Assembly (NCBI GenBank): GCA_947184155.2
Contig: CAMXCT020000391.1
Span: forward strand, 581,254-645,253
Length of the DNA stretch: 64,000 bases
Source of the DNA: Cladocopium goreaui
Taxonomy: Eukaryota > Sar > Dinophyceae > Suessiales > Symbiodiniaceae
Reading direction: 5' to 3'
Part shown: one piece after another, positions 1-64,000 of the stretch
How positions within the stretch are numbered: position 1 is the stretch's first letter
Layout: the number at the start of each line of letters is the position of its first letter
Notes under the pieces: model-generated
The model's input: only the letters and a program-made list of their open reading frames with translations
Database searches by the model: none
Told to the model about the DNA's origin: nothing
Program-made: the position numbers and the translations under genes

Positions 1-362
1 CTTTTATAATACTTTTTAGATATCTTACAGTGGTAAAATGGTGCTTTACCGACCTTTGGGTACATTGGTACATGCCTTGAGACCACCAAAATCCACCAAA
101 AGGGTTGGATGAACCAGCGGGTACATCATGGCCACGTATGAATTCTCAACGGTGCATGGCCACATCACCAATTGATTGGGTGCTTCTGGGAAGCCAATGT
201 GGCTAACATCCTATAGTAAAAAAGAATGAACATAGTTGAAATAAGTTCAGTGAAGCAAAACTGATCTTCGCCATTCTTCGCCCATTCCCTGTAGATGCCA
301 GTTCGAATGTTCCCAATCTTCTCCCATCTTCGCCATCCATCCGCCTCCGCCCCTAAAATTAG

Positions 363-492
363 GTCCACAACTTCGTGGAGATTTCGCTGGTGGATCTCTG
401 GGCCAAAAGTGACTTGGCGCAGGCGAAGAAGACCTGGCTGAAGGCGCAAGGCGCCGATGTGGATGAGATGCAAAGTCTGTGTCTGCCGCGAG
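363..492 (+). CDS. SET/Rubisco-LSMT-like methyltransferase, exon A (gene starts left of window)
   Basis: The exon follows an in-frame TAG whose last two bases serve as the acceptor (TTAG|GTC). It reads VHNFVEISLVDLWAK then AKKTWLKAQG. This matches the step from the end of a SET domain into the Rubisco-LSMT substrate-binding domain (known pattern: a hydrophobic strand, then K-x2-WL-x3-G). The catalytic SET core is not in the window and must lie upstream. The best-phased donor is GC (GAG|GCGATG), a type dinoflagellates use. It ends in phase 1 and joins exon B in frame. The expected role is lysine or histidine methylation of a protein substrate, as in LSMT, SETD3 or SETD6. The family is inferred from motif pattern only. 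Confidence 0.5.
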
Positions 493-732
493 GCGATGGG
501 TCGGATGGCTAGGGAGCTTTGATTTGGTGCTTGTTATACAGGATGATAAAGCATAGGATGGCATAGGTTATTAAATTATGTATGGTTATGTAACAATTAT
601 AGCTTTAAAATGCTTTAAACATATTTATTTTTGAAAAAATGATGTTTAAACATGTCAAAAGCTATGAATGGAATTTATGCACCTGTTAAACAAGATTAAA
701 CATATAAGCTACCCTGATTGTTTCGCTTTTAG

Positions 733-909
733 GCTCACAGCCGGTCCCTTTGCACATGTTGGAACCGCGAGGCTACTGGCCCCAAGAGACCATGCTGTTG
801 ATGCGGCTGTTGCTACTGACCCCCCGGGATCTGAACCGGCGCGATGCAAATCTGTTGCAATCCTTCAGCGATTTGGGGATGAAGAACGCTTCCTTGGCGA
901 AGATCCCTG
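733..909 (+). CDS. SET/Rubisco-LSMT-like methyltransferase, exon B
   Basis: It starts after TTTTAG and reads SQPVPLHMLEPRGYW, then PQETMLLMRLLLLTPRDL. The second stretch is the leucine-rich helix at the start of the Rubisco-LSMT substrate-binding domain (known consensus p-x2-LL-x-LRLL-L-x4-L). The donor is CCTG|GTGGTT. The phase is right for joining exon A through its GC donor, and the codons are rich in G or C at position three, unlike the flanking introns. Confidence 0.5.
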
Positions 910-1792
910 GTGGTTGGTTGATTTCTGGATTTTTCTGGTAAATACCGGAATTATAATGTTTAATATAAGGTGTAATATAATTTGTTGGATTTTTGTTGAA
1001 CACATCTTAAAACTGAGGTTGGAAAAGTCACGAATTCGATGGTTTTCTGAAGATGCTGGGGATCCATTTGCTCAAAGATAGGGGTGGAGTGATGTTTCCG
1101 GCCTGAGATCCGCATTCCACCAGTCCAAAAAAACATCCTCCTGAAGCGGTAATCAGCTGGAGAATGCTCCATCTATTAGATGATTTTCCCATTCAAAGCC
1201 ATATTGGGGATTTCCTAGCCACGTTTGATTACCGGAGGCTAGTGATGATTTTTTTTCGATCCTTTTTGGGGGTTACTATATATCCCCAGATCCCCCAAAA
1301 TTAGATAGTTTGAGATCATTACAGATCTGTCCAGCCGTTTGAAATTTGCCAGTTACACTTGGTGCCCCAAGTGTGAGCTGCACCCGTTTGCCTTCCAGAA
1401 ATGATGGTTAGAATGTTGGAATCATCCCCAAAGTTGCCTAACAATTGTTGTTCGGGAATGATTCTGAATCGTATTCATACCCAAATCATCACCGACATGG
1501 TTTGATGGTTGTGACATGTCATGCCCATCTACTGATTGCTCGGATCTTATATGCCTATTCCCAACACCAGACCTGGATGAAGACAATCTGACAATATCTG
1601 ACGCACAGGGGGTGAGCCAGCCGGAGAGTAGCTGGCTTAATAACTGCTATCTGTGGCCATATCCCCAATAAGAATCATGAACCCCTAATTTTGTTGCTTA
1701 AACACATGTTTACATCTCGATCAAACCATATCAAACCACTAAATTTATCTAAATTTGCTGTAAGAATTCCCCAACCTTTTTTAACCATTGAG

Positions 1793-2000
1793 ATTGGGTC
1801 CCATGGCTCTCCACATCTCTCCGCCCTTGAACGAACCACCAAGGCTTTCAGCCCCTCCGTGGAACGTCGGGCGCTGCGCACGCTGCGCCAGCTCTGCGAG
1901 GAGCTGCTGCAGCGCTGCCCGGAGGAGCGGCGGCAAAGCGATGCGCGGATCATGGCGGAGCCGGAGCTGCTGCAGCGGCTGCCAACCAAGGACCATAGCG
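1793..2000 (+). CDS. SET/Rubisco-LSMT-like methyltransferase, exon C
   Basis: A GC-rich open stretch with the end of the substrate-binding domain. It holds SVERRALRTLRQLCEELLQR followed by CPEERRQSDARIM, which fits the family pattern nE-x2-ALr-L-x4-eeLl-x-yP-x5-D-x2-l. A donor AGCG|GTTGGA ends it. The phase does not join exon B directly (exon B ends in phase 1, this start is phase 0), so the acceptor may be misplaced or a tiny exon missed. Confidence 0.45.
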
Positions 2001-2498
2001 GTTGGATGCGGTTGGGCTCGGAAGGGGAGGGAAACCGACCTGTTTTCCATAGAATTTAAGGATGGAATCCAATATGAAGTCTCTGGTGTTGTTCGATTTT
2101 TTGTTGGGTGTATCGGCTTATTTTTTTTAACGTGGAATATTATCTCACTGATGATTAGCAATTGAATTGGATTAACAATTGGTGGTTTAAAGATGTTTAA
2201 AGGTTGAAGGGATATCCATATTAATGTCGTCTGTAATGCTAGAACCCCGAAATAGGATGCAGGACATGTTTTTGGGCTAATTGAGGATGTAATATAGTCG
2301 TGAATAGGACGCCGGCGGGTGATTACTTATTACATCTCATTACATCGTTTATTTCAGCTTACATATTTCATCATATTTCATATGTTTCGAACCTTATTTC
2401 ATCTTCCATATTTCTTTATAAAAATCATTGAGACATTTGAGGTCATCTTGCTGCGCTGTCGTTTCTTGGTTGGGAAAGTTGGGCTTTCACTGTCGTAG

Positions 2499-2539
2499 CC
2501 GAAGCGCATCCGGCAGGAGAAGTGTGCCATCATGACAAG
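2499..2539 (+). CDS. Possible small exon after the LSMT-like exons
   Basis: GTCGTAG|CCG to ACAAG|GTATGG brackets 41 nt reading PKRIRQEKCAIMT. A basic R-x-R-x-EK segment is expected near the end of the LSMT substrate-binding domain, so this could be the next exon. The piece is too short to prove. Confidence 0.2.
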
Positions 2540-3017
2540 GTATGGCGAAGTGAACCTGGGCAAATGATGAAAGTAGGTGCCACATGCTGTGTCAAAACAC
2601 TATAAGTTCCAAAATCTCCAAAGTCAGGGTTTCCTCAAAATTCTATCAACTTGTTGGTTTTCATTTGAATCTGGTGTGTTGATTTTGTTTGTTCTCAGCT
2701 AGCCGTGAGCTGGTGGTTTGGATTGTTGAGGATGCCCAGAATTGGACAGAGATTTCAAGCCACCCAACCACCAGGGGATCTTTAGCTGATCTGGATTGAT
2801 GAAAGGCAATCTCCATGTTTTTTGTACATTCTTTCCCAGTTTTTCCTATCAAAATTGATGGTTTCTTGTAAACTTCTTTCCGTTCACGGATTCTGTACAG
2901 TACTATGGGCTCACTGGTTGAAAGTGTAGTGACTATGGGCCGAATCGAAATCGGTCATGGCCAGGGCCCTGGTTCTCAATTTTTTTTGTTTTTTCCAGGA
3001 ATTTTCCCCTTTCCCAG

Positions 3018-3092
3018 GAATGTCTTGGAAACCAATGTGCGACGCATCGATCGATTGTTGGATCACATCCCTTTTGCTGCTTGGTCTGGAAG
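3018..3092 (+). CDS. Orphan exon, unknown protein
   Basis: CCCAG|GAAT to GGAAG|GTGCGA brackets an open stretch reading NVLETNVRRIDRLLDH then IPFAAWSG. It looks amphipathic and helical. A second donor-like GGAAG|GTGCC lies 27 nt further on, so the exon may end at 3119. It may be a 3' exon of the LSMT-like gene or belong to another gene. Confidence 0.35.
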
Positions 3093-4043
3093 GTGCGACC
3101 AGAATTCTTCCACCTGGAAGGTGCCTAACATAGCTTATATAGGCTATACCCACCATTTTGGTAGGTAAATCATTGACATTTAGGATATATATATATAATG
3201 GCCGTTTTTCATAGCTATTTGAGATGACCAGAGGGTAATTCCGCAATAATCCGCAACATATTTTTTGAAGATTTGATAAGTGCCAGGACTCTTCAAACAC
3301 ATATCCAAGTCATGTTTCCTTGTTCTATATTTCCCTCCACGGTCTCAATCTGCTCAGATCCATTCAGCTGCAAATAAGGGTCCAATTAATCTCCAATCAC
3401 TGACCTGAGGCCTGGTTTATGGCCAATTGTTTTCTGGGGCCATCATGCGCATGTTGACACATGCGCGCACACACATATATATAATACACACAAACATTTA
3501 TTTAATTGTATGCAATACAAGCCGTATATATATATAGAGGGGTATGTATATAAACGTGGATCGTACACAAGAATTGATATACATGATTGACATACTCAAC
3601 TCAACAAGTGTATACCTTCCGGCCTTCAAACATGGCTGGCTGGGAAATCAGCATAAATCATGTATAAATGGGCGACTCATCATAAATCATATAAATGGGC
3701 CATGGCTTCCATAGCTACGTCAAATAACCATAGGGTAACCCCCAAAGAATATATATATAGAGGCCAGTAAAATTTTATACTATCCCATATAATATCTCAG
3801 TACTCATTCAATTGTTTTTAGGGACAATTCGCAGGAGCCCCCTGTATTCTATGGGAGAAACCCTGGATTTTCAACCGTAGATTATTTTGTAGCTGCATCA
3901 CACCATATCCCACTAATCACTAATGTTAGTAAAGCAATAGTAAACCATCCACCATTTTACATCATTTTACCATAAATGGGTAGTGGACACCATCAATCCA
4001 TATGGTTTGTGACATTGCTTTACCAATGATTTTTTTCGTCCAG

Positions 4044-4144
4044 GTCTTTGATAAGAAAGAAGCACGACGACAGCAGATCTTTCCGGGACTCGCGGAGGAT
4101 TCCAAACCTGCTGACTTCGACATTTTCCTGAAGGAGATTTCATG
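4044..4144 (+). CDS. Orphan exon, unknown protein
   Basis: GTCCAG|GTC to CATG|GTGAAAG, both canonical. It reads VFDKKEARRQQIFPGLAED then SKPADFDIFLKEIS. Charged, soluble composition with G/C-rich third positions. No family recognised. Confidence 0.4.
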
Positions 4145-4305
4145 GTGAAAGCTGGTGGGTTTACCATCAAAAATAAAAGGTGTACCAGTTTACCAGGAAA
4201 TTGGTAGGTTTACTATGAAAAATGGTGGGTTTACCATGAAACATGATGGGTTTCCCATAAGGAATGGTAGGTTTACCATGGAAAGGGGTGAGTTTACCAT
4301 GAAGT
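4140..4305. repeat. Degenerate ~22-bp tandem repeat (GGTGGGTTTACCATGAAA-like)
   Basis: About seven imperfect copies of a unit around GGTTTACCATGAAAAAT. On the minus strand it translates as repeated MVNPPF-like peptides, which I regard as chance. Confidence 0.7.
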
Positions 4306-4828
4306 CACAAAACAAGTGACATTTCATATCATATGATGGGAATATGATGGGGAGATTGACCTGGGTAAATTGATGATTTTCAACGGGCGACTGATTCGAT
4401 GATTTTATTGGCAAGATCTGGGATTCCCCCAGCGATCCCAACTGGTTGCAGCTTGGAGAAGTGATTCTAAGAGTTGCATGTTTCCCCCACTTTAGCAGCC
4501 CTTGTGATCCATAAATTTACATGCATCTATATGATGTGGAGGGCACAGTCGAAAACACATATATAGATGCATAGATACACGCACACTTACATTACATTCC
4601 ATTCCATTCCGTTACATTCGATTGCATTCTGTTACATTCGATGGCATAACATCACATTATGTTACATTACAATAATACATGACATACGATATAGATTTAT
4701 AGTGTCTAGTAATTATCATTATTGTTACCATTATTGTTTTCTATCTATGATTATCTATTGTGCTGGAGATCAAGTTTTTGCAATGCCATTGAGCTCACAA
4801 TTCACCGTTATTGACCTCCCAAACTCCA

Positions 4829-4920
4829 GGAGTTTGCATTTGATGACTAGCCTCAGCTTGTTGCAGCTTGAGTTCACGGCTCGATTCAGCGATTTTGGCG
4901 AAGCAGCAAGCTCCATTTAG
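4829..4920 (+). CDS. Possible terminal exon
   Basis: CTCCAG|GAG opens a frame reading SLHLMTSLSLLQLEF then TARFSDFGEAASSI before TAG at 4918. It could end the gene of the preceding orphan exons. No domain recognised. Confidence 0.25.
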
Positions 4921-6100
4921 ATTGTGGATTTCTCAGCCATGATGATTCTTTTTTTCTATCATTTCTTGGGTGATGTCATGTGTATCCCCTATTTGAAGCC
5001 CTTTGTCACAGCTGTAGCTGGTCACAGCTTGACGGAAAAGAAATAGAGAGAGGTCATGACTGGCAGAGACCGAGCGGATTTCGATTTCTTCACTGCTTTT
5101 ATCGTGGGGAAGGCGCCTGAAGGTGCCTGACGCGGTGAACATCACCGGCAGATCCCGGTGTCGACCCAAACCACCCATGTCAGCGATGAGAAAAGGACGA
5201 CCACGTCTGACAGGGGAATGACAGTTTCAAGCCTTGGATGAATGTAGACCCTGCTGAGGAAGATCAAAGGGAAAAAACCCACGATATCTCACGGTAATTT
5301 TCGATTGAAATGACCCCCACTGCCATCAGGTGGTGACAGAGCATCACAAGATGTTCGCAAGTTTGATGGCCTTTGGATGGTTGTTGAAGACTGTGTGTTT
5401 AATGTGAACCCCGGCTTTTTATTGACCCTTGGGCTGTTGATCACTGGGGCACGTTTTCGACCATTGAAAGTAGCAAATGGCATCATCAAGAATGACCCTC
5501 GGAGGGAAGCCTCCTAATTCATCAATCATTTCTTTTGACCCCAGGAAAACCTTTTAAAGTTTAGATCGATTTCCAAACGGGTTGCATCTCCATCTTTGCC
5601 GTGCATCCAGATGTGAGGTCACAGTTTCAGAGCCAGGAAAAAGACCAGTTGTATGAAGTTTCAATGCTCTGGTGGGTGAACGACCCCAGAATTGGTTGAC
5701 GGGAAAATTTGAAGGAATTCCCATCCAATTTGGTGGTAAAATCATAGGTTCCCGCCGATTTTGCATCAAATCAGTTCATATTATTTACCAGTTGTTGGTT
5801 GACTGGTTGCCTACATCATATCATTATTTTTATTGGTTCAATTTAAGTCACCCTTTTTTCATGTTATTTTTTTGAAGCTTCCCAATTTCCATGTTGATAA
5901 TTGTCCCTTAGAAATCACCAACTCGGGTGAGGTTTTAACAAATTAAAACCTCATCAGCTCCCATAATTTCCACGATTTTGGTGAAAATCACCAGATTTTT
6001 CCCATTCAACCTTGAACATCTTAAGAACATCCACATTTTCATGGGTGAAGTGAGCATTTTTCCATATTTTTCCAGCCTCACCTTCCCCGATTTCCACCAG
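4921..6100. other. Intergenic or intronic stretch
   Basis: AT-rich with no convincing gene. A small GC-rich island near 5060-5220 is open on both strands (minus: DLPVMFTASGTFRRLP) but lacks clear splice limits. Confidence 0.4.
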
Positions 6101-6184
6101 GCCATGGAAAAGCTGGGCCATGCCGCCCGGCACCGCGGTCAACACATCTTGGCCAAGAGCTCGCGAAACCGTGGACGTGACCCG
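6101..6184 (+). CDS. Orphan exon, unknown protein
   Basis: CACCAG|GCC to GACCCG|GTGCTGG encloses exactly 28 codons: AMEKLGHAARHRGQH then ILAKSSRNRG. It is basic. The minus strand is also open here (PGGMAQLFHGL), so the strand is not certain; plus is preferred because of the splice sites and neighbours. Confidence 0.35.
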
Positions 6185-6283
6185 GTGCTGGTTGGACCAT
6201 GGAAAATGATGTTCTCCCGTGGCATCCATTGTTTTTCACATCAAATTCCATGGATTTAAGAAAGTGGATTGGATTAGTGGGAT

Positions 6284-6382
6284 ATATTAGATAGATAGAT
6301 ATAGATGGATGGATGGATAGATAGATAGATAGATAGAGATAGATAGATAGAGATAGATAGATAGATAGATAGAGATAGATAG

Positions 6383-6417
<35 letters not shown>

Positions 6418-6475
6418 GATATAGAGATATAGAGATATAGAGATATATAGATATATAGATATAGATAGATTCATA
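6284..6475. repeat. GATA microsatellite
   Basis: About 190 bp of GATA/GAGATA units. Related ATCT runs occur at 28200-28230. Confidence 0.9.
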
Positions 6476-6935
6476 TATATATAGTGGGATTTCTATATAA
6501 GCCAATCCAATCCTCCACGTGTTTTAACATGTTGATGGATTTGACATGATTTGACCTGGAAAAAAAAACATGGAATTGATGAATTGGAGCAGGACATGAT
6601 TTGACCGGGCCCAAAGCCCCAAGGGGATGAAGGTTTCACCAGCACACTGGGATGTCACCCAAATGAAAAGATCTCTGGGAACATCATCTATAGAAACTGA
6701 GGCTTCATTTGCTATGAGTTTCCGTATGATCTACAGTAATCTGGGGATGAACATGTCGACGAATTTGGGATGGTCCCTCACGACTGAGGTAAAACTCTGA
6801 TCCGTCACGACTGTCTACCTGGACGAGTCACGACGTGCCCTGGTACAAGTTGTGTTGCCCAGTAACATCCAGTAACGCTTAGTGAACCTTGGTTGGGTAT
6901 GGTTGGGTAAGGTAAATGCTTTCTTCCCCTTTCAG

Positions 6936-7186
6936 GGTATTCAAGATACGCCTGGCCGCACGGCACTGGAGGCACCTGAGGCCTATCCCCATACCACTGT
7001 CATAGGAAGCAGTTTTCTTGTTTGTTTTTTCCCCCCCATTTGGAGAAGGAATCCAAAGATATCCAGAGCTGGTTCCTTCAGCCAAAGGACGGACTACACC
7101 TCATCATCAGGAGGACTGAATCCCCGTGCAGCCCTAGCCGGCCGGCACCCCATAGAGATCACAGTTTGCTTGGGGCAAATTTCTGA
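6936..7186 (+). CDS. Weak exon-like island(s)
   Basis: A CAG|GGTATTC acceptor precedes GC-rich sequence. One frame gives IQDTPGRTALEAPEAYP; further on another frame gives EKESKDIQSWFLQPKDGL up to TGA at 7184. Frames conflict and no clean donor was found, so these may be one or two exons or none. Confidence 0.2.
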
Positions 7187-7189
7187 ATA

Positions 7190-10100
7190 GAACACCAAGA
7201 AACTCACATGGGAACATCACTCAACACTTGCCAACTCATCCAATTTCCAAACACAAATCATCTTCCGTGCCAGATTTGCCGAGTTCGCAGGATTTGAGGC
7301 GAAAAGCGAGCTGCGGCCACGCCAAAAGGTGACAACAGGCGCCGGGTTTTGTGTCCTGTTACAAGGTGAATTTCGTGATTTGAGGAGTTTATAGAACCAT
7401 CAAAAAATGTTTATTTCACGAGATTTAACCACATCATATAAATTCAAATAATATATTATTATTTTTTTAATGCTCATATATCGGGAATTGAAGTTAACCC
7501 AACGGGTGCTTCGAAAACAAAAAAATTCTTAGGATAATTCCAACCAAGGGGCACAGCTGGCTTGAAACAACAGCTGTTTTCACTAAGGTGTGGACGGTTC
7601 CAGGGTGAACTGACCCAGTTCGCCATTTGGAAACCTAGGGGAATCTATATGTGGCATTCTTTAGACTTTAGACCAAAGTATATCTCTTTCATCTGAGGCT
7701 AAGTTTCAGGCACACATATATGTACTCGTATATATGTATAATTATATACAACCCACACTATTCACTATTATATATATAATTAGTAGCAGCCCCCGAAAAA
7801 TTAAGAGAGTGGCACCCCGTGGGGGAATGAATTTTCATTAAATATCATCATGAAACACTATAAATACTGACGTTTTATGCACTTGGAGGGTCTGAAACCC
7901 TAGCAAAACGCTTTTTTCATCATGATCTTGACATGAGATATACAAAAACATTGGCAGGCACCAAAAAAAACAGACCACTAGATGCACCAAACCTTAACAG
8001 GCACAGATGTTTTCTGTTATGTGTTGATTGCTTGTAGTTCTTTGCAAGCTTCACAGGAAAAGTTGAATCCTGTCACAAGAGTCTGTAGATGCCAGTGATT
8101 TATGACAGCATATGATATGATAGCCTTTGGAGGCGAGCTCTATTTTTTGCTCTATAATAACGGTTTTAAGCCTACTCTCGTCACAAGACACTGTAAAGAC
8201 CAGTATTTTTAGCATGTTTAGTCCAAAAATCACTCCCCCATGAGGGGCCGTTCTGAAAATTAAAGAGTTAATTGCCATCAGTTCTTCCCCCCTAACGTAG
8301 AAAAACCATCCGATCAAAAACATCTGGTTTAGTACTGGATTATTCATTTTCGGAGCCAATTTCAAAGGGGACTTTGATATAATCAGGGATGTGATTAACC
8401 CCCATTGAGCACACAATAACCCCGAAACACATCGAAACACTCCCATTGATTGGATGGGATTAGTAAACCCAATGGCAATCAGTAACCAAGATAACCAAGT
8501 AACCATAGATGACTAGCATACGAACTTGCAATATAATAATATAGAGAGAGAGAGAGACATGATTATGCAACACCCTTTAAGTTACACAGTGAAACAAACA
8601 CATAAATATCCAACAAAAACGTTCCCACGGATGTTTGCCAATCAGAACTGAAAAACACGGATCATCACTATTCAAAAAACATGTTGGATCACCAGAGGTT
8701 AATTCAGCATCATGCACACACATAGGCACACAGACACACACACACACATATATATATATATAAACATATACATGTATACATATGTAATCCATATATTATG
8801 TCATATGGGGCCATATGGGGCCAATAGCGCAGGTGAGCTCCGGCCGAACTCGAACTGGCGCTCGGTATTGGGGATCCCAACCATCGGCTCCAAGGCGGCA
8901 GCGGGGAAGCCGCTGGGGTTGGGGATAGGAAATGACGTGAAAAAGTCATGGGGAAAGTCTGAACATATCCTAAAATCATCTAGAAATGCTTGGGGAAAGC
9001 CTAGATGTTTCTAGAATTTATGTGGATTTTACGGTGATTTTTTTCGATGTTCATCCACATCTAAGATGTTAGTTTGGGGTATTAATTTATTTGAATAATG
9101 ATGGGATATCTATATATACAATAATCATGGGATGTAATGGGATATAATCCATTGTATCGGGATATTTTATGGGGGAATTGGGATATTTATCCATCTTTTT
9201 TTTTCCCTTCCAGAAATGATGCTAAAACAGTTAAACATGCAAAAAGATGTGTGGACATACCCTCTGGCTAAACTAACATAGCTATGGAAAATCACCATTT
9301 TCAGTGGGTAAATCCACGAAAAAAATCACCATGTTCAATAGCTATGGAACAAATAACCAGGAATGGTATGCCATTTGTAGATCATTTTCCTAGGGTTTAC
9401 CCCAGGGTTTTTTGAGATTGGCTGGATCAATGCCAGAAATAGTAGCTGCGCAATGCCGGATTTAAGAAACATACCAGGAAAATTCTAGAGATCATTATAT
9501 GCTCTTGAAAATTCTAGAGGATACCCACGGATGTCCCTCAACTACATGGAACTGCAGACATGACGTGATTCAATGGATGATCATCCCTTAAGGCGTTTAA
9601 AAAGGCAGATAGGATCCATGAAAAACATGGATATACAATGATATACTTCAGCAAACCTCAAGAAATAGAGGAACATGTCACCAACTTATATAGGGCAAAT
9701 GACATTTCTAGTCTTTTAAAGGGTTTAATCATACATGCGTTGATCATGCGTTGTATATACATATATAACACAAGGGATAATGGGGATCCACAATAATGGC
9801 TACAACTTTTTGTTTTTTGTTATGAGGATCCACAATGTGGGATTCACGATATGATGGGTAGTATGATTGTCATCTATGAGTATGATATTTCCACAAACAT
9901 GGATGGGTACTCCAGTGCTTTTCTGGACTATAACATCTATATTATATATATAACTTTAGTGGGCTCAACATATGTTGTAATATGTTGAAGTAAACTCACT
10001 CATAAAGATAATAGTCACCATCACCCCATAGATAGCATTTGTTGTGTTTTATGAAATTGTGCACAGCCCTACGGAATGGTTTTAACTGATTCACAAAAAA

Positions 10101-10253
10101 CGAATGGTTGGCGAGTGGGGCAACCGAGAGGCAGCTCAATACCAATGGCAAGGTACCCTTTTTTAATCTAATTGATTTAGCAAAATGGCAATGTTTAATA
10201 CGTATATCAATCATCTACAGATGGCATTTTCGATAGCATTGTTTTTTTAAGTG
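7190..10253. other. Long intron-like or intergenic stretch
   Basis: AT-rich sequence with TA and CA microsatellites. GC-rich islands at about 7270-7365 and 8831-8930 have exon-like base use (7280s: FEAKSELRPRQK before GTGACA; 8830s: AGELRPNSNWRSVLG). Neither can be fixed to a frame. Confidence 0.4.
9258..9368. mobile_element. Introner-like inverted-repeat element (TACCCTCTGG family)
   Basis: The left end TACCCTCTGGCTAAAC is followed by a CATAGCTATGG core. The right end is its imperfect inverse, CTATGGAACAAATAACCAG. Both ends have the family layout of the copies at 30367 and 51923. Confidence 0.6.
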
Positions 10254-10427
10254 GAGGGTATGAATATGACAGATATAGTGAACTTGCACATGTCCAAACT
10301 ACACTGCCACTTTCGGTTGCCCTTTGAAGATTGCAGCCCTTTGTCCTGCGCAATCTGCAGGAGGCTTTGCTACGGAGTTTCTGAGCCACAGAGTGGTGGC
10401 CACGGTTCACAAATGACTGAGTATTAA
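10254..10427 (+). CDS. Possible small cysteine-containing coding segment
   Basis: An open frame bounded by TAA at 10248 and TAA at 10425. It contains MSKLHCHFRLPFEDCS then PLSCAICRRLCYG. The cysteine spacing (CxxC) is suggestive only; no family. Confidence 0.2.
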   Translation, partial: EGMNMTDIVNLHMSKLHCHFRLPFEDCSPLSCAICRRLCYGVSEPQSGGHGSQMTEY

Positions 10428-13017
10428 TGCATTTTGTGTCGAACACAAGGCTCGACTGACTCAAAAAAAACCTGCATGGGCAGCCGCGAATTCCGGACCC
10501 ACGACTTGCGGCGCCGATGTGCTCCCGAAATGCTGGTTGTTGCTGCTGGGTTCAAAGGGAGTTGGCCAATGTTGGCCATCAGTTTGGAACACCTTCGATG
10601 ATCTTCGATGGCTGTACGGATTTGGTTGCGAAGTATAGCTATGGCTATCACTTCGCAAGCCCCTGGGTAATCTGTTGAATCCAGCAGAATCTATGTCGAA
10701 TCTCAACCGTTTATTCGGCATTATTCGGCACTTCACCCTGATGGCAAGCTCAGGGATCGAAACCACAGACAGGCTGTTCACAGCCCGGATTGCACTTGAC
10801 CCCGTTTGAGCAATGTTATTCTAAAAGAGAACAGAAACGTTGGGTTTGGAATCGTGTGACTCCCCCCCAAAAAAATATTCCGATTTTCCAATTGTTGCCA
10901 TTTTTGGATCCACCTGCGGGTGTCATAGACCAATATGCCATGATGTATTACGATGTATTGTTGTATTTTCTTTAAATAAATGATTGCGGTACATTGCCAT
11001 TAATCATCATGAATCATATTGTTGTATTTTTGTTTAAGTCATGCAGTACCATATGGAACATCACCAAATATGCTCCATATGGTCGCTTTTGAAGCGAAAT
11101 GACCTGGGTTTGGCATCTAATTCAAGCGGTAGCGGGCATGGCTGACCGGCGCCGCGCGGATTCTGCCAGATGTGAGGGCGGTCATGGGCACCCGAGATTT
11201 TTGACGCCGCAACGGCTGGGTGGATATAGTAGATGCTTACCAAGTATTTTATGGTGATCTCGTGTGAAAAAAATGTGTTTGATTGAACATGATGGGAATA
11301 CATCAGGATCTACCGCCTCATCATTCCAGCATATTCCAGCATATTCCGGTTAAAAAATGTTGTAAGTTAGGGGAACCTCCAAGTTTCTGGCACAGATGAA
11401 TGCCACACGCACACACACAAACATCCAGCCAAAAATGATGAGTCATATTATATCCTAGAAACAATGGGTGAGACAACAAGACTGGTGGAAACATTGGCGG
11501 TTGTTGGGAGTGCTGGGAGTATGCTTCTTCTGTTGAGCCAGCCATTTGGGAATTGATTTCGGCTGTCCATCGATCAAAATTTACTCCACTTGGTCACTAG
11601 ATGGCACTCGAATATGGGACCAAACTTGCCTAATTTGATGAAAATTCCATTCGCAGGACCTTTGCCACAGGCTTTCCATAGCAATCCCGTCAGAATGGGT
11701 GAGGTCGCATCATTGAGTGTGCCTGAAAATGCCTTAAAAAAAACAGCCAGCCAGAAGACTCTCACATTTGCGCGCGTTCCGATATGGGTGTCGCTAAATG
11801 GACACGCCCATCTATGCAGTTGAAATCTTTGACGCACGCGTGTGCTCAAGGTAGGAAGAACCTTGGACTAAAGATAAAGAGAGAGAGACATGGACAGACC
11901 AACTTCGCATCGAGGGAAAGGGGCAACAACCAGTGGGCCAGTGGGATTACAAAGAAGATATGGGAAAGTCCGAAAGTCCGGATTCATTCCTGGGATGAAC
12001 ATTTCCCCTTCAGTCCGCATTCATTCATGGGATTCCCTACTTGGTCATATGTAAAACTACATCTGGTAATCCAAGATCACAATTCTTAGCAACTGATCAC
12101 AAATCATCTCAAAATATCTCACACGAGTACCTTGGAACATTCTTTTGAATTTTGCTGAATTTCAAACGCGTATTACAGTAATCCCATCCCCTTACTAAAC
12201 ACACCCCAGAAACCCAGGGATTTACACCTATGGACCATTGTATTATAACTAGCGATCTTACATGACTACTTTCAACAAACAGAATGTATATCATGCCTAT
12301 GTTGCAACCAGTGCAGGCAACCGAGAGAGATACATACATACATACATCCATGCATTGCATTGCATTGCATTGCATTGCATTGCATTGCGTTGCGTTGCGT
12401 TGCGTTGCGTTGCATTGCATTGCATTACATTACATTACATTACATTACATTACATACATTACATACATTACATACATTACATACATTACATACATTACAT
12501 ACATTACATACATTACATACATTACATACATTACATACATTCATACATACCTACCCTACCCTACCCTACCCTACCCTACCCTACCTACCTACCATTACAT
12601 ACATACCATTACATACATACCATTACATACAGACCATTACATACAGACCATTACATACATACCGTTACATACATACCACTACATACCATTACATACATAC
12701 ATACATGCATACATGCATACAAAGGAATATAAAAGTGTATAATATTTAGAGATATAGCAGAGTGATATAGATTAGAATTAGGGATAGACACACACACATA
12801 TATATACATTTATTTATTTTGTAAGTCTATATATATATATATATACGCAGCAGGTGCCAGAATGCCAGTAGATATGCGCACACACACAGACGCAGCCCAC
12901 GCAGCCCACGCACAGATTTAATCAACTAACTAAATAAATAAATACACACACATATATATATATATATAACTTATTTTAATTTTATATCAAATGACGACAT
13001 CTGTCATGTGATTTTAG
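10428..13017. other. Intron-like or intergenic stretch with exon-like islands
   Basis: GC-rich islands at 10460-10590 and 11120-11220 are open on both strands without firm splice limits. A piece at 11760-11850 ends in a good donor (CTCAAG|GTAGGA) and may encode MGVAKWTRPSMQLKS. The rest is AT-rich with CA/TA and pentanucleotide repeats. Confidence 0.35.
12340..12715. repeat. Compound short tandem repeat
   Basis: Successive blocks of TGCAT, TTGCG, TACAT, the 9-mer CATTACATA, CCCTA and TACATACCAT units. They probably derive from one another by drift. Long open frames through it are by-products. Confidence 0.9.
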
Positions 13018-13173
13018 AGTGATGACTCCAATCGCACGCGACGGCGGAGGGCTGACCTGCAAACAAGACAGGTCGAGACCCTGGTAGCAAACGCCAGCGC
13101 GACCAGGTGCTGTGACGGCCGGCGTGATGGCGTAGACGTCGCGACACAAGACGTTGCGATGACACGTGGAGAG
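13018..13173 (+). CDS. Candidate exon, unknown hydrophilic protein
   Basis: TTTTAG|AGT to GGAGAG|GTTGGG encloses 52 codons, including RADLQTRQVETLVANASA and DGVDVATQDVAMTRGE. High GC against very AT-rich surroundings. No domain recognised. Confidence 0.35.
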
Positions 13174-14291
13174 GTTGGGGCCAAAATTAGACCCATTTTA
13201 GAATTGAAATCCATGGGTTTGGGGATCCCCCATCTTAAGAAACCTCCAAATGAAGAGTTTTGAAAAAAAAAGGACAGTGAGTGTAATTTTTGGTTTGACC
13301 GCGCAACAATGAGGCAACAAGCACAAGCCTAAAGTTACAGTAATCGTAAGAAATTGGGATGGGATGTTCAAATCAAGCATCGAGACTCAACCAGCAAACG
13401 AATGAGGATTGAATCAGAAAAAAATGGTAGATTAAATATGACTAATCACTGTAACCTATAAATCTATTTTCTGGGGTGGCCATGTCGTCTTTTTATGTCG
13501 GTTTATGTCCGGTGCGAGTAGCCTAGAACCGGGCCGGTGTTGGGTGCCCATCGACTTCTGGGACTATTTTGATGGTCACCGGCTTCTGTTTGTGCTGGAG
13601 TTTTGGGCATATTGTATATATATATATATGTAATTATATGTATGTATATGTGTGTATATACATATATGTGTGTATTATATATATTGATCTAGCTTTTAGA
13701 TGTTTCTGCGACTTTCAAACTATATATGCTTTGTCTGCTGGCCGTACTTTCGGATCTCCGGCGTACGGGAGGATTTCGTCTCTGTCCACAGCTCTGGTTC
13801 CCATGAAAGAATGATTCGAACATGGAATGGGAATGATGGGAATGTCCCACTATTCAAGAAATATCAAGAAATTCAAGACCCCAATTATAGTTCTAATATG
13901 TTCTAATCACCATAAATACATTTACATACCCTAGTGGCCTTGGTTATATAAGCTACTTCTCAACCAAGTTGGCCAACTATGGGGCACCACTGTGGATATT
14001 GATCAAGGAAGTGGTCCCCTGGTTCCAATTTGGGTTTGTCCAAAGATAGGCTCTGCATTCTGGTTTGTCATCATAGATGTAAATGTATATTACATCATTA
14101 TTGTTATTGTTCTTAATATTATTACTCTTATTGTTACTATTATTATGTTTCTGACTATTGTTATTTTTTATACATATATGTATATCGTAAATATAAGCAG
14201 GTATATATGTACCTTACTATTTCCTATTACGTATTATTATTAATTATTGAACTTATATATATACATATATTTCTTCTCCAACAACATTTAG

Positions 14292-14449
14292 GAAGTGTCC
14301 TTTTTTCGAGTGACAGCTCATGCAAAACACGTCATGGTGCAAGCGAGAAAGGAAGGCTTGCAGTTCAACACGCTGCCAGCGACAGCCGAGTGAAGCAATG
14401 CAACCGTCATTGCCCAATGGTTAATGCAGTGGCGGCTGCGTCAATGCAG
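14292..14449 (+). CDS. Candidate exon, unknown protein
   Basis: ATTTAG|GAAGTG to ATGCAG|GTCAGT, both canonical. The frame is open throughout: KTRHGASEKGRLAVQHAA then VKQCNRHCPMVNAVAAAS. Ala/Ser-rich; no family. Confidence 0.4.
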
Positions 14450-16333
14450 GTCAGTGTGCAGGCATGATATATCATGATATTTCCAGATGCCAAAGCGCCA
14501 CATTTGCGGTCACAAAACCATTATTTGTTGGTTTGGCTTACTTAGGCTTACTTAGATGGTCTGATTCGCTAATTGGAAACTAGCTTACAACCCACGAACG
14601 ATACCTAATTAAAAATCCACTGACTCAGTAGTTTACTCATGTTACCCTCTGGCAATTTAACGTAGCGATGGGGGAAAAACAATTTGAGATAGGTACAGGT
14701 GCATCATCATGTTTATCATTTGGCAATGGGCCCTTTGCCATATGTTAAATAACAAGATGGTAGCTAGATTTAACATGATTCAACATGTTTTAACTAGCAA
14801 CTAGCTCCATGGTTCATGTCGGAATCTCCACGAACTCACTGAGTTGCGGACTCCGATAGCACGCGCGCACGTTGCACGCCCCTGGCGACTTCGTGTTGCA
14901 TGACCAATGCCCTCGAAGGTAGAAAAAAAGGAGCGACCTGAGCCTGGGGAGCTTAAGGGATATTGGTGTATGGCTCCAGCATTTGCACAGACACATCACA
15001 TATATATGTATATATATATATGATTATATTTGTATACTGTATACATATATTTGAATGTATTTGAATATATTTGATATATATATATGATTATATTTGTATA
15101 CTGTATACATATATTTGAATATATTTGATATATATATATTTGATTATATTTGTATACTGTATACATATATTTGAATATATTTGATATATATATGATTATA
15201 TTTGTATACTGTATACATATATTTGAATATATTTGATATATATATATATATATTTACAATGAAGTTGAATATAATATATATGTATATATAATAATATATA
15301 TATAATAATATATATATATTTATCATGGAATGATCTATCTATATCTTATGTATATGTATGACATGCTGGTGCTTATATATACAGAGACTTTTCATCATGA
15401 CTACTAGTATGTACAACCACATATATATATTTATATACATGCAAATGATTTGCCGCAAATGCATAGCTAGTGAGCATTGCAAGACACACTGGTACTCGCT
15501 TTATGTGTGATCCATGTTATGGAACACACTCACAACGGTAGACATTTGGGGTAGCACATATACTGTACATGTATGTATATATATATATATGTATCCGTAT
15601 GTATCTGTATATATATATATATACCAATGTAAATATACGCGCGCACGTGCACGTACATTCTACATGCATGCACATATGCACGCACACACACATATATGTA
15701 TACATATATATATATATATATTTACACACATGCATAAAGTACATGTATACCTGCCTATACATATACATATATATATATATATAACATCCTGGTTATTACT
15801 GGTTATCGTTTGGCAGGGTTGAACATCAGCCTTGTGATCTATTGGTATTTAGATGATGAAATCACACTTAATTTAAAGTACAGGATCCCATCTGTGAATC
15901 CAGTTGTCCAGTGAAATTTGTGCCAAACTCCAGTTGGGGTTTGAGTGCTGGGCGAAAAAAAAGGAAGAAACTCACAGTTTTTTTATTGGCGGGGAAATAT
16001 GGGGAATCATCCCTAAAAGGACTCACAATTCTTAGGAATATGATGCTTTGATCAATGACCAACCTTTCTGCGTTCTGATGTTGAGATCCTCAATGGCACC
16101 TCAATGTGACCTTTATGAAGGATTGTGGTGCCCAGACTGCCCAGATGATCATTTGGTCATCTCAAAAGGCAAGCCCTGCCATCACTTGCCATCACTCAGT
16201 AGGTCCTTTGAAGCTTGGGTAGTTGATCCAGATTTTTGGAGAGAGGTGAAATACGGCTAAGGCCGGAAGCCTATGCCTAAGCTAGGGTTAGAAGATCATT
16301 TTTTTTTTTTTGAGGGCGTGGGTGCCTTCGCAG
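14450..16333. other. Intron-like stretch
   Basis: Mostly TA-rich and CA-rich low complexity. A half terminus of the TACCCTCTGG family (TACCCTCTGGCAATTTAAC) lies at about 14643. No convincing gene. Confidence 0.5.
15015..15250. repeat. AT-rich tandem repeat, ~55-60 bp unit, four copies
   Basis: Each copy carries TTTGTATACTGTATACA followed by TATATTTGAATATATTTGA. The core GTATACTGTATAC is nearly palindromic, so each unit can form a small hairpin. Confidence 0.85.
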
Positions 16334-16438
16334 GCCGAAAAAGAAATGCGGTGTCAAGATGTCGAGTGGAAGGCACTTCGACTTTCAGATGGGGCACCAA
16401 AGCAAAAGCCATGGCTTTGGTCATCATTGGATATCCTG
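16334..16438 (+). CDS. Exon before the Trp-rich repeat exon
   Basis: CTTCGCAG|GCC to ATCCTG|GTAAAT encloses exactly 35 codons: AEKEMRCQDVEWKALRL then SDGAPKQKPWLWSSLDIL. Trp, Lys and Glu content resembles the next exon, so it is probably the same gene. Confidence 0.5.
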
Positions 16439-16730
16439 GTAAATTAACCCAGTTCCTGAAAGTCCAACCCCTATCTGACATGGCATGGTCTATGTTAATT
16501 TACTGGAGGTATTTGATTTTTTTCTGTTCAGTGACCATGCAACTTGGGGGTGCAAACAATCTTCAGCTCGTCCAAGTCAACCATGCACCCAACGGAAACG
16601 ATGGTGCTCACTGCTCACCATCCTTTTTTTAACTTCCCTCGTAAATTCCCGGACATTTGCATTGATATATTTGTTTGCTTTATCTATCTATATATATATA
16701 GTTGTGTTGAAAGAACTTGTTTATTTTCAG

Positions 16731-17793
16731 CATGGCAAGACAGTAAGCGTGCCAGCATTGTTGAACCCTGCACTTGCTCTGCTTGACTCCCCGCTGCTGC
16801 GGACTCAGGAGTCAGACTGGGCTGCTTGGGAAGAATCTTGGAAGAGCGGTTGGGACCAGTGGCAGTGGAAGGACGAGCAGGCCCCAACTGCAGGCGAAGG
16901 CCTACAACAGGCTTCGCATGACTGGTGGGCACAGGGAGCAGAGCAGGCTGCTGCCTCTCAACAGCCAGAGAACGACGAGCAGGCTTCACATGACTGGTGG
17001 GCACAGGGAGCAGAGCAGGCTGCTGCCTCTCAACAGCCAGAGAACGACGAGCAGGCTTCACATGACTGGTGGGCACAGGGAGCAGAGCAGGCTGCTGCCT
17101 CTCAACAGCCAGAGAACGACGAGCAGGCTTCACATGACTGGTGGGCACAGGGAGGAGAGCAGGCCGGCGCCTCTCAACAGCCAGGGAACGAGAGCAAGGC
17201 TGCTGCTCCCCTCTCAACAGCCAGAGAACGACGAGCAGGCTTCACATGACTGGTGGGCACAGGGAGGAGAGCAGGCCGGCGCCTCTCAACAGCCAGGGAA
17301 CGACGAGGCTGCTGTGTCTCAAAAGTCAGAGAAGGCTTCGCATGACTGGTGGGCACAGGGAGGAGAGCAGGCTGCAGCCTCCCAAAAGCCAGAGAACGAC
17401 GAGCAGGCTTCGCATGACTGGTGGGCACAGGGAGGAGAGCAGGCTGCTGCCTCCCAACAGCCAGAGAACGACGAGCAGGCTTCGCATGACTGGTGGGCAC
17501 AGGGAGGAGAGCAGGCTGCTGCCTCTCAACAGCCAGAGAACGACGAGCAGGCTTCACATGACTGGTGGGCACAGGGAGGAGATCACGCTGCTGCCTCTCA
17601 ACAGCCTAATGTGAAGGAGGAGCAGGTTCCCACAGATCAAGTGCCTGTGGCAGATGAGGAGGAGGAGTGGGAACATGACGATTGGTTTCCCGCAATACCA
17701 CAGCAGGATGAGAAAGTAAAGGAGGAGGACCAGGAAGAACCAGCAAAGACTGCAGACCAGGACGAAGCCCCGGAAAATGAGCTGCCACCGGAG
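16731..17793 (+). CDS. Large Trp/Gln/Glu-rich repeat exon with internal frame break
   Basis: TTTTCAG|CAT to CCGGAG|GTGCGG. The N-terminal part reads SDWAAWEESWKSGWDQWQW. Then come nine copies of a 24-residue repeat (ASHDWWAQGGEQAAASQQ plus PENDE), followed by an acidic tail (ADEEEEWEHDDWFPAIPQQ). It is a disordered, low-complexity protein segment rather than an enzyme. Copies one to four are in one frame and copies five to nine in the next. Copy starts are 72 bp apart except four to five, which are 112 bp apart, so the frame is lost around 17180-17215. Either the allele is broken, a short noncanonical intron lies there, or the assembly is wrong in the repeat. Open minus-strand frames over it are shadows. 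Confidence 0.6.
16908..17619 (+). repeat. 72-bp coding tandem repeat, nine copies
   Basis: Copy starts are at 16908, 16980, 17052, 17124, 17236, 17332, 17404, 17476 and 17548. Copies are nearly identical (GGAGCAGAG versus GGAGGAGAG variants), which suggests recent homogenisation. Confidence 0.9.
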
Positions 17794-18427
17794 GTGCGGA
17801 TGACGGAGATATCCTGCGAATTTCTGGGCTATCGTGGAATAATGTCTCCGTAACATATTTTAGTATGAGATGATGAAGATGCAGAATATTCAGAACTTTT
17901 TTTGGAGAATTTGTTGGATAGAAATGAGCCAGCCCCAATGATGGTTTGATGCTTGCGTTTGAAGTTTGGGATTTTCCCTCCATTGAGCCAGGCTCTCCTG
18001 CGCGAGGATTTGCTGCAGGACACCCGCTGACGATCCCTGATCTTGTGAATGGCAGGGCATTTCTCATCGAATTCATTCGGTTATCAGTTATCATGGTGAT
18101 TCTGGTGGGAATTTCCGGTGGTTGATTTAATGCTGGTATATGGTGTTTGTATATGATGTATGTGGTTGTATTGGATATACAATGGATGTTAACGTGTGTC
18201 AACTGTAATTTGAGACGAATTTAAGGGGAACATCTTACTTTATAGAATATTTCCAGGAAATCGATACAATTTGGGATCAACCATCCGATACCGCAGTCAG
18301 CATGGGACGCAGTACCTAGTTTACAACAAAGGGATCCTTAGGGGGAAGAGATTTTGCCACAAGAACCATCCCAACCTCCCCCATCCAAAGGTAATCCCCA
18401 CAACAATAGTGGTGGTTGTTACCGCAG

Positions 18428-18471
18428 CCGTGCAGGAGGGCATGCCCTTCCGAGCCGTTGGCGATGTGGAG
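18428..18471 (+). CDS. Small exon, unknown
   Basis: ACCGCAG|CCG to GTGGAG|GTTAGA. It reads VQEGMPFRAVGDVE. The donor could instead be 9 nt further, after VRQ. The extended frame (VRILGTVEGRSFPDGWG) looks protein-like too. Confidence 0.4.
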
Positions 18472-18818
18472 GTTAGACAGGTGCGGATTTTGGGGACCGT
18501 TGAGGGTCGGAGTTTTCCAGACGGATGGGGCAATCCTATCAACCGTTTTGGGGGGTATTGAATATTGGGGGGAGGCAGAATGAACAACAAACATGACAAT
18601 TTCGCAGATAAACCCGACAAGAACGTGCTTTTCAAGTTGGTGAAAATATGTCTACTTTTACTCCACTATGATCCCCAATTGACTTTCACATGTCGTGGTT
18701 GAAACCACCAGCATGTGGCTCATGCAGCAGCATATTTTGGGAGAGATTTCTTCCACTAGACATGTTTCATCTAGGGCAACCATACCAAAATCCCTAAATT
18801 GCTCCTTGCTCCTTATAG

Positions 18819-18884
18819 GTACCTAAGGTGGCTCCCAGCCTGGTGCTCCCAACAAGGGCCAAACATTGGCAGCATGACTCCCAG
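18819..18884 (+). CDS. Small exon, unknown
   Basis: TTATAG|GTA to TCCCAG|GTTGAG encloses exactly 22 codons, starting VPKVAPSLVLPTRAKHW. Confidence 0.4.
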
Positions 18885-19214
18885 GTTGAGGGCTGTTGTT
18901 TTCGATCATTTTCCACCAGAGCCTGCAGGGTTTCCAAATTTTCCAATCAGCAATTGATATTTATGGCTCCAAAAGGGGAGGATTTTCCTAAAAATCGGAT
19001 CATTCAACAGTTGTTTGATCATATTTGATCTATTGCATCTGGGTAGGTTCATTCGGGTGTCGCGAAAAACCTCTGCTTTTTTTGGGAATTTTCCCCGGAG
19101 TTCAGCGGCCATTTTCTGGTGAGTTACCGGGTACCGTGATGGTCCAGCTACTGAAAAACACGCCCCACGGCCTGGTCCAGCTGGAAAAAAGGCATCCTGG
19201 AATATGACTGCGAT

Positions 19215-19334
19215 TCCATCTGGTTATGACTAACACTTTGCCATGGAAAGATCCACCTTTATTAAGAACGGTAAACCATCTATTTCTATGGGCCATGGCT
19301 ACCATGGCGAACTGTTAGTCATAACCAGAGGGTA
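19215..19334. mobile_element. Introner-like inverted-repeat element
   Basis: The left end CCATCTGGTTATGACTAAC and right end GTTAGTCATAACCAGAGGG are inverted copies over about 17 bp. The core GGGCCATGGCTACCATGGCG is shared with the copy at 21239. Confidence 0.75.
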
Positions 19335-19871
19335 ACATTCAAATCTGAAACACAATGATGATCAGATGATGCTCAGATTTGTACACAGATTGTAGCTGCG
19401 ACTGGATGTTGGAGTGGATGATATGACACTACCCCAACTATTGGGATATTACCCAAAAAAAATTGGGATATTTACCCCAACTATTGGGATATTTACCCCA
19501 ACTATTGGGATATTACCATATATTACCCAAAAAAATTGCACTTCTGCCCAGCAAAGATCATTTTTTTTGGGTGCCAGGCGGCAAACCCACAGAGCAACTT
19601 CCTCTACACGCTTAGAGCCCCACGGCAGAGATGGCGCTCATGGCATGGCATGGCACGCATAGCACGACCCAGAAAGACGCCCATACTTTCCAGGTGTCCA
19701 ACTGATGGCATCTTGCGAAATTTCTCACTGTTACAGAATGTGGCAAGTGATAACTGGGAAAGATATATAGTATGATGATGGCAAACAAAGGCAAACCATG
19801 GAATTTTGATAGGTGACCGGAGATCATGTCAAACTTGTGCTCTGGGAGCCTGGGAGCATTGGCAATTCCAG

Positions 19872-19958
19872 GCTGTAAAGCAGCGGATGGCTGCTAAAGT
19901 ACTGGAGCAGAAACTCAGTCACCCCGACTTTTACAAGCATTCTGAGATAAATGATGTG
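19872..19958 (+). CDS. Exon, unknown charged helical segment
   Basis: TTCCAG|GCT to GATGTG|GTTAGT encloses exactly 29 codons: AVKQRMAAKVLEQKLSH then PDFYKHSEINDV. The composition is very typical of a real protein helix. No family recognised. Confidence 0.55.
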
Positions 19959-20070
19959 GTTAGTTCTGTTTTTTTTGGTGGAATTCATAGTGTGCCAAAC
20001 CAGCTAAAAACCCAAGAAAATCAAGAGGCCGGTCACTCCATGGGCGTCCCAGCGTCCCAACTTTTCCCAG

Positions 20071-20146
20071 GCTGGCAACATGGTGACGTTGTCAGGCCGG
20101 GTGTTCGGGTGTTTGCGGCGATGTCTCCGATCAAATCTTCTTTTTG
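20071..20146 (+). CDS. Exon of an SH3-like barrel module (first part)
   Basis: TTCCCAG|GCT to TTTTTG|GTAAGG. It reads GDVVRPGVRVFAAMSPIK. The pattern GDxVxxGxxVxAxxxI is that of small SH3-like/KOW-type barrels common in dinoflagellate proteins. The second half may be the exon at 21111. It ends with two bases of a codon. Confidence 0.45.
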
Positions 20147-20299
20147 GTAAGGATTGGTAAGGTACTATGGCACTGAATATCTATGCAACATGTATATATA
20201 AAATTATATAATCACATATATATATACATATACACACGATTACACACGCATATATACACATATATATATATAATTATATATATAAAATGATATATACAT

Positions 20300-20331
<32 letters not shown>

Positions 20332-20721
20332 TAAACGTGTCACGTAAATGCATGTGATATACAGCATATGTCTGAAAGATCTTGCGCATCGACGCCCTTG
20401 GAAAGCCTGGCTGTGAAATGAGCTCGTCCGAAATAAGCAGACCCAAGGGACCCAAGGGCCGGCACATTTTGGTCATGTTCCATCAAAAAGGCTATGCAGG
20501 AAAGGATGCACTTGAAAAGCTATAACTGATATTTGATGCTACTCGCATGAACAGTACTTAAGAATGGCTAAGCAAAACAAGTTGCAGTCCAACATTGTTT
20601 TCTTTAACTATCATTTTGGAGGAATATCTCTACAAACCATGCCATATTTGCAGATGTTTGCAACAGACCCCGGGTCGCCCAGCGTCCTGTCCTACCAACC
20701 CACTGGTTGCTGAATTCGCAG

Positions 20722-20766
20722 GGTGAACATCAGGGCTAAGCAGCGGTACCCATACGAGGAGCTACG
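20722..20766 (+). CDS. Small exon
   Basis: TCGCAG|GGTG to GCTACG|GTATGA. It reads VNIRAKQRYPYEEL and joins the previous exon in frame through a Trp codon. Its 3' end and start of intron recur at 23258. Confidence 0.4.
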
Positions 20767-21110
20767 GTATGAGTTTCCCAACCGCATGATAGGTTGTCTT
20801 GTTGAATGATGCATGGTCAAATTTGTTTTGATGGCTTACTCCCAAGCTACCCACGCTTGATTCTTCGAGAATTGAAGGGACACATTATATACAGTTTTCA
20901 CATGTTTTCACCCCATATTTCACCGAACATTTCAACATGTTTCAAGCCTAATATTCCCCCTAAACCATCTTGAACCACGCCAATGAGATTCCGTTGCTAC
21001 ATATTATGATTGGTATTATATTCCCCTTAATGTAATCTTAATGTCCCTTAATATTCCCCTTAAAGCATCAAATTTTGGACATCACTGCGCTATCATCATT
21101 GGTTCCACAG

Positions 21111-21192
21111 GCACTGTGCTGCGTGTGAATCAGCCCGGTCCGGAGGGTGTTCTTGTCGGAACGCGCGTGGCGCGCGTTCCGATCAAGCCGAG
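21111..21192 (+). CDS. Exon of an SH3-like barrel module (second part)
   Basis: TCCACAG|GCA to GCCGAG|GTGCGG. It reads TVLRVNQPGPEGVLVGT then RVARVPIKP. GTVxRVxxxxPEGVLV is the usual second half of SH3-like barrels. It contains a perfect 11-bp inverted repeat (21157-21181). Its phase does not join exon 20722 directly. Confidence 0.5.
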
Positions 21193-21238
21193 GTGCGGTC
21201 GATTGCGGTCGGCACCGGGGGAATCAATGGAATATCAG

Positions 21239-21331
21239 TACCCTCTGGTTATTTAACATAGCCATGGGTAAACCATCTATAAATGGGCCATGGCTACCAT
21301 GGCGAACCGTTAGTCATAACCAGGCCGGGTA
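21239..21331. mobile_element. Introner-like inverted-repeat element
   Basis: TACCCTCTGGTTATTTAACA at the left. The right end is CGTTAGTCATAACCAGGCC. The internal CCATGGCTACCATGGCGAA is shared with 19215-19334. Confidence 0.65.
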
Positions 21332-22460
21332 TCCCAATGGAAATCTCCATTTACTGTACATGGGGTATCAATGGATCATGGCTATCAAGGTAGGAAACTG
21401 GTGTGTGTTTTTCGAACATCACATATAAAAGAGCTTTCTGAGAAAACAACAACCAATTTGCTGAGCATATCTGAAGCTATTATCTTGTGCCTTACCATGT
21501 CATTTGCACAATTTTATCACGCACACGCAAGTGTTACTATTACTGTTGATATTTTTAAACATATCATTATTGGATATTATTGTGACGAGTTTGCCAGGTA
21601 CAGTATTAGTGAGTTTAGCCTACATATCACATATATTAATCATTGGGCCAAAAAAATTGATCACACTGTTATCATTCTTTACAGAACCATTTTATTGTTC
21701 GCTATTATTTTTGTTGTGTATTGCTATTCTTCTATTGTTGTTGTTATACAATGTCAAAAGATATGATTTTGATGATGAGATGTGGCTCGTGCTTCCTGTT
21801 GGAAACAACAATATTATAATATGTTTGGAATTCATGGCGGTTGTCAGGGTGAGCATTCATGGACTCCTTTATTTTCCACGATTTGGGAAGACCCCTGTGA
21901 TTCTATAGAATTTCTATAGATACATGGATATTTTTGTGCATTTACAGCACGGACATATGTAAAAAGATAGCATGTGGCTGTCTGTATATGGTTCCTACCA
22001 TCCTCGATACCAAAAAGCGACGGGGAAAATCACCATATTTTTTGGTGAGTTCGGTAAATCAACGAGCTATAACGAGGGCCATATTCAATGGCACACTGTT
22101 AAATTATTGGAGGGTTTGTTCCCGGATGGAATTGGATTGGGGTAAGTATCCTTCATAAAGGGCTTGATTTTTCATGTGAATTATGATGATTCAGCCCAGC
22201 AAATGACCTATATCTCACTTGGAATCCGAAAATATAGGGTGTTTCAGAAATGCTTTGAATCGCCACTGGTGATTCTTGGGATTGGGATTCATGGATATAG
22301 ATGAACTTTAACTTGTTTTCTTGCACCAATTGACCCCAACGATTGATCAAATTTAGTGCTATGTGTGTGTGTGTGTACTCTACGTAGCTATGAATATAGA
22401 TATCCGTCAAAACTCTTTCCCTCTTCCTCTCTATCCTAAATGGAATTCACATACACCCGG

Positions 22461-22568
22461 TAATCAAACATGGCTATCTGGGAAACCCCAAAAACTAAAT
22501 GGAGGTTTGTTTTAATGGGAAAATCATCGAACTAAATGGAGGATTTCAGCAAGCCATGTGACTGATTA
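22461..22568. mobile_element. Second-family inverted-repeat element (TAATCAAACATGGCT)
   Basis: The left end is TAATCAAACATGGCTATCTG; the right end is CAGCAAGCCATGTGACTGATTA, its imperfect inverse. The middle has AACTAAATGGAGG repeated. Confidence 0.5.
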
Positions 22569-22800
22569 TGGGAGAGTGGTCAATAACACATTTAAACTTT
22601 AAACAATACTGTAGACTATACATGTATAATTATGTATATATCCTATCATTTCACCAGTATTTACACTTTAGTAGGTAAATCATACACAAGTTGATAATTT
22701 TGAATGGTTTTGTTAAGTTACCAAAGCCCGTCATGATCAGTCATGTTTGATATTGTTTGGTTACGGAAGGGCATTCCATCAGTGAAAAATAATCAAAGAG

Positions 22801-22930
22801 TACCCTCTGGTAATTTAAGGTAGCTATGGGGAAAATCACGATGTTTAAGTTCGGCAAATCATCACAATTCACCGAACTAAATAACTAATTGGTAATTTCC
22901 CATAGCAAACTGTTAAATAATCAAAGGGTA
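22801..22930. mobile_element. Introner-like inverted-repeat element
   Basis: Left TACCCTCTGGTAATTTAAGG, right CTGTTAAATAATCAAAGGGT. It abuts further similar termini on both sides (AATCAAAGAG before it, CCCCAGGGTAAAC after it), so copies are nested or adjacent. Confidence 0.65.
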
Positions 22931-23057
22931 CCCCAGGGTAAACGTTTACATAGATGAGGAAAATATTGCAAAACCCAGCATTTGTGCATCATTTTCCAAG
23001 GGTTTCTCCATGGGTTTTCCACATCTATGTACCTTCAACGGGCTAACTTCCGTCCAG

Positions 23058-23101
23058 GGGCTGGGTCAATGCCGACGCCTTGCAGCCCCTCTCGGAGCGC
23101 G
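23058..23101 (+). CDS. Small exon
   Basis: GTCCAG|GGG to GAGCGCG|GTGCGG. It reads GWVNADALQPLSER. GC-rich island in AT-rich intron; function unknown. Confidence 0.35.
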
Positions 23102-23565
23102 GTGCGGCGCCTTAACGCCTCAGCAACGTGTGCTGTGAAAGATCTTTCGAAACCATGGGAATAACATGGAATAACATCCATCCACTGGTGACAGGAGGGA
23201 GCTAAGGAGCTAGGGGAATCCATATGCCATATTCCCCATGAAATAGGGAGCTACTCGGAGCTACGGTGTGAGTTTCCCAACCGCATGATAGACATGGAGG
23301 TTTCCTAAAATAGGGGCAGCCCCAAACAATCCAGTCGTCATGGGTATCCCACATTTTTGGACACCTCCACGTGGGGAACCTTAAAATAACACTCGATTGG
23401 TTTTGTTGGGAAAATTAACACCGGACACCCTGGTATATTTTGATGGTAAAAAAACATGTAAAAATTGAACCCATGGGTTTTCTGTAGATTTCCCCCTATG
23501 TTCCCAATCCGTTGAATAAAAAAAGCCGACATTGCAGCAGCCAATAAATGTGAGTTTGATTGGTT

Positions 23566-23674
23566 TACCCTCTGGTTATTTAACATAGCCATGGTAGCCA
23601 TGGCTCATTTATAGATGGTCTACCTATTAAAAATGGTGATTTTCCATGGCAAACTGTTAAATAACCAGATGGTA
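23566..23674. mobile_element. Introner-like inverted-repeat element
   Basis: Left ACCCTCTGGTTATTTAACA, right TGTTAAATAACCAGATGGTA. An 8-bp direct repeat ATTGGTTT sits immediately outside both ends, as expected of a target-site duplication. Confidence 0.75.
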
Positions 23675-23871
23675 TATTGGTTTGATCGGAGGAAACTATG
23701 TGAAACCATTGGCATTTCAATGCCATTCCACTATAGCCAAGCCGTGGTGATTGACGGCTGATGGAGCAACGGTTGGGTGATTTGGGATGATCTCGTAATC
23801 GACTGTAATGGTTTTCAGATGGGCGATTTGAATCGATTTAACATATTCACCCACCCAAAAGAATACAAATA

Positions 23872-23970
23872 TATGCATCAGATATGCATCAGATATGCAT
23901 CAGATATGCATCAGATATGCATCAGATATGCATCAGATATGCATCAGATATGCATCAGATATGCATCAGA
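23872..23970. repeat. 11-bp tandem repeat ATGCATCAGAT
   Basis: About nine near-perfect copies. The MHQICIRYASD frame across it is a by-product of an 11-bp unit. Confidence 0.9.
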
Positions 23971-24189
23971 TATGCATCAACATGGTGATTTGGGAAGATT
24001 TTGGGATCGGAAATGCCTATGGTTTGCCACATGGAGGGCAGGCGGATAATTTTTTGGAATCAACTTTTGTGACATCTTGGAGGCGCAGTCCAGCATTGTT
24101 TTGGGATGTTTTGGGCAGATAGGCATTGAAGAGAGAGAGAGAGATTGGGCATGCAGATGCAACTACTGTAATTATCCACATCATGCACA

Positions 24190-24268
24190 GATACATACAT
24201 ACATACAGTGCATACATATACATATACATGTACATGTACATGTACATATACATATGCACATACATACA

Positions 24269-24304
<36 letters not shown>

Positions 24305-24375
24305 TATATACACATACATATATACATATATATATACATATATATATACATATATATATATGTATACAATACGTA
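24190..24375. repeat. TACA/TATACA microsatellite
   Basis: Long CATA/TACATA/TATATA tract. All reading frames through it are low-complexity Tyr/Ile/His/Met peptides. Confidence 0.9.
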
Positions 24376-24653
24376 TGCAATTACAATCGATTACGCATGC
24401 ATGTCGAATATGTTCATGTGTATATAAGCACATCAATCACCGGTCGAAAAATTGGGCAAGGAGCCTGTGGCAATCTGGCGAAAAACATCGGGATGAGTTT
24501 TCGCAAGAACAAACAGGTTATTGAGGAGATGAGTTTACATATTTATAGTATTAGCACGCCCCAAAGCAGATCAAACATATCATATCCTCAAAAGATCGTG
24601 ATCAAACCTACCTTTTCTGCTTCGTTTGGTGGCTAGCCCATTAATTCCTTTGA

Positions 24654-24741
24654 ATCAAACATGACTAGCTGGAAAATCCCTCATTTACAGATAACTGTTC
24701 CATTCAGACCTCCGGGATTTCTCAGCTAGCCATTTTTGATT
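24654..24741. mobile_element. Second-family inverted-repeat element
   Basis: Left ATCAAACATGACTAGCTGG, right CAGCTAGCCATTTTTGAT, in inverse orientation. Single termini of this family occur near 1210, 3627, 26290, 29500, 30927 and 53445. Confidence 0.55.
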
Positions 24742-25412
24742 CCCCAGTAATCATGATATCAATGATATCCCACTATTGTTGGGTATATCAGTATGTCCCC
24801 ATAAAAAATCCTCATCAAGTAGCATTCAAACATATTAATTAAATCATATCAAATCCAATTAAACACCATTACTATGGTATAATCATGATACAATAGCCAT
24901 GGTATATCCCCATTTTATTATCAAGTAGCATTCAAATCCATGAAACCAGATGGGTAGCCCATGACTTGAGGTGCACCTGGACTTGTCGCTGAACCAGGTG
25001 GATTTCGGGTGATCTACATCTATGGATTTTCCATAGCTATACCAGCTAGGTTCGTTTTCTTGGGTAACCAACAAACAATGTAACAATGGGATTTCGTATG
25101 GGCATTTACCAGTTTTCTACGGAACAACCATCATTTTTTGATATGTTTTCTAGGTACTATAAATCATGGAACTAAATGATCTGAATCCATTATTTTCTTT
25201 GGATATGGGCAATGGATGGCAATGGTATTTAACCACTGTGTGGTGCCATTTGTCTGGATATGATATGATATGATATGATATGATATTCCTAATGTAGTGT
25301 GCTTTTGGATTAACCATGGGGTGGTGGTTTAATGATGGTGATGTTACATAAAACACTAGCCAACAAACAATGCAACCATGTTGGATATTGTGAGATGAAT
25401 TGGGTTCTTCAG

Positions 25413-25516
25413 TTACTGTAATGCGTATACCGGGGATGATCATCCCCTTCGATGAGGAAATGAACCATGTTTTGGCCCTGGCAGATGTGCGTCTCACACA
25501 AAAAACGCGCCATTTT
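25413..25516 (+). CDS. Exon with an Sm1 motif (Sm/LSm-like)
   Basis: CTTCAG|TTA opens a frame reading VTVMRIPGMIIPFDEEMN then HVLALADVRLTQKTRHF. The segment G-M-I-I-P-F-D-E-E-M-N-H-V-L fits the Sm1 consensus G-x-L-x-x-F-D-x-x-M-N-x-x-L at every key position. The frame runs on to TAG at 25538 unless a donor such as TTTT|GTTGTA is used. The Sm2 half was not found. Sm/LSm proteins form RNA-binding rings in snRNPs. Whether this exon belongs to the upstream gene or stands alone is unknown. Confidence 0.45.
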
Positions 25517-26671
25517 GTTGTAGTCTTCACACTGAGATAGCCTCAATTTGAATCGAAAGCAGAAGGATGGAATTTGTGGGAGGGCTCAACCACCAACAGC
25601 GTTCCGAACGTTCCGAATTGAGAGCTTATGCAACAAATCTAGTCATAATATGTATATATATATATTTATAATGTCGTATAGGTTTCTTTTATTGGAGGCA
25701 GCTGTTCACAAGGGGCCAGAAACCACCTGTTGGTTTGCCGGAAAATTGACAGGTGTCCGCTATGGATGGCAGAACACATCGCTTCCATGTAGAGTCTTGC
25801 TGGAAAAAATGGATATGTGTCCTATTTATTGGTCAAATGATTGTTTTTGTTGATAGAATCTAGTTTCGGCACTCCCACTTTTCTTAGTCAATTCACGTTT
25901 AAACATCCTGTTCTTTGTTTTTCTTTGTTAAATCTCCATCTTGAGGTTTAGATCATGTCCACAGGCTGGATGCATAGAATGGAGTTCCTATGTTAGCGGT
26001 TGGTTGGTGCAGCCCATATATCCCATATATCCCACATGCCCAGTGATCAATATATTTCATTTATGTCCCATAAGTTTCCCATACGCTAGATCCCTATTGA
26101 TGAATATATATATATATATATTCAACATTATTCAAACCTATCCTCATGATCCATCATATCCCATACATATGTCATATCCCAATGGTGACTTCCCCCCTCG
26201 GTAACGAGACATATGACGATGAAACAGAGCAATACCATTCAGGTCGATTTTCCCTTGAACAAACCTCCATGGAAAATGGCGGATTTCCTAGCTAGCCATG
26301 TTTGATGACAGAAATATATACTATCTCATTGATAGATACTCATTTCTATAGATCCTATAGATCCCATTGATGACGATATTCCATCATATCCGCATTATAC
26401 AACTTATATTGCCCATACCCTTTAGTGATTTTACATAGCTATGGAACAGCACACGAATCTCAAGTCGGTAAGTCTTCGAACTAAATGGGCCATGGATGGC
26501 CATGGCTTTTGTCCCGGAGTTTCAGCAGTTCCAGTTCAAAATTCACCATAGTTCACCTGGTGACTTGAGGATATGGTGAATTTAATCATATTTAATCTTA
26601 TGTTCAATAAAATATCCGATCATCTCGCATCACATGAGATTAAATTCACCATATCCTCAAGTCCTTTGCAG

Positions 26672-26794
26672 CTAAAAAACATCGCCCCATTGCGGCACCA
26701 AAAAATGGGCCAGGCAACCTGCCAACGGCACCTGATGTCTCAGGCGGGGTCGGAAAAAAGCGCCGCTGCGTCGCTAGCATTTCGCCAAAAAATG
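26672..26794 (+). CDS. Exon, frame ambiguous; possible first exon seen of the ataxin-2-like gene
   Basis: TTGCAG|CTA to AAAATG|GTAACT, length 123. The phase-0 frame reads LKNIAPLRHQKMGQATCQ then SEKSAAASLAFRQKM. A second frame is also open (KHRPIAAPKNGPGNLPTAP). The first has more G/C at third positions. Confidence 0.4.
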
Positions 26795-27142
26795 GTAACT
26801 TTCGATCGAAAATTCGGAGTCTTTAGATTTCAGTGATTTTCAGTGTGAAATCAATGAAACTCATCGATCAATGTGATTTTCTGCGGGGGGTGTCCATAGC
26901 TATATTAAATTTGCCAGAGGGTAACATTTTACATTGTTTGTTGGTTACCCTCAGAAAAATAACAAACTTTGGAACATCCACCATAAACGTAGATCCTTTT
27001 GGTTGGCTCCGTATATCCGAAGGGGTAACTCTCCATGGCTGGTCCACATCTATGTTACCCCTCATCCCAGGATCCAACAGGTTACCGGGATCTGTTGCTG
27101 CTTAGTGGACCGTTATCCAATGGGAATTCATAAATGTCGTGT

Positions 27143-27252
27143 GGTTGATGGATGTTGATGGATGTTGATGGATGTTGATGGATGTTGATGGATGTTGATG
27201 GATGTTGATGGATGTTGATGGATGTTGATGGATGTTGATGGATGTTGATGGT
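27143..27252. repeat. 10-bp tandem repeat GATGTTGATG
   Basis: About eleven perfect copies. Minus-strand reading gives repeated STSINIHQHP, a by-product. Confidence 0.95.
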
Positions 27253-28080
27253 TGCTTAGTTATATTTAGATATGTTGCTGGTTGAGTGAATGGTGCGTGA
27301 GAGTGGTGAATAAAAACCACCACGTTTTAACGGGAACTGTTACGCAATGGAAATACCACACGTTGATGCAAATTTCCCATTGGCTTCCAGTATATAGCAC
27401 TGTTGGCAAACATCATGTTTGATATGTGCATGGGAATTCTCATCACATGTCCGACCATGCTTTTGTCACTCTGAAAGTCGATCGGACGAGTGATTCCAGA
27501 TATTCTAGGATGCAACATCGAAACGATGGAGATGGGTCAAAATCTAAGGCCTATGGGACCACAAATCTTAATTCTTAGTATATATATCTGTTTTGAATTG
27601 ACATGTATTGACCATCTAAGTACATAGGATATCCAATTTTGACATATTTTGACTAGCCATATGGTGAAACATCATGAAAACATCAACCACTTGGACCCTG
27701 CTGACCATGCCTAGCTATAGATTGCTTTAAGCTGACCCCATGATGGGATGGCTCACCAGGAAAAATGACCTAGCTATAGAATACTATTGATTGGTTTGAG
27801 AATGATTTAATAACATCTTAATAAATCTTAACGTGTTCTAGGATATACTGCCTTAAATTAACGATCGCAAACCATGAACTGGTGCTCTGCGGCCCGGTAG
27901 TTTGATGTAGTTTGGAAGTGTGGCTGCCTCTTTGTGATGCTATGGGATACTTGGAGGATTCTCCCATCTACATTTGTAACTATGGTTCCTAAACCAGTTA
28001 CGATCCTTAGGATCCTCCAAGTGGTCCCTGGTGCTCGTGGAATCCTGGGAGCACCGGGCCCGTGGGCCGCAGGTTTTCAG

Positions 28081-28146
28081 AACTTCGAAGCAGTCTTCGA
28101 GGAGCCAAGTTCTGCCCGGAACTCAGGGCTGACATGGGAAGACATG
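28081..28146 (+). CDS. Ataxin-2-like gene, exon
   Basis: TTTTCAG|AAC to GACATG|GTGCTT encloses exactly 22 codons: NFEAVFEEPSSARNSG then LTWEDM. Phase 0 at both ends, like the following exons. Acidic, with one Trp. Confidence 0.4.
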
Positions 28147-28618
28147 GTGCTTCCCGGTCCATTTTAGGGGCTGAAAATTTGGGATATATATATATATATA
28201 ATCTATCTATCTATCTATCTATCTATATATATATATGTATATATATATATTGAGGTTTCCCAAGCCATGCAGGTACCCCCAGTCATCATCCAGCTATTGG
28301 GTACCCCCATGACTCTGGAAAGCCTTAGAAAGGCACGAGGATGATGATCCAAGTGAAGGATCTGGGTGGATTTTGGATGCCAACATCTATATCTGCCACA
28401 ATTAAATATATAGTTCATAGATTTCATAGGGTCATAGAGGTCATGCACAACTATTTAATGTATGCTAATCTAGTGTTTAATGCCATAAAATATCATAAAA
28501 TGCCAGAAAGCTCCAAGTGGGGATTGCTATTTACCATTTGTTTCATCTCATTTCTGGTTGATTATTGGGCATGCCATAAATGGCATTGGTTTGCATATCA
28601 CATTTTTTCACGACCGAG

Positions 28619-28693
28619 GACAAGGGCAAAGGCGGAGCTGGCTCCAAGAAAGGTGGCAAGAACGCAAAGAAGGGCCGTTCGAAGGAGAACCAG
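28619..28693 (+). CDS. Ataxin-2-like gene, Lys/Gly-rich exon
   Basis: GACCGAG|GAC to AACCAG|GTGGGA encloses exactly 25 codons: DKGKGGAGSKKGGKN then AKKGRSKENQ. A basic, disordered tract that could bind RNA or act as a nuclear signal; this is inference. Confidence 0.5.
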
Positions 28694-29187
28694 GTGGGAA
28701 GCTGTGGCGTTGGGAGGCATGTCCCCCTTCAATGGGGGGGGAACCTTTGAAACGGATAGGCTCATGGGATCCCAATGGGATCTAGATGGATCTAGTTTGG
28801 TCTTTTCTTGCTATGGGGAGTATGATTGTTAGTACATGTGATTCTTCACGGCCTGGCCGAAATGGGAATGTGTAAAGTATCCCAAATGGATTTCAATAGC
28901 TGGAGCAAGCTTCAATCGTTGCCGTTGTGGCAGTGGTTGGAAACTCAACCGGCCGGCCGCTGCTTTCATGATCCTACCTTGGCCATAATATTGGTCATCA
29001 TAATGTTGATCATAATATTGCCATTATAGATGGACATTGTATAATATAAATCCTCCCTTTAAAAATAATGTTCCCCCAGTGGCAAACTTGAATTTTTCGA
29101 TGCTTATCTTATTGTCGGATTTAGCCCTTTACTAAGGCATAGCCACCGCAGGCAGGTTCCCGCCATTGGATGAAACTGGTTGCCCAG

Positions 29188-29253
29188 GAGAAGGAACAAA
29201 AATGGCCCGAGGAGCAGTGGTCCTCCAAGGATTCCAAGGCTGGGATGGATAGT
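29188..29253 (+). CDS. Ataxin-2-like gene, Trp/Glu exon
   Basis: TGCCCAG|GAG opens EKEQKWPEEQWSSKDSKAG, then MDS before GTTTCC (22 codons). Charged with two Trp, like neighbouring exons. The donor is weak, so the 3' end is uncertain. Confidence 0.4.
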
Positions 29254-30366
29254 GTTTCCAGTGGCTTTGTCCCTTTCCAAAATTGAAGAAACCTTGGTGA
29301 ATGGAGTATTTGTTTGGGTAGTAGATTTTCGCACCACGTATGCTTGGAGAAATGCAAGCTCATCAGTTTGTTTGTTGACTGTAAACAGGGCGGTTGAACC
29401 TCCCCCAATGCGGTGATTCATGGTTCCAGGGGAATTTGCCTCCGAATGGCCAGATTTTGGAGTTGTGAACCCTTATACACACCATTTAGTTCGATGATTT
29501 TCCCTATAAACCTTCATTTAGTGTGGGGATTTCCCATCTAGCCACGTTTGATTATAGAAATAGAATCATGTGTGCAGGATTGTGCACAATTCTTTCAAGG
29601 CCAAAAAACCTTGGGAGACAGAGAGGGAGAGAAGCTGGCTAAACAGTTCATGAGGTTGTGATGCATTGTGTGCCCGGACCGTGTGGTCAGAAGCTTCTTA
29701 TACATATATGCATATACACACACATATATATATATTACAGTATTTTTTTTGTGTGTGGGTGTGTTTGTTTTCCCTTAAATGAAACCAGCTGACTACTGGT
29801 AGCCATCTAAGATTGGAACATCATTCGCAAAAACTCGGGGCTCTTTGTGGGTTCACCCAATGAATCCCAATGATAGTGTGGGATATTGTGGGATGTGGCA
29901 CATATTTCTATGTATTTATGTAAGCCAAAGCTGCAGTGCGCCTTCCATTCATGGAACACATTTTTTGAAAATGTGAAACACCACGGTTTCCTCATGTTTC
30001 GTATGAACTTATGACTTGCATTAATCCGTGAGAAACTGGGATGCATATGCATATATATATATGTACATTTACATACGCAGATGCATTCACACACACGCAC
30101 ACACACACACATATAAATATATATATATGTATATTATAGGTAACTTGATTTTCCATGTTTGTTAGTTGAATCATATCTTTTGAATACTTCTGGTCCGGTT
30201 AAATTCTTCCTATGCGCTCGTTCAATCGCATTTGTTGATCGTAAAATTCCCTCATGTCTCCTGGTTCAAAATCCCAATGTTTGATGGTTGAATATGGTTG
30301 AATCATGTCCCAGCGCCATATTTCCAGCAAGAAAATCATCATTTTGGATGTCCAAATCCCAGGCTT

Positions 30367-30474
30367 TACCCTCTGGTAAACATACAAAAAACTATGGAAA
30401 ATCACCATTTTCAGTGGGTAAATCATCTATAAATTGGCCATTTCAATATAGCTATGTTAGTTTACCAGAGGGTA
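30367..30474. mobile_element. Introner-like inverted-repeat element
   Basis: Left TACCCTCTGGTAAAC and right GTTTACCAGAGGGTA are perfect 15-bp inverted repeats. The middle has AAAATCACCATTTTCAGTGG. It ends 46 bp before the next exon. Confidence 0.85.
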
Positions 30475-30519
30475 TGGTTCCTGACTGTTCCTCATTTTTC
30501 ATTTTGCTGAACGCCGCAG

Positions 30520-30621
30520 GTATCCCAGGGTTATGGCGCTGCGTGGCACGAGGATCCGCTGATGTCCAACGATCCCTGGAGCAAGGCGACCGATCTGATT
30601 TCGCCAGGGATTTACCCTCTG
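30520..30621 (+). CDS. Ataxin-2-like gene, exon with NDPW motif
   Basis: GCCGCAG|GTA to CCTCTG|GTAAAC encloses exactly 34 codons, including YGAAWHEDPLMSNDPWSKA. DPxxxNDPW recurs in exons at 31161 and 44443, so the protein has a dispersed DPxFxNDPW repeat. The last codons (YPL) and the donor come from the terminus of the inverted-repeat element at 30613, so that element made this exon end. Confidence 0.55.
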
Positions 30622-30719
30622 GTAAACTAACATAGTTATTGAACATGACCCATTTATAGCTGATTTACCCATTAAAAATGGTGATTTCCCATAGTTTTTT
30701 GTATGTTTACCAGAGGCTA
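30613..30719. mobile_element. Introner-like inverted-repeat element supplying a splice donor
   Basis: Left TACCCTCTGGTAAACTAAC, right GTATGTTTACCAGAGGCTA. The left terminus overlaps the 3' end of the exon at 30520-30621 and provides CTG|GTAAAC. Confidence 0.8.
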
Positions 30720-31160
30720 ACCAACAAAAATATTCTGATTGAACAGCAAAATGGGGATCTAATTATGGTTTTGAGCCACAGGATAAAGTCAACAACCAAC
30801 AAGGACTTAACCAACAAGAATGGTTGTCTACGATATCCGGGAAGATTGGGTTTACCCTCTGGCATATTTAACAGTCAGCTATGGAAAATGGTCATGTTGA
30901 GAAATCATCTAACTAGATGGTAATGAAAGATGGCTAACTGGGAAATCCCCGAATTCAACGGAGGTTTCGTTCAGTGTACGGTCCTTTCAATCAACCCACT
31001 GAGTGATCTCCCCCTTAAAATGTCTCATTTTTCAATTCTCCATGTATGTTTACATCTTTTTTAAGACGAAAAAAAACATTAAACACAAATCCATGTGTTC
31101 GATTTTCACCAGCAGTTTCTCAGCTCAGCATTCTGAAGCTCAGCAGAAGAACTGCTCCAG

Positions 31161-31313
31161 GCCAACGGATCCAATGGACATTCCACTGACGATCCGCTCT
31201 TCAACGCGGACCCTTGGGCCGCTGGCGCTGGCAGCGCGAGCGCTGGCCGCCGGCCGAAAGGGTCCGAGGACAACTGGTCCCAGGCCGGGCTGGAATTTCC
31301 GAAGCGCCTCCTG
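31161..31313 (+). CDS. Ataxin-2-like gene, exon with NADPW and NW motifs
   Basis: CTCCAG|GCC to CTCCTG|GTGGAC encloses exactly 51 codons. It contains STDDPLFNADPWAAG and PKGSEDNWSQAGLEFPK. DPLFNADPW is a further copy of the DPxFxNDPW repeat. Its G/C-rich third positions stand out. The next exon of the gene lies beyond the 10-kb insertion. Confidence 0.6.
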
Positions 31314-31652
31314 GTGGACCCTCTGTATCTGCTTTGTTTGACACATTGCTCATCATTGCTCCACATTGCTCCCTTTTCTTTCCCTTGGCAGTCCAGTGCC
31401 ATAAAGTGTTGGAGGAGTGATTTGTTTCAGCCCCGCTCATTTTGGGACATTGTCTTTTGAGATGCTCATCAGGTTCACCTGAAAAAAAACATCCACGATT
31501 TACCTATTGAACATATTCAAAATTGATGAACATTGTGATTTTACTATTGACATCTATTAGTTAAACATGTTAGAAGATCCGACGGGTATTCCGCAAAACC
31601 GCAGAAATTCTGCAGGAAATAGACAACATATTTCAGACCCGGCTTGACAAGC

Positions 31653-32252
31653 CATGTTCTCGATTCTCGATTCTCGATTCTCGATTCTCGATCCTCGATT
31701 CTCGATTCTCGATCCTCGATTCTCGATTCTCGATTCTCGATCCTCGATCCTCGATCCTCGATCCTCGATCCTCGATCCTCGATCCTCGATTCTCGATTCT
31801 CGATTCTCGATTCTCGATTCTCGATTCTCGATCCTCGATCCTCGATTCTCGATTCTCGATTCTCGATTCTCGATCCTCGATCCTCGATTCTCGATCCTCG
31901 ATCCTCGATCCTCGATCCTCGATCCTCGATTCTCGATTCTCGGTCCTCGATCCTCGATCCTCGATCCTCGATCCTCGATCCTCGATTCTCGATTCTCGAT
32001 CCTCGATGCTCGATCCTCAATTCTCGATCCTCGATCCTCGATCCTCGATTCTCGATTCTCGATTCTTGATTTTCGATTCTCGATTCTCGATTCTCGATTC
32101 TCGATTCTCGACTCTCGACTCTCGATCCTCGATCCTCGATCCTCGATCCTCGATTCTCGATCCTCGATCCTCGATCCTCGCTCCTCGATTCTCGATTCTT
32201 GATTTTCGATTCTGGATTCTCGATCCTCGATTCTCGATTCTCGATTCTCGTC
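31653..32252. repeat. 7-bp array TCGATYC, left flank of the KDZ gene cluster
   Basis: About 85 units of TCGATTC or TCGATCC in irregular order. Five of six frames are open because the unit holds no stop in them; the resulting SSILDPRF-type peptides are by-products. The same unit in the same orientation recurs at 42549-42993, and a short remnant lies at 32976-33012. Confidence 0.95.
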
Positions 32253-32285
32253 AAGCGGCATGGAAAAGCCCAAAGTAAGTCAGAC

Positions 32286-33100
32286 TCAAAGTTCCTCCTT
32301 TACACCAGGCACCTTGAGCGAGATCTTGAGCCAGATATATTTGGCAAAGGTCTCATGCATGTCGAGCAGGGGCTCAGTGCCTATAAAGTTTCGCTCCTCC
32401 CCTCTGTGGCTGCGGTGTTTTGATTGCTCCTTGGATCCCTTCCGGGGTGCTCCCTGGCCCTTGGTCAAATGCTGTGTGGCCAGCATGCAAGAAAGTGCTC
32501 GTGCACAGATACCCTTCTAGCGAGAGTTTCAGCGTAGGCGAGACGTAGGCATTGGCTAGGGCCTTTCGCATGTAACTAGCGTAGTGGACCCGGGCACCCA
32601 GTAGCGTGCACCCAGTGGGTGCTATGGGGGGACTATCTAGTACAGTGATGCTGGCTGGATCATTTTCAGGATGAGGTATACTGAACTCCCCGGTGACACC
32701 TGCGTCGAGGTTGACATGCACAGTACAGGTCGAGGGGGCTGTGCATGCAGTACCTTGATTTTGATTCCTTGTAGGACATCTTTGCGTAATTGCTGCCTGG
32801 TACGGCATCTTGCTGGATATACCCTTATATTTATTGGTTCGGTATGCGGTACTGTACCGAGCCGCTGCGGCATGGCATTGCCAGGTGGATCATGATTGCT
32901 TCTCTGCCCGCTTCATTGCATTCATTCCGAAAGACTTTTCACAAGCTGACAAGTGACAACCTCGTATCATTATTGTCGATCCTTCGTTCTCGATCCTCGA
33001 TCCTCGGTTCTCGAACCTGCTTTCTAACGTTGTCATTGAGGACGTTCTTTGGTTTCATCTGCCCATGCACTCTACACACAGGTTTTCGCGGACAGTTTTA
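32286..33100 (-). CDS. Fourth cluster gene, unknown protein (exons approximate)
   Basis: Three overlapping minus-strand stretches in different frames look like exons of one gene. From 5' to 3' they hold RCRTRQQLRKDVLQGIKIKV (about 32800), then SIPHPENDPASITVLDSPP and ARVHYASYMRKALANAYV (about 32700-32530), then NFIGTEPLLDMHETFAKY and WLKISLKVPGVKEEL before a stop at 32286. Codon composition is like the other cluster genes. No family recognised. Splice sites are not fixed, and the left end lies close to the array, so it may be truncated. Confidence 0.3.
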
Positions 33101-33144
33101 GTTCCTAGACATATCTATATTATATACACTGTACACTGACCAGG

Positions 33145-33220
33145 GGCTAGCCACCTGTCTCCCGTATGTGCCTTTAAACTTTAACCCCTGAGCCACTGGC
33201 TGCTTCCTGAGCGGCTAGCC
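33145..33220. promoter_or_regulatory. GGCTAGCC palindrome pair 1
   Basis: GGCTAGCC at 33145 and 33213. The flanks extend the symmetry weakly (GGGGCTAGCC, GCGGCTAGCC). It lies on the 5' side of the fourth gene and 3' of the RapZ-like gene. More diverged than the other pairs. Confidence 0.5.
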
Positions 33221-33234
33221 TGCTCATGACACGC

Positions 33235-34385
33235 TCACCATTTTCGCATCAATTCGGCCCACAGCTCCGTCAGTTGAGTTGCTAGAGCTCTCTTCAGCTC
33301 TTGCTTTGCCGGATTGTCCTCTTGGCAATCTTCACAATTGCTACAAAGGTGGCTCCATTCGCCCGCCTCCCTTGCCAGATATTGGACGGTGATCCTGTCT
33401 GCACTCATCTGCTTCAAAACCTCTTCCAGAAGCCACGCCACCGCAACGCTCCTGTAACGTCCGGTCGTACAAAAAATCCCAAAGAGATGCTGTCCAGGCG
33501 CGGCTTCGTCCCGGATCCAACGGAACAAATTCCTCAATAGATTTTCCCAGCTCTCGCTGCGAAAGCAATTCCACAGGGTTTGCGAGTGCCATCCAGGGTG
33601 AGCATGCAGCTCAGGATTCCTATAGGGGTCGTTGAAATCGTTGCAGTCCACTCGGATTGGGTAGTCGCCTCCAACTATGTGCTGTACCCCAAACACATGG
33701 AAGGTGAAGCTAAATCCACGCAATGCAGCGGGCATGGTCTGGGCAGCTGGTGCGGTCCTCGCTGACGCGGGCACAGCGCTGCTGGATGCTGAGGCTCCAA
33801 GTGGTGTGGCATCCTCCGCCAATCGACCTGCGCAATGTTTAAGCGCATTGAAAGCCCACACCTCAAACTTATTCCCGGGCAAAAGTAAGTGTCTCTCCAA
33901 ACAAAGCAACATCAACCCAAAATGTTTGAACTATCAGCCAAGGTACATCTCTTCGGTGGTGGAGGCATAACCGGAGGAGCTGCTCGCCATGGTGGTGGCA
34001 AAGCCGCAGTGCCCGACACAGCAGGAACACTCTTGGGCGATGTCGTTGTCAGCCTCCGTCCTACCATGCAATGTTGGCAGACTCTAACTGCTCTCTGAAA
34101 TTTGCAACTTATTTGCTCTAGACTTTGGGGAGGCTATAGCCTTCCCAGTCGCCTCCCCGCGGCCCAAACAAAAACTTTGAAATCCAGTCCTTCGAACATG
34201 AGTTCGTGCATCATTCTCCTTGCCAGTTGGACACCAAAAACACTGCCTTCCACGCGAAGCTGCCTCTGCCCTTTTCTCGCTCTCAAGGAGATCTTGCACT
34301 TGGTCTCCATTTCCACAGCTTGCCGCTGCGCGGTGGTTACGGTGTGTCGCTCACCAGTCACCACTTCAACGTGGACATGCGACAT
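33235..34385 (-). CDS. KH-like plus RapZ C-terminal-like protein (spliced)
   Basis: The 5' exon (about 34385-34134) reads RQAVEMETKCKISLRARKG then QRQLRVEGSVFGVQLARRMM. This fits a KH-type RNA-binding fold, although the GxxG loop is not clear. The 3' exon (about 33880-33235) reads RVDCNDFNDPYRNPELHAHP, then HLFGIFCTTGRYRSVAVAWL. The C-T-x-G-x-x-RSVA-x-A loop preceded by DxxxFxDPxxNxxL is the signature of the RapZ C-terminal domain, an RNA-binding P-loop-like fold. The stop is at 33235. An Ala/Ser-rich linker lies between. The acceptor near 33870 (AATAAG|TTTGAGG) is a guess. A cysteine cluster (CSNCEDC) follows the RSVA helix. Role in the element is unknown; RNA binding is the inference. Confidence 0.5.
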
Positions 34386-34788
34386 GGCAGGGACACAGCG
34401 ATGGCTTGCCGGGCGTGAGATTCTGAGGACAGGCTGTTGTCAACAATCAGAACAGTGGGTCTATGTGGGTCTTATGTTGCTTAGCGCAGTGACTGGTTTC
34501 TACAATTTTAGGAGCTTGCTTTCATTTATATTGTTTGCTGGTCTTGCAAATATGACGGCACTATGCTTCTGAAACATGCGAACTGTGGAACCTACGTGGC
34601 CCCGCACAATTCCTTAGAAGACCTGTTCTGTTTACGCCTTTGTCAGCGCTCCACCATCGCAACACAAAGCGGCGTTTCCCATGCACTTGCTGCGCTGCTG
34701 CGACAAAACCAGCATGCCCTCAGCCTTATGCCTCCGTCATGGTCACACGACAATGTAATTTCAAAAAATCAAATTCCCAAAATGAGGC

Positions 34789-34836
34789 GGCTAGCCAGCC
34801 CCAAATTGCCGTGCTAATACGTGCGGGTGGCTAGCC
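34789..34836. promoter_or_regulatory. GGCTAGCC palindrome pair 2
   Basis: GCGGCTAGCCAGCCCC at 34787 and GGGTGGCTAGCCAACCC at 34826, 40 bp apart. They lie just upstream of the KH/RapZ-like gene and downstream of the DUF3987-like gene. Confidence 0.7.
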
Positions 34837-34967
34837 AACCCCCCTTAAGGCAACAAAACTGGTTCGACTACCATGTGCTCCTACAGGGACTGATTCCTGC
34901 CGCGCGCAGCGCACGCTCCATGTTGCGCGCCCTGTTGGACACTACACAGCGCACACACCGGTGCTGC

Positions 34968-37900
34968 TTAGCGCAACAATGCCAAAGCCGCTTCACACTT
35001 ACCCATGTCAAAGATCTCTGCCACTCCACGTTTCCTTATAGCTGGTTCCACCCCCTGCATGTTATTCTCAAACAGCTCTCGCAGAAGTGTCACAACTGCG
35101 GCTTCATGCTCAGGAGGCGGCTTTACGCCAGTCCAGGTGCCACCTTGAGGGCCTAAGGAAGCCAACCCTGCCTCAGCTCCCAAGCGAAACACATTGCGAG
35201 CCATCGCTTCCAATTCCTCTGCCTGAGCACACTGCCTCAGCTTTGTGACATCCAGTATCACCCGCACAGTCACCCTTGAGGCTGCTGACTTCAGTAGGTA
35301 CAGAAGTATGTTCTTTGCCAAAGGAATATTGGTGGAGAAGTCATCGCGACACAAGTCTTTCTCTCGCCGCAACCTCTTTGCTGGCGGGGCCTGATCGTCC
35401 ACAGCCTCCTGCGTCAAGGGAACTGCCGTCTCTGGCGCCGGACACGCTTGCGTAGGCACGAGAGGATCCACCATGAACACATCTCGACATCCGTCCACAT
35501 TTGCAGCTTCCCCCCGCAGAAGACGGTGGATGCACGATATGGCATCATCACATGCATCCTGGTCCAGCTTCGGCTTCTCTGCTCCACTGATTGGTACCCA
35601 AGACCGGACAGCAGCAAGATCAGCTTCAGCATCCCAACTGGTGAGCCTGGCGCTAGCATGCTATAGGGTTGAAGTTCATGCCTCGACTTGTGTTTACATT
35701 TAGAGGGCTCCCTCAAGGCTACGTGGACCAACTTATTCTAGATTATCTCTTGCAACTTTGCCAGCGGCCTTGCAGACTCTCTACAACATGACGGCAAAAC
35801 AGACACGCAAGACATTTTGATTTATCGAAGTGCACTTGCGCTGCTCAGGCCTGTTGCAGCAAATGACAAAATCCTCGTCATCCTCGGCATACCCAACTAG
35901 AGCGTAGCGGCCGCAGCCCATGACGACGAAACCCATCATCGCTAAAATCAAAAGGTCTAGAAGTCTGGCCCGCACTTGTGCCGCGGTGTGCTCTGCATTC
36001 AAGGCGAAAGCCTTCAAGGTCCATGTCTTCAAAGAAAGACACTCCAATGCAGCTGCAATATTCCTTAGCAAGTTCCAAACCCCGGTCATGACAGCAGCCT
36101 ATCCCTAATTGCACCCCTGCTTCTTGGGCAGCCCAACCGCGCACCTGCCCAATGCTGACCTTTTGACTCTAACTACCCGCCCTGTGAATACAACGAGGCA
36201 CACATGCGCACGCGTCTCATGCGAAATGAGGCCGGCAGCTTCTTTCACGCAAGGACGAGGTAAGAGAATCATGTTGCTGCGCTCAGTCTTGAACTCGCTC
36301 ACCAACGCACGAGCCCCAACAGTGTTCTGGAAACTCGCGTGGAACCACTTGCCAAGCTCCACTGCCGTCTCCACAGCTTCCGTCGTCGCGGAAGGATGGA
36401 TCTGTGAGGGCTTGAAAACAGTGGCAACTTGCTCTATGTTCACCTTAGTCACACACAGTAGCTTTTCACATGTCCATGACATGGCCTTCGGCCGCGGCAT
36501 CTTTTATGGGTGATGTTCACATGTCTATGGGCGCACTGGCGCGGATACCGTTCAGAAAATGCGCAGCTATCAGAAATAGTTTGCAAACAGTCCGGGTGCC
36601 CTCACATTCTGAGAACATCCTGCTGTGAACTTTCCAGTCACGTCACATTCAATATGCACTGAGCTTCTCACATGCGCCAGAGACCGGATGATCTCTTCGC
36701 CGCTGAGCTCAGTGTCCTGCCCCTCTGTCAGCCTGTGCCCATCCTTCTGCAAAAGCCAAGCGATCACCTTTTCAAAGACATCTAAAGGAGCGATGAACCG
36801 CAAGGCCCTGGTCTTCTCCTTGTTCAGCCGGCTGCTCTGACCACCCAACACTTTCTGGTCAGCGCGCACCTTGTCAACGTACTTGTTAAAAGTGTTGATG
36901 AACTGCTGTTTCACTGACGCAGCGAATGGCATGGTGTGTAAGCCACTCACATGTGAGAAGCAGCGGTGCTCTGCATCATCATCGCGTGCTTCATTGTGCG
37001 GGAAGAGCAACTTGCTGATTGTGAGCACGTGTGCCATAGCTGACACCACCTGATCATAGCCCAAAGAATTGAAACACTCATCCAGCTCATTCTGCGCTTG
37101 CTCTGCGGACTGCGGGTCGCGGATCTTCAACACACGACACGGGAATTTGGCCAGCAGAAAACGGGACAGGCCAGCCACAGAATCTTCTTGGGAAGCTTGC
37201 TGCACTATTTCTTCACAGTGCATCATCACCAATGCAATGAGATGCGGGTTTTTAACCCAGTATCTGCCGCTTTGTGAAGAAATGGTGTTCTTATAGCAGT
37301 CATGATCGCTTAGCTGGTTCAATTCTTCGATGCCGCCACCCACAGATCCTTCGAATGTGTGCTGGAGGAACGTACGTCCTTCGTGCAGAGCTAAGATGGC
37401 GCAGCCATCTTGTTGGTGCATGTGTTGGCCCAAACCCACCCAAGTCATGCGATTCACAATGCTATCTTGAGGTGGAGGCTTTGTCGGTTCTTCTACTGGC
37501 CCTGAGCCAGAACTCCGCCACACTTCATATTCTGCCTTGTACTTCGCCTGCGCCCGCTTGTCTCCTGAGCTGCGGCGACAGAAACAGCCACCAGCATGAC
37601 ATTGAATGTGACCTGCCCTATTACCTTCACTCATGCCCATGCTTTCATGGTTATCTGCCCCATGATTACCAAGACTGTTTCATAAAGGACATGTGTGACG
37701 TGACCATGGGTGACTTGACTATCAGGTCCATTTTCCACCCAGAGTCTCAGTTTGTCAAAGTAACTCAGGATGTGAAGATCTAGCCACAGCGCTATGCTCT
37801 TGCCGTCCCCCGGCGGACCATGTTGCAAGACCATCAAATTGCAGAATTTTCCCAGCAAGCCAGAGTATTTCACCTGCACCGCATTGAGAGTCAGAGCCAC

Positions 37901-38471
37901 CAAGCACAACATGTGCACAAACATGCACCCAGGATGCAAGGAAGCTGCTTGGGCCAACGCGCAGCAAACCTTCCAAGCCAGAGGTTGCCTCGCACCTACA
38001 GAGGCCGAAGGGAATGGATTGGTTGTATCCATGAGTTGGTATGCCAGCAAGAGGTCTGCTTTGCACATTCCAGGATCGCGGTCTTCCGCCGCATCCTTTT
38101 TACTACGGCCTTTCCGACCCATGGCTGCGCGTCTGTCAAATCTAGCCGTGCTGACTTATAACTGCTTTTACCTCTTCTAGGATGCTATATGTCTTAGCCT
38201 TCCTCCGAGTGGTGAGATGTGCCAAAAAGGTTGGACCCAAACAAGCTGCCTTTATTGCACTAGCCTTCCGCCGGCTACTGAGCAGGCATTTCCAAGCCCA
38301 TGCAGGCAACTGAGCTGCAACGCCAGAAAGTAGAGAGCAAAGACAGTGTGTGAGACGTGTCGGGAGGTTAGAGGTTTGCAAAGGCACTGAGTAACATTTG
38401 GATGTGTGCCACTCAGTCCAGAAGCCATAGTCACTAATCTTGGAACTAACAAAATCTCCCAGATGCCCCAC
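34968..38471 (-). CDS. DUF3987-like P-loop ATPase (spliced, about six exons)
   Basis: The first exon (38471-about 38190) holds SGVAAQLPAWAWKCLLSS, with its start inside the duplicated leader. The next (38122-about 37650) holds LVLQHGPPGDGKSIALWLDL when read with its flanks, a Walker A loop (GPPGDGKS). The third (about 37640-36590) has DSIVNRMTWVGLGQHMHQ, then LALHEGRTFLQHTF, and further SDHDCYKNTIS. This DxxT...L...DEG-like order matches DUF3987 helicase/primase-like ATPases. Later exons (36500-36105, 36089-about 35800, 35535-34968) contain VVFTGRVVRVKRSALG and a basic PPAKRLRREKD, possibly a nuclear signal. The stop is at 34968. Exon joints are approximate. In other elements such ATPases accompany replication or transposition; that role here is inference. 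Confidence 0.5.
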
Positions 38472-38668
38472 ATCAAACTTTCAGCCCCGCTATATCAGAC
38501 GACCACGGCAAGCAGGCGAAATAGAAAGAGAACTTTATGACAAACCTTCATCTCCTTGCCTCTCTAGATCATGTTGACATGAAACACTGGGGCGGCTAGC
38601 CAGCCCCAAACAGCCGCACCAACATGTCAATGTGAGGGTGGCTAGCCAACCCTGCCTACAGCAACAAG
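38297..38668 (-). repeat. Duplicated gene leader, copy 1
   Basis: About 85-90 percent identical by eye to 41596-41960, same orientation. It covers the palindrome pair, the untranslated leader and the first coding segment (GVAAQLPAWAW) of the DUF3987-like gene. Confidence 0.9.
38594..38647. promoter_or_regulatory. GGCTAGCC palindrome pair 3
   Basis: GGGGCGGCTAGCCAGCCCC and GGGTGGCTAGCCAACCC, 46 bp apart. Both are near-perfect palindromes centred on GGCTAGCC. Upstream of the DUF3987-like gene, downstream of the transposase. Confidence 0.75.
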
Positions 38669-38764
38669 TTGTTCAAGACTGGTTTGGCTGTCAACACTGT
38701 AAGCCTAATTTTCTGGAAACCCGGAAAGGTCATACGCAAGAGGCTATAGCTATCCCTGTTTCTC

Positions 38765-41689
38765 CTATCCGACCGATTTGCTTTCGCATTTGTCTGGGTC
38801 TCTCTTCAAGAAGCCAGCCTGGAATCGACGACGACGCGCCGCACTACATTGCTCCAGCCATTCATTGTGCTCAGCAAAAAGAGCATGCCAATAGACACCA
38901 AATCTAGCGCCTGTCAAGTTCAAGGCAGCAGCAGTGCGACCAGAGATCCATGCGTTCAACTGCTCACAGCTCTCCGAGTTGCGAAACTGCAGCAAAGGAA
39001 TGTTGTCTGGATGATCTGGATCCACCTGGCAGCATTTGGTTGAGGAGAATGGACGCGGCCACTGCATTGCACATGCTTTCACAATCCTTTTCAAAGACAC
39101 ATGAGCTTGTGACCCAAATCAAGGATGCAAAAGAGACGGTGGTACTGCTACAGGTGTTCACTGCTGAACAAACTACACGACCTTGCAGGCAAATACTAAG
39201 CGCGAACGCGCAAATTTCCAACCTGCTTTGGTATTGAAACACTTTCTCTCTCACATTGCCTTTGTTTGTATTCCTCTTATTTAACTTCCCTGGCGCCTGC
39301 GGGCGATGACGAAGACACCAAGAGTGGTTTCCCTTGTGGAACCTATCCAAGACAATTCGACACTCCGTCACTTTGTTGGTCCATGGGCTGCACAAATTCT
39401 CACAACGCTCAGCCATTGCAAGGAGCCGACAGGCGTTGTCATACCCTACGCACTTCACCTGCACTTGCCGGGTCGAGAGCTCTTTAATCACATCCAGAAC
39501 AAAGGTGTACACTACATCGAAGGCTTCTCCACGAGGTAATTCTAGCCAATCCACCAGCTGACCACAGGAAAGGGTAGCAGTTAAAATGCCACCTGTGCAT
39601 CGCCTGCGCTTCAAAGTTTTCTTCTCCTTATCAATACCGCACTCAGCAAGCTCACTGCCATCTGTAGACTTGTCAGTGTCGCGGAGGAATGCGACATACG
39701 CCTGCGACAGCCATCCGCCCGGAAGCTTTTTGACCTCCTCCTTCTTGCTGGCTCTTCCACGGCGCGCTGGCTTGCATGGCCCAGCGCGCTTCAAGGCAGC
39801 TTGACGAACCATGCGAGCACTCTTCAGCCAGCGAAATTGAGTACGCAGGTTACCATGATCTCGCTTTTTTGGCAAGGCCCCTTTCTCGAACTCTGCCAGT
39901 AGATCTGCGCGCACTTCCTTGCGGGGCAAAGGTGCTTCGAAGATGCCATTCTGTGGACACTTGCAACGGACCAAGTACCAAGTCTCCACTGACAAACCGT
40001 CTTCAGATGGACAAGTTTCGACTTGTAGCACTTTTTCTTGTGGAATCAAAGCGCTCTGCAGCAAACTGCTTGGGCGACAACGCTTGCAAAAGACATCGTT
40101 GGGCCCAGCGTGATTCATGCATCCAGTGTAAATTGACACCCCTAGATCTGCAAATGTTCGATGACCCTCTAGACCGGCGCAGATGAATCGCCGAGCACCC
40201 TGCTTTCCATCCAACAAAATCCACACACATTGCTGACATATGGGGCAGCTGTGGATGTGCTCCGCAACTTTGTTCAGCCTTTGCTTCCGCAAATGAGGTA
40301 GAACTTGGGACAAGGAAGCCTCAAAGCCATCTAAGTCCTGCCACAGTTTCGGAAATATCTTCAGCCCTACTGGCAAAGCTCCGTCAATTTCAACACAACA
40401 GCAAAGACCTGGTTCCACGACCCTACAAAACTGGACGTGCTCAATGTAACTCATTTGTGTCACACTAGGATTGTCGCGCCGCAGCTACTTGATTATCATC
40501 CATTTGCTCATACCCCAAAACTGTACATTTCCTTCTGACAATGCAATTTGAAAACCAAGCAACTACACATCTCATCATTCTCCTGCGTCAAGCGCCACTG
40601 GATGCCACGCAAAGCTTCGCAGCTAAGTTTGCTGCAGTGATATAAGTACCAGGCCTCTTCTAACCGTTTGCGGCAACGCTCTAGCATGGTCAGGTCCTTT
40701 CCTTGCAGCAGTCGAACTTGGCCCTCTTCTGGGTGTTGCTTCACCCATCGCAGCACAGCAGAGGAAAAGGTCGCGCCGCTATGGGCAATTTCATCTGTGA
40801 TTGAATGCAGCAAGCCGATTTCAACGGCGAAGAAGCTTCGATAACGAGGGACGACCTGAGCGTAACAACGCAAGCCTACTGACACTGGGGATGTGAAGCA
40901 ACTGCGTGTCAGCCAAACTCAAACTTCTGTCCGTCATGAACATAACCCGCAAAAAAAATCATCAATGAAAGCACAAAACATGCAACCTTAGCGATGCCTA
41001 GGCGCAAACACATCCACATCCGCCTGTAACCCGCAGCAGTGCAGCTTGTCCATGTGATGAAAGGCCCCAGCCTTTTTCTCATATTGCCAGCAACCAAGAA
41101 AATACAATCGACAAGCAGAGCAAAACCCTGCCTTGAACTCCGCAAAGAGAACACCAGCTGCTTGAGTGAAAATCAGGAAACGATTGTCCATCTCATCACT
41201 TCCACGCAAATTGTTCACTAAGCGGGAAGAAGATCTACCTGCCTTGTCCTCTAAGGCACCGCCACAGCAAGCGCATGACGTTACCAGAGACGGCACGCAG
41301 ACGGTGGGAACGTCTGGGACAAGCTCCTGGTACTTCTTTAACTGGAACGGGTTTTGTCCCAACGGATGAGACACACTCACCATGCAGGGCAAGAAGGTTT
41401 CGATTTTCCACAAAACGTTCTCCACTTGCTTCAGGCTTAGATTCACTTCATGCTTTGTTTCCAGCACTTTCTGCAAGAATGGAGGGCACAGGTGCGAGGG
41501 TATCGAGGAAAGAATTTCTGATACAGCTGGAAATGCAGACGTCGGCACAGGAGATAACACACGCTCCAATGAGAAGTGCGCCATGGCCCTCCACGCCCAT
41601 GCGGGCAACTGAGCCGCAACGCCAGAGAGCAAAGACAGTATGTGGAACGTGCCGGGACGTTGCAAGTTTGCAAAGACACTGTGTAACAT
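38765..41689 (-). CDS. CxC5/CxC6-KDZ-like transposase (spliced)
   Basis: Exon 1 (41689-about 40990) starts MLHSVFANLQRPGTFH. It has a cysteine cluster, CACCGG...FCSACRLYFLGCW, resembling the CxC5 module that precedes KDZ transposases. Exon 2 (about 40895-40508) holds VVPRYRSFFAVEIGLLHS. Exon 3 (40463-about 39190) holds a second cluster, CPICQQCVWILLDGKQGARR then CAG...GCMN...FCKRC, like CxC6. The core YDNACRLLAMAERC and LDRFHKGNHSWC follow, as in KDZ catalytic domains. A short intron (about 39190-39107, CTGCAAG|GTCGTG to CACAAG|CTC) restores the frame to the last exon, which reads RNSESCEQLNAWISGRTAAA then GVYWHALFAEHNEWLEQC. N-S-E-x-x-EQ-x-N-x-W is typical of the C-terminal end in this superfamily. 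The stop is at 38765. Family assignment rests on motif layout only. Confidence 0.55.
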
Positions 41690-41960
41690 TTGGATGTGTG
41701 CTGCTCAGCACAGAAACCAGAATCACTAATCTTGGGACTAACAAAATCTCCCAGATGCCCCACATCAAACTTTCAGACCCGCTACATCTGACGACCACGG
41801 CAAGCAGGCGAAATAGAAAGAGAACTTTGTGACAAACCTTCATCTCCTTGCCTCTCTAGATAATGTTGAAATGAAACACTGGGGCGGCTAGCCAGCCCCA
41901 AACAGCCGCACCAACATGTCTATGTGAGGGTGGCTAGCCAACCCTGCCTACAGCAACAAG
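41596..41960 (-). repeat. Duplicated gene leader, copy 2
   Basis: Partner of 38297-38668. It contains the start codon used for the transposase (41689) and the GVAAQLPAWAW codons. A 6-bp length difference next to the shared peptide shifts the upstream frames relative to copy 1. Confidence 0.9.
41886..41939. promoter_or_regulatory. GGCTAGCC palindrome pair 4
   Basis: GGGGCGGCTAGCCAGCCCC and GGGTGGCTAGCCAACCC, 46 bp apart, upstream of the transposase. Identical core to pair 3. Confidence 0.75.
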
Positions 41961-42548
41961 ACTGACTGGAAGTGTTGGTAGAGTTTAGTCATGCATCTGA
42001 GCGAAACGTATTCTTTGCCTGTCCTGTGATTGGAGAGGAACATGTGACTGGAACCGATGCGTCGTCCTATGTGCGACTGAAAAGTGCAATATTCCACGGA
42101 ATAATATGACACAACAGAAAAATTCACTGCACTTACACTTCCACCGAGAGATACGAACTGCGTCCAATCGGAATCTTTTGAACATTTTTGAACTGGGTCT
42201 TCAACGTGTCAAAGTCTCTTGTTTGCTTCTGGTTTGTTTCTGAGAGCGGCATCATGGGCATCATGGGCACCGGCTGAGGCGATGACCATTCGACAACCCT
42301 CCTAATTCTGTGCTTCCCTCACCATTGCAAGTTGGCTTGCCAAGGGTACACTGTTTCATAAATTACATGCCGACATGAATCAATGAGGGTATACTGAACT
42401 ATGCCCCGTTCACACACATGCCTACCAAACACTACGTATGCAATACGTATGCATATTGTTCCCAAACCTTGACTGCGCACGCCGCTATAATAGTGTTATT
42501 CATCCTCAATCCTCGATCCCAATCAATCTTGTATATCTTGTTTTTCTC

Positions 42549-42993
42549 CATCCTCGATCCTCGATTCTCGATTCTCGATTCTCGATCCTCGATCCTCGAT
42601 TCTCGATTCTCGATTCTCGATCCTCGCTTCTCGATTCTCGATTCTCGATTCTCGATCCTCGATCTTCGATTCTCGATCCTCGATTCTCGATTCTCGATCC
42701 TCGATCCTCGATCCTCGATCCTCGATCCTCGATTCTCGATTCCGATCCTCGATCCTCGATCCTCGATCCTCGATTCTCGATCCTCGATTCTCGATCCTCG
42801 ATTCTCGATCCTCGATCCTCGATTCTCGATCCTCGATTCTCGATCCTCGATCCTCGATTCTCGATTCTCGATTCTCGATCCTCGATCCTCGATCCTCGAT
42901 TCTCGATTCTCGATTCTCGATTCTCGATCCTCGATCCTCGATTCTCGATTCTCGATCCTCGATCCTCGATTCTCGATCCTCGATTCTCGATTC
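42549..42993. repeat. 7-bp array TCGATYC, right flank of the KDZ gene cluster
   Basis: About 63 units, same orientation as the left array, with isolated variants (TCGCTTC, TCGATCTTC). Open frames through it are by-products. Confidence 0.95.
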
Positions 42994-43737
42994 TGCACAC
43001 TTTAACCGTGCACCTTTGTCAAGCCAATCCTCACATATTTGATGCGCGTGAAATGATGTGTGACTTCCCGGATTTTCTTTTTCGAAGATGTTCTGAAACC
43101 TGAGGAAACTTGCGCCACCACATCAGACAAATTGAAATTTATCAGAGAACAGAGAACTGCTACAGACAGGTGGCAAAATTTATTAGAGAAGAAATGAGGT
43201 GAACAGAGGAAGTTGCAAAGAGCTGACAGCAATGTCCAGAGCAGACAATTTCCACAACTAGTCTAGAAGTAAAAATGGGAATAGACTGTGCAAAAACAAG
43301 AGAATCTTGGCTAAAAACATAGAGGAATGCTAGAAAGAGGTTGCAAGGCCGGTGCACAACTGTGAAATTGACCAGGGAAACCAAGAAACTTCACCAAGGG
43401 GCTCATGAAAACGCGAAGAATTGGTCAAACATTTTGGGGGCATTGGTGCTTGGATGTGTGGATGAATTGAAAAAGTAGACTCGATGTTGGATTGCTTGCT
43501 GATTTGCTAAGACCATCCCTAAGAGTATATCTGACATCTTGATATCCATTCTTGATCGCACGTGTGTCCCTTGATCCCGGTCCCCAAGCCGTCCCCATAT
43601 CCCGTGTCCTGCCAGTGAGTCCAATACCTTTAGTTCACTTCAAATTTCATAGGGACTCAACCAACAAAAAATATGGTAGAATATTGTGGAATGGGATGTT
43701 TAATGATTATAACTATAACGGGGATATAATTTGGGCC
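42994..43737. other. Intron remainder right of the cluster
   Basis: Purine-rich sequence with loosely repeated AGAGAACAGAGAACTG and AGAGAAGAAATGAGG stretches. No gene seen. Confidence 0.5.
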
Positions 43738-43859
43738 TACCCTCTGGTAAATGGTTTGCTTTGAAAATCGCAATTAAAAAAGAGGGTTTACCACCGAACA
43801 GAACTGAATGGGCCCTGGCTTCTATAAATTCTATAGCTATGTTAAATTTTCAGAGGGCA
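43738..43859. mobile_element. Introner-like inverted-repeat element
   Basis: Left TACCCTCTGGTAAATGG, right CTATGTTAAATTTTCAGAGG. The right end still offers TTTTCAG as an acceptor. Confidence 0.65.
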
Positions 43860-43984
43860 CTCTCAAAATCAGCTTGCAAGTTAGTTCATTTCTAGAGCAT
43901 TTTTTGGTCCCCATCAAAGTCATCAAAGTCATGACAGTTCAATCGCCATCCCACCCATGGAGATTGACCCAACGTGGCACGGAG

Positions 43985-44078
43985 GCGTGGAGCAATGGAA
44001 ATGGACGAGCTCAGCAATCGAGAACGGAGGAGAAAAACTGGACACAGGCCAGCTGCAATCCGCTGACTTTGTCCAAAG
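43985..44078 (+). CDS. Ataxin-2-like gene, exon with NW motif
   Basis: CACGGAG|GCG to CAAAG|GTGCAG. It reads AWSNGNGRAQQSRTEEKNW then TQASCNPLTLSK. EEKNWTQAS parallels SEDNWSQAG in the exon at 31161, which supports one gene spanning the insertion. A second frame is open (DPTWHGGVEQWKW), so the frame is not certain. Confidence 0.45.
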
Positions 44079-44442
44079 GTGCAGGAAACTGGCACGGGGA
44101 CCTCTAGAAGTTGGGATGCCCCCTTCAATTATGGTTGTATATCCACTTACCACTGGAACTGTGCCCCCAGGTGTTGAATCTTCTTTTGGGACGCCTTTGA
44201 CAAGAATCATCCTTTTCCATGACTCATGATTTTCGAATCGGTGGCTTCGAACATGTTGTTCTTAGGGTTCATGATGATCATGGCAATGGCTGTTCTTGAC
44301 ACGATTTTCTACGATTTTCAGAAAAGCACCATGATTTTCATACCATTTCCGTGTTTCACTATGTTTCACTGCTTAAATCATCAGTCCCCATTTTCGCTGG
44401 TTAGTTACACCATCATTTTCCATGTTACATCCGCGCCGCGAG

Positions 44443-44523
44443 GGCCGCGAGGACACGCAATATGGAGCGCGGGATCCGATTTTCGAGAACGATCCCTGGG
44501 CGCAGGAGACGCCGTATGAAAAA
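44443..44523 (+). CDS. Ataxin-2-like gene, exon with NDPW motif
   Basis: GCGCGAG-like acceptor CCGCGAG|GGC to GAAAAA|GTATGA encloses exactly 27 codons, containing QYGARDPIFENDPWAQETP. Third copy of DPxFxNDPW. G/C-rich third positions in AT-rich surroundings. Confidence 0.55.
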
Positions 44524-44584
44524 GTATGAAACCGTAAATGTTCAAGATGGATTTTCCTGTTCTATTTAAGTGGGTTGATTATGT

Positions 44585-44616
<32 letters not shown>

Positions 44617-45189
44617 GTATACACGATTATATACGTATGTATTGTATTGTGTTGTACTGTTGTGTTGATGCTGAAAATTGGCTGTAACAAAAATTGGTTG
44701 AAACTCCAACAGCTGATGGTGTTCACCATCATGTTCCTAACATCGCCAAAATTGGATCCAGATTTGGGTATATACATTTATGGCGAAAAGTTGGCAAACG
44801 TGGATCCATGTTTAATTTTTGGACAATCAATACAGAGAGAGAGGTCTAGGTTAAAAAATTGAACAAACAATTGGAGAAACCTCGCAGCGACCTCCCTACT
44901 GAGGGAAACCCAGAAATCGCTCTGATTCGCGCAGATGCATTTCTTCAAAGGTTTCTCATCCGCTATATAATCTATGGACCCCAAAATGAACCAGGGTTTC
45001 TGAATAGTTTCTGGGGGTTGGTATCTCTTGGCGGCATGGTAGACTTGTACAATAGTACACAACTGACAACAGCTGCTGTCATATTATCCAACATTTTATG
45101 AATTTCATCATGGTGTGCTGGCGCCCCATATCTCTTCGGCTTGGTTTAAGGGAAAATCAACAGGAAACAATCCTTTTTTTACCACCAAA

Positions 45190-45309
45190 TACCCTGGGAC
45201 AAACTAATATAGATGTGGAATAATTACTATTTTAAAGAGGTAATTCATCCATACATGGGCCGGCCATTTTGATCTATTTTTCACATCTATCTTAGTTTAC
45301 CCTGGGGTA
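45190..45309. mobile_element. Inverted-repeat element, TACCCTGGG subfamily
   Basis: Left TACCCTGGGACAAACTAAT plus ATAGATGTGGA; right TCACATCTATCTTAGTTTAC plus CCTGGGGTA. A related unit lies at about 22931-23030. Confidence 0.65.
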
Positions 45310-45831
45310 GTTCCGGAAAGATGTTCCCTCATCCTGAAGCCAATCCTGGTGAAACACCAGGAGCAGCGTAAGCCTCTCCAGCCTTGGCAGCCACCGAAGG
45401 ATCGTGGTGATTTACTCTCTGGTAGTTTAACATAACTAAATATCTATTGGTAATCACTAGAAATAGATAAATTATCTTAGTTAATTGGTGATTATATCAT
45501 ATCACCATGTTTATTTATAGGTGAATCATTAGTTACCTGAGCCATATTGGACCATACTGGGCTATACTGGGCCATTTTCCATAGATATGTTGACTTAGGG
45601 AAAAGACAAACAAATACAGGGATTTTAACCTTTGTATAAGAATCGAGTTTTGGCTGTATAACCCATGAACGTATTTGTTCTTCCCTCCGACGGGGTGTTC
45701 ACGCGCGCACATACTGCTGAATGTGCATTTTGTACTGTTTTTTACAGTGTTTTCTGCTTCTCTACAATGCTGCCCTGGGGGGGGAGGGGGGGGTGGCAGG
45801 AACAACTGATGTAACTGATGGTACAGGGGGG

Positions 45832-46018
45832 GATGTTAACGTTCCATGTAACTTGCTCACGTTGTTGATGCTACGCCACGCTGGGGTGGGGGGGATGTTA
45901 ACGTTCCATGTAACTTGCTCACGTTGTTGATGCTGCGCCGCGCTGGGGTGGGGGGGGATGTTAACGTTCCATGTAACTTGCTCACGTTGTTGATGCTACG
46001 CCACGCTGGGGTGGGGGG
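45832..46018. repeat. 62-63-bp tandem repeat, three copies, ending in G tracts
   Basis: Copies start at 45832, 45894 and 45957 (GATGTTAACGTTCCATGTAA). Each ends in GGGGTGGGGGG, a possible G-quadruplex former. Confidence 0.9.
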
Positions 46019-47450
46019 ATGTTAGCTGACTTCTTGTTCAACTAGCCAAACTTCCGACTCAGCAAAGATGACAAACCAAGTCGGCCGCGCGTGAACAGGC
46101 CGTCCGACCGTTGTTCTTTTACCTGGGATCATGGGGACTACAACCCGGCAAAGAAACAGGATCACACCATCATACACCATCAAACATTGTCGGTTATCTA
46201 TTTGTCAACCTTTCTATCTCATGATCTATCCAGGAAATCTTGATTCAACGGATTGGTTTTCTTGGGAAAATCTAGGGGAAACACATGGATTTTCCATGTT
46301 TATCAGGGATACGGTGCCCGCTAGATAGCTAAGTTGGTGAGCACAACTCCGATAACTAAGACTAATGATAGATATATCGAAGTAGTTCATTGGGTTATAA
46401 GCCAGCTTAAAAGTGAGGGGCACCACATTGCAGGGATACAATCGGCCAAAACAGTGCAAAATGGCGCAAAAGCCACGCCTAGTGCTCTCCATTGCCAGCC
46501 CAGGGGGGTTCGGCCACTGTCCTTCTACCTATTGGGTGTTGAACAGGGGGAACCAGCGGAAAAAGGACATGGGTGACATGTGCCACTATCCTGGTATGGT
46601 CATCCATCCCAGAATAGTGATGTCTATCATGGGTTCCAAATCCCTATGAATCATCCCCCAACTATGGGTATATCATCCAACTGTTGGCCATGGCATATTT
46701 GGCAGGGATATATTGAGAACTGTTTACCGCAACCCCCATTCAATCAGGTAACCAAGCGCCAAAGAAAATCAATAATTAGTCAATTGCAGAAACTCCATTT
46801 GGCCGGATTTAACATTGACATAATTATACAGTATATAAAGCCAACACTATCATTTCAAATGGGAATGAATGGAACAATTGGGAAAGGTGATATATATATA
46901 TATATGAGATATATATGACGGATAGGTTGCAGAAGCTATATGAGGAGGGAGTCATCAATCATTATTCCCAGTCATTGGGCTTTGGTCCATCCCAGAAGAA
47001 AAGCCGATGAATGGTTGGAGCTAGCCCGGGTCCCAGGTGGAAACACTAACAATGAAGCAAGATCAGTATTGACCCATGGATATCCCCAACTGATGGGTTG
47101 TTGATACCTGTACATGTACATATTCAATCATATTCATGAATGTAGTTGTATCACGCAGCTATAAATACAGACACATAGGTAGATAGATATTTAGATAAGA
47201 TGAGATTAGAGGAAATAAGACTTGGTTAGATTTGATTTGACTGGATAGATTGGATAGATTGGATGGATTCCATGGGTTAGATATGATAAGATTGGATAGG
47301 GAAGGGATATCATATTATATCTATGGTTCTTTGGAACCTCCGCAAGATTGATAGATTGGATTTGGATTGATTATATAATCTTCATGGATGGATTAATAGC
47401 TCCATTCTGATCCCCGTTTAAAAAGTCACGAATCTCCGCGTCTCGCAGCC

Positions 47451-47564
47451 CAGGAGCCGGCGAAGCAAGAGGATTTTTTAGAGGCGGCCTTGGGGCCTTT
47501 AGACTTGGCACAGGCGTGGGGCTGAAGGATGGCAACCTTGAAACCACCACGCAGGAACCGGCAG
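47451..47564 (+). CDS. Candidate exon before the LsmAD exons, frame undecided
   Basis: A GC-rich island. With TTTTAG|AGG to CGGCAG|GTCTCG it reads GGLGAFRLGTGVGLKDGN. With an upstream CAG|CCCAG acceptor it reads QEPAKQEDFLEAALGPLD. Neither phase joins the next exon directly. Confidence 0.25.
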
Positions 47565-47709
47565 GTCTCGCAATCTTTATGTTTCAAATAATATATGAGT
47601 CTACTGCAATATTGCCTTATATATACAATTATATACACATATGATTTTCCGTAGATTGATATGGTTTTCTTCTTCTGTTGATGTCAATATCCACATTGTT
47701 TCCCCCAAG

Positions 47710-47845
47710 AACACCCTTAAACGAGCGCGCCAAAGCACTTCAGGAGAAGCAGGACTGGGACCAGTTCAAGGCCAACGAGGAACTTTTCGGTGTGCAGAGT
47801 TCCTACAACGAGGCCGCACACAGTGTTTGGATGGATCAGGGTTTT
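47710..47845 (+). CDS. Ataxin-2-like gene, LsmAD exon 1
   Basis: CCCAAG|AAC to GGTTTT|GTAAAT. It reads ERAKALQEKQDWDQFK then ANEELFGVQSSYNEAA. W-x-x-F-x-x-NE-x-x-FGV-x-S-x-Y-x-E is the hallmark start of the LsmAD domain of ataxin-2/Pbp1/CID proteins. These proteins act in RNA granules and mRNA control together with poly(A)-binding protein. The SM-ATX domain that normally precedes LsmAD was not found; upstream exons encode Trp/Asp-Pro-rich low-complexity sequence instead. Confidence 0.7.
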
Positions 47846-48501
47846 GTAAATGTCCCATTTTGGGGATTTTGAACATCACTTTCAAGTATCTGTTGGAGAT
47901 TAGATCCCCTAATATTTGGGTGATGTTCAATTAGGACATTTACATACATTTACCAACCCCTGTGGATGATTTTAGGGCAAAATGATCCAAAATTAAGCAT
48001 GAAGAGACTGGTGAAGGGTGGCGTTGGTCAACATGTATGGTTGATCCTCGCTGGGTACTTTCAGTTGTACACGGAGGAGAAGGGTTCGGGAACCCATTGG
48101 GGTCGAAACTTTTCCTGAGAGAGAAAGAGAGAGAGTGCCAAAGAACCTGCGTTCGCTTGCAAGTTGTTCATAAACCATCATAAACCTAGATAAAATTAGA
48201 TAAATCAACTTAAAAATGCATAAATAAAGGTTGGATGACAATTGAACAATCTTCCCGAAGGCTCCATGAAGCCACGGTAGGCGCACTACACCACACCCTT
48301 GGATCCGAGCAAAGTTTCCAGACGCGTCGTCATGCAGGCACTATACGCTTGGGACCATAGTAAAGTATAGATTTGTGATCATGTTTACTCATATAATGAT
48401 GTCAAGGGTGCACAAATATTTCAGAATACTTTATTTAGGGGAGTGCAAACATTCATTATTATTTTGATGTTTTGGGTGGATTTTTTTATTATTCATTTTA
48501 G

Positions 48502-48845
48502 TATTCACAAATGAATTGCCTAATTGAAAACGAATACATAAAAAAGAACTTTCTTTCCATTTTTGTATTCACAAATGAATTGCCTAATTGAACACGAATA
48601 CATAAAGGGAAAAAAAACGAAAACAAAAAAAAACGGGAAAAAAACTTTAGTATTCACAAATGAATTGCCTAATTGAAAACGAATACATAAAGGGAAAAAA
48701 GCGAAAAAAAAAACGAAAAAAGCAACTTTAGTATTCACAAATGAATTGCCTAATTGAAAACGAATACATAAAGGGGAAAAAAACGAAAAAAAACTGAAGT
48801 ATTCACAAATGAATTGCCCAATTGAAAACGAATACTAAAGGGAAA
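48502..48845. repeat. AT-rich tandem repeat, five copies of 64-85 bp
   Basis: Each copy starts TATTCACAAATGAATTGCC and ends with an A-rich tract holding CGAAAA. Copy starts: 48502, 48566, 48651, 48732, 48800. Confidence 0.9.
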
Positions 48846-49435
48846 AAAAACGGAAAAAAAACGGGAAAAAAAAGTTGGCGAACTTTATTACGGGGGGGGT
48901 TTATTAATTTTTTCCGGGAGTTGGCGTACTTTATTGTGGGGGGGTTTATTAACGCCATGTGAACATTATAGTAATTGTTGATTAGTAAATATGAGATGAT
49001 ATATGAGCATATATGAGTAATATGTTTGGATATTAATGTCCATGGTTTCGTTAAATTTAACTCGAACGGGCGCATTTTTTTTGTTTCTCCGGGGGGTAAA
49101 GTTTAAGTATAACAAAACTATTGTAGTATATTGTCTATTGTAGTGAATCAGTGGTTCATAGCGGGAAGACTCAGATAAGCAATGGCTGCTAAGCCCCTTT
49201 ATTTAGACTGATGACTATCCAGTACATTGGGGATTATCACAATCCATTCTGGGAAATCCAATGAAAACCAGCCTTTTTTTTGAAAACGACGCCGGGTTTA
49301 GGTCACACTGCGAAGTAATGTTATGACGATGTGTAGCTGCTTGGCAAATTCAGGTTTGAAACCTCTACATCTGGATACATATCGAATCATATCGAGATAT
49401 GGCTGCAGCTCAAAATGGCTGTGGTCCTGATCCAG

Positions 49436-49478
49436 ACCTGGGACACGCAGGCGGAAGAGATCGCACAGGAACTTGAGA
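49436..49478 (+). CDS. Ataxin-2-like gene, LsmAD exon 2
   Basis: GATCCAG|ACC to TTGAGA|GTAAGG, a textbook donor. It reads TWDTQAEEIAQELE, which follows LsmAD exon 1 in phase and fits the A-x-x-IA-x-EIE helix of the domain. Confidence 0.65.
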
Positions 49479-50104
49479 GTAAGGCTCCTTGGGTCGGAAC
49501 CCAGGGCCGTGATGGGCCATGGGCACGATAAACACATCTCTGGCCCATTGAATTCAGCTGAATTTTTCGGGTTTGTATTCTGGTTGAAGGGGATAGTCGG
49601 GATAGTTTCCCAATGTCAAAAAACTGGTAAGAAATGACATGTGGAAATATCATGCCCAGGTATCAAAGATTGGCCATGTAAAGTCAAGCCCGCTCGGGAA
49701 TGCGGGGCAAACCCAGAAATCTGCCGTAACTGTGCTTGTAGCATAGTGTAAACTGTAGCTGAGCATCGATTGGGAATGGGATGGCAGCACGTTATCGGCT
49801 TGGGTGCACCAGCATCCAAACGAATGGCGTCGTTGATGACCCGGCAAACTATTGCAAACATGGCAGCCTGGCAATGAGAACACACGAAACAACACGCCAT
49901 TCATTCAATATGAAATGTTATGGATATATGTATGTATATGTATATATATACAGACACACACACAAACACACACGCACATATATATATATATATATATATG
50001 TGGTAGGTACTTCCAATTTAGATACCTGAAATGGTCATTGATCTGGATCCCTTTGGGGCTCGTGCAGATTCACCGTTTTCCGTGTTCGGTGCTTGAGGCT
50101 TCAG

Positions 50105-50196
50105 GGCGGCATTTGGGCAATGGCGCGCGTGAGACGCGGGACAGTTTGAAGGATGGGGAGTTGGTTCACTGGAGGGATGAGCTCTATCGAACCGAG
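50105..50196 (+). CDS. Ataxin-2-like gene, LsmAD exon 3
   Basis: CTTCAG|GGC to ACCGAG|GTAAAC. Two bases complete the codon left by exon 2, then RHLGNGARETRDSLKDGE and WRDELYRTE. It ends in phase 0. This is the variable linker expected between the IA-x-EIE helix and the terminal DEE-x-x-S-x-V. Confidence 0.6.
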
Positions 50197-50473
50197 GTAA
50201 ACCAAACGTCCTCGTAAAACTTGGTCTTTAGCCAAGGACCTCGTTAAACTTGACCTTCGGACTTGCAGGGATATGGTTTCATCTAGTAGTATAGTATAAT
50301 TAATATGATGCAAATCAATTTAATTTCATGAGCTATCATATGCTACCACGTATTGGAAGAGATGCTGAAAATGCTACTGACATTCTCGAAAGTGGAGGTT
50401 CTAAGCCACGGGATTTGGGTGGTTTTTCCTCTGCAAGGTCGATCAAGGTAGTACCCCCCCAAGCTATGTTGAT

Positions 50474-50556
50474 AATGTGGTTAAAACAATGTCATGAACC
50501 ACTCATGACTGGTGATGACTGGGGGATGGTGCAAATGACATTGTTTTAACCACATT
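50474..50556. repeat. Perfect 22-bp inverted repeat (hairpin)
   Basis: Arms at 50474-50495 and 50535-50556 around a 39-nt loop; the arms begin AATGTGGTTAAAACAATG and match without mismatch. It lies in an intron of the ataxin-2-like gene. Confidence 0.9.
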
Positions 50557-51775
50557 AGTTTTTTTTTTTACGTTAACCAACTCGATATATCTCTACCATC
50601 CCAGTATCATGCCAACCATGAACAGCGTTGATATCGCAGGCCGAAGACGTCGAAATCCTTTCTTCAGAGGTGCGAAGCAGTGGCTGTTGGTCATACCCCA
50701 TTTCCAGACGCACCTATCTCAGATTTTGCTAGGGTTGGTGCCCACCAATTGGTAACTAAGTTTTTTTTGGGGGAAATAAAGTTATAATATATATATATAT
50801 TGTGTATGTGTATATATATATATAAATATGTATATCGTTGACCAATGGCGCACACAAGACTTCCTCAGTGGTTTCTGGACCCCCCTGATTCCAAATCAGG
50901 TTTTTGCAATACCGTTGGTGCAGGATGTTTGAGAAGGTATTTATGTTCAACGGGCAATGGGGACCTCTAAAAAAGGGAACATCATTCATACATAGGGTAT
51001 TCCCATGTATTTCCCATTGGCATGGTAGAGTGCCAAAAGACAGCAATAATTTTGGATTATCCATGATTTTGGACAACGAACAACGGCGTGTGGATGCGAG
51101 GTCCTTAAAGGGACTGCAAAATCACCACAAACTCAAAAGAAAAACTACACCTGGTCACCTGGTCATCACGTTTTACCCTCCTGGGAACAAGCATGGAAAC
51201 CACAAAACGGTATCTGGAAAATGTTTATCCTACCAAAGATTCACAATTTCTGGGTTCCATGTTGGTTTCCCATGGTGTAATGCTGGAAAAACAACTGCGA
51301 CTCTACGGCTTCACAGCTTTGCTGCAGTCGCACCTTGCTGCGAATTGGCTGGATAAACATCAATTTTGCGGGGAAAGCAGCCTGCCCCGTAATATTGGTT
51401 TGGGTTTGTTTGAAAACGATTGAACGTAGGGAACCTTAATTTTTGACTTTTACTGTAATTAATCATTAATCATAATATGCCCCATCAACATGTCCAGAAA
51501 TGGGGTGTAAACCCAGAATCTTTCAGGAAATTCCTAGGTAAAACCATACTAAATTGTTGGCTATATCCCTTTACATCCCAATTTTATCATATCTAATCAT
51601 CATTTTGGTACGTTTTCAGAACTACATAATTGTGGACAAAAAAACAATGATAGAAAGCTTAAATTCCACTATTATAAAATCTACGGTTGCATGGCGGATC
51701 CAACAAAATCCCGAATTTCACCCAAATTTCGGGAGATCCCAACATGAATTCTATGTTTTTCCATGCAGCTTCCAG

Positions 51776-51931
51776 GACGAAGAGGCTCGCTTCAGTGCCG
51801 TGCAGGCACCTGCGCCACGCAGCCACTGGCCGAGCGAGTCTCGACGCCGCTATGGCTATGGCAAGGCTGGCGCGGGGGTTCACCCCAGAAGTTGGGATTT
51901 AGAGCCCCTGGAACTGATGATATATCCACTG
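51776..51931 (+). CDS. Ataxin-2-like gene, LsmAD exon 4 and tail
   Basis: TTCCAG|GAC to CCACTG|GTAAAC encloses exactly 52 codons. It starts DEEARFSAVQAPAPRSHW; DEE-x-x-x-S-x-V closes the LsmAD domain. Arg/Gly/Tyr-rich tail follows (SRRRYGYGKAGAG). The exon ends YPL at the terminus of an inverted-repeat element, as at 30621. Exons further on, including any PAM2 motif, were not found. Confidence 0.65.
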
Positions 51932-52026
51932 GTAAACTAACATAGCTATTGGAAATCACCATTTTCAATGGGAAAATTCACTATAAATGGCCATTTTCCA
52001 TAGCTATGTTAAATTACCAGAGGGTA
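51923..52026. mobile_element. Introner-like inverted-repeat element supplying a splice donor
   Basis: Left TATCCACTGGTAAACTAAC, right GTTAAATTACCAGAGGGTA. TATCCACT is repeated on both sides. GTAAAC at 51932 is the donor of the preceding exon; TTACCAG at 52014-52020 could be its acceptor. Confidence 0.8.
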
Positions 52027-54343
52027 TCCACTTATAACATGTTATAACTGGAACTGCGCCCCATGGTACCATGGTACCATCCAACAGTTCGGTCCCCGGA
52101 AGAACGAATCGGTGGAAGAAAGAAGTATCTTCCAACGCCCCATGAATGGCAGGATCTAGGTTGCTTTGGGAGGATGGTGGTTTATTTTGAGCTTACCTTT
52201 CCAAGCTTACCAGAAATATTTTGAGGTGAAGGAGAAAGAGAAGAAAACAGTACCCTGATGATCCCTGATGTGGTAATCCCAATGATATAAACTATCCTTT
52301 GAAATGTTTTTTTTGACATGTTTCTGATACCATCTAAATTGTAGAATGGTCTTGTTTCTATTTTGAATGGCTATGTCAATTTGTCTCAGGGGTACCTTCC
52401 AAAGTTGTTATTCAAATCGGAAAATTATGATCATGCCTTGGACTTGTAGAACGGCTTGCATGAAAACCCCCCTTGGCTGTGGGAGAGCCAAAGCCACAGC
52501 CACCGTCTCCAGTGACTTTCCGATTGGAGCTTGATGATTGGTATTTACCATGCTAGCTGGCTTGACTTATCACATGAAATACAATGAATGACTGAAATGT
52601 ATGTGATATTATTTGATGTATGGATCCATGTGTGCAAGATGTGTGCAAGATGTGTGCAAGATAGACTGCTATAGAATGTTGGTTCAACTGGGCCCAATAC
52701 TGCTGCAATAGAGGATGATGTCATATGAATACACTTTTTGAAATTCTTTCCCCTTCCAATTTTTATCAGCCAGAACCAATTTTTATCGGCAGAGTAGCTG
52801 CCAACTTAAGCTCCAGTTCCCTGGAGAAACGGGGAGCCGCCCGCGGCTTTTAAGCAGTTAAGTTGGAATGGGATGGATTCTATCATGTATGAGTGGCACA
52901 CAGCTACGTATTATATGTATGTATGTTTTATGATTCATTAGTTTGAATGATCATTCAAATTCATTCAATACAATACATGCAGTATTCACATGGCCCGGAA
53001 CACACAACACACACACATAAGTGTGTGTGTGTGCAAAAAATATGTGTATTATGTAATCTTTGAACATTTAGGAAGCGATACGGATCAACGTAACTTCAGC
53101 TATCTTCAGATGCAACTTGGAACATCTCTCACGATGAAGCCAGGGCTCACCAGCTGTTCACCTGCAAGATTTTCAGTGTCTTGGCCGTTTTTTTCTTTTT
53201 GGGGATCGACCAAAAATGCTTGGATATTAATGGGATATAAATGGATAGGATATAATGGATATCAACCAACTATTTGATATTGATGATGGATGATGATGGA
53301 ATTTAAGCAACCATTAGAAGGGAAGGTAAAACCAACTGTAATATTATACCGGTTATACCCTTTGGAAATCAACCATGGCTTGCTGGACAACTCCCAATTC
53401 TTGTCGATCATTTTGTAATGCTCAAATGCTCATTGAGTTTGTTCGGGGATTTCCCATTACCACGTTTGATTCGGGTCTTTGGATATTGATGGGATACTCA
53501 TGGGATATATCAGTGATATTAACAATGATGTTATGGGATAGTAAATATCCAACATATATTCTGTTAATCATGGGATACTAAATATCCAACATGTATTCTG
53601 TTAATTATGGGACACTGAATAACAGTGATATGGGATAATAATGGGATATGGTCAGTGGATATTGGGATTATTGGAGATATTCATGGGATACATCAGACCA
53701 ATGACCCCATACAAAAGGATACGACCAATAGGATAAGCGCATTGTAGATGGTATACAATTATGATATCTGATGAATCTTATGATGGGATATCAATGGGGT
53801 ATATATATGTATATTACATAATTATGTAATGTATATACACAACCAACGATATGATACGAACGGGAGAACGGTAGTATAAATGGTACAATGGGAAAACAAT
53901 GGGGGGGACATCATACCATTGAGATAATATACAATGGGGACATAGTTTCTTTTAATGGGCTGTAAATGGTATGATCACGGGAGAACTACAAGAATATAAT
54001 GTGATATAGTCAATGGAAATTACTGGGATGTCTACTGAACCAATGATATTTGAATACAGGAAAAAACTGGATCGGTTTTCTTAGGAAATTCAACGGTTGA
54101 ATTTGGTTGGGTTTTCCTGTAGGTTGTCCCAACGAAACCAATAGATGGATTGTACTAGCGGGCGTCATCTTGTTCTTTCCGTGAAATACTAAGCTATCCG
54201 GTCATATTAGTCGAAAGGTACATGCCCTTGTGACCTGCTGCCAGGTGTTAACTTCTCGCTGCCCTTGGGACTCAAAGGAGCAGCTCTCGACATTAGCCTT
54301 TTAGGCCGATCTCCCGATCAACCTGTGCCAATTCGTACGTGCC
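52027..54343. other. Intron or intergenic stretch left of the retrotransposon
   Basis: AT-rich, with many scattered ATGGGATAT-like words (53220-54000) and a triple GTGTGCAAGAT at 52632. A GC-rich piece at 52815-52855 may be a small exon (LQFPGETGSRPR). A 5' LTR is expected near 54.1-54.3 kb but cannot be delimited, as the 3' end of the element is outside. Confidence 0.4.
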
Positions 54344-57300
54344 ATGGAACCTTCCGCAAGTTTCCGACGATGCAGTGCTGAGCAAAAGGGAAAGCATGCT
54401 GCTTTGGACAGACAGGTGTTTGTTAGGAAGGGCAAATGTGGCATGTGTTTCAACTTGGTAGCGGAGCTATGGCTCCTGCTCCTGCTATCAGTTGTTGCAC
54501 TTGTCACATTTGTCGTGATGTTCGCTCCAACTAGTGTTGAGACAGCCATCAAGGATGCGGTCAACAGTGGACGTGATGAGATGTGTGTGCAGCTTCCGAT
54601 GTTGTGCCGCAGGACCACTTTTAGCACTATTCTGGCAATCTCAACAGCGAACAGTTTTGGGGCGGATAACAGTCAGTTTGGGGAACAATCGACCATGTCT
54701 ACAGCCATTCTGGCAACCACGACAACCAGTGATGTGACAAGCGTGCCTAACAACGATGGATCCATTGCAACGAGTTTCAACATGGATGGTTTGGTAACTG
54801 ATCATCCTGTTTTGACCACTATCAGAACCATGCTGGCAACATCGACAGACAAGACAGAAGAGCGACGCATGGTGGAGCTCTTGAGACGAGCTATGAAGCG
54901 GTCGCATGAAGAGGTTGAAACCGCAATGGAGCGCCTGGAGCAGATGAGTTTGTCCTTACAACAGGACATGGGACCAGCCGAGATGATCAAGCATTTGCGT
55001 GACATTGGACTTTTGGATGATTCAGACAATGATGATGATGCATCACTGTTTGAGGTGAACGCAAGTGCTCTGGTCAGACCCAATGCAACTCCGATGATGC
55101 ATGATCCCTGGTGGTACGAGGACATTGATGCTGAACGTGACGACGACGACAGCTGGACAACTGGTGGAAGGTTGGCTGAACATGTCAACCGACGTGCAAT
55201 GAATCTGACTGGTGTGAATGATTCGCAATCAGTGCATGTGAACAACAGCCGCATGTATGCAGACCCCAGCCAACTGTTTTCAATGCATGATCCATTCAGA
55301 CGTCTGTCCAACAAGCTTTCAGTGTCAAGTTGGTCAGTCAAACACCGACTCCATGTGATCTATGTTTTTCTGGGAACCTGTTTGATCCTGGCCTCAATTG
55401 GAATGATGCATGCAGGGAACCGACAACAACAAGGACATCATGGTCCGCGCATGGGACCCAACTATACTGCTGATGTGGGAACCGCAACATTGAAGACCCC
55501 GCCGAGTTGGTCTTATGAAAACAGCCATCAGTATTCCTTAAGAAGCTGGTTGTCTGATGTCATTCTTTGGAGCAATGCTACCGATCTGGAACCAGACAGG
55601 CATGCGCCTGCTGTTGCCTTGGTCGTGACAGGTGCTGCAAGAGACCTCATACGTGAGTTGCAGCCGCAACAGCTTCGAGAAGGTGTGTGGGAACAAGGGG
55701 TACACGTCTCTGGACTCCTTTTGCTGTGCAGAACTCTCGCACGGCATTATGCACCGATGGAAACTGAGCTGCAAACCCGCAGCATGGCTGAGCTGGTAGG
55801 TTTCTCAAGACTCAATGGAGAAAACATGGATGCAGCACTCACTAGGTTTGAAGTCCTCAAACATAGAGCAATTCAGAGGGGTGGTTTCGCCATGAATGCA
55901 GCCACGATGTCATACATCCTTTTGAATGGTTTGAGACTTCGTCCAGAGCAGTGGGATCGAATGTTGCTTCCACTTGACGGTGAAATGCCAATCAATGACC
56001 AGCAGTTTCAACAGTTGTTTGAGAGGTTGAGACGAGTAGGTAGGATGAATGAGGGTGCCTTCATGCCTCCAAACCGCCAAGGTGCAACAGGTGAAGTAGG
56101 TGCCTTTTACTTTCCTTCATTTGGTGAACCAGCGCCCCCAATGGCCCCTGGTTACCAGACCTACTATGGTGGACCGCCGAACATGAATGCCGATGCACAA
56201 GCACCCATGTCGCCTCCTGATGTCCCGATGTCCAGTGGTGTCAACATGTCAGCCAGTTTTGCCGTCATGTCTGAAGATGAGGACCAATGTCCACGATGTG
56301 GAATGTTTTATGCCGATGATGAATTTTCTTCAGGAACTGAAACTGATGATGGTGAGACAGACAATGAAGTGACAACACTGTATGGCAATCTCAATGAAGA
56401 TTCAGCAAAACTTGGAAATGAATTGTATGAAGCCTACTTGGTAGCTAAAAGAAGATGGAGACGGTTTTCCAACAAACCTCCACGTAGGTATCGCCGAAAT
56501 CATTTCAACAAGTTCAGACACAAATCCAACATGCAAAAGATGCAACGGTATGGAACAAGCTATGCATCTTTCTTGCCACCTGGTGCTTTTGCTGCGCACC
56601 GAGGACCTGGAGGAAAAGCTTCTGGCAAGGGCCGCAATGGCCGACAGAATCCGCGTGGCCGTGACGGTCAGCCGCTGAAGTGTTTCAAATGTGGCTCCAC
56701 TGAGCATCTTGCCAAAAGGTGCCCAAAGCCTGACAGCCAAGGTCAAAAGCAGATGGCCATGTTGACAGGTATAGGTGGTTCGAACCTTCAGTTTTTTGCC
56801 AGAGGTGTCAGTCATCAGTCTGATACCGCAAGCCGTCCGTCATCCGATGTTGGTGCCTCCCATGTGCTCACAACCATGCGCATGCAAACAGGTGAGTTGG
56901 TCTCCCGAACTTTTGAAGCCGAATCAATTCATTCCAGTGCCCCATCATCCAAGCGTAGTTTCTTTGATGATTTGGAATCTCTGAGGAGTGCCAGCAGCAA
57001 CAACAAGCGCAGGGTTGATACAGCTGTTGAAGATAAGAGGGATGAATATGCAGATAACCCTGAGCCGCGTTTTCCACCACCAACTGAGCTGGCTCCAACA
57101 GCACAGCAGTTGCAGATGAAGGCAGCCGTTGTTGTGAATCAACCCATAGCTGAATGGACATCTTTCATGGTTGGCAGCTTATCAAGTAGCAGTTCTGTCC
57201 CAGCACAGCCCAGGATGTCGTCTACCGAAGCCTTGTTGTCTGGTCTTGAGTCTTCCAGATCATCTCCAAGTCAAGCCATCACAGCCGATGATGCACAGGA

Positions 57301-58345
57301 TGCTGAGTCTCCGAGCCGCCCAACACGACCAACCAAGCAGAAGCAGAAAGAAATCAGATCAGCAACCACTTTGCAGTTGTCGCAGCTTTTGTCGAACATG
57401 CCTGGTTCACAACCTGATCCGGAAAGTAGCAGTGCATTCCCGTGGTGGGAGATGGTCCGAGAAGATAATCCCAATATAAACCAAGGACGTCCCACATACC
57501 ACTCAATGAGAACGTGCACTCCAGACGGTAGATCAGGCCTATTAGTCGACCCCGGCGCTCACGATAATCTTGCAGGTTCTGAGACAATCGAAGCCATCGA
57601 ACAACAGCTCAGAACGCATGCCCGTAAGAAGATGCTGGATGAACCACTTCATGTCAGTGGGGTGTGCAAGAGCGCCCAGTGTGCCACAACTGCAGTGTCT
57701 GTCGATTTCGATTTAGGAATGTTGGTCGATGGTCATGACAGTTTGCCAGAGTTGGGTTGCACATACACCGCTCCTGTGATCCCCAACAGCCAGCTGCCGA
57801 TGTTGCTTGGACTGAAATCTCTTCGTGCCAAGCGTGCCATCCTGGATACGCATGGAAGACTCCTGATCTTGCCGGGTGAAGGAGGTGTTGAGTTCAGAGT
57901 GAGCCCAGGTACTTTGGTTTTGCAGTTGGAAGACAGTGAATCAGGTCATCTCATTCTGCCAATGAGACCGCCGATGGACCCTGTGGACTACAGGACTGTT
58001 CGCAGTGACCGCAGGACGATGGAAGAACACAAGTTGAATTTCAACACTCACTGTCGTGCAGCCAGAACGCCATCGCCAACACGCACTCCTGTTCATGCAA
58101 CCAGAGGTCCATATCAAAAGGATGGTCATCGCATCCTCACAGGTGTCCCAGAGCCAAGTCAGCCCATCAATTCTCAGCAGACACGACGTTTATCCGATGT
58201 GCATGGTGTTAGGTCGTCTGAGGCCTCCAGGACACCGAGAACAGGAAGAAATTCTGCACCGCCTGAGCCACCAAGAGCAGGACGAAATGCTGCACCGCCT
58301 GAGCCTTCAGGACCACCACCTGTCAGGGCAGAGCCGAATCCCTGA
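54344..58345 (+). CDS. Retrotransposon gag-protease polyprotein
   Basis: A 1333-codon frame. Residues about 45-68 form a hydrophobic segment (LWLLLLLSVVALVTFVVM). A second lies at about 340-360 (YVFLGTCLILASIGMM). A gag capsid-like helical region spans about 390-570 (NGENMDAALTRFEVLKHRA). CPRCGMFYADDE is at about 648. The zinc knuckle at about 779-793 reads CFKCGSTEHLAKRC (CX2CX4HX4C). The protease motif at about 1066 is LLVDPGAHDN, with DPG in place of the usual DSG or DTG. The C-terminus is Pro/Arg-rich. TGA ends it at 58343, but the same frame continues 10 codons later into the next feature, so this is probably one interrupted polyprotein. The start chosen is the first ATG in the frame. 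Confidence 0.8.
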   Translation: MEPSASFRRCSAEQKGKHAALDRQVFVRKGKCGMCFNLVAELWLLLLLSVVALVTFVVMFAPTSVETAIKDAVNSGRDEMCVQLPMLCRRTTFSTILAISTANSFGADNSQFGEQSTMSTAILATTTTSDVTSVPNNDGSIATSFNMDGLVTDHPVLTTIRTMLATSTDKTEERRMVELLRRAMKRSHEEVETAMERLEQMSLSLQQDMGPAEMIKHLRDIGLLDDSDNDDDASLFEVNASALVRPNATPMMHDPWWYEDIDAERDDDDSWTTGGRLAEHVNRRAMNLTGVNDSQSVHVNNSRMYADPSQLFSMHDPFRRLSNKLSVSSWSVKHRLHVIYVFLGTCLILASIGMMHAGNRQQQGHHGPRMGPNYTADVGTATLKTPPSWSYENSHQYSLRSWLSDVILWSNATDLEPDRHAPAVALVVTGAARDLIRELQPQQLREGVWEQGVHVSGLLLLCRTLARHYAPMETELQTRSMAELVGFSRLNGENMDAALTRFEVLKHRAIQRGGFAMNAATMSYILLNGLRLRPEQWDRMLLPLDGEMPINDQQFQQLFERLRRVGRMNEGAFMPPNRQGATGEVGAFYFPSFGEPAPPMAPGYQTYYGGPPNMNADAQAPMSPPDVPMSSGVNMSASFAVMSEDEDQCPRCGMFYADDEFSSGTETDDGETDNEVTTLYGNLNEDSAKLGNELYEAYLVAKRRWRRFSNKPPRRYRRNHFNKFRHKSNMQKMQRYGTSYASFLPPGAFAAHRGPGGKASGKGRNGRQNPRGRDGQPLKCFKCGSTEHLAKRCPKPDSQGQKQMAMLTGIGGSNLQFFARGVSHQSDTASRPSSDVGASHVLTTMRMQTGELVSRTFEAESIHSSAPSSKRSFFDDLESLRSASSNNKRRVDTAVEDKRDEYADNPEPRFPPPTELAPTAQQLQMKAAVVVNQPIAEWTSFMVGSLSSSSSVPAQPRMSSTEALLSGLESSRSSPSQAITADDAQDAESPSRPTRPTKQKQKEIRSATTLQLSQLLSNMPGSQPDPESSSAFPWWEMVREDNPNINQGRPTYHSMRTCTPDGRSGLLVDPGAHDNLAGSETIEAIEQQLRTHARKKMLDEPLHVSGVCKSAQCATTAVSVDFDLGMLVDGHDSLPELGCTYTAPVIPNSQLPMLLGLKSLRAKRAILDTHGRLLILPGEGGVEFRVSPGTLVLQLEDSESGHLILPMRPPMDPVDYRTVRSDRRTMEEHKLNFNTHCRAARTPSPTRTPVHATRGPYQKDGHRILTGVPEPSQPINSQQTRRLSDVHGVRSSEASRTPRTGRNSAPPEPPRAGRNAAPPEPSGPPPVRAEPNP

Positions 58346-58375
58346 CTGCAAAACACTGCCGATGTCGTTGCATGT

Positions 58376-61165
58376 GTGGCTCAAGCACAAAACCCCAAAA
58401 CACAAATAAACAGCTTGAAGCCACTTAGGACTGGAATTAACCAAGCAGTGCATGTGAGTGTCAATGCGCAGAATGTGAAGTCAGGTTCTGATGTGGACTT
58501 GGCTGAGTATGGTGCATGGGTCATCTCTGATGTGTCAGGCCTCCGACAACGTTTGCTGCAAGTGCAACAGCTAGGTCCAGTTGTTGCAGTTTTCCATGAT
58601 TTGCACTCCAAAGGTAAGTTTAATCAACTGTCAGAACAGCTTGCAGCCAGTAAGCCTCGTTTGTTGTGGGTTCGCCTATCCGGACCTTCCTGCGGAAGTG
58701 GGAATAAAAGAGATGAAAACCGAGCCGCTTGCCTTGTCAGATTAGTTTTGCAACAGATGGCCAGCCACCGCATGGTCATTGTTGAAGGTAACTTAAGGTC
58801 TGGCGGATGGAACTTGAGACCGTTCCGTGAACTTAGAGAGCTCGGTATGCATGAAACTTTGCATGTGTGGTGCAGGTATCAACCCGTAGAAGAAAATGCC
58901 TGCAGTGCAACCACTAGAATTTGGTCTAATGCAGAACTGACATCTTGTGCGGAATGTCAGTGCCGGACTGGTAGGAAACATGTCAGCGTGAAGTCGCTGC
59001 CTAATGCATCCGATGTGGAAGCTGTTGTTCTCACCCATATCATAAGAGATGTCGCTCAACATATCAACAACGCATTCGACAAGCAACCTGAGTCGAAGCC
59101 TTTAACTAATGAAGATGGTGTCAACCCGACACGCATCAGTGCCCTGCTTTCAGGTTTGCCAGTTTCAACAACTAAGTCATCCAAAGATGTTAGAACCTCC
59201 AATAGTGCAGTAACCCATAATACAATATCTATTACAGATAAAACCTTATCCACTTCGACAGTTGAATCCTCTAACCCAAAATCTACAACATTTAGAACCT
59301 CTGTTAGAGCCACTGCCAATCAATCCAATGTGCCGCAGTCCAATGTGAATCCAAACATGTCCAACATGCCCACTTCATCTAGAAGTGTGTCATTCCAAGG
59401 TGCCGATGAACCGTCATCCTCAGATGCTGTTTTGTCCTATCCCACTGAACAGGCAACACGCCAGAAGGAGCGAAAGAAGGCAGGGATAGAGGTTAAGAAA
59501 CGAAAACAGCATGTTGAACAACACTTTGACGATGTAGGTGATGATTTGTCCAGTCTTCAAGTCGAACAGCATGAAGTAGAACACTTCACCCGTAAGTTGC
59601 AGCAAGAACATAACCTGGCATCATGGGAACATGCAGTGTTTGCTTTCGCCTTTCAATCCTGCGATGATCCAGGTGCAATTCCAAATGCTGACAACTTGCC
59701 TGACATGTCTGGACGGATAGAAGCTTTCTTGGCTGATAATCCAAAGCACATCCATGTGTGCGAGCTGTTCGGAGGAGAAGGACTGACATCAACTCTTTGT
59801 TCCAAACTTTATGGTTTGAATAGCGGTTTCAACTTTGAACTTAAGAATGGTGTTGACCTCAATACAGATGTTGGCCGCCAAGATCTGTTTGCATATCTTA
59901 ACAAGTTCAAGCCAGATGTTGTTGTGATGGCGCCTCCATGTAAAGGGTTTGGACCATGGATTCACCTCAACAGAATAATCAATGCCGAAGCAGTGAGGGC
60001 CGCTCGACGTGACGGTGTACCACTTGCAACTCTTTGTGCTGAAGTTGCTGAATTCCAGTTAAGTTGTGGTAATCACTTTATAATTGAGCAGCCCCGTACA
60101 AGCCTGATGTTTCAACTTCCATCCTGGAAGGAACTTGCAAAGATCGCTCATGTAGCTGTTTGCGACCAATGCAGGTTTGGTCTGAAGAACCCTGATGGAA
60201 CACATCTTAAGAAGCCAACAAAATTCATTGCCTCAAGTCCAATCCTTCTTACACATGTTGCCAATAGATTTTGCCTTGATAACCATGAACATGGAAAGGT
60301 CAAATCAAGTGCCGAAAACTGGCCTATCAGTTTGTGCCGAAGCCTTGCCAGAGGCATTGCCGATTTGTTGTGTAGTTCTTTTGACAGCAGCCAAGCCACT
60401 TTGCAATTTCCAACTTTCACTTGCCCAGGCTGCAGAGGTCATGTTCGCAGGGACGATACTAGACACACACGCGACGAGAACTGTCGCTTCAAAGATGAGC
60501 CTGCGATGGAATGGACTTGTGATGGATGTCGCCGCAATAGACATCGATCCGATCCATCTCATACACTTGGCCCAGACTGCAGATGGGCAATTGCCAGAAC
60601 TAGAGATGATGGTGGTCCTCGAGCCCGAAGAGGACGCCACCCAAGAGATGGCAGTGTTCCAGCTGCCAGAGATCCAACAGCTGCAGTTCGATTGCGTGAA
60701 GAAGCAGCTCCAGCCGAAGGAGCAGTAGGACATGATAGCATAGAACCTGAAGTTTTGACTCCTGCAGAAGCGTCAGCCAGACGCCGCATGAAAGCCAGTG
60801 CAGAAGTTCAGGCCGGTTCAGATCCTGACCTTGTCGAACGTGCAGCACAGCCCTTAGCCATTGAAGATGGAGGACCAGTTGCTCCCAATGCAGCCGATGC
60901 TGAAGCGATCCAACCTGTTCTTGAAGAACCAGTGTGGTCGAGGTTCGATCTTGGAACATCACTGCAGCTCTTGAGGTCGTCCAGACCTGGAGTAGTTCGT
61001 AGGGCACTTCGTAAGTTGCACATCCGTTGGTACCATGCCCCTGCAAGACGCATGAGCACCCTGCTCACCGCTGCCGGTGTACCTGTTGAAGTTGTTGCTC
61101 AAGTTGCAGATGTCGTTGCCACATGTGACATTTGTCGCAACTGGAGTCGCCCTGGGAACAGATAG
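58376..61165 (+). CDS. Polyprotein middle: methyltransferase-like domain, zinc modules, integrase N-terminus
   Basis: Same frame as the gag-protease ORF, read after its TGA. The first ~350 residues are Ser/Thr/Asn-rich. Residues about 459-680 carry a C5-methyltransferase-like layout: VCELFGGEG (motif I-like), VVVMAPPCKGFG at about 514 (motif IV-like with the PPC cysteine), IIEQPRTS at about 568 (motif VI-like). Residues about 682-735 hold two CxxC...H...C modules (CPGCRGHVRRDDTRHT..., CDGCRRNRHRSDPSHT...). The end, LHIRWYHAPARRM to CDICRNW, is an integrase HHCC zinc finger. TAG at 61163 ends the frame; the integrase core continues in the -1 frame. Cytosine methylation is inferred from motifs only; residues after motif VI diverge from classical enzymes. 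Confidence 0.7.
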   Translation: MAQAQNPKTQINSLKPLRTGINQAVHVSVNAQNVKSGSDVDLAEYGAWVISDVSGLRQRLLQVQQLGPVVAVFHDLHSKGKFNQLSEQLAASKPRLLWVRLSGPSCGSGNKRDENRAACLVRLVLQQMASHRMVIVEGNLRSGGWNLRPFRELRELGMHETLHVWCRYQPVEENACSATTRIWSNAELTSCAECQCRTGRKHVSVKSLPNASDVEAVVLTHIIRDVAQHINNAFDKQPESKPLTNEDGVNPTRISALLSGLPVSTTKSSKDVRTSNSAVTHNTISITDKTLSTSTVESSNPKSTTFRTSVRATANQSNVPQSNVNPNMSNMPTSSRSVSFQGADEPSSSDAVLSYPTEQATRQKERKKAGIEVKKRKQHVEQHFDDVGDDLSSLQVEQHEVEHFTRKLQQEHNLASWEHAVFAFAFQSCDDPGAIPNADNLPDMSGRIEAFLADNPKHIHVCELFGGEGLTSTLCSKLYGLNSGFNFELKNGVDLNTDVGRQDLFAYLNKFKPDVVVMAPPCKGFGPWIHLNRIINAEAVRAARRDGVPLATLCAEVAEFQLSCGNHFIIEQPRTSLMFQLPSWKELAKIAHVAVCDQCRFGLKNPDGTHLKKPTKFIASSPILLTHVANRFCLDNHEHGKVKSSAENWPISLCRSLARGIADLLCSSFDSSQATLQFPTFTCPGCRGHVRRDDTRHTRDENCRFKDEPAMEWTCDGCRRNRHRSDPSHTLGPDCRWAIARTRDDGGPRARRGRHPRDGSVPAARDPTAAVRLREEAAPAEGAVGHDSIEPEVLTPAEASARRRMKASAEVQAGSDPDLVERAAQPLAIEDGGPVAPNAADAEAIQPVLEEPVWSRFDLGTSLQLLRSSRPGVVRRALRKLHIRWYHAPARRMSTLLTAAGVPVEVVAQVADVVATCDICRNWSRPGNR

Positions 61166-61479
61166 TCACTTCCACGAGACTGCCTGAACGTTTTAACCTT
61201 GAAGTCGAACTTGACTTGCTGTTTGTTGGTACTCATGTAATCTTGCACATGATTGACCGATGCATTCGCTGGAGTGTTGGTGTTGAAATCCCTGACCGAA
61301 CAACACCCTCAATCCTGAATGGTATTCGTGATGGATGGATCAATCAATATGGATCCCCTGCAGAATTGATATCCGATCAAGAAGGTGGACTTAATGAAGT
61401 TGCTGCAGCAGTGCTTGAACAACTGAACATTAAGCTTCATTTAAAGGCTAAAAGCCAACATGCTCCAGTGGTAGAATGA
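61132..61479 (+). CDS. Integrase catalytic core, first part
   Basis: The frame begins in overlap with the end of the previous ORF. It reads RFNLEVELDLLFVGTHVI, then HMIDRCIRWSV, then LISDQEGGL. The two Asp (VELDL, ISDQEG) fit the first two acidic residues of the DDE core. SQHAPVVE supplies the catalytic Glu immediately before TGA at 61477. The codon after Glu is usually Arg in this family (E-R-x-x-x), so CGA to TGA is the simplest explanation. Confidence 0.75.
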   Translation: MSQLESPWEQIVTSTRLPERFNLEVELDLLFVGTHVILHMIDRCIRWSVGVEIPDRTTPSILNGIRDGWINQYGSPAELISDQEGGLNEVAAAVLEQLNIKLHLKAKSQHAPVVE

Positions 61480-64000
61480 CACAATGAAATCCTTAGACGT
61501 CAAATTCACCTGATGGATCAACAAGCTACTAGGGATGGACTTCGTGTTTCATTTACCCAAGTTCTTAATGAAGCTGTGTTTTCCAAGAATGTGTTGCTGC
61601 AGTACGGAGGATACTCTCCTTACGAGGCCTTGTTCGGCCGTACTCCACCAATGCTCGATGTGATGACTGCAGAAGATGATCAGGAGCGGGAACATCCCGC
61701 CCGACTCCGATCCATAGCCGTGCAAGCCATGATCCAAGCCTCAGCAGAGGATCGCATCCGCAGAGCAAATGCCACGAAATCCAGACCAGCTGGAGAGCTG
61801 AAGGACATGCAAGTTGGTGATCTTGTGGATATTTATCGCCCAACCATTTCCAAAGACGTGCCCCGTTGGCACGGCCCTGCATCCATAACCGATTTGACTG
61901 CGCTCACTGATGGAATTATCGGTGTGAGGTGGCAGGGCAGAAATCTTCAAGTCCGCGTACAAGATGCACGCAGAGCCTTGGCATTCGCATATGCACCTGC
62001 ATTCTTTGGTGGTGCCAATTCACCAATTGAAGTTTTGAAAGTTGCTGCAGAATTTTTCAAGGGTCGCATGAGAGTTGGATGGTTCCGTAAGAATGATCTA
62101 TGGTTGTCATGCGAGGGCAACAAAGAGTACTCTGAAGTCTTACATGCAGGACTTCACGTTGGAGCTGTCAATTTGCAACTCATAGGTGTCTTTAGCTTGC
62201 GATTCGGCCATGGCATGAAGACCATCTCAGGTCTCTACTGCGATGAAACACTTGTATGCTGGTGGAAGCCCGGTGAATTCCACAACTGGTGTCACGCCTT
62301 CACTGATGGAAGCAAAACCATAAACTTGCATAACTTAGGTGGTAGTGAAAATGTCGCATTCATCCAATTCCTAATGGAGGATGGCGTTGCCATTTCGCAC
62401 TTAAGAAAGATTAATTCTGACATCGCAAGTATCGGCGGCGTGTATGAGCCTCGCATGCCGCTGATCCGCGAAGTTCCCCTACTTAATCCCAAAACCAATA
62501 GACCTAAGTTTAAGTCCTTAACAGATAAACCCGAAGTAGATAATCCGAATGAGCAGCAGCCTGATGTCAATGTTTCTTCGACACAAAATGAGCCATCAAC
62601 TAATCCAGATGTTGTTCCAACATCCCAAAGCCTTGATGGTTCAGAAATTGACTTGTTGCCAGATGAAGGTGAAAACGCAGATCCAGACATCCATGTGAGT
62701 TGGACTTGTGCAGCCAGTCCACCAATCTGGCCATGTTGCAACCACCACAACGAAGAAATCTTTGCGTATGCTGATGATGACCAACCAGCCGAACTAGGAT
62801 TGGATAGAAAGGTGTCCCAGTATCTTGTTACACCCAGCGTTGCACTAGATGAAGCTGGGCTCGACTATCCAGTTTTCCAATACCACATTAATCCCAATAA
62901 TGTTAGTCCCAATGTTCCTGTAATTGAAAGGACCCATAATGTCTTAACCCGTAGTGAAGCTTTGGAAAATGTTGAGGCCTGCCGAGCTGCCATGTTAAAG
63001 GAATTGAATCGTTGGATCAAGCACAACGCATGGCGCCGAATGCCACTTTCCAACAGCCGCAATCTTTTGAAATCTAAATGGGTCTTGAAATGGAAGAACA
63101 TTGCAGGAAAGAAAGATGTGAAGGGTCGTCTTGTTGCTCAGGGTTTCCAAGACCGACAGAGCTTGAGCACGTTTGCAGGAACCACTTCACGTTGGGGACA
63201 GAGGATTGTTTTAGCCATATCAACCCAATTTGGGTGGCCTTTGATTTCAGCAGACGTCAGCGAAGCCTTTCTTCGCGGCATCACTTTCCAAGAACTGGCC
63301 CAAATGGATACTTCACAACCTCTCCGTGTTGTGGAGATAGCTTTGCCAGTAGGATCAGAAGAGCTTCTCCGAACGTTTCCTGGAATGGAGAACTATGATC
63401 CGACCAGTGAATGCCTTTCGCTTTTAAAACCAAGTTTTGGACTGAAGGACGCGCCACGTCTCTGGAACCTAGCCCTCCAAAAGGTTCTTGATAAGTGTGG
63501 TTTGAAGGCAGTACAAACAGACAGACAGTTGTTTGTCAAACACTCAGGAGAACGCCTTGTTCTCGTTCTTTCAGTTCATGTCGATGACTTGAAAATGACA
63601 GGCGAAGAAGATCAGCTGAACCTAGTGCTTAAAGTTTTGACAGAACACTTTGATGAACTTAAGGTAGAAAAAGACAACTTTGAGCACCTTGGACTCCGTC
63701 ATGTCCTTGAACCAAATGGTTCACGTAGTGTTAGCCAAGAACACTATGTGAATGAACTTCGCTTCGTAGCTGAAACAAACAGCCCAAAGGATGAACCAGT
63801 TAATGATGATCTCAAAAGTCAGTTCATGTCACTTCTTGGTGGAATAGCCTGGACAGTTCAGACCAGACCAGACATAGCTGTGTTCACAGCTGCTCTTCAG
63901 CGCAAGCTCCAATCACCCACTGGCCGTGATGTTGCCAACTTAAATCGTGTGCTTGCGTATTTGAAACGAAAGCCAATGAAGTTGTACTATCATAAGGTGA
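61480..64000 (+). CDS. Integrase C-terminal part and reverse transcriptase (partial)
   Basis: Same frame as the integrase core, fully open from 61480 to the window edge (840 codons). It starts HNEILRRQIHLMDQQ; GYSPYEALFGRTPPM is the usual end of copia integrases. VGDLVDIYRP and a linker follow. Reverse transcriptase begins at about 63060: LKSKWVLKWKN, GRLVAQGFQDR, ISADVSEAFLRG, LLKPSFGLKDAPRLWN, and VHVDDLKMTG as the catalytic box, with His in place of the usual Tyr. LLGGIAWTVQTRPDI at about 63835 marks the end of the domain. RNase H is outside the window. Confidence 0.85.

Follow-up and report, generated by a model that had tools for sequence, protein, structure and literature searches.

Cladocopium goreaui contig CAMXCT020000391.1 (C391) carries a block of coding sequence that was proposed to move as one unit, and the locus raises the question of whether it does so and whether the ATPase that it encodes takes part. 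The window analyzed here is a 64,000-nt stretch of this contig, in which an initial annotation had placed a four-gene unit at 32253..42548. The reading that we favor, at a probability of roughly 0.6, is a recently mobile KDZ-type transposon of a peridinin dinoflagellate, with an obligate ATPase partner and a looser KH-like/RapZ_C accessory.

Limits of the element and recent movement

As had been proposed, other copies were sought in the genome and the ends were defined by comparing them. Copies ~98% identical were found at unrelated places, and the comparison set the limits of the window element, whose family is called family A below, at 31634-43032 (11,399 bp). The 8-bp duplication ACATATTT is present on both sides, at 31626..31633 (left) and 43033..43040 (right), as located by comparison of ends. 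The 3' terminus of the element (31634..31650, minus strand) is an imperfect terminal inverted repeat reading CAGACCCGGCTTGACAA inward on the plus strand, and the same end was found in C5938, C2029, C3671, and C4112. The 5' terminus (43016..43032, minus strand), identified by end comparison, reads GAGGATTGGCTTGACAA on the gene strand. The terminal motif is SAG-N6-CYTGACAA, and next to it lie long arrays of a 7-bp CGAG unit, all in one orientation. The ends of family A are CAGACCCGG/GAGGGTTGG and those of a sister family, family B, are CAGAACGCA/GAGATCGAA, each followed by CYTGACAA.

Twelve regions were examined for target-site duplications. Both ends were located by the exact motif in three (the window, C4112, and C5938), and all three showed exact 8-mer duplications. 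In the single family B copy, the duplication matched at 7 of 8 positions, with one mismatch. In the C4112 copy, the transposase and ATPase ORFs were 99-100% identical to those of the window, with different flanks and an 8-bp duplication of its own. The window element has therefore moved recently, since a near-identical copy lies at an unrelated site with a different duplication. The copies at unrelated sites, the 8-bp duplications, the common ends, and the KDZ-DUF3987 pairing in three families (described below) support the proposal that the unit is mobile as one piece and carries an ATPase of its own. These results show that the window unit is mobile as an 11.4-kb whole, leaving 8-bp target duplications.

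A probable KDZ-type transposase

Coding stretches on the minus strand run head to tail between arrays of one identical 7-bp unit, as the initial annotation had described. The transposase gene starts with an N-terminal exon carrying a cysteine cluster (CACC...CSACRLYFLGCW; 40988..41689, minus strand), followed by an N-terminal helical exon (PRYRSFFAVEI...; 40508..40885, minus strand), both read from the sequence. The transposase core (IDKE ... YDNACR ... DRFHKGNH) lies in a 499-aa ORF (38964..40463, minus strand), delimited as an ORF and by comparison with family B, and the 3' end of this ORF probably reads into an intron. The last exon (38765..39031, minus strand; stop read from the sequence) contains NSESCEQLNAW, the region of the expected catalytic Glu, and is 49% identical to family B residues 301-384.

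No Pfam match to KDZ (PF18758) was obtained for the window's own transposase, either as single ORFs or as joined exons. A family B exon matched PF18758 with an E-value of 1.3e-5 and 25.4 bits, 1.2 bits under the curated cut-off of 26.6. The transposases of families A and B are 41-42% identical (E down to 1.9e-52), and the family A transposase also matched C5754 (E 1.4e-4), a frame above the PF18758 cut-off. The family A transposase thus appears to be of the KDZ type, an assignment that runs solely through the 42%-identical sister family B. Cysteines are located upstream of the core in both families. CxC4 was matched in family B at an E-value of 0.03, under the cut-off; a genome search with CxC4 gave two hits elsewhere and none in family A, family B, or the giant frames described below, and CxC5 and CxC6 gave no match in Pfam scans of the element ORFs, family B exons, and joined exons. 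Of the CxC/KDZ-like transposase proposed at first, the KDZ part is retained by way of family B, and the CxC part has no Pfam match in the window protein.

Candidate DDE residues in family B, picked by eye, are D193, D255, and the Glu that precedes QLN. The AlphaFold model of the transposase (pLDDT 43.6) was too poor to show the fold. The dN/dS in the first transposase exon was 0.08-0.30 (seven comparisons); among all exon comparisons, the transposase and other ORFs taken together, some values approached or exceeded 1 (maximum 3.33), with very few changes.

The KH-like/RapZ_C unit

An ORF at 33235..33915 (minus strand) encodes a RapZ C-terminal domain (PF22740; 29.8 bits, cut-off 27). Upstream of it lies an 83-aa KH-like ORF (34137..34385, minus strand), the two forming one gene or two. 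The KH domain (KH_1, PF00013) reached 14.8 bits (E 0.025) in this ORF, under the cut-off of 21.5, so of the KH/RapZ-C-like protein suggested earlier the RapZ_C part was confirmed and the KH part was not. A search for PDB sequence relatives of RapZ_C gave none.

We consider it probable that this unit is a recently gained, dispensable passenger on a core formed by the KDZ-ATPase pair, which refines the main reading. No RapZ_C ORF was seen 3' of the ATPase gene in the family B copy read, and in a by-eye comparison no PF22740 genome-search match fell at any family B place. The only PF22740 matches that could be placed in a KDZ-ATPase element were those in C391 and C4112, and the dN/dS of 0.26-0.96, with few changes, gave little sign of selection. 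By contrast, RapZ_C was matched 120 times across the genome, with many of the matches inside other giant frames, and may therefore serve mobile elements generally. RapZ_C also sits in its own palindrome-bounded unit, with a GGCTAGCC palindrome pair 3' of the last gene (33140..33225, minus strand) and twin palindromes (GGCTAGCC twice) before the unit (34783..34856, minus strand), both read from the sequence. Because the domain was not seen in the family B copy read and is common in other giant frames, it is doubtful that RapZ_C contributes to the machinery of mobility; the unit looks like a looser accessory, perhaps an RNA-binding one.

A DUF3987-type ATPase paired with the transposase

ATPase exon 1 (37631..38122, minus strand; from the sequence and a joined-exon scan) contains the Walker A motif GPPGDGKS, and exon 2 (36570..37640, minus strand; from the profile and copies) is of the DUF3987 type, with a Walker B-like LALHEG and an RFLL motif. 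An ORF at 36105..36500 (minus strand), taken as exon 3, aligns to residues 269-339 of family B ATPase exon 2 (E 0.006). The ORF at 34968..35498 (minus strand), previously an "unknown" protein, is by its by-eye comparison with the L050 ORF a putative 3' exon of the ATPase, and has a PPAKRL-type basic motif in common with family B (by eye). Since both "unknown" ORFs look like further ATPase exons, a separate fourth protein was given up and four independent genes were rejected in favor of three units (transposase, ATPase, and KH-like/RapZ_C).

When exons were joined by hand, DUF3987 (PF13148) was matched at 37.3 bits (2.4e-9) in family A and 31.2 bits (1.7e-7) in family B, with a cut-off of 27; single exons were under the cut-off (window exon 2 alone, 22.1 bits). 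With its Walker A motif, the predicted DUF3987-like P-loop ATPase is upheld in this joined form. The Walker A motif is GEPGDGKS in family B and a degenerate SGANKS in the giant frames. The AlphaFold model of the ATPase (mean pLDDT ~43) was too poor to use, and the PDB sequence relatives of the ATPase profile (best E 0.78) included none that was useful.

Family B keeps the transposase and ATPase as two genes, together with the 7-bp arrays and the terminal motif. In a third family, that of the giant frames, all 18 places with a Pfam DUF3987 match have a same-strand KDZ match ~2 kb downstream. One open-frame length is reported for both domains in 14 of the 18 (up to 3380 aa), and the two matches report different frames in the other 4; the KDZ match is weak in two places (E ~0.13), and a PF18758 genome search at E 0.01 listed no giant frames. 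The genome search with the family A ATPase returned 23 rows, 19 of which had a KDZ row within 16 kb. At the level of domain matches, KDZ-DUF3987 pairing is shown to recur, as two genes in family B and as one reported frame in the third family. Because the pairing is kept in both, the ATPase looks like a dedicated partner and not cargo, with a role that we infer as follows. The KDZ transposase would bind both the terminal motif and the arrays of the 7-bp unit and cut with an 8-bp stagger; the ATPase, as an obligate partner, would consume ATP in assembling or licensing the transposase complex or in target selection. MuB, TnsC, and IstB are bacterial ATPases with such a role. The fusion of the partner ATPase to such a transposase elsewhere in the genome suggests, by analogy with some bacterial transposons, that this eukaryotic one relies on a helper driven by ATP. 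More tentatively, and as a possibility rather than an expectation, the ATPase may define a eukaryotic two-component transposition system in which DUF3987 licenses KDZ target choice or complex assembly, the components are two genes or one polypeptide, and the ends are extendable 7-bp binding arrays that act in one orientation on both sides.

Alternatively, the ATPase could be a replicative helicase, the role commonly ascribed to DUF3987 proteins of bacterial mobile elements, and transposition could proceed by copying the element rather than by cut-and-paste. The DUF3987 assignment of the ATPase is consistent with this, as are the many highly identical copies of family B and of the giant-frame family. 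However, no primase or polymerase domain was found in the nine element ORFs scanned, and we regard this route as unlikely; the 8-bp duplications and inverted ends fit both routes and thus do not decide between them.

It is slightly more improbable still that the KDZ transposase acts alone, with the ATPase, KH, and RapZ_C as cargo captured in the manner of the TET/JBP genes of fungal KDZ elements. In the KDZ genome search, 51 of 87 KDZ places had no ATPase match within 16 kb, indicating that KDZ elements in general do not need the ATPase, and accessory genes are frequent in KDZ elements according to two reports (PMC12730594, PMC12477816). However, families A and B both retain the ATPase, at 37-40% identity, and it adjoins KDZ throughout the third family, mostly in one reported frame. 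Furthermore, exon 2 of the family A ATPase is, judging from a dN/dS of 0.10-0.37 (four comparisons), under purifying selection.

Comparison with known systems

The element resembles Kyakuja-Dileera-Zisupton (KDZ) elements in its 8-bp target duplications, probably in its transposase core, which family B links to PF18758, and perhaps in the putative cysteine cluster upstream of the core. The duplications are exact in every family A region with both exact ends and at all but one position in family B. Published duplication lengths are 8 bp for Zisupton, one Dileera family, and fungal KDZ1, 7 bp for Kyakuja, and 4-8 bp for KDZ2 and KDZ3; large size and extra genes are described for KDZ in Ectocarpus. 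Terminal inverted repeats of 139-241 bp are reported for fungal KDZ1-3, whereas the element here has 17-bp imperfect inverted ends and long same-orientation 7-bp arrays. It also differs from KDZ in its dedicated DUF3987 ATPase, separate or fused.

Transposases with an ATPase partner occur in bacteria in Tn7 (TnsB/TnsC), Mu (A/B), and IS21 (IstA/IstB), in which the ATPase, an AAA+ regulator, is required for target choice and immunity. Our element is like these systems in its predicted DDE-type transposase, in encoding a P-loop ATPase, and in carrying repeated sites close to each end. Here, however, the ATPase is of the DUF3987 type and the element is eukaryotic, and the likeness is one of organization, not of membership. 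Plasmid and phage DUF3987 proteins, found in prokaryotic elements, share PF13148, but here the domain belongs to a eukaryotic DNA transposon, in which it adjoins a KDZ transposase or is fused with one. CACTA/EnSpm elements are also two-protein transposons with many short subterminal repeats, but their transposase belongs to another family, and we know of no ATPase partner for them. The target duplication reported for CACTA/EnSpm is 3 bp. Eukaryotic cut-and-paste transposons are generally regarded as needing no separate ATPase.

In our literature search on DUF3987 and transposons, the matching papers were, judged by title, all on bacteria or phages; no paper joining dinoflagellates with Zisupton was found, and two scans confirmed no relatives in viral contigs. 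If the main reading is true, transposition under ATP control could be tested in a eukaryote by means of a KDZ lineage whose ATPase is conserved and in some cases fused. The subterminal arrays of the 7-bp unit would connect a type of simple satellite with the ends of a transposon itself.

Host context, subterminal arrays, and repeats

Eight plus-strand ORFs in the flanks, selected by eye out of a longer list, had no Pfam family over the cut-off, with two sub-threshold hits (E 0.034 and 0.056). This thin test lends no support to the placement of the element in an intron of an opposite-strand gene. A zinc knuckle was found in one of two retroelement ORFs scanned along with the flank ORFs.

The 3' subterminal array (31657..32250, minus strand; gene-strand unit CGAGRAT) comprises ~85 units. 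It is present at the same end in C5938, C2029, C3671, and C4112 and shortened in C1553. The 5' array (42544..42994, minus strand; ~65 units), identified by repeat scan and copy comparison, has the same orientation. A gene-strand-oriented array was found in all nine fetched regions scanned, with two arrays in C5938, C1553, and C2029 among them, and two also in the window and family B. Because copy homology spans both arrays and stops just outside, the arrays are subterminal parts of the element itself. The initial annotation had treated them as bounding context, and the implied insertion of the element into host satellite DNA, which the identical unit on both sides would fit, was rejected as extremely improbable: homology between copies at unrelated sites runs through the arrays and, in the window, stops at the target duplication, 23 and 38 bp outside them, and family B has its own 7-bp arrays at the same places.

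Twin palindromes also lie before the ATPase gene (38588..38667, minus strand; from the sequence), in a 0.5-kb stretch that directly repeats the region upstream of the KDZ gene, and before the KDZ gene (41880..41964, minus strand; from the sequence and copies). Between 41960 and 41963, the window copy lacks ~236 bp that other copies have. Copy comparison also delimited a short interspersed repeat within the element (32487..32927, no strand assigned), which is absent from the C2029 copy, partly missing in C5938, and present at roughly 20 other places.

Limits and mobility of the element

The genome of Cladocopium goreaui (1.17 Gb, 6202 contigs) was searched at the DNA level with window positions 32253-42548. 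At least 54 rows matched (counts are lower bounds); seven of the eight longest were 97-98% identical and one was 93% identical, and a protein search gave an extra copy on contig C4112. Ten fetched regions from nine contigs were aligned to the window. The left limit of homology was at window 31629-31633 in copies with ends kept (C5938, C2029, and C3671), and the right limit, among the matches listed, was at 43032-43044 (C363, C5938, C1553, C781, C2617, and C5990). In copies with ends kept, the satellite array was inside the homology to the window. The element, termed A, spans exactly 31634-43032 (11,399 bp), with the duplication ACATATTT on both sides. The C4112 copy lies in AT-rich flanks unlike those of the window and has its own duplication, AATATAAT (gene strand), and the duplication of the C5938 copy is ATTTTTGA. 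Element A is mobile. The initial annotation had proposed a unit at 32253..42548, between the arrays; the mobile unit stands, but its limits do not, since the copies put the ends at 31634-43032, arrays included.

Both exact ends were present in 3 of 12 regions (the window, C4112, and the ten fetched), namely the window, C4112, and C5938. A single exact end was found in seven (C363, C304, C2029, C781, C2617, C3671, and C5990) and no exact end in two, C1553 and the other C3671 piece. The C1553 copy is an internal-deletion derivative with a junction from 36517 to 42196, and C363 and C3671 could represent the two halves of a single interrupted copy. Approximately 27 kb at C3671:2638-29314 separates two pieces of one A copy; the 5-bp overlap of homology flanking it (window 33655-33659) may be a target duplication. 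A short interspersed repeat at window 32487-32927 within element A occurs at ~20 other genome places and is missing in the C2029 copy.

On the gene strand, the 5' start of A is GAGG(G/A)TTGGCTTGACAA, and the opposite end, read inward, is CAGACCCGGCTTGACAA. Inside these termini, CGAG recurs every 7 bp in arrays of a 7-bp unit (136 such steps in element A). An array in the gene-strand orientation was detected in all nine fetched regions scanned. In the window, the sister family B, C5938, C1553, and C2029, each end has an array, and the two share one orientation.

Element A is best described as a DNA transposon of KDZ type. Its 8-bp duplications match those reported for Zisupton and fungal KDZ1 (PMC12730594 and PMC12810828), and it is large, like the elements reported from Ectocarpus (PMC12477816). 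The ATPase partner and 7-bp arrays distinguish A from these elements. No description of this combination was found in the literature searched, the founding KDZ and Zisupton papers lying outside it.

Gene content and selection

The transposase exons come first on the minus strand, followed by the ATPase gene and then by the KH-like and RapZ_C open reading frames (ORFs). Four pairs of GGCTAGCC palindromes lie at window 33145-41939: each of the three units is preceded by a pair, and a fourth pair follows the last unit. The 64-kb window has nine GGCTAGCC sites, of which these pairs make up eight. Three of the four pairs fit the exact twin pattern, which gave 21 genome matches, all in A copies (reversed control, 0), and GGCTAGCC was absent from the B copy. 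As a guess, the palindromes could mark transcription start or end.

DUF3987 matched single exons weakly (E 9.8e-5, 0.02, and 0.034). With exons joined by hand, both A (E 2.4e-9) and B (E 1.7e-7) exceeded the cut-off, bearing out the domain named in the initial annotation. The Walker A motifs are GPPGDGKS in A and GEPGDGKS in B. We infer that the ATPase acts in element A.

When other A copies were compared with the window, dN/dS was 0.08-0.30 for the first transposase exon (seven comparisons) and 0.10-0.37 for ATPase exon 2 (four comparisons); the window copy is common to all comparisons, which are hence non-independent, and codons with stops or gaps were excluded. The remaining exons gave 0 to 3.33, with few changes each, and RapZ_C gave 0.26-0.96 (six comparisons), by eye inseparable from neutral.

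Sister family B

The A transposase query found 13 B places (41-42% identity) and the A ATPase query 14 (37-40%). A KDZ match lay upstream on the same strand at 12 of the 14 ATPase places, with none listed at C3554 and C3338. The Pfam links of the transposase come via B exons, which matched KDZ (E 1.3e-5, 25.4 bits; cut-off, 26.6) and CxC4 (E 0.03). The B copy at C5931:339031-351109 (loci L049 and L050; 12,079 bp in the full-length reading) carries transposase and ATPase, is flanked at both ends by 7-bp CGAG arrays, and has the termini CAGAACGCACTTGACAA and, inward, GAGATCGAACCTGACAA, with the duplication AAATTTTT/CAATTTTT. No RapZ_C ORF was seen in this copy by eye, and no PF22740 row fell at B places among the genome matches listed. 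A second B copy (~356517-361739) lies on C5931 in opposite orientation, tail to tail with the first, both within ~26 kb.

A third family with giant frames

PF13148 gave 18 further genome matches in open frames of 797-3380 aa. Past DUF3987, the frame end is similar to the N-terminal region of the A/B transposase (hhalign E 2.8e-4, fragments compared; best of 100 shuffles, 0.0049; other windows of the frame, ≥0.18, save one overlapping at 0.0032). This likeness suggested a KDZ core just downstream, and the B transposase query was run as a test. It matched C5923:253878-254546 (E 7.4e-6, 30% identity) in a frame of 3380 aa. All 18 DUF3987 places were followed on the same strand, after 2.0-2.7 kb, by a KDZ match, which was weak at two places (E ~0.13). 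Because both matches give an identical frame length at 14 of the 18, KDZ and DUF3987 are likely fused there, judging from the predicted frames; at the other four (C1280, C2490, C1366, and C1238) the frames differ, giving adjacency alone. Against the KDZ reading, the giant frames were not among the matches of a PF18758 genome profile search at E 0.01. These open frames, at C5923:249183-253319 (L030) and 17 other places, reach 3380 aa; the copies compared with L030 are ~98.5-99% identical to it, and at eight loci the frame is open throughout the 1379 aa examined.

Extent of the pairing and other features

The B transposase query listed 100 rows, merged into 87 places. An ATPase match lay no more than 16 kb away on the same strand at 36; the 51 without one include C781 (family A) and C3186 (family B), and these counts are places, not independent events. 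The pairing of KDZ transposase and ATPase is shown, and it marks one branch among the KDZ elements of this genome.

PF22740 had at least 120 genome matches (best 150 of 181 candidates scored), for example C2735:319380-319637, C4863:13125-13382, and C1112:1582924-1583205 in the profile search. Because many are in frames of 1000-4300 aa, with ~3010 aa recurring, RapZ_C appears to recur as a domain in several kinds of element. A bacterial-type domain is here borne repeatedly by giant multicopy frames of a dinoflagellate genome.

The host is a peridinin dinoflagellate: the peridinin-chlorophyll protein family, which is dinoflagellate-specific, had 150 genome matches, many of them tandemly arranged, against zero in 14 control genomes. 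Two long ORFs (1333 and 929 aa) on the plus strand at window 54344-61165 form a pair that resembles a retroelement, and the first of them has a CCHC zinc knuckle.
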